From NCBI RefSeq assembly GCF_001308875.1, contig NZ_KQ465111.1, positions 124,001-188,000 of the forward strand: DNA of 64,000 bases, in the 5' to 3' direction. A program made the position numbers and the translations under genes. The DNA is from Lysinibacillus sp. ZYM-1. Lineage in GTDB: Bacteria; Bacillota; Bacilli; Bacillales_A; Planococcaceae. This document shows positions 1 to 64,000 of this stretch, piece by piece; positions within the stretch are counted from its first letter, which is position 1; every line of letters starts with the position of its first letter. A model generated the notes under the pieces. It made no database searches. It saw nothing but the letters and a program-made list of their open reading frames with translations, and was not told where the DNA came from.

Positions 1-823
1 TCGCTTTGCTCAATTCCGCTTACAACAAATCCTAAGACCAAATGAACCTGCATCTATTTCGGCGAATGGTAGTATCGAGGAAATTCAAAAACTTACACCT
101 ACCTCCTTATTTGAGGCTTATCAATCAATGTTAGCTAACGATAAAATAGATATTTATGTTGCTGGAGACATTAATGAAGAGGAAATCGTAGCGAAATTAA
201 AAAAAGCGCTACCATTTAGTGATCGTACTCCAGAAGAAGTGCCAGCCGTTCCTCCGCAACAGCATCCTCAAAATGATTATGTTCGAGAACAGCATGAAAT
301 GAAGCAAGGCAAGCTCCATATTGGTTTTAGCACACCTGTTAGATTTGGAGATGCTGATTTTGCTAAAATGCAGATTTTTAATGGCATTTTTGGGGGCTAT
401 CCTCATGCAAAATTGTTTATGAATGTGCGTGAGAAAGAGAGTCTTGCTTATTATGCATCAAGCTCCTATGCATCGCATTACGGTCTGCTGTTTGTTGTTT
501 CTGGTATTGAAGCCAAAAATGAAGAAAAAGCATTGTCGTTAATTAAAGAACAACTTGCCGTCATGCAGGCTGGTAACATAACAGATTTAGAGTTGGAACA
601 AACAAAGGCTATGCTCACAAATCAGTTAAAAGAGTCCTTAGATTCTGCACGTGGACAAATTGAAATTTTCGACCAATATAAAGATTTACCCGAGGATTTC
701 TCAGTAGAAACTTGGGCAAATAAGTGGAAAGCTGTGACGAAGGAAGATGTTGTTGACATGGCAAAGCAAGTGCAGCTTGAAGCGGTCTATTTCTTATGTG
801 GAAGGGAGCAAGCCGCACAATGA
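1..823 (+). CDS. ymfF: M16 peptidase-like protein YmfF, C-terminal part
   Basis: Partial gene. The reading frame is open from base 2 to the TGA at 821-823, so the start lies left of the window; the internal ATG at 128 is not the start. About 273 residues of the C-terminal half of an M16-family protein are visible, with the typical M16 C-domain segment (FSTPVRFGD, KLFMNVREKESLAYYASS). The zinc-binding N-terminal domain cannot be seen, so whether this copy is catalytic cannot be judged. It overlaps the next M16 gene by 4 bp (ATGA), the usual ymfF-ymfH pair of Bacillus. The cellular role of the pair is not established; insulinase-like peptidases degrade short peptides. Confident in family, moderately in symbol. 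Confidence 0.85.
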   Translation, partial: RFAQFRLQQILRPNEPASISANGSIEEIQKLTPTSLFEAYQSMLANDKIDIYVAGDINEEEIVAKLKKALPFSDRTPEEVPAVPPQQHPQNDYVREQHEMKQGKLHIGFSTPVRFGDADFAKMQIFNGIFGGYPHAKLFMNVREKESLAYYASSSYASHYGLLFVVSGIEAKNEEKALSLIKEQLAVMQAGNITDLELEQTKAMLTNQLKESLDSARGQIEIFDQYKDLPEDFSVETWANKWKAVTKEDVVDMAKQVQLEAVYFLCGREQAAQ

Positions 824-2118
824 AAACAATTGAATTTAAGCAATTAGATGAAACACTTTATTATGAAAAGCTAGAAAATGGTTTAGATGTTTATATATTA
901 CCGAAAAAAGGTTTTTCTAAAACGTTTGTTACATTTACAACGAAATATGGTTCTATTGATCGCACTTTTGTGCCGATTGGTCAAACGGAAAGTATAACTG
1001 TACCAGATGGGATCGCTCACTTCTTAGAGCATAAGATGTTCGAAAAAGAAGATGGCGATGTTTTCCAAAAGTTCAGTGAATATGGAGCTTCTGCTAACGC
1101 CTTTACATCCTTTACGCGTACGGCCTACTTATTCTCCTCTACAGATAATATTTACAAAAGTACAGATACTTTATTGAATTTTGTACAAGAGCCATACTTT
1201 ACAGAGGCTACTGTAAACAAAGAAAAAGGAATTATTGGACAAGAAATTACGATGTATGATGATCAACCAGATTGGCGCTTATATTTTGGCACGATTGAAA
1301 ATATGTATCATCACCATCCTGTAAAAATTGATATTGCTGGTACAATTGAATCGATTGATGGCATTACGGCCGATCATTTATATACGTGCTACAATACATT
1401 TTATCACCCATCTAATATGTTATTATTTGTGATTGGTGCAGTAGACCCAGAGGAAATGATGGCTTTTATTCGTGATAATCAGGGTAAAAAAGAGTTCCCA
1501 GAACCTACGCCAATTCAACGTTTCTTTGATGAAGAACCAACAGAGGTAGCGATTAAAGATCGGACATTAAACATGGATGTACAAAAGCCCAAAGTTTATA
1601 TTGGACTGAAAGCAAAAGAAACAAATTTGTCAGGTCGAGAAATGTTAAAGCATGAGCTATCTGTTCAAATTGCTCTGGAACTTATTTTTGGACGTACATC
1701 TAATTTTTATGAACGTGTCTACGAGGAAGGCTTAATTGATGAGACGTATGCTTTTGATTTTACGTTAGAAAAAGGTTTTGGATTTGCTATGATTGGTTCT
1801 GATTCTTCAGAGCCTGATAAATTAACATCAGCGATAACAGAAGAATTAGCCAAATTTGATGGACAGTCACAATTTGAAAGTGCTGATTTAGAACGAATTA
1901 AACGTAAAAAAATTGGTTTCTTCTTACGCGCTTTGAATTCTATTGAATTTATCGCAAACCAATTTACTCGTTATTCCTTTAATGATATGAATTTGTTTGA
2001 TGTAGTACCGGTCCTTGAGGAATTAACAATTGATGATTTGCACAAAGCATTTACTTCAATTCAAGGTGAATCTCAACAAACAGTGTTTAAAATTTTACCA
2101 AGTAAGCAGGATGCATAG
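820..2118 (+). CDS. ymfH: M16 family zinc metallopeptidase YmfH
   Basis: 432 residues, starting at the ATG at 820 behind a GGAAGGGAG ribosome site; an in-frame start at 796 would lack one. The inverted zinc motif HxxEH is intact (His67-Phe-Leu-Glu70-His71), followed by the conserved stretch GASANAFTSFTRTAY. A downstream acidic region (NKEKGIIGQEITMYDD) probably supplies the third zinc ligand. The C-terminal half is the second M16 domain. Probably a cytoplasmic peptidase acting with YmfF, by analogy with two-subunit M16 enzymes (inference). The TAG stop overlaps the GTG of ymfI by one base, so ymfF, ymfH and ymfI form one transcription unit. Confidence 0.9.
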   Translation: MKTIEFKQLDETLYYEKLENGLDVYILPKKGFSKTFVTFTTKYGSIDRTFVPIGQTESITVPDGIAHFLEHKMFEKEDGDVFQKFSEYGASANAFTSFTRTAYLFSSTDNIYKSTDTLLNFVQEPYFTEATVNKEKGIIGQEITMYDDQPDWRLYFGTIENMYHHHPVKIDIAGTIESIDGITADHLYTCYNTFYHPSNMLLFVIGAVDPEEMMAFIRDNQGKKEFPEPTPIQRFFDEEPTEVAIKDRTLNMDVQKPKVYIGLKAKETNLSGREMLKHELSVQIALELIFGRTSNFYERVYEEGLIDETYAFDFTLEKGFGFAMIGSDSSEPDKLTSAITEELAKFDGQSQFESADLERIKRKKIGFFLRALNSIEFIANQFTRYSFNDMNLFDVVPVLEELTIDDLHKAFTSIQGESQQTVFKILPSKQDA

Positions 2119-2846
2119 TGAAAAAGTTTGCCCTTGTTTTAGGTGCTTCAGGTGAGATTGGTCATGCTATTTGTCAAAGCTTGGCTGAAGAAGGCTGGTC
2201 CATCTATCTACATTATTCAAACAATAAAAAGGCTGCAGAAACTTTATGCGATACACTTTCTAAATCTTTCCCTGCACAAGAATTTATGCTTGTACAGGGG
2301 GATTTTTCAATTTTAACTGGAGCAGAAATGGTCTCCGCACAGATCTTTAATGTTCAGGCAATTATTTTCGCAAATGGGCAAGCACATTATTCGCTGCTTG
2401 AGGATACAACTGTGGAAGATATGGATGCTTTATGGCGAGTCCATGTTCAAAATCCGATGCGACTGACAGCTTTACTATCTGAAAAGCTTCGTAAACATGA
2501 TGTAAGCTATGTACTATTTATTGGCTCTATTTGGGGCGAAGCTGGATCAGCAGGTGAAGCGCTTTATGCAACGGTTAAAGGGGCACAACATGCTTTTGTC
2601 AAATCCTATGCAAAAGAAGCGGCATTATCTCATATTCGAGTAAATGCCATTGCTCCAGGGTTCATTAATACATCCATGAACAGTCACTTAAATCAAGAAG
2701 AGCTTAATTATATTTTGGAAGATATTCCTTTAGGCTCAATTGGGCAAACAATAGATGTGGCTGAAATGGTTCGCTTTTATTTATCTGGTAAAGCTGATTA
2801 TGTGACTGGACAAATTATTCGATTAAATGGTGGTTGGTACATATAA
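2118..2846 (+). CDS. ymfI: SDR-family reductase YmfI (EF-P 5-aminopentanone reductase)
   Basis: 242 residues with GTG start at 2118. Classical short-chain dehydrogenase: nucleotide-binding GASGEIG near residues 8-14, catalytic Ser in FIGSIWG, YATVK as the YxxxK pair, then RVNAIAPGF. In Bacillus subtilis YmfI is required to reduce the 5-aminopentanone group on elongation factor P, and the gene sits in this same neighbourhood, so that role is transferred by synteny and family. It could be mistaken for FabG, but the context between ymfH and ymfJ argues for YmfI. Co-transcribed with ymfFH. Confidence 0.88.
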   Translation: MKKFALVLGASGEIGHAICQSLAEEGWSIYLHYSNNKKAAETLCDTLSKSFPAQEFMLVQGDFSILTGAEMVSAQIFNVQAIIFANGQAHYSLLEDTTVEDMDALWRVHVQNPMRLTALLSEKLRKHDVSYVLFIGSIWGEAGSAGEALYATVKGAQHAFVKSYAKEAALSHIRVNAIAPGFINTSMNSHLNQEELNYILEDIPLGSIGQTIDVAEMVRFYLSGKADYVTGQIIRLNGGWYI

Positions 2847-2890
2847 TATTCTTTTTTGCACATACTACATGTGTAAAGGAGGAGGAACAT

Positions 2891-3148
2891 ATGACCATTT
2901 TAGAAAACTGGCAAAAATGGACTTCGTTTTTAGGACAAAACGTTATGCAAGCTGAATCAAGTGGTATGCCTAAGAAAATGATTCAAACAGCTGCTGTCCA
3001 AATTGGTGAATATTTAGCTTCAAATGTCGATCCTAAAAACGAACAAGAGCGAGTGCTGTCGGATTTATGGGGCGTAGCCTCAGAAGATGAAAAACATGCA
3101 TTAGCGAATTGTGTCATTAAGCTTGTCCAAAATAAGCATGTGCAATAA
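2891..3148 (+). CDS. ymfJ: DUF3243 protein YmfJ
   Basis: 85 residues. The ATG at 2891 follows an excellent AAAGGAGGAGG ribosome site; an upstream in-frame start at 2834 would add a hydrophobic, unlike-family extension inside the end of ymfI and is rejected. Small, mostly helical soluble protein with no membrane segment or recognisable catalytic motif, matching the size and position of YmfJ (DUF3243). Function unknown. Last gene of the ymfF-ymfJ unit, ending directly at a strong terminator. Confidence 0.85.
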   Translation: MTILENWQKWTSFLGQNVMQAESSGMPKKMIQTAAVQIGEYLASNVDPKNEQERVLSDLWGVASEDEKHALANCVIKLVQNKHVQ

Positions 3149-3150
3149 AA

Positions 3151-3180
3151 AAAGAGGAGAGTCTATCTCCTCTTTTTTTT
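3151..3180 (+). terminator. Rho-independent terminator after ymfJ
   Basis: Perfect 10-bp stem (AAAGAGGAGA / TCTCCTCTTT) with a 5-nt loop running into a T tract, three bases after the ymfJ stop codon. Ends the ymfF-ymfJ unit. Confidence 0.9.
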
Positions 3181-3294
3181 ATATAAAAAACCGTTTTGTT
3201 AGTGAAAACGGGAACGTATGTAAGCCTTATCTCCATGCATTCAAAAAAATTAGTAAGTTTTTAAAAATAACGCCGTAATTCCATGTATTCTAAC

Positions 3295-3323
3295 TTTCCA
3301 TTACATAAAAAATCAGCTATGAT
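3295..3323 (+). promoter_or_regulatory. Putative sigma-A promoter for ymfK-rodZ-pgsA
   Basis: TTTCCA (3295-3300) and TATGAT (3318-3323) separated by 17 bp, about 50 bp before ymfK and after the ymfJ terminator. The -35 box is only a moderate match, so this is a plausible but unproven promoter. Confidence 0.45.
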
Positions 3324-3371
3324 GGAACTTATAAAGGATTTTTTACGTTAACTAATAGGAAGGGAACGAGT

Positions 3372-4160
3372 GTGTTGAGCGATTGGTACTTTGAATATGA
3401 GATTCAGGTGAATCGCCCTGGATTATTAGGAGATATTGCTTCACTTTTAGGGATGCTTCGTGTCAATATTATTTCAATAAATGGTGTCGATGAGGATCGC
3501 CGAGGTATGTTAGTGCATACAGACAACGATGAGGCAATTGAACGTTTTCGTACAATTGTTTCGACAATGGAACATATTAACGTGACCAAATTTCGACAAC
3601 CAAAACTTCGAGACCGCTTAGCTATTAGACATGGTCGTTATATTCCTCGAGATGCAGACGAAAAAAACACTTTCCACTTCGTACGAGACGAACTTGGTAT
3701 TTTAGTCGATTTTATGGCTGAACTCTTTAAAAAAGAGGGGCATAAGCTGATTGGTATTCGTGGTATGCCAAGGGTTGGTAAAACAGAGTCCATAGTAGCA
3801 GCAAGTGTTTGTGCCAATAAAAAGTGGATATTTCTATCGTCCACAATGATCAAACAAACAGTTCGTAATAAACTTGTGGGGGATGAATTTAGTCGTAATA
3901 ATATTTTTATTTTAGATGGTATTGTGACTCGTCGTTCTTCTGATGAGCGACATCTACAATTAGTGCGTGAAATGATGAATATGCCATGCATCAAAGTTGT
4001 AGAGCATCCAGATATGTTTGTTCAGCATTCCGAATATAAAATAGAGGATTTTGATTATATTATTGAACTACGTCATCACACAGATGAAGAAATTACTTAT
4101 GAAATAATGGAAAAAAATCATATGTCCGAATCCGATTCATTTGGTGGATTTAATTTTTAA
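3372..4160 (+). CDS. ymfK: DUF3388 protein YmfK (ACT-like plus P-loop-like)
   Basis: 262 residues, GTG start at 3372 behind GGAAGGGAA (a TTG start one codon later is also possible). The N-terminal ~75 residues read like an ACT regulatory domain (WYFEYEIQVNRPGLLGDIAS, then INGVDEDRRGMLV). The middle carries a Walker-A-like sequence GMPRVGKT, and the C-terminal half includes IFILDGIV, which could be a Walker B strand. This suggests a ligand-sensing domain fused to a small nucleotide-binding module; the family has no assigned biochemical role that I know. First gene after the ymfJ terminator, directly upstream of the rodZ-like gene as in Bacillus. Confidence 0.82.
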   Translation: MLSDWYFEYEIQVNRPGLLGDIASLLGMLRVNIISINGVDEDRRGMLVHTDNDEAIERFRTIVSTMEHINVTKFRQPKLRDRLAIRHGRYIPRDADEKNTFHFVRDELGILVDFMAELFKKEGHKLIGIRGMPRVGKTESIVAASVCANKKWIFLSSTMIKQTVRNKLVGDEFSRNNIFILDGIVTRRSSDERHLQLVREMMNMPCIKVVEHPDMFVQHSEYKIEDFDYIIELRHHTDEEITYEIMEKNHMSESDSFGGFNF

Positions 4161-4185
4161 TTTGATGTTAAAGTAGGTGTTATTA

Positions 4186-5106
4186 GTGGCAGAATTAGGG
4201 ACTCGACTGAAAGAGGCGAGACTGTCTAAAGGCTACAGCTTAGACGATTTACAAGAAATAACGAAAATTCAAAAGCGTTATTTAGTAGGAATTGAAGAAG
4301 GCAATTATTCCATTATGCCTGGTTCGTTTTATGTACGAGCTTTTATTAAACAATATGCAGACGCTGTTGATTTAAACGCGGAAGAAATTTTAGAGACTTA
4401 TAAGAATGAACTGCCAAGTACTCCAAATGATCAAGTAAGCCAATCCATAACGAATAGCCCAAGCAGAAGAAAGGTCACAAAAGGCCCTTCCAATAAAATG
4501 ATGGAGGCGATGCCGAAAATCATTGTTGCGTTATTTATTGTTGTAATCATTGTGGCAATATGGGTGCTATGGCAATCTAAAAACAGTCCAGGGACAAGCG
4601 AAGACAACCCTCCGACTCCTGAATTGCAATATGATAAAAATGTCAATCCTATCGATAGTGCCAAGGATAAGAAAGAAAAAGAAGAAAAAGATGCTCTGAA
4701 AAATGACAAAAAAGATACAGACTCAAAAGAAGAAACACCAACTGATGAAGATCAAACTGATCAAAATGAAGAGATCAAGCAAACAATTTCCGCAGGTACT
4801 GTTGAAACAGATGGGGCAACAACTTCTTACACGTTAACAGGTACAGATACAATGAAACTGAAAATCGAAGTTTCTGGTCCTACATTTGTTGGAATTCGTA
4901 ATCAACAGCAACAAGAATTATTAACGGATACTCGTGTTTATAATGCTGGCGAAGTTATAGAATTCGACGCGACTACACAAAACTATGTTCGTATTCGTCT
5001 TGGTAATTCAACGCAAGCTAAAATCTATATTAATGACGAGCTTCTCACGTATGCACAGCAAATTGTAACGCAAAATATCGTCATCAATTTCAATAAAGAA
5101 CAGTAG
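4186..5106 (+). CDS. rodZ: RodZ-like cell-shape protein YmfM
   Basis: 306 residues from the GTG at 4186, which has AGGTG six bases upstream; a GTG at 4177 is in frame but badly placed. Order of parts: N-terminal helix-turn-helix of the HTH_25 type (ELGTRLKEARLSKGYSLDDLQ, with the Tyr-rich segment GSFYVRAFIKQYA); a single membrane helix near residues 112-129; a Lys/Asp/Glu-rich, probably disordered linker; and a C-terminal beta-rich DUF4115 domain outside the membrane. RodZ links MreB filaments to the wall synthesis machinery. The gene lies between ymfK and pgsA, as in Bacillus. Confidence 0.9.
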   Translation: MAELGTRLKEARLSKGYSLDDLQEITKIQKRYLVGIEEGNYSIMPGSFYVRAFIKQYADAVDLNAEEILETYKNELPSTPNDQVSQSITNSPSRRKVTKGPSNKMMEAMPKIIVALFIVVIIVAIWVLWQSKNSPGTSEDNPPTPELQYDKNVNPIDSAKDKKEKEEKDALKNDKKDTDSKEETPTDEDQTDQNEEIKQTISAGTVETDGATTSYTLTGTDTMKLKIEVSGPTFVGIRNQQQQELLTDTRVYNAGEVIEFDATTQNYVRIRLGNSTQAKIYINDELLTYAQQIVTQNIVINFNKEQ

Positions 5107-5130
5107 TCATCATGTGATGACTACTTTCTT
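5103..5130 (+). terminator. Hairpin overlapping the rodZ stop codon
   Basis: Inverted repeat AGTAGTCATCA / TGATGACTACT with almost no spacer, followed by TTCTTTC. The left arm contains the rodZ stop codon (5104-5106). The T tract is interrupted, so this is at best a weak terminator or attenuator between rodZ and pgsA. Confidence 0.5.
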
Positions 5131-5153
5131 TCATCATGAAAGGTGTTAGAAAA

Positions 5154-5732
5154 ATGAACATACCAAATAAAATTACCATCTCACGGATCTTACTTATTCC
5201 ATTTTTTGTCATTGCTATGATGTTTGATTTTGGCTGGGGAACATTGACGCTATTTGGGGCAGAGATGCCAATCCACCATTTTATAGGTGCACTTATTTTT
5301 ATCCTTGCTTCGACAACTGATTGGGTAGATGGTTATTATGCACGTAAGTATAATCTTGTGACAACATTTGGGAAATTTTTAGATCCCTTAGCTGACAAAT
5401 TACTTGTATCAGCAGCTTTCATTTTAATGGTAGAGCTTGATATGGCGCCTGCCTGGGTGATTATCATTATTATCAGCCGTGAATTCGCTGTTACTGGTTT
5501 ACGCCTTATTTTAGCAGGTGGGGGAGAGGTCGTTGCGGCTAATCAGCTCGGCAAAATCAAAACTTGGGCACAGATTGTAGCAATTGCTGCTGCTCTTTTA
5601 CACAACACCATTTTTACACTCATTGGTATACCTTTTGATATGATTATGCTATATGTAGCATTGTTCTTTACGCTATGGTCTGGGTGGGATTACTTCTACC
5701 TTAATAGACGTGTTTTACTTGAGTCTAAATAA
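5154..5732 (+). CDS. pgsA: CDP-diacylglycerol-glycerol-3-phosphate 3-phosphatidyltransferase PgsA
   Basis: 192 residues. The ATG at 5154 follows AAAGGTG; an in-frame ATG at 5136 would place that ribosome site inside the gene. Membrane enzyme making phosphatidylglycerol phosphate from CDP-diacylglycerol and glycerol-3-phosphate. The CDP-alcohol phosphotransferase signature is complete: DGYYAR, eight residues, G, then DPLADK, giving the metal-binding aspartates. Starts with the usual MNIPNKITISRILLIP and has several hydrophobic segments. Follows rodZ and precedes cinA. Confidence 0.95.
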   Translation: MNIPNKITISRILLIPFFVIAMMFDFGWGTLTLFGAEMPIHHFIGALIFILASTTDWVDGYYARKYNLVTTFGKFLDPLADKLLVSAAFILMVELDMAPAWVIIIIISREFAVTGLRLILAGGGEVVAANQLGKIKTWAQIVAIAAALLHNTIFTLIGIPFDMIMLYVALFFTLWSGWDYFYLNRRVLLESK

Positions 5733-5749
5733 GAAAGGTCTTGTGAATC

Positions 5750-7009
5750 ATGAATGCTGAAATTCTTGCGGTTGGCTCAGAACTATTATTAGGTCAAATA
5801 ACGAATACAAATGCAAGGTTTATCTCGAACCAATTATCCGAGCTAGGCATTAATGTTTTTTACCATACAGTAGTTGGTGATAATGCAAAACGTTTAGAAC
5901 AAGCTATTGAAGTGGCAGAATCTCGTGCGGATTTGATTATATTTTCGGGAGGGCTTGGACCTACGAAAGATGATTTAACAAAAGAAACGATTGCTCGCCA
6001 TCTCGGTGTTTCACTGGAGTCTGATGAAGTTGCATTAACTCATATTGAGCAGTTTTTTGCTAAACGAGGACGTCCAATGACGGAGAATAACAGGAAGCAG
6101 GCTTTAATTCTAGCTGGAAGTGAAGTACTAGCCAACCATCATGGAATGGCACCTGGTATGATTTTTAATAAGAATAATCGCACTTATATCTTACTCCCTG
6201 GACCACCTAAAGAGCTTGAGCCTATGTTTCAATTTGAGGCAAAACCAAAGCTCGCTGCAATGCTTAATGACGGAGGAATTATTGCCTCTCACGTCATGCG
6301 TTTTTATGGGATTGGTGAGGCCGAACTTGAAGATCAGGTGCAAGATATTCTAGATGCCCAAACAAATCCAACAGTTGCTCCGCTTGCTTCTGATGGTGAA
6401 GTAACATTGCGTGTAACAGCTAAGGCGGAAACAGAACAGCAAGCCCAACAGCTTATTGCTGCAAAGGTAGCAGAAATACAGGCCATTGTTGGTGAACATC
6501 AATATGGTATGGATGATGATTCGCTTGCCTCGAAAACAGTGGAAATGTTGCTAGATAATAATCTCACTATTGCTGCTGCGGAAAGTTTAACAGCTGGGTT
6601 GTTTCAATCAGAGCTTGCAGAAATTCCAGGGGTAGGAAATGCGCTTATTGGAGGCATAGTGACCTATGCGGCAGAAGCTAAAATAAAACACCTTGGCATC
6701 TCACAAGGATTAATTGATACACACGGCGTTGTTAGCGGTGAATGTGCAGCAGCAATGGCAAGTGCTGTTCAGAAACAATTTGGGACCAATATTGGAATTG
6801 GTCTAACAGGTGAAGCAGGTCCTACAGCGCATGACCATCAGCCGGTAGGAACGGTGTGGATTGGTATTGCCATCAATGATGAGGAGCCTCTTACATACTT
6901 ACTTCATTTATCTGGTATGCGTAATACAAATCGACTTCGCGCAGTGAAATTTACATGCCATTATTTAATGCAGCTTTTAGAAGAACGCGGTTATACAAAA
7001 CGATATTAG
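5750..7009 (+). CDS. cinA: Competence/damage-inducible protein CinA
   Basis: 419 residues, full length for the two-domain form. The N-terminal half is a MoCF-biosynthesis/COG1058 nucleotide-binding domain (EILAVGSELLLGQITNTN, FSGGLGPTKDDLTKETIA, ILLPGPPKEL). The C-terminal half is the CinA pyridine-nucleotide amidase domain (AAAESLTAGLFQSELAEIPG, VSGECAAAMA, GIGLTGEAGP). CinA proteins recycle pyridine nucleotides and are linked to recA by gene order. The recA gene follows, but a strong terminator separates them here, so recA is mainly driven by its own promoter. Confidence 0.93.
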   Translation: MNAEILAVGSELLLGQITNTNARFISNQLSELGINVFYHTVVGDNAKRLEQAIEVAESRADLIIFSGGLGPTKDDLTKETIARHLGVSLESDEVALTHIEQFFAKRGRPMTENNRKQALILAGSEVLANHHGMAPGMIFNKNNRTYILLPGPPKELEPMFQFEAKPKLAAMLNDGGIIASHVMRFYGIGEAELEDQVQDILDAQTNPTVAPLASDGEVTLRVTAKAETEQQAQQLIAAKVAEIQAIVGEHQYGMDDDSLASKTVEMLLDNNLTIAAAESLTAGLFQSELAEIPGVGNALIGGIVTYAAEAKIKHLGISQGLIDTHGVVSGECAAAMASAVQKQFGTNIGIGLTGEAGPTAHDHQPVGTVWIGIAINDEEPLTYLLHLSGMRNTNRLRAVKFTCHYLMQLLEERGYTKRY

Positions 7010-7024
7010 AATAGAGTGAAAAAT

Positions 7025-7064
7025 AAAAATTTGGATAGAGGAAAACTATCCAAATTTTTATTTT
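7025..7064 (+). terminator. Strong terminator after cinA
   Basis: Perfect 14-bp stem (AAAAATTTGGATAG 7025-7038, CTATCCAAATTTTT 7046-7059) with a 7-nt loop. The stem is A/T-flanked on both sides, so it may also act on the opposite strand. Confidence 0.9.
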
Positions 7065-7073
7065 GTAGAAAAT

Positions 7074-7087
7074 CGAATAAATGTTCG
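7074..7087 (+). promoter_or_regulatory. LexA (DinR) SOS box upstream of recA
   Basis: CGAATAAATGTTCG is one mismatch from the Gram-positive LexA half-site pattern CGAAC-N4-GTTCG. It lies just upstream of the recA -35 box, where LexA would block transcription until DNA damage. Site assignment is by consensus. Confidence 0.85.
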
Positions 7088-7095
7088 CTTTTTTC

Positions 7096-7124
7096 TTGCG
7101 TGTTTTCTCAAAAACAAGTATAGT
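7096..7124 (+). promoter_or_regulatory. recA sigma-A promoter
   Basis: TTGCGT (7096-7101), 17-bp spacer, TATAGT (7119-7124), giving a transcription start near 7131 and a leader of about 40 nt. The SOS box lies immediately upstream. Confidence 0.75.
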
Positions 7125-7169
7125 AGAGATAGATAAAAACAGTGAACAGTTTTCGAAGGAGGAAAATGA

Positions 7170-8231
7170 ATGAGTGATCGTAAAGCGGCCCTAGAACAGG
7201 CTTTGAAACAAATTGAAAAGAATTTTGGTAAAGGTTCAATCATGAAACTCGGTGAAAAAACCGATTTAGAAATTGCGACATCTTCAAGTGGATCACTAGC
7301 ACTTGATGCAGCATTAGGTGTAGGCGGTTATCCACGTGGACGTATTATCGAAGTATATGGTCCTGAATCATCAGGTAAAACAACAGTTGCTTTACACGCT
7401 ATTGCTGAAGTACAAGCAAAAGGTGGACAAGCAGCATTTATCGATGCTGAGCATGCATTAGACCCAATCTATGCTCAAAAATTAGGAGTAAATATTGATG
7501 AGTTATTATTATCACAACCAGATACAGGGGAGCAAGCACTTGAAATTGCAGAAGCACTAGTTCGTAGTGGTGCTATTGATATTATTGTTATTGACTCCGT
7601 TGCTGCCCTAGTGCCAAAAGCTGAAATTGAAGGGGATATGGGTGATTCACATGTCGGCTTACAAGCCCGCTTAATGTCACAGGCTTTGCGTAAACTTTCA
7701 GGTGCTATTAACAAATCAAAAACGATTGCTATTTTTATTAACCAAATTCGTGAAAAAATTGGTGTCATGTTTGGAAATCCAGAAACGACACCTGGTGGAC
7801 GTGCGCTTAAATTCTACAGCTCTGTACGCTTAGAAGTTCGTCGTGCAGAAGCAATTAAACAAGGTAATGATATTGTTGGTAACCGCACAAAAATTAAACT
7901 TGTGAAAAATAAAGTTGCGCCGCCTTTCCGTACAGCTGAGGTAGACATTATGTATGGAGAAGGTATTTCCAAAGAAGGCGAAACAGTTGATTTAGGTGTA
8001 GAATTAGACATCGTGCAAAAAAGTGGTTCTTGGTATGCATATGGTGATGAGCGCTTAGGTCAAGGACGAGAAAATGCCAAACAGTATTTAAAAGAAAACC
8101 CTGCTGTTTTGGAAGATATCTCAAACAAAATTCGATCTTCTTATGGTATTGCTGCTACTTCCTATACAATTGCTGCACATGGAGAAGATGAGATGGATGA
8201 TGAATTAATGTCACTTCTAGATGAAGAATAA
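7170..8231 (+). CDS. recA: Recombinase RecA
   Basis: 353 residues, start ATG at 7170 after GAAGGAGGA; the ATG four bases earlier is out of frame. DNA strand-exchange ATPase and co-protease for LexA cleavage. Walker A GPESSGKT at residues 64-71, MAW motif region [13 protein letters not shown], Walker [12 protein letters not shown]2 region [22 protein letters not shown], and an acidic C-terminal tail. No intein or frameshift. Monocistronic between its own promoter/SOS box and terminator. Confidence 0.98.
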
Positions 8232-8240
8232 TCAACGATT

Positions 8241-8280
8241 GCATTGTTCCCAATTTATTAAGGGAACAATGCTTTTTTTG
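8241..8280 (+). terminator. recA terminator
   Basis: GCATTGTTCCC (8241-8251) pairs perfectly with GGGAACAATGC (8262-8272), 10-nt loop, followed by seven T. Nine bases after the recA stop. Confidence 0.93.
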
Positions 8281-8353
8281 TCTATAATCTAAAATTTTTA
8301 CACATAATAAGATAGAAGCTATATGCCTCAGAAATTATTTCTTATGTACTGGG

Positions 8354-8382
8354 TTGACTTGAAACGTGTAAATGATTAATTT
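8354..8382 (+). promoter_or_regulatory. Weaker possible upstream promoter for rny
   Basis: TTGACT (8354-8359), 17 bp, TAATTT (8377-8382). Correct spacing but a poor -10 box; a second, stronger promoter lies 120 bp downstream. From the recA terminator to 8474 I see no gene, only this site and a short GGGC/GCCC hairpin near 8451-8466. Confidence 0.3.
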
Positions 8383-8474
8383 TTTTCTAGTGTAAAAGTA
8401 ATAGGGAAAAAATACACCGAATGGATAGGACTTACTTTTTTCTTTCCAAAGGGCGAACAGATGCCCGACTAACC

Positions 8475-8503
8475 TTGACAGAGCTGGAGGCTAGTTATAC
8501 AAT
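8475..8503 (+). promoter_or_regulatory. Strong sigma-A promoter for rny
   Basis: TTGACA (8475-8480), 17-bp spacer, TACAAT (8498-8503): near-consensus. It predicts a transcription start near 8510 and therefore an untranslated leader of about 240 nt before rny. Confidence 0.8.
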
Positions 8504-8509
8504 TAAATA

Positions 8510-8753
8510 TGTATAATTTCTGAATTATGACTTTAAATAGGCAGTACATTTTATCTTCATTTAGCAAATGTTTTATAGTTAAATATCCTTTTCGAAGGAT
8601 GTCAAAACGCCTACTGAATGAGGGTAATGCCTTTGGCTAATAAAACGGGTTTTGAGCAAAGACTAACAAAATCTGGCGCAATTTCGCCAAGGCGACATAG
8701 ATGTATGCGCCGACTGAAACTGTAATACCCAAATAGCAAGAGGAGGTGTTCAT
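8510..8753 (+). other. Long structured 5' leader of rny with a possible short upstream ORF
   Basis: About 240 nt between the predicted start site and rny. Visible structure: ATCCTT-TTCG-AAGGAT hairpin (8585-8600); GGCG/CGCC hairpin (8675-8688) followed by a second GGCG...CGCC hairpin (8691-8711). The outer GGCGCA (8675-8680) can instead pair with TGCGCC (8706-8711), giving a mutually exclusive fold. A 32-codon ORF (ATG 8627, stop 8723-8725; GAGGG just upstream; very basic C-terminus) spans these hairpins. It matches no riboswitch consensus I can recall. Regulatory role is inferred only. Confidence 0.4.
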
Positions 8754-10313
8754 ATGGATGGAATTACTATCATCTCCGCTTTGCTTGGACTCATCGTTGG
8801 TGCCGCTGTTAGCTATATCTACATGAAAAAAGTGAATGACTCAAAAATCACTGGTGCTAAACATGTCGCTGAAACAATCGTTGAAGAAGGAAAACGAGAA
8901 GCGGAGGCATTAAAGAAAGAAGCACTACTTGAAGCCAAAGATGAAACTCACAAATTTCGTACTGAAGCCGAGAATGACATTCGTGAACGTCGTTTAGAAC
9001 TTCAAAAACAAGAGAACCGTTTATTGCAAAGAGAAGAGAATCTTGATCGCAAGGATGATGCTCTAAATAAGAGAGAAGCAGGCTTAGAGCGTAAAGAACA
9101 AGCTCTAGCTGAAAGACAACAGCATATTGAACAGATGGAGAGCAAAGTGGACGAGCTCGTTGCATTGCAAAAAACAGAGCTAGAACGTATTTCTGCTTTA
9201 ACTAGAGAAGAAGCTAAAATGATTATCTTAAATGAAGTAGAAAAAGAGTTGGCAACTGATATTGCTGTGATGACGAAGGAAGCTGAAACACGTGCGAAAG
9301 AAGACTCAGATAAAAAGGCACGTGAAATCTTATCATTGGCGTTACAACGCTTTGCTGCAGATCATGTAGCTGAAACAACAGTATCTGTTGTAAACTTGCC
9401 AAATGATGAAATGAAAGGTCGTATCATTGGTCGTGAAGGCCGTAATATTCGTACTTTGGAAACGTTAACAGGAATTGATTTAATTATTGATGATACTCCA
9501 GAAGCGGTTATTTTATCAGGCTTTGACCCGATTCGTCGTGAAACGGCTCGACTTGCACTTGAAAAACTTGTACAGGATGGTCGCATTCACCCTGCTCGTA
9601 TTGAGGAAATGGTGGAAAAATCTCGTCGTGAAGTGGATGAACAAATCCGCGAAACGGGTGAGCAAACTACATTTGAAATTGGCATTCATAACTTACATCC
9701 AGATTTAATGAAAATTTTAGGCCGCATGAAATACCGTACAAGCTATGGACAAAACGTCCTAAAACATTCAATTGAAGTCGCACATTTGGCAGGTTTACTG
9801 GCAGCTGAATTAGGGGAAGACGTAGCGTTAGCTCGTCGTGCAGGCTTATTACATGATATTGGTAAAGCCATTGACCATGAAGTGGAAGGTAGCCATGTTG
9901 AGATTGGCGTGGAATTAGCAACAAAGTACAAGGAACATCCAGTCGTTATTAATAGTATTGCTTCGCATCATGGTGATACTGAAGCAACATCTGTTATCGC
10001 GGTATTAGTCGCGGCAGCTGACGCATTATCAGCAGCTCGTCCAGGTGCACGAAGTGAAACACTTGAAAACTATATCCGCAGACTTGAAAAATTAGAGGAA
10101 ATTTCAGAAAGCTATGATGGCGTTGAGAAATCTTATGCGATTCAAGCTGGTCGAGAAATTCGAATTATCGTACAACCTGAAAAAATTGATGATTTAGCTT
10201 CTCATCGTCTTGCCCGCGATATTCGCAAGCGTATAGAGGAAGAATTAGATTATCCAGGTCACATTAAAGTAACAGTCATTCGTGAAACACGTGCTGTGGA
10301 GTATGCGAAATAA
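8754..10313 (+). CDS. rny: Ribonuclease Y
   Basis: 519 residues, typical of RNase Y, starting at ATG 8754 after AGGAGGTG. Membrane-anchored endoribonuclease that initiates mRNA decay. Parts in order: N-terminal membrane helix ([19 protein letters not shown]), long charged coiled coil (about residues 30-200), KH RNA-binding domain ([19 protein letters not shown]), then an HD phosphohydrolase domain ([13 protein letters not shown]; later ASHHGD). Separated from recA by its own promoter and a long leader. Core partner ymdB lies 8.5 kb downstream because a polysaccharide locus intervenes. Confidence 0.97.
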
Positions 10314-10324
10314 TATTGAAAGTT

Positions 10325-10364
10325 AGAGGTTTCTCTAGATTAATATCTAGAGAGCCTCTTTTTT
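10325..10364 (+). terminator. rny terminator
   Basis: Inverted repeat AGAGG-TTT-CTCTAGAT / ATCTAGAG-AG-CCTCT with a small internal bulge, followed by a T run, 12 bases after the rny stop. Confidence 0.88.
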
Positions 10365-10438
10365 AATTTAGCCAGAGTCATGTTTAAGGAGCATCCATCA
10401 TAAAAAAGAAAAAGGCTAGATTTTCTAAAGATGGATTA

Positions 10439-11224
10439 ATGAAGAAAGATGTGATCAAATTGATAGATATCCATACGCATATATTATTTGATGTGGATGA
10501 TGGACCCAAAAATGAATCGGATTCCTTGAACATGTTGAAGCAAGCTGCGATGGAAGGGATAACTGATATTGTCTGTACATCACATGCGATGCATCCACAA
10601 TATCATGTCCAGTATAGTAAGGTAGAGGAGCAAGTAAGTGCTTTACAACAATTACTGCAGGATCATCAAATTTCAATCACACTTCATACAGGCCACGAAG
10701 TTCGTTTAAATGACGAGCTTCTGCCACGACTTCAGCAAAAGGAACTTCATACATTAGCCCACAGTCACTATATTTTATTGGAACTTCCTTCTAATACTAT
10801 CCCTGCCTATACAAAAGAGATGATTAGACGCTTAAAATCTGCTGGATATACACCCATATTGGCGCACCCTGAACGAAATCATGCCATTAGAGAAAATCCA
10901 AAGAGACTGGATGACCTTATTCTTGAAGGAGCATTCACACAAATAACGACAGGTAGTTTAACAGGTTTGTTTGGTAAGGAGGTACAACGTTTATCATTAG
11001 CTTTAGTAAGGGCAAATTACATTCATACCATTGGATCGGACGCCCATAATGTAAGCACAAGAAAATTTTGCTACCAAGCAGCACTCCAATATCTAGCGAA
11101 AAAGAACGAAGTAGAGGTGGTTGATCGGCTCCTCATGAACAATGCTAGCGTTTTAGCTAACAAGCCCATCATGCCACTTGAATTAGAAGATATTGCTGTG
11201 AGGAAGCGATGGCTTCTATTTTAA
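10439..11224 (+). CDS. CpsB/YwqE-type protein-tyrosine phosphatase (PHP family)
   Basis: 261 residues. Manganese-dependent PHP phosphatase that dephosphorylates bacterial tyrosine kinases controlling polysaccharide export. Metal-binding motifs are all present: DIHTHILFDVDDGP, TSHAMHPQ, GHEVRLN, LAHPERNH, GSDAHN. The start is uncertain: ATG 10439 has no clear ribosome site, and GTG 10451 and TTG 10460, both followed by the same IDIHTH, are alternatives. First gene of the polysaccharide locus; its likely substrate is the kinase encoded at 13198. Confidence 0.88.
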   Translation: MKKDVIKLIDIHTHILFDVDDGPKNESDSLNMLKQAAMEGITDIVCTSHAMHPQYHVQYSKVEEQVSALQQLLQDHQISITLHTGHEVRLNDELLPRLQQKELHTLAHSHYILLELPSNTIPAYTKEMIRRLKSAGYTPILAHPERNHAIRENPKRLDDLILEGAFTQITTGSLTGLFGKEVQRLSLALVRANYIHTIGSDAHNVSTRKFCYQAALQYLAKKNEVEVVDRLLMNNASVLANKPIMPLELEDIAVRKRWLLF

Positions 11225-11255
11225 TCTCCTATGTAGAATTGAGTGTGAGACTAAC

Positions 11256-12413
11256 ATGAAACTATTCTACACATTGGTGTTTAGCGCTCTTATTTTGATG
11301 AGCCTTCTGCAGCCAGTAGATGGAATTTACCATAAATTATCCTTAGTTATCAGCCTATTAATGATCATAATCTCTTTACTTTGGCATAAAAAAATTATTA
11401 TTCAAAATGTACAAGCTAGTATTTTTTTTAGTATTTATACGTTTTTTTGTGTCATTTCAGCAGGGGTGAACCAGGATATGGACCTCTTGAAAAATAGTCT
11501 GCAATTATTTTGTATGTTTTTAGCAGTTTCTATTTTCTTTAATGATCTTGTGAAAGAGCATGTGATGGAGGTTGTAGTAAATAGTGTTCTCATAGCCTAC
11601 ATTCCATTTTTATTTGTATGTTTTCAACAAGCTCATTATTTATTTGGAGGGTTTGCTGGTGTATTTGAAAATCCCAATACAATGGGGTTTTCTATGATTG
11701 GGTTAATGGTTGTGGTGCTTATGAGACTGTATCAGATAACAGTAAAATTGTTACATGGACAGCAACAGCTGAAATTAATGCTAGCATTTGGTTTCTATAC
11801 GGCCATTTATTTAGTTAGTTTATATATTATACTGCTTTCAAATGCACGTACTTCTTTGTTAACGGCTGCATTAGTGACGATTGTAGTAATCGTTTCTAAT
11901 CTCAAAAGCTTGAACAAAACCTTCCTACCATTACTAAAATTCAGTGCGCTCTTAACGGGCACAGTATTAATAGTGATAATAGCTTTCCTGAAAATGAATA
12001 TGATGCAAGATGCCGTACAAAGTATATTAATGAAAATGGAAAAAAAGTCTACGAATATTACAGATGGACGCCTTGAAATTTGGCAATATGTTTTTGAGCA
12101 TGTTCAATTTTGGGGACACGGAGTGGAATCCTTATGGTCCATAGGTGTTTCTCATGCTCATAACACATTTATCAATATTTTACAGGAAGCTGGCTTACTG
12201 GCATTGATTAGCTATTGTTGTTTTCTGTTAGCAATCCCCAAAGGCTATCGTCAAATGAACGAACAGCTTGCCGTTTTGACAGTCCTGGTTATAGTCGCGA
12301 TGTTAGGGGTTTCCACATTTGAAATTCTATATTTTAATGTACTCCATATCCTTGTGTTTGTTGTAAGTGGAAGCTTGAGAGATAAGGATAAAAAAACGAC
12401 ATTGATCGAATAA
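11256..12413 (+). CDS. O-antigen ligase/polymerase (Wzy-like) membrane protein
   Basis: 385 residues, almost entirely hydrophobic with about ten predicted membrane segments. Typical Wzy_C/O-antigen-ligase stretch after a large loop: DGRLEIWQYVFEHVQFWGHG, then SHAHNTFINILQEAGLL. The sequence FENPNTMGFSMIGL is also characteristic. Probably polymerises lipid-linked repeat units outside the membrane. Ribosome site weak (GTGTGAGACTAAC). Lies between the phosphatase and the Wzz-like gene, so its role in this locus is well supported by context. Confidence 0.8.
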   Translation: MKLFYTLVFSALILMSLLQPVDGIYHKLSLVISLLMIIISLLWHKKIIIQNVQASIFFSIYTFFCVISAGVNQDMDLLKNSLQLFCMFLAVSIFFNDLVKEHVMEVVVNSVLIAYIPFLFVCFQQAHYLFGGFAGVFENPNTMGFSMIGLMVVVLMRLYQITVKLLHGQQQLKLMLAFGFYTAIYLVSLYIILLSNARTSLLTAALVTIVVIVSNLKSLNKTFLPLLKFSALLTGTVLIVIIAFLKMNMMQDAVQSILMKMEKKSTNITDGRLEIWQYVFEHVQFWGHGVESLWSIGVSHAHNTFINILQEAGLLALISYCCFLLAIPKGYRQMNEQLAVLTVLVIVAMLGVSTFEILYFNVLHILVFVVSGSLRDKDKKTTLIE

Positions 12414-12481
12414 CCAGTAGGCTTGTTTAATATACTTTATTAGCATTGCCGCTATCTGCCTATTAGGAGGGGATCCATCTT

Positions 12482-13198
12482 GTGAATGAAGAAATGACAA
12501 TACAAAGCCTAATAAAAGTAATACAAAAACGTTGGTTCTTAATCCTAATGCTGATGATACTGTCGATAGGCATTGCCATTTTTATTAGCTATTTTATTCA
12601 AACACCCATTTATGAAGCGGAAACTCAATTATTGGTCAATCAAAAAAGCTATGAGAATCAGCAACTAATAGGGGCGCAGAATGTTGATACGGACCTACGT
12701 TTAATTAATACGTACAATGTTATTATCAAGAGTCCCGTTATTTTAACAAAGGTAATTGATGTGTTGGCACTCGACACAACTCCAGAAGCTTTAATGAAAC
12801 AAATAGAAGTTTCCAGCGCCAATAATTCACAAGTGGTTAATATTCGTGTACAGGATGAGAATGAAGCAAAGGCTGTTAAAATTGCCAATACGATTGCGGA
12901 GATTTTTAAAGAGGAAATCCCTGTACTAATGCATGTGGATAATATTAATATTCTCTTTGTCGCTCAATCTAGTGAACATCCTGTACCTGTGAAACCAAAT
13001 AAATTACTGAATCTCATGATAGCAGCCATCAGCGGTTTCAGTTTGGCACTAGTCCTCGCATATTTTTTAGAAACGATTGATAAGACTATTAAAACAGAGC
13101 AAGATATCGAGGAGATTTTATCCTTACCAGTGATTGGAGTTGTTAGTAATATCGAATTACTCAATAGAAAAAAATCAAGAGCCAGGGGGTCTTCTTAA
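12482..13198 (+). CDS. Wzz/CapA-type chain-length and kinase modulator (YveK-like)
   Basis: 238 residues, GTG start at 12482 after AGGAGGGG. Two membrane helices flank an extracytoplasmic domain: WFLILMLMILSIGIAIFISY near the N-terminus and LMIAAISGFSLALVLAYFLE near residue 185. The proline-containing PVPVKPNKLLN before the second helix is the Wzz hallmark. In Gram-positives this protein is the membrane activator of the separately encoded tyrosine kinase. Its stop overlaps the kinase start by one base. Confidence 0.9.
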   Translation: MNEEMTIQSLIKVIQKRWFLILMLMILSIGIAIFISYFIQTPIYEAETQLLVNQKSYENQQLIGAQNVDTDLRLINTYNVIIKSPVILTKVIDVLALDTTPEALMKQIEVSSANNSQVVNIRVQDENEAKAVKIANTIAEIFKEEIPVLMHVDNINILFVAQSSEHPVPVKPNKLLNLMIAAISGFSLALVLAYFLETIDKTIKTEQDIEEILSLPVIGVVSNIELLNRKKSRARGSS

Positions 13199-13896
13199 TG
13201 CTTTTCAAAAGAAAAACGAAAAAATCACCAATGGCTCGCAAGCTGATTACTGTTTCTGATATGATGTCAATTCCTTCAGAGCAGTATCGCACCATTCGCG
13301 CAAATATTAAATTTTCACAACCCAATCAAGATGTGAAAACTATTCTAGTAACCTCCTCGATCGCCGGTGAAGGAAAATCGACAAATGCGGCAAATATCGG
13401 TGTAGTATTTTCCCAAGAGGGCAAGCGTGTACTCATTATTGATGCTGATATGCGTAAGCCTACACTTCATCATACATTTTATCTCGACAATATTTTCGGC
13501 CTATCATCAGTGTTATCACGCCAATCCACCATAGAGGATGTTATTCAAGAAACTTTTGTAGAAGGTGTGGATATAATTTCGAGTGGTCCTATCCCGCCTA
13601 ATCCCACAGAGTTATTAGCTTCTGAAACATTGACAGCCTTGTTGGTGGAAGTGAAAGTACGATACGATATGATAATTATTGATGCGCCACCATTACTTTT
13701 TTTATCCGATGCACAAATCTTATCCAACAAATGTGATGGTACTCTTTTAATTGTTAATACGGGAACAGTAGGGAAAGCAGCCGTTGTAAAATCAAAATCA
13801 ATCTTAACGATTTCCAAAGCCAATATTTTAGGGGTTATCTTGAATAATTTTAAGATAAATGGTAGTACGTACGAGCAGTATTATGGAAAAGAATAA
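13198..13896 (+). CDS. CpsD/CapB-family (YwqD-like) tyrosine kinase
   Basis: 232 residues. BY-kinase catalytic domain: Walker A SSIAGEGKSTNAAN, Walker A' VLIIDADMRKP, Walker B MIIIDAPPLL. The C-terminus ends YEQYYGKE, a short tyrosine cluster that is the usual autophosphorylation site. It needs the preceding membrane modulator for activity and is the expected substrate of the PHP phosphatase at 10439. Together they regulate polymer length and export. Confidence 0.92.
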   Translation: MLFKRKTKKSPMARKLITVSDMMSIPSEQYRTIRANIKFSQPNQDVKTILVTSSIAGEGKSTNAANIGVVFSQEGKRVLIIDADMRKPTLHHTFYLDNIFGLSSVLSRQSTIEDVIQETFVEGVDIISSGPIPPNPTELLASETLTALLVEVKVRYDMIIIDAPPLLFLSDAQILSNKCDGTLLIVNTGTVGKAAVVKSKSILTISKANILGVILNNFKINGSTYEQYYGKE

Positions 13897-13905
13897 AGGT
13901 GGAAT

Positions 13906-14991
13906 ATGGCATTGAAAAAGATCCTGCATATTATTCCTACTACTGATTTTGGTGGTATAACGACGATGATTGCCGACATTTGGTTGAATGTTAATAAATC
14001 ATTGTACCATTTTGATTTTGTGTCATTTAATAAAGGTCCCTACCATGATATTCTCTTACAACAAGGTTCGAATATATTTTACGAAAAATATATTACGCAG
14101 CAAGGTCCAATCTCTTATATGTGGAACATTTATCGGATCATAAAGCAATATGGATATGATGCCATTCATGATCATACAGGCTACAGAGCAGTTTTTACAA
14201 TGCTAGCAGCTCGTTTGGCTGGTGTATCGTGCCGTGTATTACATAGCCATACAAATGTTGCTGAAGAATGGAACAATAAAATCATGTTAACATTGTTGAA
14301 AAGGTTGAGTGTTTTAAATGCAACGAAATTAGTGGCTTGTAGTCAAAAAGCTGGGGAATTTTGCTTTGATAAGAGAGCCTATGATATTGTTGCTAATCCA
14401 ATTGATATGCAGAAAATAGAGCGATTGTTGCCTGAAGAGAAAAAGAGTTTGGGAGAAAGTCTAGGAATACAGGATGGAGATTTAGTAGTTGGTCATATTG
14501 GTCGTTTTGTCCCTGTGAAAAATCATCCCTTTTTAATTGAGCTTGCTATTAAATTAAAACTGCAAGAGATTCCTTTTAAATTGTTATTGATAGGGGATGG
14601 GCCGTTAGAGCAGGAAATCCGCCTCCTCGTCAAGGAACATAATGTAGAAGATTATGTTCGATTTTTAGGACAGCGAGCAGATATCATTAAACTCCTTCAA
14701 CTGATGGATAAGTTTATTTTACCGTCCCATTTTGAGGGCTTTGGAATTGTATTATTAGAAGCACAAATTTGTGGTACACCAGCCATTGTATCTTCCACAC
14801 TGCCAAGAGAAGTGGACCTTGATGTTGGGTTACTTCAGTATTTGGATCTAGAGGGGGATATCGAAAGCTGGCTTCAAGCGATTTTAAACAATGATGTAAA
14901 ACTAGATCCGCAAATTATTAGTAAGAGTCTTAAAAATAAAGGTCTTGATGCAGAAGAAATAGCAACTAGATTGTGTGCTCTGTACACCTAG
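13906..14991 (+). CDS. Glycosyltransferase, GT4-like
   Basis: 361 residues, ATG 13906 after AAAGGTGG. GT-B fold: N-terminal KILHIIPTTDFGGITTMIADI (donor-loop glycines), inner segment VGHIGRFVPVKNHPFLIELA, and acceptor/donor motif HFEGFGIVLLEAQICGTPAI containing the ExxxxxxE pair. Resembles EpsF-like enzymes. Probably adds a sugar to the lipid-linked repeat unit on the cytoplasmic side; the sugar cannot be told from sequence. Confidence 0.88.
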   Translation: MALKKILHIIPTTDFGGITTMIADIWLNVNKSLYHFDFVSFNKGPYHDILLQQGSNIFYEKYITQQGPISYMWNIYRIIKQYGYDAIHDHTGYRAVFTMLAARLAGVSCRVLHSHTNVAEEWNNKIMLTLLKRLSVLNATKLVACSQKAGEFCFDKRAYDIVANPIDMQKIERLLPEEKKSLGESLGIQDGDLVVGHIGRFVPVKNHPFLIELAIKLKLQEIPFKLLLIGDGPLEQEIRLLVKEHNVEDYVRFLGQRADIIKLLQLMDKFILPSHFEGFGIVLLEAQICGTPAIVSSTLPREVDLDVGLLQYLDLEGDIESWLQAILNNDVKLDPQIISKSLKNKGLDAEEIATRLCALYT

Positions 14992-15019
14992 CTAGCAAAC
15001 TAAATCAAAGGATGAGACT

Positions 15020-16165
15020 ATCCAAAAGAAAATTAAAATTACTCATATCATCACCACCATAGGCCTTGGTGGGGCAGAAGCAATGCTTTATCGTCTTTTA
15101 CAGAACATGGATCGGGATATGTATGAGGTAGAGGTTATTTGTCTGACAGAGATGGGGACTTATGGTGAGTTTATCGAACAACAATTAAACATCAAAGTAA
15201 CTATATGTGATATGCGTAGTAATATGGGAAGTGCCTTTGTACAGTGTTACCAGCTATGTCGAAAGAGCGACATTATTCAAACTTGGATGTACCATGCTAA
15301 TTTTCTCGGGTACATTCTTTCTAAATTATTAAAAAAGAAGTTAATCTGGGGTATTCATCATAGTAATTTAAATAAACATGACAATAAAAGAAGGACAATT
15401 TTTATTGCAAAGCTTTGTGCTAAATTGTCAAAACATGTGGATGCCATTATTTCTTGTGGTCCAAAGGTCAAAGAAATTCATGAAGCCATTGGTTACAAGA
15501 ATAAGCAGCACCGAATGATTGTGAATGGTGTGAATACTGATTTCTATAAACCTAGTAAGAAGCGACAATATTATACGGAACGATTCAACATCCTGAATCA
15601 ACCTATTTTATTGCATGTTGGTAGATGGGACCCACTAAAGGATTATGGGAATTTACTGGAAAGCATAAAATTATTAACACAGAAGCGACAAGATTTTTAT
15701 GTCTTTTTAGTTGGCTATGAAATAGATGGCTCCAATCGGGAATTGAGGCAAATGATAGAGAATGTCCAGTTAGAGCACATCACATTCTTATTAGGTAGTA
15801 GAGAAGATATTCCGCAATTAATGGCAGCAGCAGATTTATTTATTTTATCCTCTTCGGGAGAGGGGCTACCGAATGTATTGGTGGAGGCACTTGCCAGTGG
15901 CACATGCTGTGTGACTACAAATGTAGGAGATTGTGAATATCTGGTAGGGGATTATGGAGAAGTTGTTCCAGCCAAGGATGCTGCAGCTTTATCGATGGCG
16001 ATCAATAAGGCATTAAATTACGATTCAAAGCAATATGAAAAAAGAGCCAACCTAGGTCGCGCACATGTTTTGGCAAACTTTCAAATTAAGCATGTTGTGG
16101 AGCAATATCAATCTCTATATCCAGCTATCATCGATAGTAAAAACATGAAAGCCAATCCTCACTAA
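15020..16165 (+). CDS. Glycosyltransferase, GT4-like, with probable ATC start
   Basis: 381 residues if started at ATC 15020. The first ATG (15083) would begin inside the conserved glycine loop: in-frame codons upstream encode KKIKITHIITTIGLGGAEAM, the normal N-terminus of this family. The frame is open from 14996 and holds no ATG, GTG or TTG before 15083, but AAAGGATGAG lies seven bases before ATC 15020. Other motifs: LHVGRWDPLKDYGNLLE and SSSGEGLPNVLVEALASGTCCV. Cytoplasmic sugar transferase of the polysaccharide locus. Either a rare start codon or an N-terminal mutation; enzyme family is clear. Confidence 0.82.
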   Translation: MQKKIKITHIITTIGLGGAEAMLYRLLQNMDRDMYEVEVICLTEMGTYGEFIEQQLNIKVTICDMRSNMGSAFVQCYQLCRKSDIIQTWMYHANFLGYILSKLLKKKLIWGIHHSNLNKHDNKRRTIFIAKLCAKLSKHVDAIISCGPKVKEIHEAIGYKNKQHRMIVNGVNTDFYKPSKKRQYYTERFNILNQPILLHVGRWDPLKDYGNLLESIKLLTQKRQDFYVFLVGYEIDGSNRELRQMIENVQLEHITFLLGSREDIPQLMAAADLFILSSSGEGLPNVLVEALASGTCCVTTNVGDCEYLVGDYGEVVPAKDAAALSMAINKALNYDSKQYEKRANLGRAHVLANFQIKHVVEQYQSLYPAIIDSKNMKANPH

Positions 16166-16180
16166 TAGAAAGGTGTGCTC

Positions 16181-17701
16181 ATGAAAGAAATTAAGATTGG
16201 AGCCATTCTTTCTTATCTAACAATCGGCTGTACGATGATCTCCTCTCTTCTTTTTACACCCTTTATGATTTCGCTTCTAGGTCAAAAAGAATTCGGTTTA
16301 TATTCTTTAATGATTGTACTTGTTGGCTATCTTTCCATTTTAGATTTAGGGTTGGGCAATGCGATTGTACGCTATATTGCTAGAAATAGAGCAATAGCGG
16401 ATAAGGCATTAGAGGCATCATTAAATGGATTCTTTTTAAAATTATTTATCGGTATTGGCTTTCTTACATTACTGATAGGCTTCTTCTTATTTTCACAGGT
16501 GGATATTATTTTTGGACAAAGCTTATCAGGGGATCAATTAGCCAAAGCGAAAGTAATGGGTTATATAATGACTATTAGTGTAGCGGTTCAATTTCCACTA
16601 GGTGTCTTTACTTCAATCTTACAAGCTTATGAAAAATTTATTTTTATTAAATTGACAACATTACTACAGGTGATTGTACAGCCTCTGACAATGTTGTTTT
16701 TTCTGTTACGGGGAACCGATGCGGTGACGTTGATCTATATTATCGCCATTTATAATATACTTTTTTTCGTATTGGATGCCATTTATTGTATGAAGGTGCT
16801 GTCCATTCAATTTACATTTACTTTAAAAAACACAAAACTCATAAAGGAAATTTTCATTTACTCATTTTTTATTTTTATCACGGTCATCGTTGATAAAATC
16901 TATTGGCAAACGGATCAAGTGTTGTTAGGAATATTAAAAGGTACTGAGGATGTTGCCATTTATGCAGTAGCTATGCAAATAGTATTGATATTTATGTCAC
17001 TCGCTTTAGCCATAAGTGGCCTATTTCTACCTCGTATCTCTATGCTTGTAACACAAGAAGATGGGTTATTAGAAATTAACAAGCTCTTCATTAAAGTTGG
17101 CGCCACTCAATTTTTAGTAGTTGGATATATACTAGGTGGCTTTTTTCTTTTTGGAAAAGAATTTTTATTGTTGTGGTTAGGGAAAGACTTCATCGCCATC
17201 TATGCGATCGTTCTTATTATTATGGTGCCATTCAGTATTGATCTCATACAAAATTTGGGTCTTAATGTGTTGAAAGCGAAAAATCTTTTTAAATTTAGAA
17301 CCATTTTGTTAATGATAGTGGCCGTCGCTAATATTTTTGTATCCATACCAGCTATCTATTTTTATGGAAAAATTGGCACAGCGATTATTACAGCCAGTTC
17401 TTTATTTATAGGAAACGTAGTTATCATGAATATTTATTACTATAAAAAAATTGGCTTGGATATCTTAGGTTTTTGGCGGACGATTACGAGGCTAATTCTA
17501 GCATTTATCTTGGCCATTTGCTGTAGTCAGCTTCTATGGGAAATAACGAAACCGTCAATTACTTGGATCTCTATCATCGAATATATTCTTTATTATACAG
17601 TTCTGGCAGGTGTGAGCCTTTTCTGTATTGGTATGACGAAAGAGCAAAGAAGAAAGTGGTTAGAGTCATTGCGTAAAGGAGGGACAAAATTTTGGTCTTA
17701 G
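16181..17701 (+). CDS. Wzx-type polysaccharide flippase
   Basis: 506 residues, ATG 16181 after AGAAAGGTG (a GTG at 16175 is in frame but sits in the ribosome site). Multi-pass membrane protein of the MATE-like polysaccharide transporter family, with about 12-14 hydrophobic segments. Typical start: ILSYLTIGCTMISSLLFTPF and LDLGLGNAIVRYIA. Translocates the lipid-linked repeat unit across the membrane for polymerisation by the Wzy-like protein. Overlaps the next gene by 10 bp. Confidence 0.9.
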   Translation: MKEIKIGAILSYLTIGCTMISSLLFTPFMISLLGQKEFGLYSLMIVLVGYLSILDLGLGNAIVRYIARNRAIADKALEASLNGFFLKLFIGIGFLTLLIGFFLFSQVDIIFGQSLSGDQLAKAKVMGYIMTISVAVQFPLGVFTSILQAYEKFIFIKLTTLLQVIVQPLTMLFFLLRGTDAVTLIYIIAIYNILFFVLDAIYCMKVLSIQFTFTLKNTKLIKEIFIYSFFIFITVIVDKIYWQTDQVLLGILKGTEDVAIYAVAMQIVLIFMSLALAISGLFLPRISMLVTQEDGLLEINKLFIKVGATQFLVVGYILGGFFLFGKEFLLLWLGKDFIAIYAIVLIIMVPFSIDLIQNLGLNVLKAKNLFKFRTILLMIVAVANIFVSIPAIYFYGKIGTAIITASSLFIGNVVIMNIYYYKKIGLDILGFWRTITRLILAFILAICCSQLLWEITKPSITWISIIEYILYYTVLAGVSLFCIGMTKEQRRKWLESLRKGGTKFWS

Positions 17702-18687
17702 TGAGTGTGATTGTCCCCGTCTATAATGCTGAGAAATATTTGAACAAATGTCTAATGAGTATTTGTCATCAAAGTTTAAAGGACATTGAAATTATTACAA
17801 TTAATGATGGCAGCGAGGATCAATCATTGTCCATTTTACAAGATTTTTCACAGTACGATGCACGTATAACCGTTTTAAATATCGACAATGGTGGTGTCAG
17901 TAAAGCAAGAAATTTAGGAATGGAACAAGCCAAAGGACAATATGTTACTTTTGTTGATGCGGATGATTGGCTAGAGTTAACGATGCTCGAAGAACTGTAT
18001 CAAGCTTGTAGACTGACAGGGAGCAATATTGCCAAATGTGATTTATTTTGGCATGAAGCGGAAGGAAGTAGGCAATTATATTATCCCTCAAAAACATACT
18101 GTACTTACAGTGCAACCGTTTGTTTAAACAAGTTATTTACAGAAATAGGTGAAAAGCATTTTGGTTTTTCATGCTGTAAACTTTATAAAAAATTCTTTTT
18201 AGATTCGCATAGGTTACGGTTTGATGAAACAATGAACTTTGCAGAAGATACGGTTTTTCTAACGAGAGCTGTAATAAAAAATCAATCCATCTGTTATGTT
18301 CCAAAACAGCTTTATTACTATAATGTTAGCAATCAAAATTCCCTCACAAGCAGGGCTATGGGCAATTTAAGAAATAATTATGATTTGTTATATAAAAAGC
18401 TCTTGAAGGAATTACGAGGTGGAGATGTTTATGAGGAAGTCAAAAATAGCTTTTTAAATTATCAATTTGAAGGGCTACTTGTTATCCTACATCAATGCGA
18501 TGCTAAACCACAGGCAATTAAAAATGCGATTCAATCCTTTTTACAAGTTTATCCAGATGTACTGAAGGTTAAGCTGATCAACCGTAAACTAAAACAGTTC
18601 ATCTTCTTAAAACTAATTAAAATGAATTGGCTTACTTTATCCTCCACCTTGATCTACATGAATGTAAAAAAGCCCAAAGTGATATAA
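17692..18687 (+). CDS. Glycosyltransferase family 2
   Basis: 331 residues, TTG start at 17692 with AAAGGAGGG eight bases upstream. GT-A fold: VSVIVPVYNAEKYLNKCL, INDGSEDQS, SKARNLGMEQAKGQYVTFVDADDW (the DxD-type metal site), and FAEDTVFLTRAV further on. Adds one sugar of the repeat unit, donor unknown. Last gene of the locus; no clear terminator follows within the 130 bp before ymdB. Confidence 0.9.
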   Translation: MVLVSVIVPVYNAEKYLNKCLMSICHQSLKDIEIITINDGSEDQSLSILQDFSQYDARITVLNIDNGGVSKARNLGMEQAKGQYVTFVDADDWLELTMLEELYQACRLTGSNIAKCDLFWHEAEGSRQLYYPSKTYCTYSATVCLNKLFTEIGEKHFGFSCCKLYKKFFLDSHRLRFDETMNFAEDTVFLTRAVIKNQSICYVPKQLYYYNVSNQNSLTSRAMGNLRNNYDLLYKKLLKELRGGDVYEEVKNSFLNYQFEGLLVILHQCDAKPQAIKNAIQSFLQVYPDVLKVKLINRKLKQFIFLKLIKMNWLTLSSTLIYMNVKKPKVI

Positions 18688-18820
18688 CTGTCAGATATAT
18701 ATTTTATTTTGCTTAATTATCCTCCTAGCGTTACAATTAATGATGGTATTCAAGGTACGTAAAGTCCTCTAAAAGCATAATAATTAAGAGGCGTAATGGA
18801 AAGAAAGAGTGGTTGAAAAA

Positions 18821-19618
18821 ATGAAAGTTTTATTTATAGGCGATATTGTTGGTTCAATTGGTCGAGATGCGTTGGAGAAATATTTACCACGCTTAAAAAG
18901 GAAATATAATGTTGATGTTGTCATTGCCAATGGTGAAAATGCTGCGGCAGGACGCGGGATTACAAGTAATATTTATAATGACCTGTTACAAATGGGTGTA
19001 GACGTTATTACAATGGGCAATCATACATGGGACAATAAAGATATATTTGATTTTATTGATGATGCTGATTATTTAATACGCCCAGCCAATTTTTCACATG
19101 AGGCACCTGGTAAAGGTATGGTGCAAATTTCTAAAAATGGCGTGACATTATCTGTCATTAATTTACATGGTCGTGTATTTTTACCTCCCCATGAGGATCC
19201 GTTTGCCATGGCAGAAAAATTGATTGAAGAAGCTCGTCAAACATCACCACTTGTTTTTGTGGATTTTCATGCGGAAGCAACAAGTGAAAAGATTGCTCTT
19301 GGCTGGCATTTAGATGGGAAGGCTTCTGCAGTTGTTGGGACACATACACATGTGCAAACAGCAGATGCACGAATTTATCCTAATGGCACGGCTTACATTA
19401 CAGATGTAGGGATGACAGGTCCGTATGATGAAATTTTAGGTATGACGAAGGAAAGTGTCATTTATAAATTCCAAACAAATATGCCTTCTCGTTTTGAAGT
19501 ACCGAAAAAAGGGCGAGAGGTATTAAGTGGTTTCTTTGTAGAGATTGATGATCAAACAGGGAAGGCTAAATCTTGTGAGCGCATTTATATCAATGAGGAT
19601 TATCCGTTTCAAGGATAA
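18821..19618 (+). CDS. ymdB: Metallophosphoesterase YmdB
   Basis: 265 residues from ATG 18821 (a GTG at 18809 is in frame, but MKVLFIGDIVG is the canonical family start). Phosphodiesterase of the YmdB/TIGR00282 family. In Bacillus subtilis it is needed for the switch to biofilm and other late adaptive behaviours and hydrolyses cyclic nucleotides in vitro. Metal ligands: GDIVGSIG, NGENAAAG, MGNHTWDN, DFHAEATSEK, VGTHTHVQTAD. Normally next to rny; here separated from it by the capsule locus. Confidence 0.95.
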   Translation: MKVLFIGDIVGSIGRDALEKYLPRLKRKYNVDVVIANGENAAAGRGITSNIYNDLLQMGVDVITMGNHTWDNKDIFDFIDDADYLIRPANFSHEAPGKGMVQISKNGVTLSVINLHGRVFLPPHEDPFAMAEKLIEEARQTSPLVFVDFHAEATSEKIALGWHLDGKASAVVGTHTHVQTADARIYPNGTAYITDVGMTGPYDEILGMTKESVIYKFQTNMPSRFEVPKKGREVLSGFFVEIDDQTGKAKSCERIYINEDYPFQG

Positions 19619-19796
19619 ATAAGTCGAAGTATGTTGGTTTAGGGTACTTTTACCGAGGATACAGGTTTCTTTGTGGAACTAGTCTATTTCCGTTTTGCGG
19701 AGCATAAAATGTGCTACGGACAATAACTTGAGGTCCAAAAAGGGGGACTTGAGTTGTTGAGCGTAAACACTATTCGCGAAACGGGGAGGAATAATT

Positions 19797-20063
19797 GTGG
19801 ATTCATTAAAAGTATCATCACGCTCTAATCCAAATTCAGTTGCAGGTGCATTAGTCGCGGTAATCAGAGAAAAAGGGCAAGCAGAAATGCAAGCAGTTGG
19901 GGCAGGGGCACTTAACCAAGCCGTGAAAGCAGTGGCCATCGCACGCGGATTTGTAGCGCCAAGTGGCACAGATTTAATTTGCGCGCCGGCGTTTGCCGAT
20001 ATTTTAATTGCTGGTGAAGAACGTACAGCCTTGAAGCTGCTAGTGGAAAAACGTAATCGATAA
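19797..20063 (+). CDS. spoVS: Stage V sporulation protein S
   Basis: 88 residues, GTG start at 19797 after GGGGAGGA. Small Alba-like protein required for spore coat assembly and completion of sporulation. Highly conserved core: LKVSSRSNPNSVAGAL, GAGALNQAVKAVAIARGFVA, GEERTALKLLVE. Follows ymdB as in Bacillus, but 178 bp separate them; in Bacillus this gene has its own sporulation-onset promoter, which I could not convincingly locate here. Confidence 0.96.
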   Translation: MDSLKVSSRSNPNSVAGALVAVIREKGQAEMQAVGAGALNQAVKAVAIARGFVAPSGTDLICAPAFADILIAGEERTALKLLVEKRNR

Positions 20064-20080
20064 AAAAGTGTAATAAGTAA

Positions 20081-20118
20081 AATGCCTAGTCACATAATAA
20101 AGTGGCCAGGCATTTTTT
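20081..20118 (+). terminator. spoVS terminator
   Basis: AATGCCTAGTCAC (20081-20093) pairs with GTGGCCAGGCATT (20102-20114), one mismatch and one G-U, followed by six T. Between here and korA (20327) I see no further gene or convincing promoter. Confidence 0.88.
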
Positions 20119-20326
20119 CGTTTTCCTGTTTACATATGATACATGTCACTTGAAATAGGTACGTTATTTTGCTTAGTTTTGAAAATTACAACTTTATGAA
20201 CATGATTTTCAGTCAAAGGTCTGATTTTCGCCTAAATCGTTGAGAAACAATAGTGCAGAAGGTTTCTTCGTGTTAAACTTATGAAGGAAAAATAATAGTA
20301 CACATTGGATTTAAGGAGTTGTTGAC

Positions 20327-22066
20327 ATGTTACATCAGCTTTCATGGAAAGTCGGTGGGCAACAAGGTGAAGGGATTGAGAGTACAGGTGAGATTTTCTC
20401 AATGGCAATGAATCGTCTAGGCTATTTCCTATACGGTTATCGTCACTTCTCTTCTCGAATTAAAGGTGGCCATACGAATAATAAAATTACAGTTCGTCCA
20501 ACAGAAGTACGTGCAATTGCGGATGATTTAGATATTTTAGTGGCGTTCGATCAGGAAACTATCGATGTCAATTATAAAGAACTTACAGAAAATGGTGTTA
20601 TTTTAGCGGATGCTAAATTTGATCCTGTTAAACCAGAAGATTCAAAGGCTCCATTATTTGTTGTACCGTTTACGGAAATAGCAGCAGAGCTTGGCACATC
20701 TTTGATGAAAAACATGGTAGCAATCGGAGCAACAGCATCATTGCTAAATCTAGAAGATGCAGTGTTCCAAAATGTTGTCGATGATATTTTTGGGAAAAAG
20801 GGCGAAGAGGTCGTTCAAAAAAATATGGAAGCCATTACTCGTGGTCGTCAAATCATGAATGAGCTGTTAGGTGATCGTGTAGGTGCATGGGAAATTTCTC
20901 CTGCAGATGGCAAACGTCGTATGTTTATGATTGGTAACGATGCAGTGGCACTTGGTGCATTAGCTGCTGGGACACGCTTTATGGCAGCATACCCAATTAC
21001 GCCTGCTTCAGAAATTATGGAATACTTAATTAAAAAGTTACCGAAATTTGGTGGGACAGTTATCCAAACGGAAGATGAAATTGCTGCTGCAACAATGGCA
21101 ATTGGAGCTAACTTTGGTGGTGTTCGTTCCTTTACAGCATCAGCTGGACCTGGTCTTTCACTGATGATGGAAGCAATTGGTCTTTCAGGTATGACAGAGC
21201 AGCCATTAGTGGTCGTTGATACACAACGTGGAGGTCCTTCAACTGGGCTACCAACAAAGCAAGAACAATCGGACTTAATGGCAATGCTTTACGGAACACA
21301 TGGAGAAATCCCTAAAGTAGTTATTGCACCTTCTACAATGGAGGAAGCATTCTTTGATACAATCCAAGCATTTAATATTGCAGAGGAATTGCAATTACCA
21401 GTTATCTTAATGACAGATTTACAATTATCGCTAGGGAAACAATCTGTAGAACCATTTGATTACAGTAAGATTGAAATTCGTCGTGGTAAAATTGTGATCA
21501 ATGATCTTGAAGAAGCCGCTGATAAAGCCTACTTCAAACGTTATGAAGATACTGAAGATGGGGTTTCACCTCGAGTATTACCTGGTACATTACATGGTAT
21601 TCACCACGTTACTGGTGTTGAACATGATGAAACAGGGAAGCCATCTGAAGCAACAGGTAATCGTCAAACACAAATGGATAAACGTTTCCGTAAATTAGAG
21701 AGTTTGAAATTTGATAACCCTGTGTATGTAAATGCACCACATGAGGAAGCTGAGATTTTATTAGTAGGCTTTAACTCAACAAGAGGAGCTATCGAAGAAG
21801 TGCAAGAACGACTAAATGCGCAAGGTATGAAAGTGAATCATGCTCATATTCGTTTAGTTCACCCATTCCCATCTGCGGAAATGGCACCTCTTGTATCACA
21901 GGCGAAAAAAGTGATCGTTGTAGAAAATAACTATACAGGTCAATTAGCTAATATTATGAAGATGAATATAGGTGGTCACGATAAAATCGCGACAATCACT
22001 AAATATAATGGTACACCATTCTTGCCAGGTGAATTAGAAAATCGTGTGAAGGAGTTGACTCGCTAA
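20327..22066 (+). CDS. korA: 2-oxoacid:ferredoxin oxidoreductase alpha subunit
   Basis: 579 residues, ATG 20327 after AAGGAG. Fused gamma-alpha architecture: the N-terminal ~190 residues are the gamma domain (SWKVGGQQGEGIESTGEIFS, FSSRIKGGHTN) and the rest the pyrimidine-binding alpha domain (AAYPITPASEIMEYL, QTEDEIAAATMAIGANFGG, PLVVVDTQRGGPSTGLPTKQEQSDL). With KorB it oxidatively decarboxylates a 2-oxoacid, most likely 2-oxoglutarate, to the acyl-CoA with ferredoxin as acceptor. Substrate is by family only. Occupies the spoVS-miaB interval where Bacillus subtilis has tdh-kbl. Confidence 0.92.
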   Translation: MLHQLSWKVGGQQGEGIESTGEIFSMAMNRLGYFLYGYRHFSSRIKGGHTNNKITVRPTEVRAIADDLDILVAFDQETIDVNYKELTENGVILADAKFDPVKPEDSKAPLFVVPFTEIAAELGTSLMKNMVAIGATASLLNLEDAVFQNVVDDIFGKKGEEVVQKNMEAITRGRQIMNELLGDRVGAWEISPADGKRRMFMIGNDAVALGALAAGTRFMAAYPITPASEIMEYLIKKLPKFGGTVIQTEDEIAAATMAIGANFGGVRSFTASAGPGLSLMMEAIGLSGMTEQPLVVVDTQRGGPSTGLPTKQEQSDLMAMLYGTHGEIPKVVIAPSTMEEAFFDTIQAFNIAEELQLPVILMTDLQLSLGKQSVEPFDYSKIEIRRGKIVINDLEEAADKAYFKRYEDTEDGVSPRVLPGTLHGIHHVTGVEHDETGKPSEATGNRQTQMDKRFRKLESLKFDNPVYVNAPHEEAEILLVGFNSTRGAIEEVQERLNAQGMKVNHAHIRLVHPFPSAEMAPLVSQAKKVIVVENNYTGQLANIMKMNIGGHDKIATITKYNGTPFLPGELENRVKELTR

Positions 22067-22932
22067 TGGCAACATTTAAGGATTTTCGTAATACAGTGAA
22101 ACCAAACTGGTGTCCAGGTTGTGGAGACTTCTCCGTACAAGCAGCTATTCAACGTGCTGCTGCGAATGTTGGAATTGAACCAAATGAACTTGCCGTGATT
22201 TCAGGGATTGGTTGTTCGGGTCGTATTTCAGGATATATTAATTCTTACGGATTCCATGGTATTCATGGTCGTGCACTTCCGATTGCACAAGGGTTAAAAA
22301 TGGCTAATCGTGATTTACATGTCATCGCTTCTGGTGGTGATGGTGATGGATTTGCGATCGGTATGGGGCACACAATTCATGCGATCCGCCGTAACATTGA
22401 TATTACTTATATTGTCATGGATAACCAAATTTATGGTTTAACAAAAGGTCAAACATCGCCACGTTCTGCTGCTGGATTTATTACTAAATCCACACCAGGT
22501 GGGGCAATTGAGCCATCATTGAAACCATTAGAGGTAGCATTAACAAGTGGTGCAACATTTGTAGCACAAGGCTTCTCGACTGACATTAAAGAGTTAACAG
22601 CTTTAATCGAAGCGGGTATCAACCATAAAGGCTTCTCATTCATCAATGTCTTTTCACCTTGTGTAACATATAACAAAGTGAACACATACGATTGGTTTAA
22701 AGAGAACTTAACAAAGCTAGCGGATGTCGAAGGCTATGATCACACTGATCGCGGTATGGCAATGCGTACAGTGATGGAGAACGAGGGCTTAGTAACAGGC
22801 GTTATTTATCATGATACAGAAACAACGTCTTATCAAGAAAAAGTACCTGGTTACTCCGAGTTACCATTAACAGATATTGATATCAAAATGAGCGAAAATG
22901 ATTTCAATGAGTTAGTAAAAGAATTTATGTAA
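22066..22932 (+). CDS. korB: 2-oxoacid:ferredoxin oxidoreductase beta subunit
   Basis: 288 residues, ATG 22066 overlapping the korA stop by one base. Thiamine-diphosphate and iron-sulfur subunit: NWCPGCGDFSVQAAI (cysteine pair), GIGCSGRISGY (third cysteine), GGDGDGFAIGMGHTIHAIRRN (diphosphate/Mg binding), MDNQIYGLTKGQTSPRS, and VFSPCVTYNK (fourth cysteine). Four cysteines suffice for one [4Fe-4S] cluster. Two-subunit KorAB enzymes of aerobes tolerate oxygen comparatively well. Ends at a strong terminator. Confidence 0.93.
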   Translation: MATFKDFRNTVKPNWCPGCGDFSVQAAIQRAAANVGIEPNELAVISGIGCSGRISGYINSYGFHGIHGRALPIAQGLKMANRDLHVIASGGDGDGFAIGMGHTIHAIRRNIDITYIVMDNQIYGLTKGQTSPRSAAGFITKSTPGGAIEPSLKPLEVALTSGATFVAQGFSTDIKELTALIEAGINHKGFSFINVFSPCVTYNKVNTYDWFKENLTKLADVEGYDHTDRGMAMRTVMENEGLVTGVIYHDTETTSYQEKVPGYSELPLTDIDIKMSENDFNELVKEFM

Positions 22933-22944
22933 GATGATAGAATC

Positions 22945-22981
22945 AAAGCATTTGGAATAGTGATATTCCAAATGCTTTTTT
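22945..22981 (+). terminator. korAB terminator
   Basis: Perfect 15-bp stem AAAGCATTTGGAATA / TATTCCAAATGCTTT with GTGA tetraloop and T run. Confidence 0.95.
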
Positions 22982-23054
22982 GTTGTATGGATTAATATTA
23001 AAATAGCAAGCGTAAGCAATGACACCTATAAGCTATGTGAAGAACAATTTGAAA

Positions 23055-23073
23055 CCTTATAAAATCCTTATAA
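23055..23073 (+). promoter_or_regulatory. CCTTATAA direct repeats, possible response-regulator site
   Basis: CCTTATAA occurs at 23055-23062 and again at 23066-23073, an 11-bp period (one helical turn), 43-61 bp before the ABC ATPase gene. Tandem repeats at this spacing are typical of OmpR-family regulator sites, and such a regulator is encoded at 25336. The second copy also contains TATAAT (23070-23075), a possible -10 box. Inference from spacing only. Confidence 0.4.
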
Positions 23074-23115
23074 TCATTTTTTACACTAAGGTCATCGAAA
23101 GGATGATGACTAATA

Positions 23116-23823
23116 ATGAGAGATTTGATATTGAAAACAGAAAGTCTTACTAAAACATTGAAAGGGCAAAAAATTGTAGATCAACTAACGCTAGAAATCC
23201 AACGTAATACGGTTTATGGTTTGCTTGGACCTAACGGGGCAGGGAAATCAACAACATTAAAGATGATTACAGGTATGCTACGACCCAATACTGGAGCAAT
23301 CATTTTTAATGGGCATACTTGGACACGAAATGATTTACAAGACATTGGTGTCTTAATCGAAACACCGCCACTATATGAAAATTTGACAGCTCAAGAAAAT
23401 TTACAAGTCCGAACAATAGCCTTAGGTTTACCACAAAGTCGTATCGAAGAAGTTTTAAAGGTTGTAGATTTAACGAATACAGGTAAAAAACGGGCAGGAC
23501 AGTTTTCTTTAGGGATGAAACAAAGGCTAGGGATAGCGATTGCACTGTTAAACAAACCAAAGCTATTAATTTTAGATGAGCCAACAAATGGGCTAGATCC
23601 AATTGGTATACAGGAGCTTCGTAAGCTTATTCGTTCTTTTCCAGAGCAAGGCATTACGGTCATATTATCCAGTCATATTTTGTCTGAGGTGGAACAAGTC
23701 GTCGATGATATTGGTATTATCGCTGATGGAAGACTTGGTTATCAGGGTCCAGCACCACAGGGGCAGGAATTAGAATCATTATTTATGCAGGTTGTGTCTG
23801 CTAATAGAAAGGTAGGCCATTAA
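23116..23823 (+). CDS. ABC transporter ATPase, lantibiotic/bacitracin immunity type
   Basis: 235 residues. Walker A GPNGAGKSTT, signature FSLGMKQRLGIAIALL, Walker B LLILDEPTNGLDPIG, then H-loop SSHILSEV. The short length and the PPLYENLTAQENL segment are those of the BcrA/NisF/SpaF/CprA immunity group. It energises the two permeases that follow, probably expelling a membrane-active peptide. No lantibiotic precursor or modification gene is nearby, so defence against peptides made by others is more likely than self-immunity. Confidence 0.88.
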   Translation: MRDLILKTESLTKTLKGQKIVDQLTLEIQRNTVYGLLGPNGAGKSTTLKMITGMLRPNTGAIIFNGHTWTRNDLQDIGVLIETPPLYENLTAQENLQVRTIALGLPQSRIEEVLKVVDLTNTGKKRAGQFSLGMKQRLGIAIALLNKPKLLILDEPTNGLDPIGIQELRKLIRSFPEQGITVILSSHILSEVEQVVDDIGIIADGRLGYQGPAPQGQELESLFMQVVSANRKVGH

Positions 23824-23824
23824 C

Positions 23825-24553
23825 ATGCTATCCATTCTAAAAGCAGAACAATTAAAGTGGAAGAGGACTTTTATTTCAACATTACTTTGGCTTACTCCCT
23901 TAGTAACATGGCTTTTAAGTGCCGTACTTATGGGTGGTTCGTATTTTCAAACAGGTGCATATAACTGGTGGTATACGATGCTACTCCCAGGTGCTTTAAC
24001 GATTTGCTGCGCATTAGTAGTGGAAATAGATAAGAAAATGAAATACCAAAGTATACTTGCACTGCCCCTTGATCTAAAAAAAATCTGGCTGGGCAAGATA
24101 CTTTCATCCAGTATGTGGCTACTTTTTATCTCTGTCATTTTCTTTATTGGAATTACGGTAGGAGGCTGGCTTTTCGGTCATAGTTTATCGCTATCTAGCA
24201 GTTTGGTAAGTACTATAGTCATTTTCATAACGTTTTTGTGGCAAATTCCTTTATGTCTTTTCCTAGCGGCCAAATTAGGTACCTATTTAGCCATTTTATT
24301 CAATTTAGTTGCCAATATTGTAGGGATTGTTGTGTTTGCGGATGGGGAATTATGGTACATCTATCCGTTTGCAATTGGAGCGCGTTTAATATGTTCCACA
24401 ATTGGTATATTACCGAATGGTTTATCAGTACCAGAGGGAAGCCCTTTATTGAATACGAATGTTATTTTCCTGGGCATCATTATGGCATTAGCTTGGTTTA
24501 TAATAGTTAGTTTCCTTACTGCCAAGTGGTTTCAAAAAAGGGAGGCCAAATAG
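23825..24553 (+). CDS. Lantibiotic immunity ABC permease (MutE/EpiE-like)
   Basis: 242 residues, ATG one base after the ATPase stop codon region. Six predicted membrane segments with the ABC-2 immunity layout: short cytoplasmic start ILKAEQLKWKRTFIST, then the pair LLWLTPLVTWLLSAVLMGG and LLPGALTICCALVVEIDKK. First of two paralogous permeases encoded in tandem. Co-translated with its ATPase, so same transporter. Confidence 0.8.
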   Translation: MLSILKAEQLKWKRTFISTLLWLTPLVTWLLSAVLMGGSYFQTGAYNWWYTMLLPGALTICCALVVEIDKKMKYQSILALPLDLKKIWLGKILSSSMWLLFISVIFFIGITVGGWLFGHSLSLSSSLVSTIVIFITFLWQIPLCLFLAAKLGTYLAILFNLVANIVGIVVFADGELWYIYPFAIGARLICSTIGILPNGLSVPEGSPLLNTNVIFLGIIMALAWFIIVSFLTAKWFQKREAK

Positions 24554-24556
24554 CGG

Positions 24557-25309
24557 ATGGACATGTTACGATTATTGAGAGTAGACTGTTTAAAAACAAA
24601 ACGAACACCCTTTTTACTCACACATTTAGTTGTACCCATTGCTATTTCAGCTCTCTTTTTAGCCTACTATTCTTATTCACCATGGGATTTTAAAGGGAAA
24701 GTAATGGCGTATTTCCAGGGGGTTGCATGTGGTTTACCCATTATTATTGGATTAGTGTGTGCAATGGCATCTGAACAGGAGGCAAACGCAGGTCAATTTC
24801 AGATCATGTTAGCAACAACAAATAGGAAAACGAAGACATATGTTAGTAAGCTATTACTGTTATTGCTGTATAGCTTTGGGGCCATTTTCTTATCTATAGC
24901 CATCTTTAGTATTGGATTTATCGAGCTATTACATGAAGAAGATTTAAGTTATTCATTTTATAGTATGGCTGCGTGTATTCTCTTTGGAAGTCATGTTTTT
25001 TTATATATTTTACATTTATATGTGAGCTTACAATTTGGAAAAGGTGCTTCGATCGGGTTAGGTATAGTGGAGGCTCTTTTGGTTGCTCTATTGCTTACAG
25101 GTTTAGGGGATTATATTTGGCCCTATTTACCTTATGGATGGAGCGGACACTTTGTCTCTTTATGGATCATAAAGTCGACAGGAGCGAATCTAGCTCTACT
25201 CGAAACAAGTATGCGTATAGGAATCGTTGGTTGTTTGGCAGGCAGCGTATTTGCCTTTATTTTGTCGTGTCTATGGTTTGAGAAATGGGAAGGTAGAAGA
25301 ACGGAATAG
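24557..25309 (+). CDS. Lantibiotic immunity ABC permease (MutG/SpaG-like)
   Basis: 250 residues, six predicted membrane segments. N-terminus LLRVDCLKTKRTPFLLTHLVVP and the segment MASEQEANAGQFQIMLATTNRK match the second permease class of immunity transporters. Three bases after the preceding gene. With the ATPase and the other permease it should form one transporter. Confidence 0.8.
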   Translation: MDMLRLLRVDCLKTKRTPFLLTHLVVPIAISALFLAYYSYSPWDFKGKVMAYFQGVACGLPIIIGLVCAMASEQEANAGQFQIMLATTNRKTKTYVSKLLLLLLYSFGAIFLSIAIFSIGFIELLHEEDLSYSFYSMAACILFGSHVFLYILHLYVSLQFGKGASIGLGIVEALLVALLLTGLGDYIWPYLPYGWSGHFVSLWIIKSTGANLALLETSMRIGIVGCLAGSVFAFILSCLWFEKWEGRRTE

Positions 25310-25335
25310 TAGGAATAGATAGTTGAGGGTGAGTT

Positions 25336-25998
25336 ATGGCAAACATATTAGTCGTTGATGATGAAGAGGATATTTTAATATTAGTCAAAAATGCACTGCG
25401 TAAAGATGACCATTTAGTAACCATTGTTTCTGAATCTACAGAAGTATGTAAGATGAATCTTGGTTCCTTTGATTTAATATTGTTGGATGTTATGATGCCA
25501 GTTATTGATGGATTCACATTATGTGGGCAAATTCGTCATGCTGTAGATTGCCCGATTCTCTTTCTCACTGCTAAGTCATTAGAGGAAGATGTGATGTATG
25601 GTCTAGGATTAGGGGCAGATGATTATTTAATTAAACCTTTTGGGATTGGGGAGTTACGTGCAAGGGTGAACGCTCATATTCGACGTGAACGAAGAGAGAA
25701 GCGGAGCATCCTTTATATCGATAAGGTTCATTTTAATCTATCTGGGAAAGAGCTTTTTGTGAGTGATGAGCGAGTCATGCTTACAAAAAGTGAGTATGAG
25801 ATATTTGAATTTTTAGCACGACATCGAGGGCAGGTCTTTTCAAAAGAACAAATATACGAAACAATTTTTGGATTTGATGGCAAAAGTGACAGTACAGCTA
25901 TAACAGAGCATATTAAAAATATTCGCTCGAAGTTACATGCTTGTGAAATAGATGCTATTGAAACGGTTTGGGGGATCGGCTATAAATGGAAACCATAA
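25336..25998 (+). CDS. OmpR-family response regulator (NisR/SpaR/CprR-like)
   Basis: 220 residues. Receiver domain with acidic pocket VVDDEEDI, phospho-acceptor Asp in DLILLDVMMPVIDGF, and Lys in IKPFGIGEL; C-terminal winged-helix DNA-binding domain (LTKSEYEIFEFLARHRGQVFS, then AITEHIKNIRSKL). Expected to activate the ABC genes just upstream; the repeats at 23055 are a candidate target. Overlaps the kinase gene by 13 bp. Confidence 0.9.
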   Translation: MANILVVDDEEDILILVKNALRKDDHLVTIVSESTEVCKMNLGSFDLILLDVMMPVIDGFTLCGQIRHAVDCPILFLTAKSLEEDVMYGLGLGADDYLIKPFGIGELRARVNAHIRRERREKRSILYIDKVHFNLSGKELFVSDERVMLTKSEYEIFEFLARHRGQVFSKEQIYETIFGFDGKSDSTAITEHIKNIRSKLHACEIDAIETVWGIGYKWKP

Positions 25999-27362
25999 AA
26001 CCGGGGAAGGGAACACGCCTTCATACATTTTTCCTTAGGTATTTATTATTTTTGTGCATGGGAATTATTTTATTAGTAGCCATACTTATTGGACTATTTA
26101 TGTTTGCCTTTTCAGCAAATATTATTTTGCCAGCAAATTATGCAGAAACGCAGATTGCTTTAGCTAAGAATCAGATTATTTCTAGCAAGTCAGTTACCGC
26201 CGAAATGATCCCAGAGCTTGTGGACTATGCGATGATTTCTAACAAGGGGGAATTCATATCAGGTAATTTAACAGAAAAAGAGGCTTATGATGCGTGGCAT
26301 TTGAAGCAAAAGGGAGAGACACAGGCTAATTCACGATTTTATGCGTTTATTGAGCGAGACCAAGAAGTTTGTATTTTACGCTATAGTTTAGTGCCAGAAT
26401 ATAGCTCTGCTATCTTGAGAAAGTATATGCCTAATCCGCAATTATCTGTCTTACTATTATTTGTTTTGGGGGTTATCATACAAGCTACGGTGCTGGCTAT
26501 TCATTTTGGCAGAAGGCTCAAGCAAAAAATGAAGGGCTTACAAGACGCCATTGAGAAGATACAAAATCAAAATTTAGATTTTTATTTAAAACCTTCAGGT
26601 ATTCGAGAAATAGATGATATTGCAATTTCCTTTGAACATATGAAGGACGCCTTAAATTCCTCATTGAAACAACAATGGGCGGCAGAAAAATCACGTAGAG
26701 AACAAATTTCTGCACTTGCCCATGATATAAAAACCCCTCTCACCATTATAAGGGGGAATGCAGACCTTTTACTGGACACCGTTCAGGATGAAACACAAAA
26801 AGAATATAACGATTATATATTGAAAAATACCCTTGAAATTGAAAAGTTCATCAAACAACTAATGGATATATCCAAAATGGAGCAAAGCGCTGCTAGTGAA
26901 AAAACAACTGTAGATATGTGTTCTTTTATCCAGCAGCTTGAACATCAAATGAGGGCTCTCTCTTTAGAAAAAAACCTTGAAGTAATGATAGAAAAAAACG
27001 AACTGCCAAATTCAATTGTTGTAGAGAAGGAGCTTTTTTATCGGGCACTAATAAACCTGATTGTCAATGCTGTAGAGCATACACCCAATAACAGTAAAGT
27101 TACTTTGTCTGTTCAAGGAGAGAATAACGTTGTTCATTTTACTGTGACGGATAGTGGCACAGGTTTTTCACCGCAAGATTTAAAGGAAGCAACGAAACAG
27201 TTTTATCGAGGTGATCCGAGTAGAAATTCAGCGAATCATTATGGTATGGGGCTCTATATTACTCAATCCATCATTCAAAAACATGGTGGCACATTGACAC
27301 TAGATAATGATTCATTGACTGGAGGAGGAAAAGTGACAATCACTATTGTGACGTCTGGATGA
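25986..27362 (+). CDS. Sensor histidine kinase (NisK/CprK-like)
   Basis: 458 residues, ATG inside the end of the regulator gene. Two membrane helices (LLFLCMGIILLVAILIGLFM and VLLLFVLGVIIQATVLAIHF) enclose an extracellular domain of about 110 residues, then HAMP-like region, H box ALAHDIKTPLTIIRG, N box LINLIVNAVEHTPNN, G1 TDSGTGFS and G2 YGMGLYI. The sizeable external domain places it with lantibiotic-sensing kinases rather than the tiny-loop BceS type. Confidence 0.9.
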   Translation: METIKPGKGTRLHTFFLRYLLFLCMGIILLVAILIGLFMFAFSANIILPANYAETQIALAKNQIISSKSVTAEMIPELVDYAMISNKGEFISGNLTEKEAYDAWHLKQKGETQANSRFYAFIERDQEVCILRYSLVPEYSSAILRKYMPNPQLSVLLLFVLGVIIQATVLAIHFGRRLKQKMKGLQDAIEKIQNQNLDFYLKPSGIREIDDIAISFEHMKDALNSSLKQQWAAEKSRREQISALAHDIKTPLTIIRGNADLLLDTVQDETQKEYNDYILKNTLEIEKFIKQLMDISKMEQSAASEKTTVDMCSFIQQLEHQMRALSLEKNLEVMIEKNELPNSIVVEKELFYRALINLIVNAVEHTPNNSKVTLSVQGENNVVHFTVTDSGTGFSPQDLKEATKQFYRGDPSRNSANHYGMGLYITQSIIQKHGGTLTLDNDSLTGGGKVTITIVTSG

Positions 27363-27377
27363 TCAGACGTCTTTTTT
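27350..27377 (+). terminator. Terminator at the end of the histidine kinase gene
   Basis: GACGTCTG (27350-27357) / CAGACGTC (27364-27371), loop of six bases containing the kinase stop codon, then six T. Confidence 0.9.
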
Positions 27378-27487
27378 GATTTCCGTTTATACGTCTTGTA
27401 AGTATATCAAGGAAAAATAGGAGGGGTTAGTAGAGGCATTAGCCCTTTAAAAAATGCTACAATAAAAGAAAAAAAGAGGCGATGCAC

Positions 27488-27859
27488 GTGAATAACGTCA
27501 TTGATTTTATTGCAAAGAAAAAGGAACGTGAAGAAAGGCAGCGTGCTCAGGATTTAGAGCGTTATGTTGCGACACACTGTAATTTTCAACAACCTGAAAA
27601 TATTGACGCGCTAGTAGAGGGTAAACTGATAGAAGTCAAAGATCATACGTTATTTCTAGGCTTTCTGTCTATATTAAAGGATGAGCAAATAGAGCCGATG
27701 ACTATATTTCAGGATGTCTTTACGTTAGAGCCAGCTCGTTTTGAGATGTCTTACAATATGAGATGGTGGTCTGTTGTTCAACTTGCGTTTACATTTTTAA
27801 CAATTCTAAAGGAAAATGAACCGCATACATATGCAAATTTTTTAGGTCTCTCCAAATAA
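27488..27859 (+). CDS. Conserved hypothetical protein, 123 aa
   Basis: Started at GTG 27488, which is eight bases after AAGAGG; ATG 27482 is too close to that site. A possible -10 box TACAAT is at 27458. Charged N-terminal helix (DFIAKKKEREERQRAQDLERY), then a mixed alpha/beta sequence with Trp pair MRWWSVVQLAF; no membrane segment, no metal or nucleotide motif. I do not recognise the family. Stands alone between the two-component system and the binding-protein operon, with its own likely promoter. Confidence 0.6.
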   Translation: MNNVIDFIAKKKEREERQRAQDLERYVATHCNFQQPENIDALVEGKLIEVKDHTLFLGFLSILKDEQIEPMTIFQDVFTLEPARFEMSYNMRWWSVVQLAFTFLTILKENEPHTYANFLGLSK

Positions 27860-27864
27860 TTTAG

Positions 27865-27900
27865 GTATGTGTACGTCTGATCAAACAAACGTGCACATAC
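27865..27900. repeat. Inverted repeat after the 27488 gene
   Basis: GTATGTGTACGT / ACGTGCACATAC (11 of 12 paired) with a 12-bp spacer. No T run follows on either strand, so it is not a standard terminator; could be an operator or mRNA 3' hairpin. The rest of 27901-28099 is AT-rich with no gene and no convincing promoter. Confidence 0.4.
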
Positions 27901-28099
27901 AAAACTAGATTTCTCCTTATTTTCTTCATTCAATTTTACAATTCTACTTCAATTATTATTTACATTCATAAATTTTTATAATTTCTCAATAATTTTTACT
28001 AAATATTTTAATGACCTCCATACTTGCTTAATGTTTGTTTTATACCATTACGGATGTAAGCAAATAAAAATAAACCAAAACAAATGGAGGGTCCAACAC

Positions 28100-29188
28100 A
28101 TGGCAATTCAAAAGTTGTGGAAAAAAGGTTTAATTGGTGCATTAGCCATTTCCATGTTGGCAGCTTGTTCTGACAGTTCATCAGGTGCAAATGAGGTAAA
28201 CGGAGATTTAACGCTTGAAGAAATTACAACAAAAGCAAAGGAAGAGGGAACTGTTAATTCTGTTGGTATGCCAGATACATGGGCGAACTGGGTGGAAACT
28301 TGGGAGGAGCTAGGAACCGAATATAGCCTTAAACACAAAGATACAGATATGTCGAGTGCTGAGGAGTTAGCGAAGTTTGAAGCAGAGAAAGATGATGCTA
28401 CTGCAGATATCGGTGATGTAGGGATTGCTTTTGGACCAATTGCCAAGGACAAGGGCCTAACATTACCATACAAAACTTCTTATTGGGATGAGATACCTGA
28501 TTGGGCAAAAGATGATGAAGGACATTGGATTGTAGGCTATACAGGAACTATTTCATTCTTAACAGATAAAAATAACGTGAAAGATGCCCCGAAATCGTGG
28601 GAGGATTTGAAAAATGGCGATTATACAGTCAGTATTGGGGACGCATTAACAGCTAACCAAGCACAATTTGCCATTTTAGCAGCTGCCATGGCATTTGGTG
28701 GGGATGAGTCGAATATTCAGCCAGGTATTGATTTTTTTGCTGAGTTAGCGAAGCAAGGTAGATTACAGGGAGATCCCTCTGTCGCGAACTTAGAAAAAGG
28801 AGAAATTGATGTCGCTATCTTATGGGATTTTAATGCATTAGGCTATCGTCATCAAATTGATGAGGACCGTTTCGATGTAGTGATACCAAAAGAAGGATCT
28901 GTTACTTCAGGCTATGCAACGATCATTAATAAGTATGCGAAAAACCCACATGCGGCCATGCTAGCACGAGAATACATTTTATCGGATGCAGGTCAAGAAA
29001 ATCTAGCAAAAGGCTATGCAAGACCAATTCGAGACAAAGTGGACCTACCACAGGATGTGAAGGATTTATTGTTACCAGCAAATATGTATAACAATGCACA
29101 ACCAGTAAAAGATCAAAAGAAATGGGAAGAAACAACGAAGCAAATTCCACAATTATATCAGGAGCAGGTACTAATCCATGCAAAATAA
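28100..29188 (+). CDS. Extracellular solute-binding lipoprotein
   Basis: 362 residues from ATG 28100 (ATGGAGG nine bases upstream; the longer frame from 28031 is not supported). Lipobox LAAC with Cys23 after a short basic/hydrophobic signal. The body is a cluster-F/AfuA-like type II binding protein (EEGTVNSVGMPDTWANWVE, APKSWEDLKNGDYTVSIGD, ARPIRDKV). Delivers substrate to the permeases at 30090 and 30926. Relatives bind ferric ions, thiamine, polyamines, phosphoglycerate or phosphonates; the phosphoesterases in the operon favour a phosphorylated ligand (inference). Confidence 0.85.
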   Translation: MAIQKLWKKGLIGALAISMLAACSDSSSGANEVNGDLTLEEITTKAKEEGTVNSVGMPDTWANWVETWEELGTEYSLKHKDTDMSSAEELAKFEAEKDDATADIGDVGIAFGPIAKDKGLTLPYKTSYWDEIPDWAKDDEGHWIVGYTGTISFLTDKNNVKDAPKSWEDLKNGDYTVSIGDALTANQAQFAILAAAMAFGGDESNIQPGIDFFAELAKQGRLQGDPSVANLEKGEIDVAILWDFNALGYRHQIDEDRFDVVIPKEGSVTSGYATIINKYAKNPHAAMLAREYILSDAGQENLAKGYARPIRDKVDLPQDVKDLLLPANMYNNAQPVKDQKKWEETTKQIPQLYQEQVLIHAK

Positions 29189-30014
29189 CAAAGTGGTACT
29201 TATTGTCGTTGATGCACTACGCTTTGACACTGCTTGTACTCATATGGGTTTTTTACACCATTTAGTAGAGCGGAAAGTAGCAGCACGCTATAAAATTTGT
29301 TCGGAGGTTCCATCTTTATCTAGACCTTTGTATGAAACAATTTTAACAGGGACACCACCAATTGTTCATGGCGTAACAAGCAATATGACCGTCCGTTTAT
29401 CGACTCAAAAAAGTGTCTTTCATGTCGCAAAGGAACGTGGTTTGTCTACGGCAGCCTCAGCCTATTATTGGGTGAGTGAACTTTATAACAGAGCGCCATT
29501 TAACTATATGACTGACAGAATTCAGCTTGAAACACCTTTACCAATTGAAAATGGATTGTTCTATTTCGAGGATCATTATCCAGACAGTCATGTATTTGCA
29601 GATGCAGCATGGTTAATGGATCAAAAGCAACCAGATTTTCTTTATATTCATCCAATGAATGTTGATGATGATGGCCACAAATTCACCGCGGATTCCGCAC
29701 AATATCGCAATCGTGTTTTAGCGATGGATGCATTACTATCACTATTCATTCCAAAATGTATGGCACAAGGTTATGAGGTAATTGTTACAGCTGATCATGG
29801 CATGACGAGTGATGGCAATCATGGAGGAACAACGGATGAGGATCGGCATGTTCCACTGTTTGTTATAGCGGATTCTGTCAAGGCAGGCATTAAAGAAGGT
29901 GTTGTTTCGCAATTACAAATTGCACCACTATGCTGTCATTTATTAAATATTGAGCCTGCAGATGATATGGTGCCACTTTTGCTAGAAGGTGTGTACGCAG
30001 CAAAAGAGGTTTAA
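29178..30014 (+). CDS. Alkaline-phosphatase-superfamily phosphodiesterase/phosphohydrolase
   Basis: 278 residues, overlapping the lipoprotein gene by 11 bp. Metal and nucleophile motifs of the type I phosphodiesterase/nucleotide-pyrophosphatase group: VVDALRFD, nucleophile region PSLSRP, NVDDDGHKF, and TADHGMTSDGNHGG. No signal peptide, so it acts in the cytoplasm on an imported compound. Substrate unknown: phosphodiester, phosphonate (phosphonoacetate-hydrolase-like) or sugar phosphate are possible. Followed by a 10-bp hairpin before the permease genes. Confidence 0.82.
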   Translation: MQNNKVVLIVVDALRFDTACTHMGFLHHLVERKVAARYKICSEVPSLSRPLYETILTGTPPIVHGVTSNMTVRLSTQKSVFHVAKERGLSTAASAYYWVSELYNRAPFNYMTDRIQLETPLPIENGLFYFEDHYPDSHVFADAAWLMDQKQPDFLYIHPMNVDDDGHKFTADSAQYRNRVLAMDALLSLFIPKCMAQGYEVIVTADHGMTSDGNHGGTTDEDRHVPLFVIADSVKAGIKEGVVSQLQIAPLCCHLLNIEPADDMVPLLLEGVYAAKEV

Positions 30015-30020
30015 ATAATG

Positions 30021-30048
30021 TAGTCGCTCCTTTTAGGCGGAGCGACTA
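30021..30048 (+). other. Intra-operon hairpin
   Basis: Perfect 10-bp stem TAGTCGCTCC / GGAGCGACTA, 8-nt loop, without a T run. Sits in the only sizeable gap (about 75 bp) of the transporter operon, so it may stabilise the upstream mRNA segment and raise lipoprotein output relative to permeases (inference). Confidence 0.5.
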
Positions 30049-30089
30049 TTATACCCTTGAGCCGCAAGTAATTATAGAAAGAAGTGATT

Positions 30090-30929
30090 GTGTTGATATC
30101 GAAGCGGCAATCCATTGTCTGGCTTTCTCCTTTTCTTGTATTACTATTATTATTTTTCCTTGTTCCATTATTGTATATGCTCATAACTAGCTTTCAAAAT
30201 AGTGATGGCTTTACGCTGACACAATACAAGGCGGTCTTTACGAACGACTATATTTTACAAGGTTTTAAAAATAGTATTACTTTATCCGTCATTTCAGCTA
30301 TCATCGCGTTAATTGTCACATTATTCTCGGTTTATGCCATGATGAAGTTTTCTGAGCCAGTAAGGGAAAAAATTTTAATACTAACAAATTTAACATCGAA
30401 TTTCTCTGGTATTCCGTTAGCTTTTGCTTTTATCGTGTTACTCGGCAACAGTGGTTTATTTACACTGTTATTTGAAAAATGGGATATCGATGTATTGTCT
30501 TCGTTTTCTCTTTATAGTTGGGGTGGTTTATTACTAATTTATATATATTTTCAGCTTCCGTTATCGCTTATGCTGTTATACCCCATTTATGATGGCATAC
30601 AACAACAGTGGAAGGAAGCAGCAGCACTTTTAGGGGCGTCCAGCTGGCAGTTTTGGATGAAGATTGGCCTACCAGTTATGCTACCAGGGATTGTCGGAAC
30701 ATTTAGTGTATTGTTCGCAAATGCTATGGGTGCGTATGCTTCTGCCTATGCACTAACGAGCAGTAATTATAACCTAGTGGCAATCCGTATTGGCTCATTA
30801 ATTAAGGGTGATATCTTTGCTCAGCCAGAGCTAGCAAGCGCGATTGCGGTCATTTTAGCAGTCACAATGGTAACTGCAATGCTAATTAGTGAGTGGAGCA
30901 TCTCAAAAACAAGGAGGAAACTTAAATGA
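30090..30929 (+). CDS. ABC transporter permease
   Basis: About 279 residues. The start is uncertain among GTG 30084, GTG 30090 and TTG 30093; AAGAAG just upstream fits 30090 or 30093 best. Six membrane segments (WLSPFLVLLLLFFLVPLLYML first) and the EAA loop QWKEAAALLGASSWQFWMKIGLPVMLPG that contacts the ATPase. Membrane half of the importer; overlaps the second permease by ATGA. Confidence 0.88.
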   Translation: MLISKRQSIVWLSPFLVLLLLFFLVPLLYMLITSFQNSDGFTLTQYKAVFTNDYILQGFKNSITLSVISAIIALIVTLFSVYAMMKFSEPVREKILILTNLTSNFSGIPLAFAFIVLLGNSGLFTLLFEKWDIDVLSSFSLYSWGGLLLIYIYFQLPLSLMLLYPIYDGIQQQWKEAAALLGASSWQFWMKIGLPVMLPGIVGTFSVLFANAMGAYASAYALTSSNYNLVAIRIGSLIKGDIFAQPELASAIAVILAVTMVTAMLISEWSISKTRRKLK

Positions 30930-31711
30930 AAAAGCGAGGCTTGGCCGATTTATTTTTCCTCCTGTTAGTGGGGTATTTAATATTGCCCGTACTGGCAACG
31001 ATGCTCTATGCCTTTGCATCAAAATGGAATAAAACCATATTGCCAGAAGGACTTACATTAAAATGGCTTTCCACATTGTTTCAAGATACTGAATTTATTC
31101 AGGCATTTGGACGTTCAGTTTTTTTAGCCGGTGGTGCTGTTAGTATCGCACTCCTCGTCATTGTGCCAGCCATCTTCGTTATTGTCTTGTACTTTCCTAA
31201 ATACGAGAAATGGATACAGATGGCAGTTGTCATGGTCTATTCTTTCCCAGGAATCATTTTAGCAGTAGGGCTTATCCGCGTTTATAGTCAAATAGGGATA
31301 CCGATGATTTTCGTTGTTTTAGGAGCCTATGTTGTTGGAATTCTTCCTTATATCTATCAAGGGACACGAAATAGTTTACGAAATATAGATGCAAGGCAGC
31401 TTCTGGATGCGGCTCAATTACTTGGTGCTTCTAAAAGGCAAGCATTCACAAAAATTTTACTTCCCACTGTTTATCCAGGCTTATTTGCAGGTGCATTGTT
31501 ATCTTTTTCTGTATTATTTGGGGAGTTTGTTTTAATAAATCTAGTTGTTGGTTCTCGCTTTGAAACAGTTCAAATTTATTTAATGAAAAAGCTTAGTACA
31601 AGTGGACATATTGCTAGTGCAGTTGTTTTCATTTATATCGTGCTGATGGGTCTATTAACATTTGTCATTGCAATAGTAACGAAACGATCGAAAGGTGCTA
31701 CAAATCTATGA
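30926..31711 (+). CDS. ABC transporter permease
   Basis: 261 residues, ATG within GGAGGAAACTTAAATG. Six membrane segments and EAA loop LLDAAQLLGASKRQAFTKIL. Partner of the preceding permease; its own stop overlaps the ATPase start (ATGA). Two separate permeases, one ATPase and one lipoprotein make a standard spermidine/Fe/phosphonate-class importer. Confidence 0.88.
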   Translation: MKKRGLADLFFLLLVGYLILPVLATMLYAFASKWNKTILPEGLTLKWLSTLFQDTEFIQAFGRSVFLAGGAVSIALLVIVPAIFVIVLYFPKYEKWIQMAVVMVYSFPGIILAVGLIRVYSQIGIPMIFVVLGAYVVGILPYIYQGTRNSLRNIDARQLLDAAQLLGASKRQAFTKILLPTVYPGLFAGALLSFSVLFGEFVLINLVVGSRFETVQIYLMKKLSTSGHIASAVVFIYIVLMGLLTFVIAIVTKRSKGATNL

Positions 31712-32709
31712 GTTATCTTGTTATTGAAGGGCTTCATAAAAAATATGGACAATCAACCGTTTTATCGAATATTAATATGGAAATTGAAAAGGGTGAATTT
31801 ATTACTCTATTAGGTCCGAGTGGCTGTGGAAAGAGTACCATTCTCCGCATTGTCGCAGGTTTAACCGATGCATCGGCAGGTAAGATTGCCATTGAAGGAA
31901 AAGATATGTATGGCGTGCAACCGAAAGATCGTCAAGTTGGTATGGTCTTTCAATCCTATGCACTCTTTCCAAATATGACCGTACAAGAAAATGTTGCCTT
32001 TGGTTTGCGTATGCAAAAGGTGCATTCTGTTGACTTAGAACAGCGCGTTCAAGAAATGCTGGCGCTTGTACATTTAAGTGAAAAAGCACACGCTTATCCG
32101 AAAGAATTATCAGGTGGTCAACAGCAACGTGTTGCGCTTGCGCGTGCTTTAATTGTCCGTCCTAAAGTGTTGCTATTAGATGAGCCACTTAGTGCGTTAG
32201 ATGCTCAAATTCGTAAGAAGCTTCAAACAGATTTGCGTGCCATTCAACGAAAGCTAAGTATGACAATGATTTTAGTAACACATGATCAGGAAGAGGCCAT
32301 GGCCGTTTCAGACAGAATATTCGTTATGAATAATGGCAGTATTGCGCAAAGTGGGACACCAACCGAGATTTATACACGACCTGAAAATGAATTTATTGCT
32401 AATTTTATCGGGCATTATAATGTGTTTACGCGACAGGATTTAGAGCAAATGCTCGGGGAGCCTTTATCGGAGCAGTACAGTAAATTTGCGATTCGGCCTG
32501 AAGCTCTACATTTCGATAAAAAAAACAATGATATGTGTTTAACGGGAAAAGCGAAACAATCGTTAATGAGTGGCAATATTATTCGAACAACGTTTGAGGG
32601 AGAAACCTTATTTACTATGGAGCAGCTGCATCAACAGGGGTATACGATTGAAATGGGAAAAACCTATAAGTGTTATGTCGCAAAAGAAGATGTGATTGCA
32701 CTATCATGA
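31708..32709 (+). CDS. ABC transporter ATPase (PotA/FbpC-like)
   Basis: 333 residues. Walker A GPSGCGKSTI, Q loop VFQSYALFPNMTVQENVAFG, signature LSGGQQQRVALARAL, Walker B LLLDEPLSALD, H loop VTHDQEEAMAVSDR; C-terminal beta-rich TOBE-like regulatory extension (IRPEALHFDKKNN onward). Drives the importer. Overlaps the regulator gene by ATGA, indicating translational coupling through the whole operon. Confidence 0.92.
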   Translation: MSYLVIEGLHKKYGQSTVLSNINMEIEKGEFITLLGPSGCGKSTILRIVAGLTDASAGKIAIEGKDMYGVQPKDRQVGMVFQSYALFPNMTVQENVAFGLRMQKVHSVDLEQRVQEMLALVHLSEKAHAYPKELSGGQQQRVALARALIVRPKVLLLDEPLSALDAQIRKKLQTDLRAIQRKLSMTMILVTHDQEEAMAVSDRIFVMNNGSIAQSGTPTEIYTRPENEFIANFIGHYNVFTRQDLEQMLGEPLSEQYSKFAIRPEALHFDKKNNDMCLTGKAKQSLMSGNIIRTTFEGETLFTMEQLHQQGYTIEMGKTYKCYVAKEDVIALS

Positions 32710-33488
32710 CTTATGCAAAACTAGAAAGATTTGAACTTATTTTAAAACAATTAGATCTGGAAGGGAAAATTATTGTTACGAATATTGCTGATGCTCTTCA
32801 AGTAGCCCCCGAAACAATACGCAGAGACTTTGATGAATTAGAGCAACAGCATTTATTAACAAGAGTTCATGGTGGAGCTATTAAATATACGAACGTTCGT
32901 AATGAACCGGCTTTTTTGCGCAAGCTACAGATGCAAAAAGAGGCTAAGCGTCAAATTGCACGTATGGCAGCAAAACGCATTGGCGATGGTGATACGATTG
33001 CAGTTGATACGGGAACGACAACGGTCCATATTGCTGATTTTTTACTAGCTGTGGACGATATAACAGTTGTTACGAACTCGATTGCTGCAGCTGTCCAGTT
33101 CAATCTAGCGATAGAAGAAAGACGCATGACAGGAAAGGTCATATTGCTAGGTGGTACTGCGAATCCAAGACAATCCTCTGTTGCAGGCGCCATGACTTTG
33201 GAAATGTTAGAGAATATGAATTTTGATAAAGCGTTTATCTCGTGTGGTGGTATGAGTGAGGGTGTCGTTTACGATTATGATTTAGATGAATCTCTAATTT
33301 CAAAAAAAATGCAAAAGCATAGTAAGGTAAATTATTTATTAGCTGATGCCTCGAAAATTAATGGGAAATCATTTTTCCAAATCTGTCATCTTGAAGAATG
33401 TACAGAAATTTTTTGTGAAAGTACTTGTCCACTAGAGTGGCAGGCTTATGAAGAAAAATGGACGGTATGCAATGGAGGGAAAAGCTGA
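32706..33488 (+). CDS. DeoR/GlpR-family transcriptional regulator
   Basis: 260 residues from ATG 32706. N-terminal winged helix with VAPETIRRDFDELEQQHLLTRVHGG, then the sugar-phosphate-isomerase-like effector domain (IAVDTGTTTVHIADFL, VVTNSIAAAVQF, FISCGGMS, LLADASKI). Such repressors respond to phosphorylated metabolites, which fits an operon importing and hydrolysing a phospho-compound. Presumably autoregulates this operon; no operator was identified. Overlaps the next gene by one base. Confidence 0.88.
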   Translation: MTYAKLERFELILKQLDLEGKIIVTNIADALQVAPETIRRDFDELEQQHLLTRVHGGAIKYTNVRNEPAFLRKLQMQKEAKRQIARMAAKRIGDGDTIAVDTGTTTVHIADFLLAVDDITVVTNSIAAAVQFNLAIEERRMTGKVILLGGTANPRQSSVAGAMTLEMLENMNFDKAFISCGGMSEGVVYDYDLDESLISKKMQKHSKVNYLLADASKINGKSFFQICHLEECTEIFCESTCPLEWQAYEEKWTVCNGGKS

Positions 33489-34498
33489 TGACAATTGATT
33501 ATCATGTACATTTAGAAGAGGGACCCTATTCATCTCGCTGGCTAGAGCGTACATCACAGGCACTAGAATTTTTTCAAAATGTGGATGCTACAGCAAGAGG
33601 TTCAAAGGAGCAGATGACCAATCAATTACAGAGGTTATCAAAGCGGGTTCAAAATGGCTGTTATAGTGAGGAATGGTTGGATTTATATCTCCACCAAGCA
33701 AAGCAGCTTGGTTTACGTGAGGTAGGCATTGTTGATCATTTATATCGTTTTAAGGAGACGCGCGCCTATTTCGAGCGCTATATGAAATTGGACGATGGTG
33801 AGATTGGTCAATTACAGCGATATTGGCTGGATCGTGTCATGACAGAAAATATCGAAGCTTTTGTGTCCACCATCCAGCAAGCGAAGGAAAAATGGCGCCG
33901 ACAGGGAATTGCCTTGAAACTAGGTATAGAAGCAGATTATTTTATAAGTGGAGAGAAGGAATTAGCTACATTATTAGGGGACTATCCATGGGATTATGTT
34001 ATCGGTTCTGTCCATTTTGTGGATGGATGGGGCTTTGATAATCCTCAAACACAACATCTTTTTGAGCAAATGAATCCGCAAGCATTACAACAAAATTATG
34101 AGCGATTTTTTATCACTGTTGAGAATATGATTCAGTCCAAAATATTTGATTTTGTTGCCCATCTTGACAACTTTAAAGTATTTAATTATCAGGTAGAGGA
34201 TCAGGCTTTTCTTAAAGTTTGGTATGAGCGTATCGCACAAGCTTTAACGTCGACTCAAACTGCTACTGAGATCAATGCCGGGTTGTATTATCGCTATCCT
34301 GTAAAAGAAATGTGCCCTGGCCCTCGTTTTTTACAAACCTTACTTGACTATGGCGTCATTTTTACAGTATCTTCAGATGCCCATTTCCCTGATGATTTAG
34401 GAAAGTATACATTTGCAAATATAGATTTGCTAAAGAGCCATGGGGTTCAATCTATCGTCTCGTTTGAACAACGGATTAAAACATTCATAGAAATATAG
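33488..34498 (+). CDS. PHP-domain phosphoesterase (histidinol-phosphatase-like)
   Basis: 336 residues from ATG 33488 behind GGAGGG. Metal-binding motifs DYHVHLEE, IVDHLYRF, GIEADYF, GSVHFVDGWGF, HLDNFKVF, SSDAHFP. Related to HisK but larger, and not in a histidine operon, so it more likely removes phosphate from the product of the 29178 enzyme or from the imported compound. Translationally coupled to the DeoR gene, last of the operon. Confidence 0.85.
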   Translation: MTIDYHVHLEEGPYSSRWLERTSQALEFFQNVDATARGSKEQMTNQLQRLSKRVQNGCYSEEWLDLYLHQAKQLGLREVGIVDHLYRFKETRAYFERYMKLDDGEIGQLQRYWLDRVMTENIEAFVSTIQQAKEKWRRQGIALKLGIEADYFISGEKELATLLGDYPWDYVIGSVHFVDGWGFDNPQTQHLFEQMNPQALQQNYERFFITVENMIQSKIFDFVAHLDNFKVFNYQVEDQAFLKVWYERIAQALTSTQTATEINAGLYYRYPVKEMCPGPRFLQTLLDYGVIFTVSSDAHFPDDLGKYTFANIDLLKSHGVQSIVSFEQRIKTFIEI

Positions 34499-34509
34499 AC
34501 ACTAGAGAA

Positions 34510-34538
34510 GGCACTAAAGTTGTATATTAGTGTCTTTT
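34510..34538 (+). terminator. Terminator of the importer operon
   Basis: GGCACTAA / TTAGTGTC (one G-U) with 9-nt loop and TTTT; an alternative outer arm GACACTA begins inside the PHP stop codon. Confidence 0.7.
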
Positions 34539-34612
34539 ATTCGTGCTACATATGTAGGATCTAGTTCGCATACAAATGAATAAATTCATTTTTACATGTG
34601 AGGCGAGTCAAA

Positions 34613-35881
34613 TTGTCATACCTACATCAACAACCATTTTTGCCTATTGTTATCCAATCGGGCCAGCATGCCTACGGGGTAGCTCGCTCTTTTTATGAGG
34701 CGTATCATATCAAGAGCCTTGTCATTGAGCCAGCTAGAAAAGCAGGAAATTTCCGATCACTTATCTTCAGTGGTTCAAGGGGGATCGCCACTCAAAATAG
34801 TGGAATTCTTGACTTTCAATATGTAGAGCATTTAGATGATCCTAGCCGTTTTGTACAAGCGCTGATTATGCTGTCGAAGCAGTTTCAGCATCAACGATTG
34901 ATTTTATTAGTTTGTGACTGCTTTTACGCAGAGCTGATCATTGAAAATAAAGAGGTACTAGAAAAGTATTTTATTTTACCCTATATCGATCAGATTTTAC
35001 TAAAGAAAGTTCAAACGAAGGAAAAGTTTTATCAACTTTGCGACATGTATAAGTTAAAATACCCCAAAACAGTGACCATAACAAAAGAACAACACGCAAA
35101 TTGCGTAATACCATTCCATTACCCTATCATTATCAAACCTTCTAATTCTGTGGCGTATACTAGCTGCTCTTTTCCTGAGAAGAAAAAAATCTTTCTAGTC
35201 CAAAATGACAAAGAGATGCGACAAATCGTTCGTTGCATTTATCGCTCGAGCTATCAAGATACCTTAATTTTACAAGAGTTTATTCCTGGTGATGACTCTT
35301 TAATTCGCGTACTAGATGTTTATGTAGGGCGGGATAAAACAGTGAAATTGATGTGTTTAAGTACCAAGCTTTTTGAGGACCCCTCTCCGCAAAATAAAGG
35401 TATTTCTTTAGCGGTCATGACTGACTACGATGAACGATTAATGGATATGATACGGCATTTGTTGGAGGATATTGGCTACTCGGGTTTTGCCAATTTTGAT
35501 ATGAAGTATGATCCACGTGATGGGGAATACAAGCTATTTGAGATGAATCTACGAGCTGGCTCTTCAAGCTACTATGTGACAGCGAGTGGTCATAACTTAA
35601 TGCAATATGTGGTGGATGATCATCTATTCCATATCCAACTTGAAAGAACGTATGTCCAAACTAAACATTTGTGGTCACTACTGCCTCCCAAAACTTTATA
35701 TAAATGTATGGAGAATGAAAAATTAAAAATAGAAGCAAAACGATTAGTTAAACAAGGCCGATATACAAATGCTTTATTTTATAAAGAGGATATGAGTATC
35801 AAGCGTTGGATCAAGCTGAAATTATACAATGGGTACTTACATGTAAAGCATAGGAAGTATTTTATCGATCGTGACGGGTAG
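34613..35881 (+). CDS. ATP-grasp ligase, candidate D-aspartate ligase
   Basis: 422 residues, TTG start at 34613 with GAGG nine bases upstream; GTG 34598 lacks a ribosome site. N-terminal segment YGVARSFYEAYHI and the later VEHLDDPSRFVQALI ... YAELIIENKEVLEKYF, then ATP-grasp core: YPIIIKPSNSVAY, LILQEFIPGDDSLIRVLDVYV, metal-binding FANFDMKYDPRDGEYKLFEMNLRAGSSSY. This pattern is that of the carboxylate-amine ligases that include the D-aspartate ligase of Enterococcus faecium, which adds D-Asp to the peptidoglycan Lys. Lysinibacillus walls carry L-Lys-D-Asp cross-bridges, so that role is attractive but inferred. Free-standing gene. Confidence 0.75.
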   Translation: MSYLHQQPFLPIVIQSGQHAYGVARSFYEAYHIKSLVIEPARKAGNFRSLIFSGSRGIATQNSGILDFQYVEHLDDPSRFVQALIMLSKQFQHQRLILLVCDCFYAELIIENKEVLEKYFILPYIDQILLKKVQTKEKFYQLCDMYKLKYPKTVTITKEQHANCVIPFHYPIIIKPSNSVAYTSCSFPEKKKIFLVQNDKEMRQIVRCIYRSSYQDTLILQEFIPGDDSLIRVLDVYVGRDKTVKLMCLSTKLFEDPSPQNKGISLAVMTDYDERLMDMIRHLLEDIGYSGFANFDMKYDPRDGEYKLFEMNLRAGSSSYYVTASGHNLMQYVVDDHLFHIQLERTYVQTKHLWSLLPPKTLYKCMENEKLKIEAKRLVKQGRYTNALFYKEDMSIKRWIKLKLYNGYLHVKHRKYFIDRDG

Positions 35882-35969
35882 TAGTGCTCCGAATATAACG
35901 GAAACTAAGGGATAAATCCTCTCATCTGCCTGTAATTAAGTCGAATCCACGACATTTGAAGCGCAAACC

Positions 35970-35999
35970 TTGTAGGAAGTATCAACTATTCAGTATAAT
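35970..35999 (+). promoter_or_regulatory. Putative sigma-A promoter for miaB-ymcA
   Basis: TTGTAG (35970-35975), 18-bp spacer, TATAAT (35994-35999), 57 bp before miaB. Perfect -10, moderate -35. Confidence 0.6.
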
Positions 36000-36055
36000 A
36001 GTAAAATGGAAATTCAAGTGCATGGATTTCGTTTGAAAGGAGTTACCTGATTGCG

Positions 36056-37600
36056 ATGAATGAGGAACAACGCTTAGCTAATCAACAGGTCAATCAACCA
36101 AAAAAAGAAGACAAGCCTGAAAAGGATTATAGTAAATATTTTGAGAAGGTCTTTACGGCACCTTCCTTAAAGGATGCTAAAAAACGTGGCAAAGAAGATG
36201 TGAAGTACCATAAGGACTTTAGCATTGCCGAAGAATTTGCGGGGATGGGTAAAGATCGTACCTTCTACATTCGTACGTATGGCTGCCAAATGAATGAGCA
36301 TGACACAGAGGTAATGGCCGGAATTTTTATGCAGCTTGGTTACACACCAACTGATGTCATTGAAGAGGCTGACGTCGTCTTGCTAAATACATGTGCCATT
36401 CGAGAAAATGCAGAAAATAAAGTATTTGGAGAACTTGGTTTCCTGTTGAAATATAAACGAAAAAACCCAGAGATGCTAATCGGGGTTTGTGGCTGTATGT
36501 CGCAAGAGGAATCTGTTGTCAATAAAATTTTAAGAAGTTACCCACATGTCGATATGGTATTTGGAACGCACAATATTCACCGTCTACCAAACATTCTTAC
36601 AGAAGCTTACATGTCGAAAGAAATGGTTGTAGAGGTTTGGTCTAAAGAAGGCGATGTTATAGAACATCTGCCGAAGAAACGCCTTGGTTCCATTAAAGCG
36701 TGGGTTAATATTATGTATGGTTGCGATAAATTTTGTACGTATTGTATCGTACCGTATACACGTGGGAAAGAACGTAGTCGACGTCCAGATGAAATCATTT
36801 CTGAGGTTCGTGAGCTTGCGGCAGCTGGCTATCAAGAGATTATGTTGCTCGGTCAAAATGTCAACGCGTACGGGAAAGACTTTGAAGATATCGAATATCG
36901 TCTTGGCGATTTAATGGATGAATTAAGAAAAATTGATATTCCACGTATTCGTTTTACAACGAGTCATCCTCGAGATTTCGATGATCATTTAATCGAAGTA
37001 CTTGCAAAACGTGGCAATTTAGTTGAACATATTCATCTGCCAGTACAATCTGGCTCTAATGACATCCTAAAAATTATGGCACGTAAATATACACGTGAGC
37101 ATTTCCTAGGATTAGTAGACCGAATTAAAGCTGCAATACCAGAAGTAACCTTAACAACAGACATTATTGTGGGCTATCCGAATGAAACAGAGGAGCAATT
37201 TGAGGAAACATTGTCCTTATACCGTGAAGTCGGTTTTGAGGCAGCGTTTACGTATATTTATTCTCCTCGTGAAGGAACACCAGCTGCGAAAATGGTCGAC
37301 AATATACCTGAAGAGGTGAAAAAAGAGCGTCTTCAACGTTTAAATGAAGTGGTGGGTGAGTACTCACGGAAAGCATTAGAACGTTTAAATGGTGAGGTTG
37401 TCGAAGTATTAGTTGAAGGTACAAGTAAACGACGCGACGATGTGCTGGCGGGCTATACGCGGAAAAATCGTCTGGTCAACTTTAAAGCACCAGCAGAAGT
37501 AATTGGTCAATTAGTAAAAGTTAAAATCATAGAGACTACATCGTATTCACTTACTGGTGAATTTTTGGAAGTCGTAAAAAATGAAAAGGTGGAAGCGTAA
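36056..37600 (+). CDS. miaB: tRNA-2-methylthio-N6-dimethylallyladenosine synthase MiaB
   Basis: 514 residues; the AAAGGAG site is 13 bases from ATG 36056, a little far, but the TTG in between runs into a stop. Radical-SAM methylthiotransferase acting on i6A37 of tRNA, made by MiaA encoded 10 kb downstream. N-terminal UPF0004 domain with cluster cysteines ([28 protein letters not shown]), radical-SAM CxxxCxxC in [22 protein letters not shown]-terminal TRAM domain. The first ~60 residues are a charged extension usual in Bacillus. Confidence 0.96.
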
Positions 37601-38038
37601 ATGACACAAGTCTTATATACAAAAGAAGATTTAATTAAAAAATCACATGAAATTGCACATATGATTGCGAATACGCCAGAGGTTGAATTTTTCAAAAAGG
37701 CAGAAGCTCAAATTAATGAAAATCAACAAGTACGTGAACGAATTGCTAGTCTAAAAAGCTTACAAAAACAAGCTGTTAATTTCCAACACTTAGGGAAAGA
37801 AAAAGCGTTGAAAATGATTGAAGATAAAATCGCTAAAATCGAAGAAGAAATTAATGACATCCCAGTTGTTCAACAATTTAAAGAATCACAAGGCGATGTA
37901 AATGATTTATTGCAATTAGTATCAAATACAATCGCTAATAATGTAACGAATGAAATTATCCGTTCAACAGGTGGCGATGTTCTACGTGGTGAAACGGGTT
38001 CATATGTAGACAATTCTCAACCAGGTAGCTGCTCTTAA
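37601..38038 (+). CDS. ymcA: RicA/YmcA, RNase Y-interacting regulator
   Basis: 145 residues, ATG immediately after the miaB stop, ribosome site AAAAGGTGG inside miaB. All-helical Com_YlbF family protein. With YlbF and YaaT it forms the Y-complex that steers RNase Y cleavage of operon mRNAs and is needed for biofilm, competence and sporulation. Rny itself is in this window. The short C-terminal PGSCS with a cysteine is consistent with cluster binding reported for the complex. Confidence 0.92.
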   Translation: MTQVLYTKEDLIKKSHEIAHMIANTPEVEFFKKAEAQINENQQVRERIASLKSLQKQAVNFQHLGKEKALKMIEDKIAKIEEEINDIPVVQQFKESQGDVNDLLQLVSNTIANNVTNEIIRSTGGDVLRGETGSYVDNSQPGSCS

Positions 38039-38053
38039 AAAATCATAGAAATT

Positions 38054-38086
38054 AAAGCTCGAATGACAGCATTCGAGCTTTTTTAT
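38054..38086 (+). terminator. ymcA terminator
   Basis: Perfect 12-bp stem AAAGCTCGAATG / CATTCGAGCTTT, ACAG loop, T run. Confidence 0.93.
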
Positions 38087-38235
38087 GTTCATTTCTATAG
38101 AAGAATTCCTACGCGATAGCTGTTATCTTTCGAAAAGAGTTATGGATGAATCATTTCATTCTCTAAAAATATATGTTCACCCAATAGGCGCTACCTGCAT
38201 ATGATGGAGTGAAAAGAGTCGAAGGAGGAATTGCG

Positions 38236-38829
38236 CTGAAACGTTTACGACAAATCGTGACGAAAGCAGTAGTTGCCAAAGGGAAGAAGAGAACGGAAGA
38301 ACGTGTAACATTATCACCAACAAATAAACCGACAAGTATTTTGGGATGCTGGGTAATCAACCACACTTGCTCTGCTAAAAGAGTCGGGAAATTTGTAGAA
38401 GTAACAGGGAAATTTGATGTTAATGTGTGGTATGCCTATAGTAGTCATTCGAAGACAGCTGTGTTTTCGGAAACGATTCACTATAAAGACAAAGTGAAGC
38501 TTCACTATCGAGATGGTGATATTAGTGTTGGTGATGATGTTCGTGTACGGGTAATACAAGAACCAAATTGTATTGAAGCAGTAATCTCTCCATGTGGTAC
38601 GAAATTTGAAATTGTAGTAGAACGTGAAGTGGTTGTGGAAGTAATGGGTGAAACAACAATTTGTATTAGTGTCCATCCACTAGATTATGAAGAAGATTGG
38701 AACTTTAATGATGAGAGTTCTTCATCTTCATCCTCATCTAGTTCTAGTTCAAGCTCATCCTCAAGTTCTGATGGCGAAGGTAGGTATGTGTTAGAGTCAT
38801 CATCGTTTCCTGATGAACGACCAAGATAA
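38236..38829 (+). CDS. cotE: Spore coat morphogenetic protein CotE, probable CTG start
   Basis: 197 residues if begun at CTG 38236, seven bases after GAAGGAGGAA. The only conventional in-frame start (GTG 38209) lies upstream of that ribosome site. Beginning at CTG gives a protein aligned with the known CotE start (about four residues, then IVTKAVVAKGKK). Core: KPTSILGCWVINH, FDVNVWYAYSSHSKTA, EPNCIEAVISPCGTKFEIVVERE. CotE directs outer-coat assembly. The usual acidic C-terminal tail is partly replaced by a run of 18 serines (38716-38769) written with five different Ser codons. Sporulation-type promoter expected but not convincingly located. Confidence 0.85.
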   Translation: MKRLRQIVTKAVVAKGKKRTEERVTLSPTNKPTSILGCWVINHTCSAKRVGKFVEVTGKFDVNVWYAYSSHSKTAVFSETIHYKDKVKLHYRDGDISVGDDVRVRVIQEPNCIEAVISPCGTKFEIVVEREVVVEVMGETTICISVHPLDYEEDWNFNDESSSSSSSSSSSSSSSSSSDGEGRYVLESSSFPDERPR

Positions 38830-38850
38830 ATTTAAAAACCATCATTTTTT

Positions 38851-38912
38851 GATACATGCGAAACGCCAGCATCTTTAAAAAAGGTGAATGAAGCGTTTCG
38901 CATGTATCTTTT
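38851..38912 (+). terminator. Long inverted repeat, probable cotE terminator
   Basis: GATACATGCGAAACGC (38851-38866) is the perfect complement of 38893-38908, 26-nt loop, then TTTT. The right arm and T run abut the extended -10 box of mutS, so terminator and promoter overlap. Confidence 0.65.
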
Positions 38913-38920
38913 GTTATAAT
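38912..38920 (+). promoter_or_regulatory. Extended -10 promoter of mutSL
   Basis: TGTTATAAT: TG plus one base plus a perfect TATAAT, 37 bp before mutS. No good -35, as expected for extended -10 promoters. Confidence 0.6.
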
Positions 38921-38956
38921 AAAACTATCTATAGGCAAGAGCGAGGTAAATATTAT

Positions 38957-41527
38957 ATGACGACATATACACCAATGATGCAACAGTATCTACAGGTAAA
39001 GGAAGAATACAAGGATGCCTTTTTATTTTTTAGATTAGGTGACTTTTATGAAATGTTTTTTGAGGATGCTATCAATGCCTCACAAATTTTAGAGATTACA
39101 TTAACGAGCCGAGATGCAGGTGCAAAAGAGCGAATTCCAATGTGCGGTGTGCCGCATCATTCGGCTAAAAATTATATTGAAACACTTGTGCAAAAAGGTT
39201 ATAAAGTGGCAATTTGTGAACAAACGGAAGATCCAAAGCAAGCAAAAGGCGTGGTCAAACGTGAAGTGGTGCAACTCATCACACCAGGTACAATTATGGA
39301 AGGTAAGGCGCTTGATGGTAAGTCCAACCATTTTATTGGAGCAGCAGAGCAATTGGATGACACAACATTCGTCTATGCTTATTTAGATTTATCAACTGGT
39401 GAAGCAGTGGCATCTTCGATTGAAGGCGATGGTAAAGCGTTATTATTGCAAATGCAGGCCTATGGTATTCGAGAGCTTATTGTGGCGGATAGTTTGCAGC
39501 TATTGCTAGCAGAACATGCAGCTAATGCCGCCATTATACTTTCTGTGGAAGCCGATGAAATGACGATGGATAAAGCAGCTAGCTATTTAGAAGCTGTACC
39601 TCAATCATTGCAAATTCCATGTCTTCGATTATTAGCGTATATTGATAAAACACAAATGCGTTCCTTATCACATATTCAGGCATTCACGTTTAATGAAATC
39701 AAAAATTATTTACGTATAGATTCTAGCTCTAAGCGAAATTTAGAGCTTATTCAATCGATTCGTGGTGGCGATCAAAAGGGGACACTTTTATGGTTGCTAG
39801 ACGATACCGTGACAGCAATGGGAGGACGTAAATTAAAACAATGGATACATCAGCCGCTTGCTACACGCTCAGCTATTGAGGATAGACTAGCGATTGTGAC
39901 TGATTTATTGGAAGAATATTTTGTAAGAACAGAGTTACAAGCGGCCTTAAAACAAGTATATGATTTAGAGCGACTAGCTGGTCGTGTTGCTTTTGGTAAT
40001 GTGGGTGGACGCGATTTAGCACAATTACGTGATTCGTTACGCCAAGTGCCAGCTATTCAGCAGCAATTAATGGGTGCGGATAAGGATACACTTCATCAAC
40101 TAGGTGCAGTGCTCGATACATGTACAGATGTCGAGGTGCTTCTAGCAAAAGCCATTACTGATAATCCACCAATTACGATTAAAGAAGGAGATGTGATTCG
40201 AGACGGCTATAATGAGCGATTAGACGAACTTCGCTATGCTGCTCGTAATGGTAAAGATTGGATTGCCCAGCTCGAGCAAGAAGAGCGTTTGAAAACGGGC
40301 ATTAAAAACTTAAAAATAGGCTATAATCGCATCTTTGGTTATTATATTGAAATTACTAAATCTAATATTCATTTAGCGGATTTAACTCGTTATGAACGCA
40401 AACAAACGCTTGCCAATGCAGAGCGCTACATTACACAGGAACTAAAAGAAAAAGAAGCATTAATTTTAAATGCTGAAGAAGAAAGCTTAACATTAGAATA
40501 TAACCTGTTTGTAGAGATTCGAGATGCATTAAAGGTATTTATTCCACGTGTACAAGCACTGGCAGCGAGCATAAGTGAGTTGGATGTATTACTAAGTTTT
40601 GCTAGTATCTCAGAAAAATATCGTTTTACAAAGCCAGAATTCCATAGCGGACGAGCACTTGAAATCATTGAGGGTCGCCATCCTGTTGTGGAAAAAATGT
40701 TAAATAAGCAAATGTATGTGCCAAACGATTGTGTATTAGAAGAACAGAACAATATGATGCTGATTACGGGACCGAATATGTCTGGTAAAAGTACCTATAT
40801 GCGTCAGGTAGCATTAATTGTTGTCATGGCACAAATGGGCTGCTATGTACCTGCTGAAAAGGCTAAGCTGCCTATTACCGACCAAATTTTTACTCGAATC
40901 GGAGCAGCTGATGATTTAGCAGCAGGACAATCAACATTTATGGTGGAAATGCTGGAATCTCAACATGCCATTACGCATGCCACAAAAAATAGTTTAATGT
41001 TATTTGATGAAATAGGTCGAGGAACTTCTACTTATGATGGTATGAGTCTGGCCCAATCAATGATGGAATATATTCATGACAAAATCGGCGCAAATACGTT
41101 GTTTTCTACGCATTATCATGAATTAACTGCACTTGAAAAGGATTTGCTACGATTACAAAATGTACATGTAGCAGCCACTGAAAAAAATGGCACAGTTGTG
41201 TTCTTGCATAAGGTGAAAAAGGGTGCTGCTGATAAATCGTACGGTATTCATGTGGCACAGCTAGCGCAACTCCCCGAAGAAATACTAACTAGAGCACGTG
41301 TATTATTGGAAAACTTTGAAGCAGGGAACGAAGTAGTGGCTGAAACACAGAAAATAGCAGAACAACCATTGCAAATGTCCTTATTTGCAGAGGAAGAGCC
41401 AATTTGCCCAGCAGAGATAGAGGTGCTAAAAAAATTAGAGAAAGTTAATATTTTAGGAACCTCACCGATGCAAGCAATGAATATTTTATATGAATTACAG
41501 CAAGAGTTATTAAACGTGAAAAAATAA
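38957..41527 (+). CDS. mutS: DNA mismatch repair protein MutS
   Basis: 856 residues from ATG 38957 (GAGGT upstream); the longer frame from 38888 would start inside the promoter. Mismatch-binding ATPase. N-terminal mismatch-recognition motif FRLGDFYEMF (Phe-x-Glu wedge in FYE), connector and lever domains, Walker A GPNMSGKSTYMRQ, signature ADDLAAGQSTFMVEM, Walker B LMLFDEIGRGTSTYDGM, then THYHELT. C-terminal region shows MSLFAEEE, matching the beta-clamp-binding QxxLF type motif. Operon with mutL, 15 bp apart. Confidence 0.98.
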   Translation: MTTYTPMMQQYLQVKEEYKDAFLFFRLGDFYEMFFEDAINASQILEITLTSRDAGAKERIPMCGVPHHSAKNYIETLVQKGYKVAICEQTEDPKQAKGVVKREVVQLITPGTIMEGKALDGKSNHFIGAAEQLDDTTFVYAYLDLSTGEAVASSIEGDGKALLLQMQAYGIRELIVADSLQLLLAEHAANAAIILSVEADEMTMDKAASYLEAVPQSLQIPCLRLLAYIDKTQMRSLSHIQAFTFNEIKNYLRIDSSSKRNLELIQSIRGGDQKGTLLWLLDDTVTAMGGRKLKQWIHQPLATRSAIEDRLAIVTDLLEEYFVRTELQAALKQVYDLERLAGRVAFGNVGGRDLAQLRDSLRQVPAIQQQLMGADKDTLHQLGAVLDTCTDVEVLLAKAITDNPPITIKEGDVIRDGYNERLDELRYAARNGKDWIAQLEQEERLKTGIKNLKIGYNRIFGYYIEITKSNIHLADLTRYERKQTLANAERYITQELKEKEALILNAEEESLTLEYNLFVEIRDALKVFIPRVQALAASISELDVLLSFASISEKYRFTKPEFHSGRALEIIEGRHPVVEKMLNKQMYVPNDCVLEEQNNMMLITGPNMSGKSTYMRQVALIVVMAQMGCYVPAEKAKLPITDQIFTRIGAADDLAAGQSTFMVEMLESQHAITHATKNSLMLFDEIGRGTSTYDGMSLAQSMMEYIHDKIGANTLFSTHYHELTALEKDLLRLQNVHVAATEKNGTVVFLHKVKKGAADKSYGIHVAQLAQLPEEILTRARVLLENFEAGNEVVAETQKIAEQPLQMSLFAEEEPICPAEIEVLKKLEKVNILGTSPMQAMNILYELQQELLNVKK

Positions 41528-41542
41528 AGGAGTGATACGTTA

Positions 41543-44916
<3,374 letters not shown>

Positions 44917-44935
44917 GCTATTGGGGGAGAAAGGT

Positions 44936-46582
44936 ATGTTTTCATATGAACATCGTCCTAAAATTTTATATTATTTAGAGCACTATAGTTTTGACGTTTT
45001 AGTTATTGGTGGGGGAATTACGGGTGCTGGTATTGCACTTGATGCCGCATCAAGGGGACTGTCTGTCGCTTGTATCGACATGCAAGATTTTTCTGCAGGA
45101 ACGTCAAGTCGATCTACCAAACTCATCCACGGTGGATTGCGTTATTTAAAACAATTTGATGTAGGGGTCGTAGCGGAGGTGGGACGTGAGCGTGAAATCG
45201 TCTATGACAATGCTGTTCATGTGACGACACCTGAAAAGATGCTACTGCCTTTATATAAAAAGGGTTCCCTTAGTCCTATGACAACTTCTCTGGCTTTAAA
45301 AGTTTATGACCGTTTGGCAGGTGTCAAAAAACAGGAACGTAGAACGATGCTAAATGCCCAGGAAACCTTAGCGTTAGAACCTTTACTCAATCAAGATGGT
45401 CTTGTCGGTGGAGGTTATTATGTAGAATATCGTACGGATGATGCACGTCTTACGATTGAAGTATTAAAAAAGGCTACCGAATATGGGGCACTTTGTCTTA
45501 ATTATGCTGAGATGAAGGAGTTTATCTACGACAAGAAAAAGCTTGTTGGAATTAAAGTAGAAGATCATTTAACAGGACGTATTCTGGATGTACATGCTGC
45601 ACAAATTGTCAATGCCTCAGGCCCATGGGTGGATGATGTACGACAAAGGGATAAAGTTGCGGATAATAAGCAATTACGGTTGACGAAGGGTGTTCATATT
45701 GTCCTGAATCAAAAGGATTTTCCATTAAAGCAAGCTGTCTATTTCGATATTGCTGATGGGCGTATGGCCTTTGCTATTCCGCGTGATGGCAAAACATATG
45801 TAGGAACAACAGATACTGTCTTTGAGGGCAATCCAGTACATCCAGTTGCGACACAGCAAGATGTGGATTATTTAATCGAGGCCACAAAGAAAGTCTTTCC
45901 AACAGCCAGTATTACAAGAGAAACGATTGAATCATCCTGGGCAGGCGTTCGTCCTTTGATTTATGAAAAAGGAAAGGACCCTTCTGAAATTTCAAGGAAA
46001 GATGAAATTTGGACGGCACCTAGTGGTCTAATGACGATAGCTGGTGGCAAACTAACAGGCTACCGACAAATGGCAGAGTCGATCGTAGATAAAATTGTAA
46101 AAACGCGACGTTATAAGCATGCAAGCTCAAGCGTAACACGAGAGTTATCACTGTCAGGTGCCAAAGGTATTAACGCCATCAATTTCCCTGATTATATAGC
46201 CTATAAAGCTCGAGAGGGTGTTCAATATGGCTTGAATTATGATGAAGCCAAGCAACTTGTGCAAAAATATGGAACGAATGTTGATGCGTTATTTGATCGT
46301 GTGAAATATCTACATGAGCATGGTAGTACAATGCCACTTGCCCTACATGCGATGTTATTATATGGCTTAGAAGCAGAGATGGTCTATACTCCAAGTGACT
46401 TCTTTATTCGTCGAACAGGCATGTTGTATTTTGATATTGAAGCAGTCAAACTTTATAAGCAACAAGTGCTTCAAGTGATGCAACAACACCTGAATTATAC
46501 GGAGGTACAACGGAGTGCTTATATGGCTGAATTAGATCAAGCCATCATCGATGCAACTAATTTTGCGAAAGAAGGGGAGTAA
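44936..46582 (+). CDS. glpD: Aerobic glycerol-3-phosphate dehydrogenase
   Basis: 548 residues from ATG 44936 after GGGGGAGAAAGG. FAD-dependent peripheral membrane enzyme oxidising glycerol-3-phosphate to dihydroxyacetone phosphate. FAD site DVLVIGGGITGAGIALDAASRGL, family signature SSRSTKLIHGGLRYLKQFDV, later IVNASGPWVDD and TIAGGKLTGYR; C-terminal helical DAO_C domain. Twenty bases after glpK, therefore a glpKD operon. Confidence 0.96.
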   Translation: MFSYEHRPKILYYLEHYSFDVLVIGGGITGAGIALDAASRGLSVACIDMQDFSAGTSSRSTKLIHGGLRYLKQFDVGVVAEVGREREIVYDNAVHVTTPEKMLLPLYKKGSLSPMTTSLALKVYDRLAGVKKQERRTMLNAQETLALEPLLNQDGLVGGGYYVEYRTDDARLTIEVLKKATEYGALCLNYAEMKEFIYDKKKLVGIKVEDHLTGRILDVHAAQIVNASGPWVDDVRQRDKVADNKQLRLTKGVHIVLNQKDFPLKQAVYFDIADGRMAFAIPRDGKTYVGTTDTVFEGNPVHPVATQQDVDYLIEATKKVFPTASITRETIESSWAGVRPLIYEKGKDPSEISRKDEIWTAPSGLMTIAGGKLTGYRQMAESIVDKIVKTRRYKHASSSVTRELSLSGAKGINAINFPDYIAYKAREGVQYGLNYDEAKQLVQKYGTNVDALFDRVKYLHEHGSTMPLALHAMLLYGLEAEMVYTPSDFFIRRTGMLYFDIEAVKLYKQQVLQVMQQHLNYTEVQRSAYMAELDQAIIDATNFAKEGE

Positions 46583-46585
46583 GCG

Positions 46586-47503
46586 ATGGAACGTTATATT
46601 CAAATGTCGGATGGACATTTTGTATTCACTCGCACATTAGAACCTAAAACGCCATGTATTGGTCATATCCATATTTTACACGGCATGGCAGAGCATAGTG
46701 CTCGTTATTTAAAACTTGCTCAAACGCTTCATACAGCCGGCTATGTAGTGACAATGCACGATCATCGTGGACACGGTGAAACAGCCGCTTATAATGGGAC
46801 TTTAGGTTTTTTTGCTGAAAAGAACGGCTTTGAACGTGTTGTAGAAGATGCTCATGAAGTGATGACACAATTACATGCACCGTTTGCCGATGTACCGTTC
46901 ATTATTTTTGGTCATAGTATGGGCTCATTCATTACTAGACGCTATATTCAACTGTATGGAGAGCAGGTAGATAATGTTGTTCTCTGTGGTACTGGAAATG
47001 TAACAGCTTTACATGCTATTGGAAATGTCGTGTCCAAGGTATTAGCAAAAGGTCTCGGTAAAGAGACCGAAAGCAAGCTCCTCAATCAATTGAGTTTTGG
47101 TAGCTTTAATAAACAGTTCCCAAACCCAAAGACTGCCTATGACTGGTTATGTTCGGTACAAAAAGAGGTTCAAAAGTATATAGATGATCCATATTGTGGC
47201 TTTATCCCAACCAATCAATTTTTTGTAGATTTAACAACGGGCTTTTCAACACTTAATCGTAAAAAAGAGATTGCGAAAATAAGAAAGGATCTTCCAATTC
47301 TTTTGATAAGTGGTAGTAAAGATCCAGTCGGCGAACAGGGACTAGGAGTCTATGCAGTTGCTGAACAATTAGCAACTGCGGGTGTAGAGGATGTGACTGT
47401 TTATTTGTTTGAGGATAAGCGACATGAAATTTTAAATGAAGACAATCAAGAAGCGGTCTTTCAAGTTTTATTACGGTGGTTAGAAAAATATGATAGAAAA
47501 TAA
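46586..47503 (+). CDS. Alpha/beta hydrolase, lysophospholipase/monoacylglycerol-lipase type
   Basis: 305 residues, ATG four bases after glpD. Serine hydrolase_4 fold: oxyanion region [21 protein letters not shown], nucleophile elbow [11 protein letters not shown], acid residue in GSKDPVG, and catalytic His in [10 protein letters not shown]. No signal peptide. Co-transcription with glpKD suggests it may release glycerol from monoacylglycerols or lysophospholipids to feed the glycerol pathway (inference). Overlaps miaA by 14 bp. Confidence 0.88.
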
Positions 47504-48392
47504 ATTACAACAGGCAGAGGTCATAGCAATTGTAGGACCAACTGCTTCTGGAAAAACAGCGTTAAGTATTGAACTTGCCAAAAAATATAATGGGGAAATC
47601 ATTAACGGTGACTCCATGCAAGTATATAAAGGGCTAGATATAGGTACGGCGAAAATTACGGAGGAAGAGATGGAGAGTGTTCCCCATCATTTACTAAGTT
47701 TTTTGGAGCCGATAGAATCCTTTTCAGTGGCCGATTATCAAAAATTAGTACGAATGAAAATTGCTGACATACAATCACGCCATAAGCTACCCATTATAGT
47801 CGGTGGCTCAGGCTTATATGTACAAGCTGTCTTGTTTGATTTCCAATTTACTGATGAAAAAGTAGATGAGGTAGCACGTAAAGCCTATTATGATGAATTA
47901 GCGAAGCTAGGCCCTGAGGCAATGCACGACAAGTTAAAGCGACTAGATCCTCAAACAGCAGAAGCCATTCATCCAAATAATACACGCCGTGTCATTCGTG
48001 CATTAGAGATGCTTGAATTGAGTGGTGTATCTAAAGCAGCTGAAGCACAAAATAGAGGTGAAGTGCCACTTTATAAGCATGTGATTTTAGGGTTAGGTCA
48101 AAATATGTCACGCGAAGTACTGTATGACCGCATTAACCGTCGTGTCGATCTTATGATGGCAAATGGGCTTTTGGAAGAGGTAAGAGGCTTATGGCAGCAA
48201 GAAATTCGTGGTGTGCAGTCGATTCAAGCAATTGGCTATAAAGAATTATATGATTATTTCGATGGCAAATGCTCGCTAGAAGAAGCAATCGACAGCTTAA
48301 AACAAAATTCCCGCCGCTATGCAAAAAGGCAACTTACCTATTTCCGCAATAAAATGGATGTTTATTTTATAGAGCCAGATGAACAACTATAA
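47490..48392 (+). CDS. miaA: tRNA dimethylallyltransferase MiaA
   Basis: 300 residues. Transfers dimethylallyl to A37 of tRNAs reading UNN codons, the substrate for MiaB. P loop [45 protein letters not shown], and [14 protein letters not shown]. Starts inside the end of the hydrolase gene, ribosome site GGTGG. In Bacillus it is paired with hfq, as here. Confidence 0.96.
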
Positions 48393-48442
48393 TCTTGTAT
48401 GAATATTTTGCTAAAAAAAGAAATATTTCTAAAAATTACTAA

Positions 48443-48470
48443 TTGATAAATTGGTAGAACATGCTACTAT
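48443..48470 (+). promoter_or_regulatory. Putative sigma-A promoter for hfq
   Basis: TTGATA (48443-48448), 16-bp spacer, TACTAT (48465-48470), 40 bp before hfq. Confidence 0.55.
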
Positions 48471-48509
48471 AGGAATGAAGAGGTAGAAAGTTAGTAGGGA
48501 GGCCATTTG

Positions 48510-48740
48510 ATGAAATCAATCAACTTGCAAGATACATTCTTGAACCAACTACGTAAAAACAGTGTTTTTGTAACTGTATTTCTATTAAACGGATTTCAGT
48601 TAAAAGGGACTGTGAAATCTTATGATAATTTTACAGTTTTATTATTGGATGCTGAGAACAAGCAGCACCTGATTTACAAGCACGCCATTTCTACATTCGT
48701 TCCAGCTAAACAAATAGAGTTTTTAGAAACAGAAGCATAA
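48510..48740 (+). CDS. hfq: RNA chaperone Hfq
   Basis: 76 residues, ATG 48510 after TAGGGAGG. Sm1 motif [23 protein letters not shown] and Sm2 motif [10 protein letters not shown] (the YKHAI hallmark). Short Gram-positive form without the long C-terminal tail. Own promoter and terminator. Confidence 0.97.
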
Positions 48741-48752
48741 AAAAGATTGTTA

Positions 48753-48788
48753 AACAGTTAGTGTTCTCCACACTGGCTGTTTTTTTTG
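48753..48788 (+). terminator. hfq terminator
   Basis: AACAGTTAGTG / CACTGGCTGTT (two U-G pairs), short loop, eight to nine T. Confidence 0.9.
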
Positions 48789-48836
48789 CTTCAGGCTATA
48801 ATAATAAAGGAAATTGATATTTGGAGGACGAGTTTT

Positions 48837-49139
48837 ATGAAATCAATGGAAACAACACAATTATTAGAACTATTAGATGCAAATGAAGACCTATATATTA
48901 TTGATGTACGTGAAGAGGATGAAGTAGCACATGGCATGATTCCAGGTGCTCAGCATATCGCTCTTGGGACAATCCCTGAACGTATAGAGGAGTTAGATGG
49001 AACGAAGCCATATATTATCGTTTGTAAGGCTGGTGGCCGTTCTGCTAATGCTTGTTCTTATTTAGAGGCACAAGGATTTGATGTGACGAACCTTGAAGGC
49101 GGCATGTTGGCTTATGACGGAGAATTAGAATTTAAATAA
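48837..49139 (+). CDS. Single-domain rhodanese-like protein
   Basis: 100 residues from ATG 48837 (TTTGGAGGAC upstream; longer frame from 48786 runs through the hfq terminator). Active-site loop VCKAGGRS with catalytic Cys and Arg, preceded by IIDVREEDEVAHGMIPGA. Sulfur-carrier or sulfurtransferase, PspE/YqhL class; donor and acceptor unknown. Preceded by a TATAAT (48797-48802) but no clear -35. Last conserved chromosomal gene before the AT-rich island. Confidence 0.9.
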   Translation: MKSMETTQLLELLDANEDLYIIDVREEDEVAHGMIPGAQHIALGTIPERIEELDGTKPYIIVCKAGGRSANACSYLEAQGFDVTNLEGGMLAYDGELEFK

Positions 49140-49238
49140 ACATTTATGCACAAAGGGATAGATGTCTTTAAATTACTGACCTTTTTTGTAAAGAATTAAA
49201 GAGTACGGAATAAAATAATTACAATTTAATAAACCCTT

Positions 49239-49300
49239 ATACTCCCTATAGTAGACAGAATATAATTTAAAAATTCTGTTCTATTTTAGGGAGTATTTTT
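49239..49300 (+). terminator. Terminator-like hairpin after the rhodanese gene
   Basis: Two-part stem: ATACTCCCTA (49239-49248) with TAGGGAGTAT (49287-49296), and inner ACAGAAT/ATTCTGT, ending in TTTTT. About 100 bp after the rhodanese stop; it marks the left boundary of the island. Confidence 0.7.
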
Positions 49301-49632
49301 ATTTATAACAAATTGTGTGAATGGTAATTATTAAAATTTTGAATGAAGGGATTTATACAATATGAAAACTCTTTGGTGATTGAATTGGATTAGAATATTA
49401 TTTAATTTTGAAAAGAAAAATATAAAACTTTAAAAATACCGTTCTTGCAAATTATCTTGAAACCTATTATGTTAAGGCACAATTTACTTCTTAACTTACT
49501 TGTATTATTTCTAGATATGAAATTATGTATTTTCTCGAGAAATAAATAAAAGAAAGTCAAAAATTTTATCCTATAAAGATTAGTTAATTTGTCTTGATAT
49601 CAGTTTAGTGATTAAAAAACGACATGATCCTA
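49301..49632. other. AT-rich gene-free stretch at the island boundary
   Basis: About 330 bp of very AT-rich sequence with stops in all frames. I see no gene, tRNA, attachment-site-like repeat or recombinase remnant in it. Confidence 0.6.
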
Positions 49633-49833
49633 TTAAATGTGCAGTAAGCCAATTTTAATGGCTATTACAACAGCACCGACACGGGAATCAACATTTAGTT
49701 TTCTGATAATAGACGAGATATGATGCTCCACTGTTCTTTTGCTAATGCCTAATTCTTCACTAATATCATTATTTGTTTTATCCTCTGCTATCCGTTGTAG
49801 TACTTCTTGTTCTTTAGGTGTAAGCGTAATCAA
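49633..49833 (-). CDS. Stand-alone LuxR/GerE-type DNA-binding protein
   Basis: 66 residues on the minus strand, TTG start at 49833 with TAGGAGTG seven bases upstream. Whole protein is one LuxR_C helix-turn-helix: LTPKEQEVLQRIAEDKTNND, then ISEELGISKRTVEHHISSII and RKLNV. No receiver or ligand domain, the same plan and size as sporulation regulator GerE, though location (gerE is near sdhB in Bacillus) argues against it being GerE itself. Transcribed away from the biosynthetic operon and therefore its likeliest dedicated regulator (inference). Confidence 0.82.
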   Translation of the reverse strand: MITLTPKEQEVLQRIAEDKTNNDISEELGISKRTVEHHISSIIRKLNVDSRVGAVVIAIKIGLLHI

Positions 49834-50152
49834 CTAAAAACACTCCTATCTTGATTAAATATACCCTATATTACCATTCGTATACTTAATATTCTATATT
49901 ATGGATAAAAAATATTTCATAAAAAAAGTTACAATTTTATGTAATTATTTAAAAAAACACAAAAATTGCGTGAAATACGGATTTTTTTTTAAGGAAATTT
50001 TGGTAAATTTAAACTGCGAATAAAGAATGATTAAAACTATTTTAACCAAACAAAATAGTAATGAATTTTTGAGCATTGAAAATGAAGTTAAAGTTTTAGC
50101 GATAATTACATCTAATAATTTCTTTGAATTATATTATTACCTAAATAATTTA
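49834..50152. other. Divergent intergenic region of the biosynthetic island
   Basis: About 320 bp of extremely AT-rich DNA between the LuxR-type gene and the island promoter. CTATATTA occurs twice (49866-49873, 49894-49901). A 75-codon ORF beginning at 50027 has no ribosome site and runs through the promoter, so it is not called. Regulator-binding sites are expected here but none can be named. Confidence 0.5.
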
Positions 50153-50181
50153 TTGACAAATAAAAAAGTACATAATATATT
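50153..50181 (+). promoter_or_regulatory. Sigma-A promoter of the biosynthetic operon
   Basis: TTGACA (50153-50158), exactly 17 bp, TATATT (50176-50181). Predicted start near 50188 and an 85-nt leader carrying a perfect AT hairpin (TAAAATAAG 50209-50217 / CTTATTTTA 50222-50230) before the ribosome site. Confidence 0.72.
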
Positions 50182-50272
50182 AGTTTATGTAATTTATGGT
50201 ATTTTTTGTAAAATAAGATACCTTATTTTATATTTATACTTACAGAAATTATAAGGAGAGGAGGAAAAGAAA

Positions 50273-51409
50273 TTGGGAAATGAAAATATTCAGGAATGGG
50301 TTAAAAATAAAGAAAAAGAGCTACATATAAAAGTAGGATTAAATTTTTTAAATCAATATGCAATAAGTGTGATTTGCAAAATATTCTATGAAGAGGCTAT
50401 TTTTCGGAGTTTTGAGGCATTGACAGTAGAAGAAATCATTCAAAAAAAGGGTTATAGTGAGGCATCCTCAAAAAGGCCGCTAGAATTAATGTGTACTTGG
50501 TTATGTTCAAAGGATATTTTGAAAAAGGTAGTGGGTGAAGATCAAAAAGTTAGATACGCCATTACCAAGACTATGCCGTCACCTGATTTACTACAGCTTG
50601 AAAAAAGCGTAGTAGGAAGGACGATGCCAGGAGCAACACAGTTATTACAATTACCTCTTAAATATGCAAATGAAATTTTGATGGGTCAAACTACAAATGA
50701 AAAGTTATATGCTCACCATTCTGTACCACTTTGGCAATCTTATTTTAGCCATCCTGGTATGTATATTCCTTCTGAGATAGCTGCGCAGTTTATTTACAAT
50801 AAGATAAAAAATCGAACTGATCCAATAAGAATAATGGAAGTAGGAGCTGGTTCCGCAAATGGAACACGAGCATTATATGAATTATTACTTTCCAAAGGTC
50901 AATTGAATTTAGTCGAAAAGTTTATAATAAGCGATTTCTCAGAAGAATTTCTTGAAAATTGCGAAAGGGAAATAAAGAATAAATATGGTTCCCATGACAT
51001 CTTTGAATATAAATTGTTTGATCTTAATAGCTCCCCTGCCAAACAGGGAATAGAGAAAGCGTCAGTAGATTATATTTTAGGCGTTAATTGTTTGCATTAT
51101 ATTAAAGATTGGTCAATGCAGTTCCAAGAGATGCGTAGTATTTTGAAAGATGAAGGATGGTTTTTATCAGCTGGATATTTTAGAGATACGCTAAATGTTC
51201 CTTTCCATATTGAGTTACATGGTAGTTTTTTTGAAGAATACCATGATGTTGTACTAAATGAAAAATTCCGACCTGAATTCGGTATTATGACGCCGGAATT
51301 ATTTGAAAGTGCATTAATTAATTCAGGATATTCTGAAACTGAAATTTGGCCACAAAGAGATATCTGGGAAAATTTAGATTTTTACTGTGGTATTGTAGCG
51401 GGAAGATAA
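50273..51409 (+). CDS. SAM-dependent methyltransferase
   Basis: 378 residues, TTG start at 50273 after GGAGAGGAGG. N-terminal ~110 residues are helical and winged-helix-like, then a class I methyltransferase domain: motif I IMEVGAGSANGTRALYELL (residues 187-205), acidic DFSEEFLENCE, and VDYILGVNCLHYIKDW. Resembles methyltransferases embedded in or associated with polyketide synthases. Could methylate carbon or oxygen of an ACP-bound or released product. First gene of the operon, 38 bp before the ACP gene. Confidence 0.85.
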   Translation: MGNENIQEWVKNKEKELHIKVGLNFLNQYAISVICKIFYEEAIFRSFEALTVEEIIQKKGYSEASSKRPLELMCTWLCSKDILKKVVGEDQKVRYAITKTMPSPDLLQLEKSVVGRTMPGATQLLQLPLKYANEILMGQTTNEKLYAHHSVPLWQSYFSHPGMYIPSEIAAQFIYNKIKNRTDPIRIMEVGAGSANGTRALYELLLSKGQLNLVEKFIISDFSEEFLENCEREIKNKYGSHDIFEYKLFDLNSSPAKQGIEKASVDYILGVNCLHYIKDWSMQFQEMRSILKDEGWFLSAGYFRDTLNVPFHIELHGSFFEEYHDVVLNEKFRPEFGIMTPELFESALINSGYSETEIWPQRDIWENLDFYCGIVAGR

Positions 51410-51447
51410 TGAAAACTAAAAAACTAAAATAATAGGAGAATTAAATT

Positions 51448-51729
51448 ATGAATAATTTAACTAAAAATATTGAGAATGAAGTTAAGCAAATGATAGTTGA
51501 TCGATTAGGATTATTAGATGTTGAAGTAGAAAGCATTGATAATGATGCACCAATTTTTCTTTCTTTTGATGCAGAAGGCACAGGTTTAGGACTTGATTCT
51601 GTTGATGCATTGGAACTGGTTGTAGGGTTAAATGAAGTATTCGACATACAAGTAACTGATGAAGATATGGCTATTTTCCGTAATGTTTCTAGTATTGCAG
51701 ATTTTATTCGTGAGAAAAAAGGGGAATAA
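51448..51729 (+). CDS. Acyl carrier protein
   Basis: 93 residues, ATG 51448 after ATAGGAGAA. Acidic four-helix ACP with the phosphopantetheine serine in GLGLDSVDALELV (Ser51). Has an insertion before that motif (IFLSFDAEGTG) and a hydrophobic recognition helix, unlike the housekeeping FabC/AcpP. Carrier of the growing chain for the ketosynthase just downstream. No phosphopantetheinyl transferase is in the window. Confidence 0.92.
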   Translation: MNNLTKNIENEVKQMIVDRLGLLDVEVESIDNDAPIFLSFDAEGTGLGLDSVDALELVVGLNEVFDIQVTDEDMAIFRNVSSIADFIREKKGE

Positions 51730-51735
51730 AACGGA

Positions 51736-52947
51736 ATGGCTAAGAGCTCTAATCGAGTTGTAGTAACAGGACTTGGTATTGTTGCCCCAAACGGATACGA
51801 TAAAGAAACGTTTTATCAAGCATTGTTAAGTGGGAAAACTGGAATTGGCAGTGTTGAACGAATCGACATGTCTGATTTCCGTACTCAGTTAGCGGGTGAA
51901 GTGAAAATTACTTTTCCGGAAATGGCCAAAGAGCACAACTATGACCGGACGATATCATTGGCTTGTCTTGCATTAAACGAAGCATTAAATGATTGTGGAA
52001 TGGATTCTACATATTTAAGTAGTTTAGGCCCACGTGCTGGGATGAGTTTTGCTACTTCTTTAGGTGGTAATTCTAGAATGATGGAATATTTGAAAGAAGA
52101 AATAGATGAAAGAAAAACCCAGCCAGAATGGTTAGCAGATTTAAATTTATTTTCTAATTACATTGCTAAATATGCTGGAGTTAAAGGAAATATAAGTTCC
52201 ACTACATCTGCTTGTGCAGCAGGAACGGCTGCGGCAGGTATTGGATTTGATCAGATTAGATTAGGGCGTGCAGATGTAATGATAATTGGAGGTTCGGATC
52301 CATTAACTGAATTTTCCATCGCGGGCTTCCATTCTTTAAGGTCTTTAAGTCCTACTGCAAGTAAACCGTTTGATGAAAATCGTGATGGTTTAGTAATTGG
52401 AGAAGGTGCATCAATAATTATTTTAGAAAATTATGAGCATGCTTTACAACGGGGAGCTCATATTTATGCAGAAATAATGGGCTATGGGTTAAGTAATGAT
52501 GCTTATCATGTTACTTCACCTGATCCAAATGGTGGTGGTGCTATACGAGCTATGGAAATGGCATTACTAGATGCGGGTTTGAAGCCAGAGGATGTAGATT
52601 ATATCAATGCCCATGGTACTTCAACAATTGTAAACGATAAGATGGAGCTAAATGCCATTAGTCAAGTATTCCATGAGCATGCTTATAAAATTGCTATATC
52701 TTCAACCAAATCAATGACTGGACATTGTCTCGGTGCTGCGGGAAGTATTGAATTAGCAGCATGTATTTTAGCATTAGAAGGGGAGTTCATTCCACCTACT
52801 GCAACATTAGAAAAAACAGAAGAAGACTTTAAAGAATTCCGTTTAATTAAAACCAAGGGCAAAAAAGAGCCGATAAAAGTTGCTATGTCTAATTCTTTTG
52901 CCTTTGGAGGAAATACAGCATGTGTCGTTTTAAAAACAATCGATTAA
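51736..52947 (+). CDS. Beta-ketoacyl-ACP synthase, catalytically intact (KS-alpha)
   Basis: 403 residues, six bases after the ACP gene. FabF-like thiolase fold with full triad: Cys160 in SSTTSACAAG, His293 in NAHGTST, His330 in KSMTGHCLGAAG, with Lys325. Condensing enzyme extending an ACP-bound chain with malonyl-ACP. Genome position away from any fab operon and pairing with the degenerate KS at 62323 suggest it is the active half of a KS-CLF heterodimer rather than housekeeping FabF. Confidence 0.93.
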   Translation: MAKSSNRVVVTGLGIVAPNGYDKETFYQALLSGKTGIGSVERIDMSDFRTQLAGEVKITFPEMAKEHNYDRTISLACLALNEALNDCGMDSTYLSSLGPRAGMSFATSLGGNSRMMEYLKEEIDERKTQPEWLADLNLFSNYIAKYAGVKGNISSTTSACAAGTAAAGIGFDQIRLGRADVMIIGGSDPLTEFSIAGFHSLRSLSPTASKPFDENRDGLVIGEGASIIILENYEHALQRGAHIYAEIMGYGLSNDAYHVTSPDPNGGGAIRAMEMALLDAGLKPEDVDYINAHGTSTIVNDKMELNAISQVFHEHAYKIAISSTKSMTGHCLGAAGSIELAACILALEGEFIPPTATLEKTEEDFKEFRLIKTKGKKEPIKVAMSNSFAFGGNTACVVLKTID

Positions 52948-52972
52948 TGGAATGTTAGAAATGAGGTGCAGC

Positions 52973-54532
52973 TTGGTTAATACTGATTACGATGTTATTG
53001 TTATTGGTTCAGGTATAGGTGGTCTTTCCTCAGCGAGCGCTATGGCAAATAAAGGATATAAGGTTTTAGTTTGTGAGGCCGGAGGAAGAATTGGCGGTTA
53101 CTGCCAATCGTTTGAAAGAAAGGGATTTCGTTTTAACTCATCCATTCATAAAATTGGCGGTCCCTTTCCTCGTTATTTAACGGAACAATTTCTAAGTTTA
53201 ATGGGTGAGAGTAATCAACTTGAGTGGACTGAGTTCGAGGAATACGTTCAGGTCGGAAATATTAAAGTTAATGCTGGGTCGAAAGCAATGAAGGAAGATT
53301 TGAAAAAACATTTTCCTCATGAATCTACTCAGTTAGATACCTTTTTTTTCGATATTCAATTAGCGTTTAAAGAATTAATCTATCTTGAAAAAAACAGAAA
53401 TAACATTACAGCATTTAATTCGGCAGCTATGAAATTACTGATGCAATATCAAGTTATAACGATAGAGCAATTGTTACATAAGTATTTTCAGGATGAACAT
53501 TTACGCGGTATTTTATATGCTCTTTGCGATGGTACGCCAGGACAAAGTGCAATCGTATTAGTTGTATTTTTAAATTTGCTTATTGGGAATTCAGTTCTAC
53601 CAGTTGGGGGAGCTGAAAGTATACTGAATATTATGCTAAAAGTTGTCGAAAGAGCCGGAGGGAATTTACTATTAAATTCTCGAGTAAACCGTATTTTAGT
53701 TGAGGAAGGACGAGTGGTTGGAGTAGAGGTAGATGGAAAACAAATCTTTAGTAGATTTGTAGTCTCTAATGCAGATATCTATACTACATATGAGAAGTTA
53801 ATCGGTCAAGAGCATATTTCACCTCGATTTCTTCATAAATTACAAAAAGTTTGGCAATCTAGTTCATCCTGCTTTTCAGTTTGGTTAGGTTTAGATTGTC
53901 CAATACAGAATTTAGGTTGGAATGGGCAAAATATGAGTTATTACCAAAAATATGATCGATTATTCGAGATGAAAAAAGATCTATTAACTCCCGGTGGTAA
54001 ACTTCCAAGTGACACTTACTGTTGGATAGGTACTTCTGCAAATCTTGATCCTACATCATCGCCAAATGGATATTCTCAAGTTTCTTTAGGAATACCTATT
54101 TCATACCAATTTGAGAATAATTGGGGAATTGAAAACGGGAGAAGAGGTACAGAGTATCGTAAGACAAAAAAGCGACTTGCAGAACAACTAATTGATTCCG
54201 TGGAACATATTTTACCAGGCTTGAAAAATCATATTATTGTAACCACTATTGCATCCCCACATACTTTCGAGAGATATTCACTTAACACCGGAGGAGCTTA
54301 CTTAGGTTTTGCATTTAATCCTTCTTATTTACAGGATAGGATGAGACCAGAATCAAAAGGTTTGTTACAAGGCTTGTATCTTAGTAGTAACTGGAGTTCT
54401 ATGGGAGGAGGATTTATCAAGGTAATGATGGAAGCATTAAGGGGCGCAGATTTAATGCTAATGGAAGACAAGCGTACAGATTTCTATGATTTTCAAAATC
54501 AATACTTTTTTGAACAAATGTCAAAAGTTTAA
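52973..54532 (+). CDS. Phytoene-desaturase/CrtI-type FAD oxidoreductase
   Basis: 519 residues from TTG 52973 (GAGGTG just upstream; ATG 52952 has no ribosome site). N-terminal FAD motif VIVIGSGIGGLSSASAMANKG with G12-x-G14-x-G16-G17, then EAGGRIGGYCQSFE, and C-terminal NTGGAYLGF plus GLYLSSNW...GGGFIKVMMEA. Family members desaturate, saturate or isomerise polyenes (carotenoid desaturases, retinol saturase). No carotenoid synthase lies in the window, so the substrate is more likely the chain made by this cluster. Confidence 0.85.
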   Translation: MVNTDYDVIVIGSGIGGLSSASAMANKGYKVLVCEAGGRIGGYCQSFERKGFRFNSSIHKIGGPFPRYLTEQFLSLMGESNQLEWTEFEEYVQVGNIKVNAGSKAMKEDLKKHFPHESTQLDTFFFDIQLAFKELIYLEKNRNNITAFNSAAMKLLMQYQVITIEQLLHKYFQDEHLRGILYALCDGTPGQSAIVLVVFLNLLIGNSVLPVGGAESILNIMLKVVERAGGNLLLNSRVNRILVEEGRVVGVEVDGKQIFSRFVVSNADIYTTYEKLIGQEHISPRFLHKLQKVWQSSSSCFSVWLGLDCPIQNLGWNGQNMSYYQKYDRLFEMKKDLLTPGGKLPSDTYCWIGTSANLDPTSSPNGYSQVSLGIPISYQFENNWGIENGRRGTEYRKTKKRLAEQLIDSVEHILPGLKNHIIVTTIASPHTFERYSLNTGGAYLGFAFNPSYLQDRMRPESKGLLQGLYLSSNWSSMGGGFIKVMMEALRGADLMLMEDKRTDFYDFQNQYFFEQMSKV

Positions 54533-54564
54533 AAGGTTAATTCAATTATAATTGGAGGTCTATT

Positions 54565-55302
54565 TTGAAACGACCAACTACTGTGAATATTCTAGATTGC
54601 GGAAGAATCCGTTTTAAAGGGGATTCCAATTGGATGCCCGTACAAGCTTTTTTAATTCAAACATCTGAGGTAAATATTGTAGTAGATGCTGGGTTTCATC
54701 CTGATATTATAACAAATACAAAAGGATATTTAGGAATGCTATCCTCGGTAGTAGAGATAGAAGTAACAAAAGAAAACCTAATTGATCACCAAATTAAACA
54801 ACATAATCTAGAAGTTTCTAATATAGATAAAGTGATATATTCCCATTTACACTTTGATCATTGTGGAGGAGCTGTCCTTTTTGAGGGGAAAACAACTGAA
54901 ATGGTACAGCTTAAAGAATTTGAATCAGCTCATAATGCTCATTTTCACTTTGAATATAATAAAAAAGATATTGATTATGCTAAAAATTTCAAAAAAATTA
55001 AAGGTAATTTAGATTTACTAGGTAATGGAGAAATCCATCTTATCGAGACACCTGGACATTCTGCTGGTCACCAATCTGTATGGATTGAAAATTCAGATGA
55101 TTCAGATATTTTATTGCTGTGTGATGCCTCTTATTCAGTACATCAATTTATCCACCGTGGCCATTCAAAATATCCTTTTAAAAAAGAATTAGAGATTGCA
55201 TCTATAAATCGACTGCATAATATGATTGAAAATCGGAATAAACCTGTATGCGTATACGCTGGTCATGATCCTATTCCTCAAATAATTTCAGAAAGGTATT
55301 AA
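54565..55302 (+). CDS. Metallo-beta-lactamase-fold hydrolase, lactonase-like
   Basis: 245 residues, TTG start at 54565 after TTGGAGGT. Complete dinuclear zinc site: HLHFDH at residues 94-99, His165 in TPGHSAGH, Asp187 in LLLCDASYS, His234 in YAGHDPIP. Closest in pattern to N-acyl-homoserine lactonases. Within the cluster it could hydrolyse a lactone or thioester intermediate, or edit a stalled chain. No signal peptide. Confidence 0.85.
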   Translation: MKRPTTVNILDCGRIRFKGDSNWMPVQAFLIQTSEVNIVVDAGFHPDIITNTKGYLGMLSSVVEIEVTKENLIDHQIKQHNLEVSNIDKVIYSHLHFDHCGGAVLFEGKTTEMVQLKEFESAHNAHFHFEYNKKDIDYAKNFKKIKGNLDLLGNGEIHLIETPGHSAGHQSVWIENSDDSDILLLCDASYSVHQFIHRGHSKYPFKKELEIASINRLHNMIENRNKPVCVYAGHDPIPQIISERY

Positions 55303-55314
55303 AAGGAAAAATAT

Positions 55315-56661
55315 ATGGAGAATAAATGTTTTGATGTTGTTGTATTAGGTGATAACTTGATTGCAATTACTGCCTCATTGTTACTAATGAAAAGAGGGCT
55401 TAAGGTTCAACGAATAGGGCAATATCGCGAATATGATAAACAGCCTTGTTTTCCACTTTATCATCAGGACGCGGATCAAGGAATTCTTGGTTTAATCTTA
55501 AGAGAAGTAGGAATATCAATCCCAACAAAGCCTATTTACCATATAGATAATTCTTTTTTTCCTGATTTTGAATGGAAGAGAACCCGCTCTCTCGTTGAAC
55601 AAAATAACTCTCTAGTGAAATTATTTCCTGATGATATTGAAGCGATAAATGTCTATTTTGAGGTAATAGAGGGACTTGGAAAGGAATGGTTTGCCTTATT
55701 GGAAGGGAATATAATTTCAAATCCAAATAAATTCCCCTATACAATAAAATACAGTAACCTTTCTTATGTAAATTTCATTGAAAAATTGTTTAAGGGCAAT
55801 CAAAAACTTATTAGTATTTTTTGCATTGCCCTTCCATGTAGTGACGTTGCTTTAACTGTTATGGCGGGTTACCTATACGGACAGGTTTATGATGGATGTG
55901 TAATTAATGGTGGAATTCATGAAGTTAAGCATCAAATGGAAATGATTTTGAATGAAGAAAATGTACATCTCCATAATACTAATTTACCAATCACTATTAT
56001 AAATGAGGATACCCGTTATAAAGTGCAGTCTCATCATCATACTGAGTGCTATGCCAAATGCGTACTAGATACAAGAGGAGACTTACAAATTTATAAAAAA
56101 CAGTTGTTTCCAGTTTCTAAATTATCTTTTCTTAGTATATTGCTTGAAGTAGAAGAGAATATCCAAGGTATACCAAGTACTGAAATTTGGTATGAATACC
56201 CTGATTATGATGTGCATTCTTATTATAAGAAAATGGAAAATGGGACGATACCAACTGATATTGCTTTTACTCTTTGGAACCCAAATGCAAGAGCAGGAAA
56301 AGTAGAGAATGAATTGCGTATAGATATACCATTACCAGCCCTTGGAAATAAAGATAAATATAATGAAATAGTTCATCGGGTTTTACGAAAATTAGAAGAT
56401 AGAATTACCAATCTTAAAGGCAAAATTATCAATCAACAAATATTTACGCCAGAGATGCATGAACAGTGGTCTAATTTGAGTGGTGGATCAGGAACAAGAT
56501 GGGCATTTTCAGTTAAGCAGGTCTTTAAAAATCCAATGCAGATGGAGGTAGTACCTTCATATTATAGTACTCATGAATGGGGATTTGCATGGTTTTCTGT
56601 AGCTTATATTGTAGCAAATCAAATTACTTTAAAATTTGAAAAAAATGCCGTGAAGAAGTAA
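55315..56661 (+). CDS. Degenerate flavoprotein-like protein
   Basis: 448 residues, ATG 55315 after AAAAGGAAAA. The start looks like a Rossmann FAD site (DVVVLGDNLIAITASLLLMKRGLKV), but only the first glycine of GxGxxG remains (G12-D-N-L-I-A), so FAD binding is doubtful. Overall layout is like the CrtI-type enzyme encoded two genes upstream, including an aromatic C-terminus (HEWGFAWFSVAYIVANQI). Probably a diverged paralogue acting as a partner subunit. Intact reading frame without frameshifts, so not a pseudogene. Confidence 0.7.
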   Translation: MENKCFDVVVLGDNLIAITASLLLMKRGLKVQRIGQYREYDKQPCFPLYHQDADQGILGLILREVGISIPTKPIYHIDNSFFPDFEWKRTRSLVEQNNSLVKLFPDDIEAINVYFEVIEGLGKEWFALLEGNIISNPNKFPYTIKYSNLSYVNFIEKLFKGNQKLISIFCIALPCSDVALTVMAGYLYGQVYDGCVINGGIHEVKHQMEMILNEENVHLHNTNLPITIINEDTRYKVQSHHHTECYAKCVLDTRGDLQIYKKQLFPVSKLSFLSILLEVEENIQGIPSTEIWYEYPDYDVHSYYKKMENGTIPTDIAFTLWNPNARAGKVENELRIDIPLPALGNKDKYNEIVHRVLRKLEDRITNLKGKIINQQIFTPEMHEQWSNLSGGSGTRWAFSVKQVFKNPMQMEVVPSYYSTHEWGFAWFSVAYIVANQITLKFEKNAVKK

Positions 56662-56684
56662 GTATATGGGATGGGGAGAGAAAT

Positions 56685-57140
56685 GTGACACAAATATTTG
56701 TATTTAAAACAACTCCGCGATTTAGCGATACTGACGCTTATGGCATTGTACATCATAGTAACTATTATAAAATTTTAGAAGAAGCAAGAATTAATTTTGC
56801 AAAAAGCGTACTGGATTTAAGTATGAAAAATTTCGATGAATTAGGCTATCAATTTCCTGTGATAAAAAGTGAATGTAATTATAAAATCCCCATATTTTAT
56901 GAGGATAATTTAAGAATAGAAATAAAATTTAGTATAGAGAAAGCTGCTAAATTAAATTTCTTTTATAAAATTTATAATGATACAACTAATCAAATTCATG
57001 CGGATGCGAAGACTTCCCATGTTTTTGTAGAGCAAGACGGGAAATTATGTTTAACCTATCCAGAATGGTTTATTTCAAAGTTAAGATTAGCATTAGAAAA
57101 GCAAGAATATCAATTTGATTACAGTAAAAAGGGAAGTTGA
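56685..57140 (+). CDS. Hotdog-fold acyl thioesterase (4HBT)
   Basis: 151 residues, GTG 56685 after GGGGAGAG. Motif RFSDTDAYGIVHHSNYYKILEEAR with the catalytic Asp17 and HH at 23-24, as in 4-hydroxybenzoyl-CoA/YbgC thioesterases. Candidate chain-release enzyme hydrolysing the finished acyl-ACP or acyl-CoA. Four bases separate its end from the ATG of the next gene. Confidence 0.88.
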   Translation: MTQIFVFKTTPRFSDTDAYGIVHHSNYYKILEEARINFAKSVLDLSMKNFDELGYQFPVIKSECNYKIPIFYEDNLRIEIKFSIEKAAKLNFFYKIYNDTTNQIHADAKTSHVFVEQDGKLCLTYPEWFISKLRLALEKQEYQFDYSKKGS

Positions 57141-57144
57141 AACG

Positions 57145-58173
57145 ATGATTCAAACAAAGGAAAAAATATATTTTCCAAAACTCTTAACTTTTCACGAGGA
57201 GTCAAATAATGTATTAATCAGTGCCGTCAGAACAAAATTAGCTGCGGATGGACTTCGTGTTAGTCCTGCATTACTTTTATTACTCGGTGGAGGAATAGAC
57301 TTTTTTTATCGCAGTCATATTGATGAAGGAAAAAATGAAAGTTATGCATCCGCAGTTAATCCTCACTTTTTAAGAGATTTATGTTTGCCATTGGGTTTGT
57401 ACTTGGAAGATTTCAGAACTATTGATATCAGACGTTTACAACAAGATATAAAAAGAAACCTGCTATTGAGAGTCGCCCCTCCGATGATAGAAATTCCAGG
57501 TTGCATGTTGAATAGTGCAAATTTGGAAATATATCCAAGGATATTAATGCTTGTAGCAGGCCTATCTGAAGATGAATCCGAACTCATTGTTGTACATCCT
57601 ATGAAAAGGGAATATTTGCGTATTGCATATTCTTCTCTCGCTTCAATTTGTGAAGCAGAAGGTGGCATTCGTTGGTTAATGATAAATAGTCCTTCATTCT
57701 CAAAACCAGTGTTTCCACCTTTAGAATTAGGATTAAAACAATCTCTACAATTATCTTCATTTCGTAAAGTAAATGAATCGAATTTATTAGGAATGACTTT
57801 ACTAAGAGGAGAACAAGCTTTTAAGAAATGTATAAACGACTTGTATTTTATAGGTACAGCATCAAATGAATCTGTACAGGAACATTACCTTCAGCATTTA
57901 ATGAGTAATACAAATGTAGAGTTTGGAGTTACTTGGGGCAGAACCTTACTAGCCGATGCATTGCAAGAAGTTAATTCCTTTTTTTCGATTGAACATATTT
58001 TACAAGATGTTAAAACACTAGCAGACAATTGGAAGATATGGACAGAAATTATTAGCAGTCGTAAAGATGATTATTCTACTATATCAAAACAAGCAATTGA
58101 AAAACTTAATGATATATATATTACAGAAAAGAAAATAGCAGAATTTTTTATTAACTCCACTGAAGTTAGATGA
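57145..58173 (+). CDS. BtrH/DUF4872-like protein, degenerate copy
   Basis: 342 residues from ATG 57145 (AAAGGGAAG upstream). First of four consecutive related genes. The segment SPALLLLLGGGIDFFYRS corresponds to the FGLxxGLxFxY block of its neighbours, and RWLMINSPSF onward to the second half. It lacks the N-terminal Cys present in the other three (FHEESNNVLI instead) and the His before the second strand pair. Probably a non-catalytic partner or a diverged specificity. Relationship to BtrH is by layout and position; confidence lower than for its neighbours. Confidence 0.6.
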   Translation: MIQTKEKIYFPKLLTFHEESNNVLISAVRTKLAADGLRVSPALLLLLGGGIDFFYRSHIDEGKNESYASAVNPHFLRDLCLPLGLYLEDFRTIDIRRLQQDIKRNLLLRVAPPMIEIPGCMLNSANLEIYPRILMLVAGLSEDESELIVVHPMKREYLRIAYSSLASICEAEGGIRWLMINSPSFSKPVFPPLELGLKQSLQLSSFRKVNESNLLGMTLLRGEQAFKKCINDLYFIGTASNESVQEHYLQHLMSNTNVEFGVTWGRTLLADALQEVNSFFSIEHILQDVKTLADNWKIWTEIISSRKDDYSTISKQAIEKLNDIYITEKKIAEFFINSTEVR

Positions 58174-58186
58174 GGTGTATATAAAA

Positions 58187-59302
58187 ATGATATTAAGCCA
58201 ATATCCTCACCGCTTAAGTATTTCATGCCGATCTGGGTCTTTAAGAGATGTTCTCGAATATCATGGTTTTCCCTTTAGTGAAGCAATGATATTCGGGTTA
58301 GCCAGTGCTTTATCATTCGCTTATGTTCGACCAAGCTCAACATCGATGAATACGGAATTTGTTTTAATAAATGGTTCGATTCATTTCGATTACCATGAAG
58401 TTAGCTCTTTATTAAGATTACACTATTCTAATTATTTTCCAAGAAATGATAGTGATGCTTGGGAAATAGCACGACAAGCTATAAAAGATAAACAACCTGT
58501 TTTATTAAGTACTAGTTTACCTATATACCTGCCTTATTTAAAAACGTCCCAAGTACCTTCATCAATATCAACACCAAAAAGCGAAAATCAGCAAAGATTT
58601 ATTGAACAATCACAACAAATATTTTCTAGACTACGGACTCCTGTAGGAAATCATATTACTCAACTGATCGGTTATGATGAAGACAAAAACGAAGCTTATA
58701 TTTTAGAAAATAATATATCTATAGTTCAAACAATTCCGCTATCAGTTTTGACTGAATCTCGTAATCCTAAAATAGAATGCATTAAATCTCCAAATAATGA
58801 AATGATGATTTTTTATCCACCTAAAAAAATGCCTTCTTTAAATTTTGCTATTAATACAGCTATTTATCGCATGGTTCATTCATTTTTGTATTCTAGTTAT
58901 CCTAGCAGTGGTTGGAAAGCAATTAAGAATTTAAAAGACGATTTTCCACATTGGCCTGAGTTAATGTCAAATGACAAGTTGCAAAATTCGCTATTCATGA
59001 TGCATTACTTGTCTGAAACTACTGGGGGCGGAGGGTTTTACCGGAAATTATATAGCCGTTTTCTTTTTGAGGCAGCAAAAATTCTTGGAGATACGGTATT
59101 ACTTGAATGTTCGACAGAGTATCGGGAAATTGCAACCATGTGGAGACAAGTAACAAATTTATGTATGAACGGAGCATTACAACCTGAAAAAACAACTCGT
59201 AATCCTGAACTACTAGAGTTGTTGAACATACTGGTTATTCGTGAATATGATTTAGCTAGAAAGTTAGAAGCTCACATAAAATTGGGAAAAGAAAATGATT
59301 AA
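58187..59302 (+). CDS. BtrH N-terminal/DUF4872-type protein
   Basis: 371 residues from ATG 58187 after GATGAGGTG. N-terminal block HRLSISCRSGSLRDVLEYHG with Cys14, FSEAMIFGLASALSFAY; then His in GNHITQLIGYDEDKNEAYILEN, a C39-peptidase-like Cys-His arrangement; C-terminal helical DUF4872 part with TTGGGGFYRKLYSRFLFEAA. BtrH of butirosin biosynthesis moves an acyl group from an ACP to an amine, so an acyl-transfer role from the cluster ACP is likely. Closely similar to the next protein: tandem duplicates. Confidence 0.78.
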   Translation: MILSQYPHRLSISCRSGSLRDVLEYHGFPFSEAMIFGLASALSFAYVRPSSTSMNTEFVLINGSIHFDYHEVSSLLRLHYSNYFPRNDSDAWEIARQAIKDKQPVLLSTSLPIYLPYLKTSQVPSSISTPKSENQQRFIEQSQQIFSRLRTPVGNHITQLIGYDEDKNEAYILENNISIVQTIPLSVLTESRNPKIECIKSPNNEMMIFYPPKKMPSLNFAINTAIYRMVHSFLYSSYPSSGWKAIKNLKDDFPHWPELMSNDKLQNSLFMMHYLSETTGGGGFYRKLYSRFLFEAAKILGDTVLLECSTEYREIATMWRQVTNLCMNGALQPEKTTRNPELLELLNILVIREYDLARKLEAHIKLGKEND

Positions 59303-59329
59303 TATTTGTCAAATAGGAGGAGACACATT

Positions 59330-60463
59330 ATGAAAATAGTCGATTTTCCTCATCGATTAAGTGTAACGTGTAGGGCCGGTAACATTCGAGATTTGATGGA
59401 GTATGAAGGGTATAAGTTTACGGAAACTATGTTATTTGGATTAAGTAATGGCTTGTCTTTTGCGTATCTCTTACCTGAAGAGACTAAGGAAACAGTTGAT
59501 TTTGCAATGATATCTGGTGTTACACATAACCAATTTGAAGAATTAGCTTCATCACTTCGAATGCATTATGCATCTTGTATACCAACAGATAGTGAGCTGG
59601 TTTGGGAGCATATAAAAGAGTTATTACAAGAGGGAAAACCGGTTTTCTTAGATGTAGTTTTATCCTTGTATTTAAAATATTTAGATAAACCTGGTTTACC
59701 AGGATCAAGTGAGACGCCACATACTGCATCAAACGATTTTGTTTCTACTTGGGATCGCATGTTTTCTCAATTACAGACACCAGCGGGTACTCATGTCACG
59801 ATGCTTATTGGTATAGATGAAATAGAAAATCAAGCCTATATTGTCGAAAATAACTTATCGCGTATTCAAACAGTTCCACTTGACGTTTTGAAATATGCAT
59901 GTAATCCACCTATGACAGTGACAAATCATCCTCAAAATCGTTACGGTGTGTATTATTTACCAACAAAATTTCCGAATATCAAGGAAGCAACCAAAAATGC
60001 AATATACGCAAATATGCATTCATTTTTATACACAAGTAGAAAATATAATGGAATAAATGCAATTGAACGTTTAGCGAAACAAATGCCCAATTGGTTAGAG
60101 CTTATGCCGCGAGAACAAGTAAGTATAACAATGGGGATGATGTTTTATATATCAGAAAAGGCGAGTGGTGGAGGATTTTATAGGCGGTTATATGCAGGAT
60201 TTCTTCGTGAGGCTGCGCACCTACTTGGTGAAGATAGATTAGAAGAAATATCTAAAGATTACTACAAGTTAAGCAATATGTGGAGAGAACTGAATAAGCA
60301 GTTAGCTAAAGGGGCAGATTTCCCAGAATCAATCTTAAATTCAACCGATTTGAAAGTTTCTATTAATAAAATCGCTGCCGAAGAACGGCGAATTGCTGAG
60401 TGTTTATTAAGTCTGGCAGAAACTTGGAGGATGGGAAATGAAAGTTTTATCTCAATGGATTGA
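59330..60463 (+). CDS. BtrH N-terminal/DUF4872-type protein
   Basis: 377 residues from ATG 59330 after AGGAGGAG. HRLSVTCRAGNIRDLMEYEG (Cys14), FTETMLFGLSNGLSFAY, GTHVTMLIGIDEIENQAYIVEN (His), and KASGGGFYRRLYAGFLREAA. Same length and block order as the preceding protein, clearly a recent paralogue, yet diverged enough to suggest different substrates. Overlaps the next gene by 26 bp, so translationally coupled. Confidence 0.78.
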   Translation: MKIVDFPHRLSVTCRAGNIRDLMEYEGYKFTETMLFGLSNGLSFAYLLPEETKETVDFAMISGVTHNQFEELASSLRMHYASCIPTDSELVWEHIKELLQEGKPVFLDVVLSLYLKYLDKPGLPGSSETPHTASNDFVSTWDRMFSQLQTPAGTHVTMLIGIDEIENQAYIVENNLSRIQTVPLDVLKYACNPPMTVTNHPQNRYGVYYLPTKFPNIKEATKNAIYANMHSFLYTSRKYNGINAIERLAKQMPNWLELMPREQVSITMGMMFYISEKASGGGFYRRLYAGFLREAAHLLGEDRLEEISKDYYKLSNMWRELNKQLAKGADFPESILNSTDLKVSINKIAAEERRIAECLLSLAETWRMGNESFISMD

Positions 60464-61487
60464 TGTGCATCATATTGGTTCACATTGTGCCTCAACAGCA
60501 ATGCGTACCATATTTTTAGGATATGGCTATGCGTTTAGTGAAGATCTATGTTTTGGTTTGGGCAGTGGTCTAGGATTTACATATCAAAAATATCAGTCAG
60601 TCGATTATTACTTTTTTACTGGACGGAATGATAGCCTCGAAGAAAATGCAGTAGGTATTCTAGGTGGGTATATTGAGACAAAGCGAACAGATGATCCAAT
60701 AGTAGGTTGGCAATGGGCTAAGCAGTGGATTGATTTAGGTGTTCCCGTCATTTTAGATTTAGATATGATGTACTTACCTTATATGAAAGATAAATTACAA
60801 ATAGAGCAATCATTTCATTTTGGTTTACATAATGCTATTTTAGTTGGCTATGATGAAGAAAAAAGTGTAGCTTTCCTATTGGACTATTTATGGAATGATG
60901 TTATAGAAGTTAGTTTGAAGGATTTGGAAAATGCTCGTAATTCTAAAACCTCACCAATTAAACCAGATAACGGATTAAAAGCTATCGTATTGCCAAAAGG
61001 ACAAAGGGATATAAATCTAATTATTAATGAAGCAATCAGAACAAATATATTTAGAATGAAAAGGCCGTTTGCCTTTAAAATGGGGCTTCCAGGTATCAAA
61101 CTTTTTGCGCGAGAAATAAGAATGTGGAATAAACTATTGCCTGAAAAAGAAAGGCAAACGCATGCTTATATGGCATCCATGCTGTTTGAAAAGGTAGGAA
61201 CAGGTGGAGGCAACTTTAGAAGAATGTATGCTCGTTATCTTAAAGAGTGCGCTACTTTAACTGGAAACCAACAGTATCTTAATAGTTATAAAAATTATAT
61301 GGAGTTATTCAGATGTTGGCGGCAATTAGCTAAACTTTTTGAACTTGGTGCTATAGATCCAAATACCGGTATTTTCGCTGATGATCCAGAAATCGAAATA
61401 TTTTTAGAAAAAATGGTCGATTTAGAATATAAAGCACTAGAAAATTTAGAAGCTATCATTTCAATAAAGGAGGTAATGACATGTTAA
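60438..61487 (+). CDS. BtrH N-terminal/DUF4872-type protein (canonical His-Cys)
   Basis: 349 residues, ATG 60438 after GGAGGATGG. This copy has the classic BtrH-type start HHIGSHCASTAMRTIFLGYG (Cys17), FSEDLCFGLGSGLGFTYQ, then HFGLHNAILVGYDEEKSVAFLLDY and TGGGNFRRMYARYLKECA. Probably the most family-typical of the four and the best candidate acyl transferase or chain-release enzyme. Overlaps fabZ by 7 bp. Confidence 0.82.
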   Translation: MKVLSQWIDVHHIGSHCASTAMRTIFLGYGYAFSEDLCFGLGSGLGFTYQKYQSVDYYFFTGRNDSLEENAVGILGGYIETKRTDDPIVGWQWAKQWIDLGVPVILDLDMMYLPYMKDKLQIEQSFHFGLHNAILVGYDEEKSVAFLLDYLWNDVIEVSLKDLENARNSKTSPIKPDNGLKAIVLPKGQRDINLIINEAIRTNIFRMKRPFAFKMGLPGIKLFAREIRMWNKLLPEKERQTHAYMASMLFEKVGTGGGNFRRMYARYLKECATLTGNQQYLNSYKNYMELFRCWRQLAKLFELGAIDPNTGIFADDPEIEIFLEKMVDLEYKALENLEAIISIKEVMTC

Positions 61488-61906
61488 ATGTGCAGGACAT
61501 AAGAAAAGCATTGCCACATCGCTACCCATTTTTAATGGTAGATAAAATTGTAGAAATTGAACAAAATCAACGAGTTGTTGGTTATAAAAATGTTTCATTA
61601 AATGAACCATGGGTTTCAGGGCATTTCCCTGATGAACCGATTTTTCCTGGAGTTTTAATATTAGAGACCATGGCTCAAATCGGAGGATTTGCTTTCTGGT
61701 CACCTAATTCAACAGACGGCCAGCTAAGAGGTTATATATCTGGGATGGATAAAATTAAATTTGTTCATCCTGTTTATCCAGGAGATAAATTAATGATCGA
61801 GGCAACTGTAACAGCAAAGTACAATCAACATGCACAAGTCAAATGTGAGGCTAAAGTTGATGAAAAGTTAGTTGCAAAATCGGTAATATCTTATGTATTT
61901 AAATAG
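61481..61906 (+). CDS. 3-hydroxyacyl-ACP dehydratase (FabZ)
   Basis: 141 residues, ATG 61481 after AAAGGAGG. LPHRYPFLMVDKI, GHFPDEPIFPGVLILETMAQIGG with catalytic His48 and Glu62. Dehydrates the 3-hydroxyacyl-ACP made by the ketoreductase at 63519. Not in the usual FabZ operon context, so a pathway-specific paralogue. Overlaps the next hotdog gene by 14 bp, which suggests the two proteins form a heteromer. Confidence 0.93.
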   Translation: MLNVQDIRKALPHRYPFLMVDKIVEIEQNQRVVGYKNVSLNEPWVSGHFPDEPIFPGVLILETMAQIGGFAFWSPNSTDGQLRGYISGMDKIKFVHPVYPGDKLMIEATVTAKYNQHAQVKCEAKVDEKLVAKSVISYVFK

Positions 61907-62300
61907 AAATAGTTTAAAATCGCTCTTAATGCAAAGAGAACCGATGTTGATGTTAGAGTCCATTCAAAAGTTGGATTTAAACGTACTTATTGCTGTTCCA
62001 AGTTATGATGATATTTGGACGAGCGACAATAAAGTTTCGTTAATCAGTATTGTGTTGGAAGCAATGGGTCAAGCTGCAGAGATTTTATGGAGACTTAACG
62101 GTTTAAAAGGTAAGGCATATCTTGCAATGATTGATAAGGTTGAAATTGATTCTTTGAACTTATTACCGAAAGCAGATGTAAAAATAAGAGCACAAATTTT
62201 AAGCTCTTTTGGAAATTTTAAAAAAAGTAAAATCATCTATGAATACAAAGAAAAGAAAATATTGTCTATAGAAACAACACATTTTTTTGACCCTATTTAG
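61893..62300 (+). CDS. FabZ-like hotdog protein lacking the catalytic histidine
   Basis: 135 residues, ATG 61893 within the end of fabZ; ribosome site weak, consistent with coupled translation. Same block order as FabZ (REPMLMLESI for HRYPFLMVD; SIVLEAMGQAAEILW for the central helix with Glu56) but the GHFPDxPxxPG loop is replaced and its His is gone. Paired dehydratase subunits, one diverged, are found in bacterial polyene pathways such as aryl polyene ApeI/ApeP; here the diverged one may supply a substrate tunnel or the second catalytic acid. Confidence 0.72.
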   Translation: MYLNRNSLKSLLMQREPMLMLESIQKLDLNVLIAVPSYDDIWTSDNKVSLISIVLEAMGQAAEILWRLNGLKGKAYLAMIDKVEIDSLNLLPKADVKIRAQILSSFGNFKKSKIIYEYKEKKILSIETTHFFDPI

Positions 62301-62322
62301 ATAACTTATGTGGAGGTTATGT

Positions 62323-63498
62323 ATGGAACGTGTAGTAGTTACTGGAGCTGGCATTTTATCACGTGCTGGTGTAGGAATTGAGCAATTTTGGGATAATGTA
62401 GTACAAGGAAAATGTAGTGAGGATAAAAATATAACTCTTGATTTATCTTCTTTGTCTGATTTAAGAACAGTAAAAAAAATGGATCGATTTTCTCATTTAA
62501 CTTTACTAGCAACTTTAATGGCTATAGAAAATAGCAAAATGGATTTAGCTCAATTGAATGTTGAGAAAATTGGAACTATTTTTAGTACAGTGTATGGATC
62601 TCTACAAAGTAATGAAGCATTTGCTAGAAAGTTAATAACTAGTGGCTCAAATTATACTAGCCCTACTATTTTTACAAGGACTGTAGCAAATGCTTGCATT
62701 GGTCAAACATGCATTAGTACTGGACTTAAAGGAGTAAGTACTATGTTAATGGGAAGCAATAGTATCGGTTATGCATATGACTTAATTTGTACAGGGAAAG
62801 CAAATGCAATTGTAGCTGGTGGAGTAGAAGAATATCACGCTGACGTAGCAAATTCATATAAAGAACTTAACTATATAACTACAGTAGATAACAATCAAGA
62901 GATAATTAGTAGACCGTTCGATACGGAGCGTGATGGTATTGCTCTAAGAGAAGGTGCTGGTGTGGCTGTAATAGAGGCACTCGAACATGCTGAACAACGT
63001 CATGCTCCAATTTTATGTGAAGTATTAGGATATGGTGGTGCCTTTTCTGAAGTAAGTCCAGAAAGAGCTTTGTCTCCAATAGAAAGTAAACCCTTTGAAA
63101 ATTCTATGAAATCTGCGTTATTAGATGCAGGATTAGAGCCAGAAAATATTGATGTAGCTATTCTTTCTGCAAGTGGCTCACGTTATGGTGATTTAGCAGA
63201 AGCTTTAGCTTTTCATAATGTTTTTGGTACATATGCAAAGAATATTCCTGTTACGTCTGGAAAAGGACTGATAGGAGAAACGATAGGGGCATCCGCTTCT
63301 ATAGGATTTATCATAGGTGCACTTAGTTTGTATTATCAAATCATTCCTAAGACTGTAGGTTGTACTAAACCAGATAGTGAAATTCACTTAAATGTTGTAA
63401 CTGACACTAAGAAAATGCCGATTAAAAATATTTTAATAAACAGCTTTGATGTTGGTGGTAATCTATCAAGTATTGTTTTAACTAAAATATCACAATAA
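62323..63498 (+). CDS. Ketosynthase-like chain-length-factor candidate (KS-beta)
   Basis: 391 residues from ATG 62323 after TGGAGG. FabF-like throughout (RVVVTGAGILSRAGVGIEQFW, RPFDTERDGIALREGAGVAVIEALEHA), but all catalytic residues are lost: the nucleophile region reads KGVSTMLMGSNSIGYA (Met/Leu at 141-143 instead of Cys), NAHGT is SASGS, and the KxxxGH motif is GKGLIGET. A ketosynthase homologue without Cys-His-His is the definition of a chain length factor. Its expected partner is the intact KS at 51736, 9.4 kb upstream rather than adjacent. Confidence 0.82.
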   Translation: MERVVVTGAGILSRAGVGIEQFWDNVVQGKCSEDKNITLDLSSLSDLRTVKKMDRFSHLTLLATLMAIENSKMDLAQLNVEKIGTIFSTVYGSLQSNEAFARKLITSGSNYTSPTIFTRTVANACIGQTCISTGLKGVSTMLMGSNSIGYAYDLICTGKANAIVAGGVEEYHADVANSYKELNYITTVDNNQEIISRPFDTERDGIALREGAGVAVIEALEHAEQRHAPILCEVLGYGGAFSEVSPERALSPIESKPFENSMKSALLDAGLEPENIDVAILSASGSRYGDLAEALAFHNVFGTYAKNIPVTSGKGLIGETIGASASIGFIIGALSLYYQIIPKTVGCTKPDSEIHLNVVTDTKKMPIKNILINSFDVGGNLSSIVLTKISQ

Positions 63499-63518
63499 CT
63501 TTTGAAATGAGGTAGGAC

Positions 63519-64000
63519 ATGAAATTAAAAGGAAAGGTCGCAATCATTACAGGTGGATCGAGGGGGATTGGAAGAGCAATTGTAGAAAAGTTAGCTCAAG
63601 AAGGTGCTGATATTGCTTTTACTTATAACTTCGACAAAAAATCTGCGGAGCAAGTGGTTGTTGACATTGCAAAATACGGAAATGATATAAAAGCCTATCA
63701 GTTAGATTTAAAAGATTTATCGCAGATAAAGTCTTTTGTAAATTGTGTAACGGCTGATTTCGGTAAAATTGATATTCTAGTTAACAATGCTGGTGTTACA
63801 AAAGACAGTTACCTAATGATGATGAGTGAAGATTCTTGGAATGAAGTAATTGACACAAATTTAAATGGATTATTTTACATAACTAAGCAAGTTATCCCAT
63901 CGATGATTAGACAAAAAAATGGATCTGTCATTAATATTACGTCTGTAGGCGGGATTATCGGTGTAGCTGGTCAAACAAATTACTCTGCAGCAAAAGCAGG
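63519..64000 (+). CDS. 3-oxoacyl-ACP reductase (FabG), N-terminal part
   Basis: Partial: 160 codons visible from ATG 63519 (GAGGTAGGA upstream), running off the right edge. SDR with TGGSRGIG at residues 11-18, NNAGV, SVINITSVGG with the catalytic Ser, and NYSAAKAG containing the YxxxK pair. NADPH-dependent reduction of the 3-oxoacyl-ACP formed by the cluster ketosynthase. It completes a KS, KR, DH, ACP set; an enoyl reductase is not seen in the window. Confidence 0.93.
   Translation, partial: MKLKGKVAIITGGSRGIGRAIVEKLAQEGADIAFTYNFDKKSAEQVVVDIAKYGNDIKAYQLDLKDLSQIKSFVNCVTADFGKIDILVNNAGVTKDSYLMMMSEDSWNEVIDTNLNGLFYITKQVIPSMIRQKNGSVINITSVGGIIGVAGQTNYSAAKA

Follow-up and report, generated by a model that had tools for sequence, protein, structure and literature searches.

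A run of tightly spaced genes in the genome of Lysinibacillus sp. ZYM-1 raises the question of what kind of polyketide machinery it encodes, how it came to be there and what it might make. The window (i.e., the whole stretch of DNA that was analysed, 64,000 nucleotides) covers, at positions 49140-64000, 57% of a 26-kb island (49140-75094), namely its left part; the rest was read in a rightward extension (L010, in which the window position corresponds to the L010 position plus 63000). The original prediction of a single co-directional, AT-rich island whose right end lies past the window was borne out: the island, ending at 75094, consists of 24 closely packed genes in one orientation and a divergent one for a 66-aa GerE regulator, and its G+C content is 32.9% versus 37.9% in the left flank. 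A rhodanese gene flanks it on one side and a TRIC-like gene on the other; in a congener, the same interval is filled by 3 kb of other genes. A search with the CLF found the island in just one of the 32 genomes of the genus, that is, its own, and the cluster might have been acquired horizontally. The longest direct repeat joining the island ends (12 bp) is taken as chance, and no Rfam model reached its gathering score in 44000-64000 or in the extension.

All the parts that had been named beforehand (ACP, KS, triad-less KS, FabZ, His-less FabZ, FabG, methyltransferase and CrtI-type protein) are present, and to them the analysis adds FAD2 (55315), an MBL protein (54565), a thioesterase of the 4HBT type (56685) and, beyond the window, the rightmost 10.7 kb of the operon. 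This last portion carries nine genes after fabG, up to position 74671, encoding SDR2, a class III aminotransferase, CrtI3, a DrrA-like ATPase, two ABC-2 permeases, AcpS, a MacB-like ATPase and an FtsX permease, so that two ABC transport systems also join the list. With the exception of the regulator, all the island genes lie on the + strand.

The core of the cluster is that of a reducing type II PKS. The intact KS (51736..52947) retains Cys160, His293, Lys325 and His330 by profile alignment, whereas the CLF (62308..63498), a triad-less KS fold, shows Met146, Ser287 and Glu324 at the KS catalytic columns; the Cys is replaced by Met, both His are lost and five residues are missing ahead of the Cys position. 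Cys and both His are lost in all five CLFs when the residues of five KS and five CLF rows are compared. The pairing of a KS with a catalytically inactive CLF, predicted to form a heterodimer, is typical of reducing type II PKSs, as is the presence of discrete ACP, KR and DH proteins in one operon. Here these are a dedicated ACP (51448..51729; PF00550; GLDSV site), 58-71% identical in four relatives; a FabZ dehydratase (61481..61906; PF07977; TIGR01750 above cut-off) with the GHFP motif and the Glu of ETMAQ; and a FabG ketoreductase (63519..64000 in the window, stopping at 64262). FabZ is accompanied by a FabZ-like partner, FabZ2 (61893..62300), which keeps the Glu, has lost the catalytic His and, without a Pfam match, aligns with FabZ at a profile probability of 90.9%. 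Both SDRs match the broad adh_short_C2 family. The parts of a dissociated type II system thus do lie in a Bacillota core-genome interval, as had been proposed, and the best CLF match among plasmid records is 32% identical, in a search from which records near the window's genome may be left out.

The analysis of a KS tree built on 31 of the 32 rows (the 240-aa E. coli ApeC was left out, and the Iga11/12 sequences are absent) revealed that KS and CLF form two separate supported clades, neither of them inside the FabF group drawn, which is kept apart at 89/87 support (PDB 4ls5 is presumably the B. subtilis FabF). In topology tests, the grouping of CLF with FabF gave p 0.031 and that of KS with FabF was unrejected at p 0.066; a housekeeping FabF origin for both proteins is therefore disfavoured, with room left for the KS. 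The idea that the CLF arose recently by duplication of the cluster's KS was rejected marginally (single KS/CLF clade, p 0.038). Two Streptomyces HR-like rows have long branches placed elsewhere than the cluster clades, in a tree whose backbone, without Iga11/12, is weak.

Tumebacillus lacus has counterparts of much of the gene set (34-71% identity), as do, with some rearrangement, MAGs of Butyrivibrio and Ruminococcus/Clostridiales (21-60%), and for this reason a chance grouping can be excluded. Four catalytic families are accompanied by a partner without catalytic residues, the residue loss being incomplete in T. lacus.

As regards the chain itself, the absence of a visible enoyl reductase had been read as favouring a polyunsaturated product; such reasoning is unsafe, since the CrtI-like enzymes of the island and of the Clostridial loci may reduce. 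CrtI1 (52952..54532), a CrtI/CrtISO-like FAD protein, matches PF01593 above cut-off and falls well under the cut-offs of TIGR02730/TIGR02734. It is one of two CrtI-like proteins with an intact GxGxxG in the island, the other being CrtI3; the nearest models of both are carotenoid isomerase/CrtI/CrtD, with scores far under the cut-offs. A third, degenerate protein, FAD2 (55315..56661), has neither GxGxxG nor a Pfam match and aligns with CrtI3 at 98.8% (hhalign); its glycine motif is lost in four of five members. It is conceivable, although unlikely, that CrtI-like flavoproteins or the housekeeping FabI act as enoyl or polyene reductases, so that the chain is largely saturated and the product an amino-lipid or lipoamide rather than a polyene. 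The remoteness of CrtI1 and CrtI3 from their carotenoid models speaks in its favour, as do the at least three CrtI-like genes found in each Clostridial locus: the hosts are anaerobes, in which O2-dependent desaturation is unlikely. On the other hand, the 25 island proteins that were scanned include no obvious dedicated enoyl reductase from any known family (the two SDRs belonging to a broad one), and a reductase chemistry for the CrtI-like proteins, for which isomerisation may equally be considered, is putative.

The second point concerns the release of the chain. Four BtrH-type proteins had been announced; three of them, BtrH1 (58175..59302), BtrH2 (59306..60463) and BtrH3 (60438..61487), have BtrH_N and DUF4872 above the Pfam cut-off and catalytic residues (Cys and His kept in the first two, Cys17-His131-Asp149 in BtrH3), whereas the fourth, BtrH0 (57115..58173), is a remote relative lacking the Cys, the His and the acidic residue, without a Pfam match and recognised by a profile alignment of 97.4% against BtrH1/2. 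BtrH domains with Cys-His-Asp are those of BtrH/CcbD/CtaG-type acyltransferases. The best whole-length fold matches of a BtrH3 model of middling quality are the solved structures of AziU3, CcbD and CtaG, which lends support to the earlier suggestion of an amide linkage; amide release by these proteins is likely on the strength of such modelling. The BtrH3 profile found no relative among PDB sequences (best E 0.72), and the best match in plasmid records, a search from which those near the window's genome may be left out, is 30% identical. DUF4872 was matched in 23 other genomes, and the neighbourhoods of two of them (G379 and G369) were read: the G369 gene has no other cluster gene within 50 kb and was discarded as a cluster member. 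The same holds for a BtrH gene in G1100, with no KS or ACP within 20 kb; it adjoins a class III aminotransferase-like gene 31% identical to that of the island.

Alternatively, the BtrH-type proteins might form esters, shuttle the chain between carriers or work as in dialkylresorcinol-type systems, the product containing no amide; we regard this as quite unlikely. Their sole NCBIfam match is DarH, a BtrH-related acyltransferase (82-129 bits, cut-off 300). According to PMC3949708, a dar cluster contains a "BtrH-like peptidase". Against this, no KAS III-type (DarB-like) match exists among 20 island proteins, and the aminotransferase is present in all four loci that were read far enough.

The remaining genes bear on tailoring and control. 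The MBL-fold hydrolase (54565..55302; PF00753; HxHxDH motif) has counterparts of 30-33% identity in the Clostridial loci and was not found in T. lacus; the 4HBT/YbgC-type thioesterase (56685..57140) matches PF13279. The SAM methyltransferase (50273..51409; PF08242, E 4.3e-9) has a homologue of 45% identity in T. lacus but no match in the Clostridial stretches read, which bears on the earlier suggestion of a methylated product. The stand-alone regulator (49633..49833, - strand; PF00196, E 1.1e-21), divergent from the operon, is a LuxR-type HTH (GerE) protein, and GerE domains 73-77% identical lie at the same site in three genomes (G028, G044 and G047). Position 49633, from which the locus had originally been drawn, is the end of this minus-strand gene. 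A promoter-like TTGACA-17-TATATT (50153..50181, + strand; 11/12 matches) lies 5' of the first gene; it is weak evidence, because the scan returned 19 sites against 14.9 +/- 3.7 in shuffles. An ORF at 50027-50254, without family and containing the promoter-like site, is probably spurious.

The cluster might also be an offshoot of fatty acid synthesis that modifies membrane lipids and yields no secreted secondary metabolite, given that the KS scores resemble FabF and that the thioesterase and the MBL protein could free acids; its sporadic occurrence in the genus, the two ABC transport systems and its own ACP, AcpS and CLF make this improbable. A silent or decaying island without product, suggested by its rarity and AT-richness, is hardly credible in view of 24 open, tightly spaced frames and of catalytic residues kept wherever checked (KS, FabZ, FabG, SDR2, MBL, CrtI1, CrtI3 and BtrH1-3).

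The best reading is thus a new version of a reducing type II PKS, whose product would be an amide-linked, perhaps flavoprotein-remodelled polyene; that the cluster is a horizontally acquired, polyene-forming system of this type, with an amide formed via BtrH-type acyltransferases, we consider rather probable. The ACP would be primed by AcpS, and malonyl-ACP condensed iteratively by KS together with the catalytically dead CLF; in each round, FabG would reduce and FabZ (with the His-less FabZ2) would then dehydrate, leading to a polyenoyl-ACP. Its double bonds might then be isomerised, reduced or desaturated by the CrtI-like flavoproteins with their degenerate partner FAD2, and the ACP-bound chain would be transferred by the BtrH-type cysteine acyltransferases, as an amide, to an amine presumably supplied by the class III aminotransferase. 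Methyltransferase, SDR2, MBL hydrolase and thioesterase might take part in tailoring or editing, the two ABC systems in export and the small GerE protein in the control of expression. A broader proposal, plausible if tentative, is that Bacilli share with gut Clostridia type II polyketide machinery of a new subfamily. Its four catalytic/residue-less pairs (KS/CLF, FabZ/FabZ2, CrtI/FAD2 and BtrH/BtrH0) would build such a polyene, and in one host genus it would sit in a slot by a small GerE regulator where other cargo, including radical-SAM/ABC cassettes, swaps in.

If this is true, a distinct CLF lineage and an amide-forming release step are added to reducing type II PKSs, and these pathways reach Clostridia of the rumen and the gut, a setting in which polyketides acting on the host are of interest; according to PMC6498181, the Lactobacillus reuteri pks cluster activates AhR. 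The four pairs also offer material for asking why type II systems retain dead paralogues. Since the gene set is compact and seemingly complete, it should be expressible in a laboratory Bacillus.

No description of the cluster was found in the open-access literature, against which it looks undescribed. As anticipated, neither an aryl starter gene nor a radical-SAM enzyme is found: a Pfam scan of the 25 island proteins gave no ammonia lyase or acyl-CoA/AMP ligase, which speaks against an aryl polyene cluster, and no match to radical-SAM enzymes, a feature of ladderane clusters. Dialkylresorcinol/flexirubin systems are characterised by DarA- and DarB-type proteins, and neither model, nor a KAS III-type one, matched the 20 proteins compared. 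A cispentacin-like system is rejected by the KS score against AmcF (257.1 bits, cut-off 325). The E. coli CFT073 aryl polyene cluster (PMC8358021) shares with the island KS + CLF, KR, DH, ACP, thioesterase and methyltransferase; the island lacks its second FabB-like KS, acyl-CoA synthetase, LolA, MMPL and glycosyltransferase, and the BtrH and CrtI-like genes are on the island side. Granadaene-type cyl operons (PMC6985545 and PMC6498181, and a cyl-like stretch on a Priestia plasmid), whose polyene is joined to ornithine, are likewise from Bacillota and share FabG, FabZ, ACP, KS, PPTase and thioesterase; the island differs in having CLF, BtrH and CrtI-like proteins and no GcvT-like protein, malonyltransferase or glycosyltransferase, and the absence of a CylF-type aminomethyltransferase (no GcvT-type Pfam match in the 25 proteins) separates it from them. 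The L. reuteri fun and pks clusters, predicted polyene makers of Bacillota, are also type II PKS-like, and pks encodes a metallo-hydrolase, as does the island; the likeness is by description, BtrH and CrtI being unnamed in the available text of PMC6498181.

As for single proteins, Cys17/His131/Asp149 of BtrH3 are spaced like C11/H128/D144 of CtaG variants (PDB entry titles), at 9-13% identity with AziU3, CcbD and CtaG; unlike those systems, the island has three such proteins and one without catalytic residues inside one type II PKS cluster. In PDB 9s5h/9s5i, for which no paper was found in the open-access literature and which hold, per entry, two KS-like proteins (chains B and C), chain C joins the CLFs of the cluster across a branch of 97/93 support and has, like them, Glu in place of the second His, while its Cys loop is full-length, with Val. 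A parallel in outline is the ishigamide Iga11/12 HR type II PKS, in which, according to PMC10698177 and PMC8358021, elongation, reduction and dehydration follow each other in repeated rounds, and which has KS-CLF, KR, DH and ACP in common with the island. With respect to this system, the island CLF, with its Cys replaced by Met and a shortened stretch ahead, represents a separate lineage in the tree (from which the Iga sequences are absent), and the island adds BtrH proteins, CrtI-like flavoproteins, an aminotransferase and MacB/FtsX.

The contig carrying the window (G000:C6:124001-188000) runs on to 203333, letting the right end of the cluster be read in the overlapping stretch L010 (window position = L010 position + 63000). 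Twenty-four genes, all on the + strand, span positions 50273-74671, neighbouring genes being -26 to +46 bp apart when the ORF finder's first starts are taken. Their order is: a methyltransferase (MT), ACP, the intact ketosynthase (KS), the CrtI-like FAD protein CrtI1, an MBL-fold hydrolase (MBL), a degenerate CrtI-like protein (FAD2), a 4HBT thioesterase (TE) and a remote BtrH relative (BtrH0); BtrH1, BtrH2, BtrH3, FabZ, its partner FabZ2, the triad-less KS (CLF) and FabG; SDR2, a class III aminotransferase and CrtI3; and a DrrA-like ATPase, two ABC-2 permeases, AcpS, a MacB-like ATPase and an FtsX permease. A 66-aa GerE protein (49633-49833) is encoded divergently from them. The genes named in the original prediction of a dissociated polyketide/polyene cluster are correct, the list being incomplete in that further cluster genes are present.

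DNA identity to the congener G042 (90%) ends at 49139, the end of a rhodanese gene, and restarts at 75095; the G042 sequence between these points is some 3 kb long and includes reading frames resembling EamA and CobT (named by eye). The G+C content of the island is 32.9%, that of the left and right flanks 37.9% and 38.9%, respectively, and the best CLF match beyond the own genome, among 261 family genomes (32 of the genus, own genome included), reaches 37% identity. Measured where miaA and YnbB share a contig, their distance is 28.5 kb in the present genome; among congeners it falls to as little as about 4 kb, four of them having 17-23 kb, so that the site is one of variable cargo. G028, G044 and G047 each carry at this site a GerE domain sharing 73-77% identity with that of the island; the G047 domain closes a protein of 183 aa. 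Next to this domain, G028 and G047 have ABC genes and a gene for a radical-SAM protein whose end is SPASM-like (the G047 match lying slightly below its cut-off); the G044 site contains similar ABC genes and includes a masked stretch.

The cargo of the rhodanese-TRIC interval (49139-75095) also differs among the congeneric stretches L083, L085 and L086. Another cargo, common to G038 and G047 (L082 5608-15229; L083 2171-11782), consists of an ABC system, two SDRs, a sensor-like and a regulator-like protein (mostly named by eye). Downstream of the site in G047, the YnbB-like gene is broken into two frames (G047:C1:1486980-1488235).

In profile alignments, the KS retains Cys160, His293, Lys325 and His330, and at these columns the CLF shows Met146, Ser287, Lys319 and Glu324; the CLF is also five residues shorter immediately ahead of the Cys position. 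The shortened stretch, the change of the second His to Glu and that of the first to Ser/Ala are common to all five cluster CLFs; if the gap is ignored, Leu takes the Cys position in those from Clostridia. The KS/CLF phylogeny proposed with the original prediction was constructed on 31 rows and has a weak backbone; branching of both proteins with housekeeping FabF/FabB was not seen. The cluster KSs form a single group (100/100) and the CLFs a separate one (100/98), each dividing into Bacilli and Clostridia, the FabF group being supported at 89/87. Constraining CLF with KS (p 0.038) or with FabF (p 0.031) is marginally disfavoured, and joining KS to FabF, at a cost of 10.5 log units (p 0.066), is not rejected. 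By score alone the KS is closest to FabF-type chains; all NCBIfam KS models save one FabF subfamily model are matched below cut-off, which argues against filing it firmly in any named KS class. An additional FabF-like KS with the motif ISAHATST is harbored by several family members (L012, L013, L014, L016, L020); in both stretches read (L012 and L016) it faces a gene judged by eye to encode a helix-turn-helix protein, and no further PKS gene was seen within 4 kb.

Other proteins also lack catalytic residues in profile alignments. At the Cys, His and Asp/Glu columns of BtrH1-3, BtrH0 carries Val, Ile or a gap, and His (alignment probability 94.9-97.4%); FabZ2 retains the Glu and misses the His (90.9%); and FAD2, aligned to CrtI3 (98.8%), is without two GxGxxG glycines and the acidic residue. 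In Tumebacillus lacus DT12 (taken to be G379, in which BtrH3 has the same position), FAD2 retains GxGxxG and no FabZ2 was found in the cluster, so that the dead-partner pattern is incomplete there.

CrtI1 and CrtI3 match the carotenoid isomerase, CrtI and CrtD models far under cut-off. An O2-dependent role of such proteins is unlikely in anaerobes, and each Clostridial locus contains at least three CrtI-like genes. Since they could act as isomerases or reductases, the argument that a missing enoyl reductase points to a polyene is unsafe.

Sampling with the BtrH3 profile (E 1e-50) returned 1 of 397 genomes in the Butyrivibrio family (Butyrivibrio itself), 1 of 347 in the family of G621 (G621 itself), 2 of 391 in its class (G621 and G1100) and 1 of 7 in the T. 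lacus family (T. lacus itself). DUF4872 was matched in 24 of 398 Bacilli, with at least three matches in Lysinibacillus sp. ZYM-1 and T. lacus only; among the remaining 22, G369 alone was inspected. The cluster is real, complete-looking and rare. In G1100, a BtrH gene adjoins a class III aminotransferase-like gene (L079 10352-12924), possibly an acyl-amine pair, and no PKS genes were seen within 20 kb.

A scan of the species-genome collection for BtrH3 (a single one with two peptide patterns, hence of limited reach) returned 65 stretches and five loci, in T. lacus, Butyrivibrio sp. YAB3001, one Clostridiales MAG and two Ruminococcus MAGs. The T. lacus cluster, in nearly the same gene order and at 34-71% identity, contains counterparts of MT, ACP, KS, CrtI1, FAD2, TE, the MacB-like ATPase, BtrH0, BtrH2, BtrH3, FabZ, CLF, FabG, SDR2, the aminotransferase and CrtI3, besides two permease-like frames (FtsX by eye); it has a single BtrH1/2-type gene, whereas the Lysinibacillus island has two. 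The Butyrivibrio and Ruminococcus loci (21-60% identity) contain BtrH, CrtI1, ACP, KS, FAD2, CLF, FabG, SDR2, TE, BtrH0, BtrH3, FabZ, a FabZ2-like frame, MBL and further CrtI-like genes, with a PPTase confirmed by Pfam in two of them; in Butyrivibrio and the one Ruminococcus read, aminotransferase, MacB-like and FtsX-like genes lie upstream. The Clostridiales locus is cut on its left side, leaving only the BtrH0-to-CrtI part visible.

Carboxylase-like and malonyltransferase-like frames upstream of the Butyrivibrio cluster (L081 7927-10000; named by eye) perhaps represent a private malonyl supply. In three of the Clostridial loci (L062 1078-1932, L064 1190-1954, L065 916-1680), the gene after the first BtrH gene encodes a protein of 254-284 aa, the L064 copy giving no match in a Pfam search. 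Judged by gene content, the cluster would represent a new variant of the reducing type II PKS.
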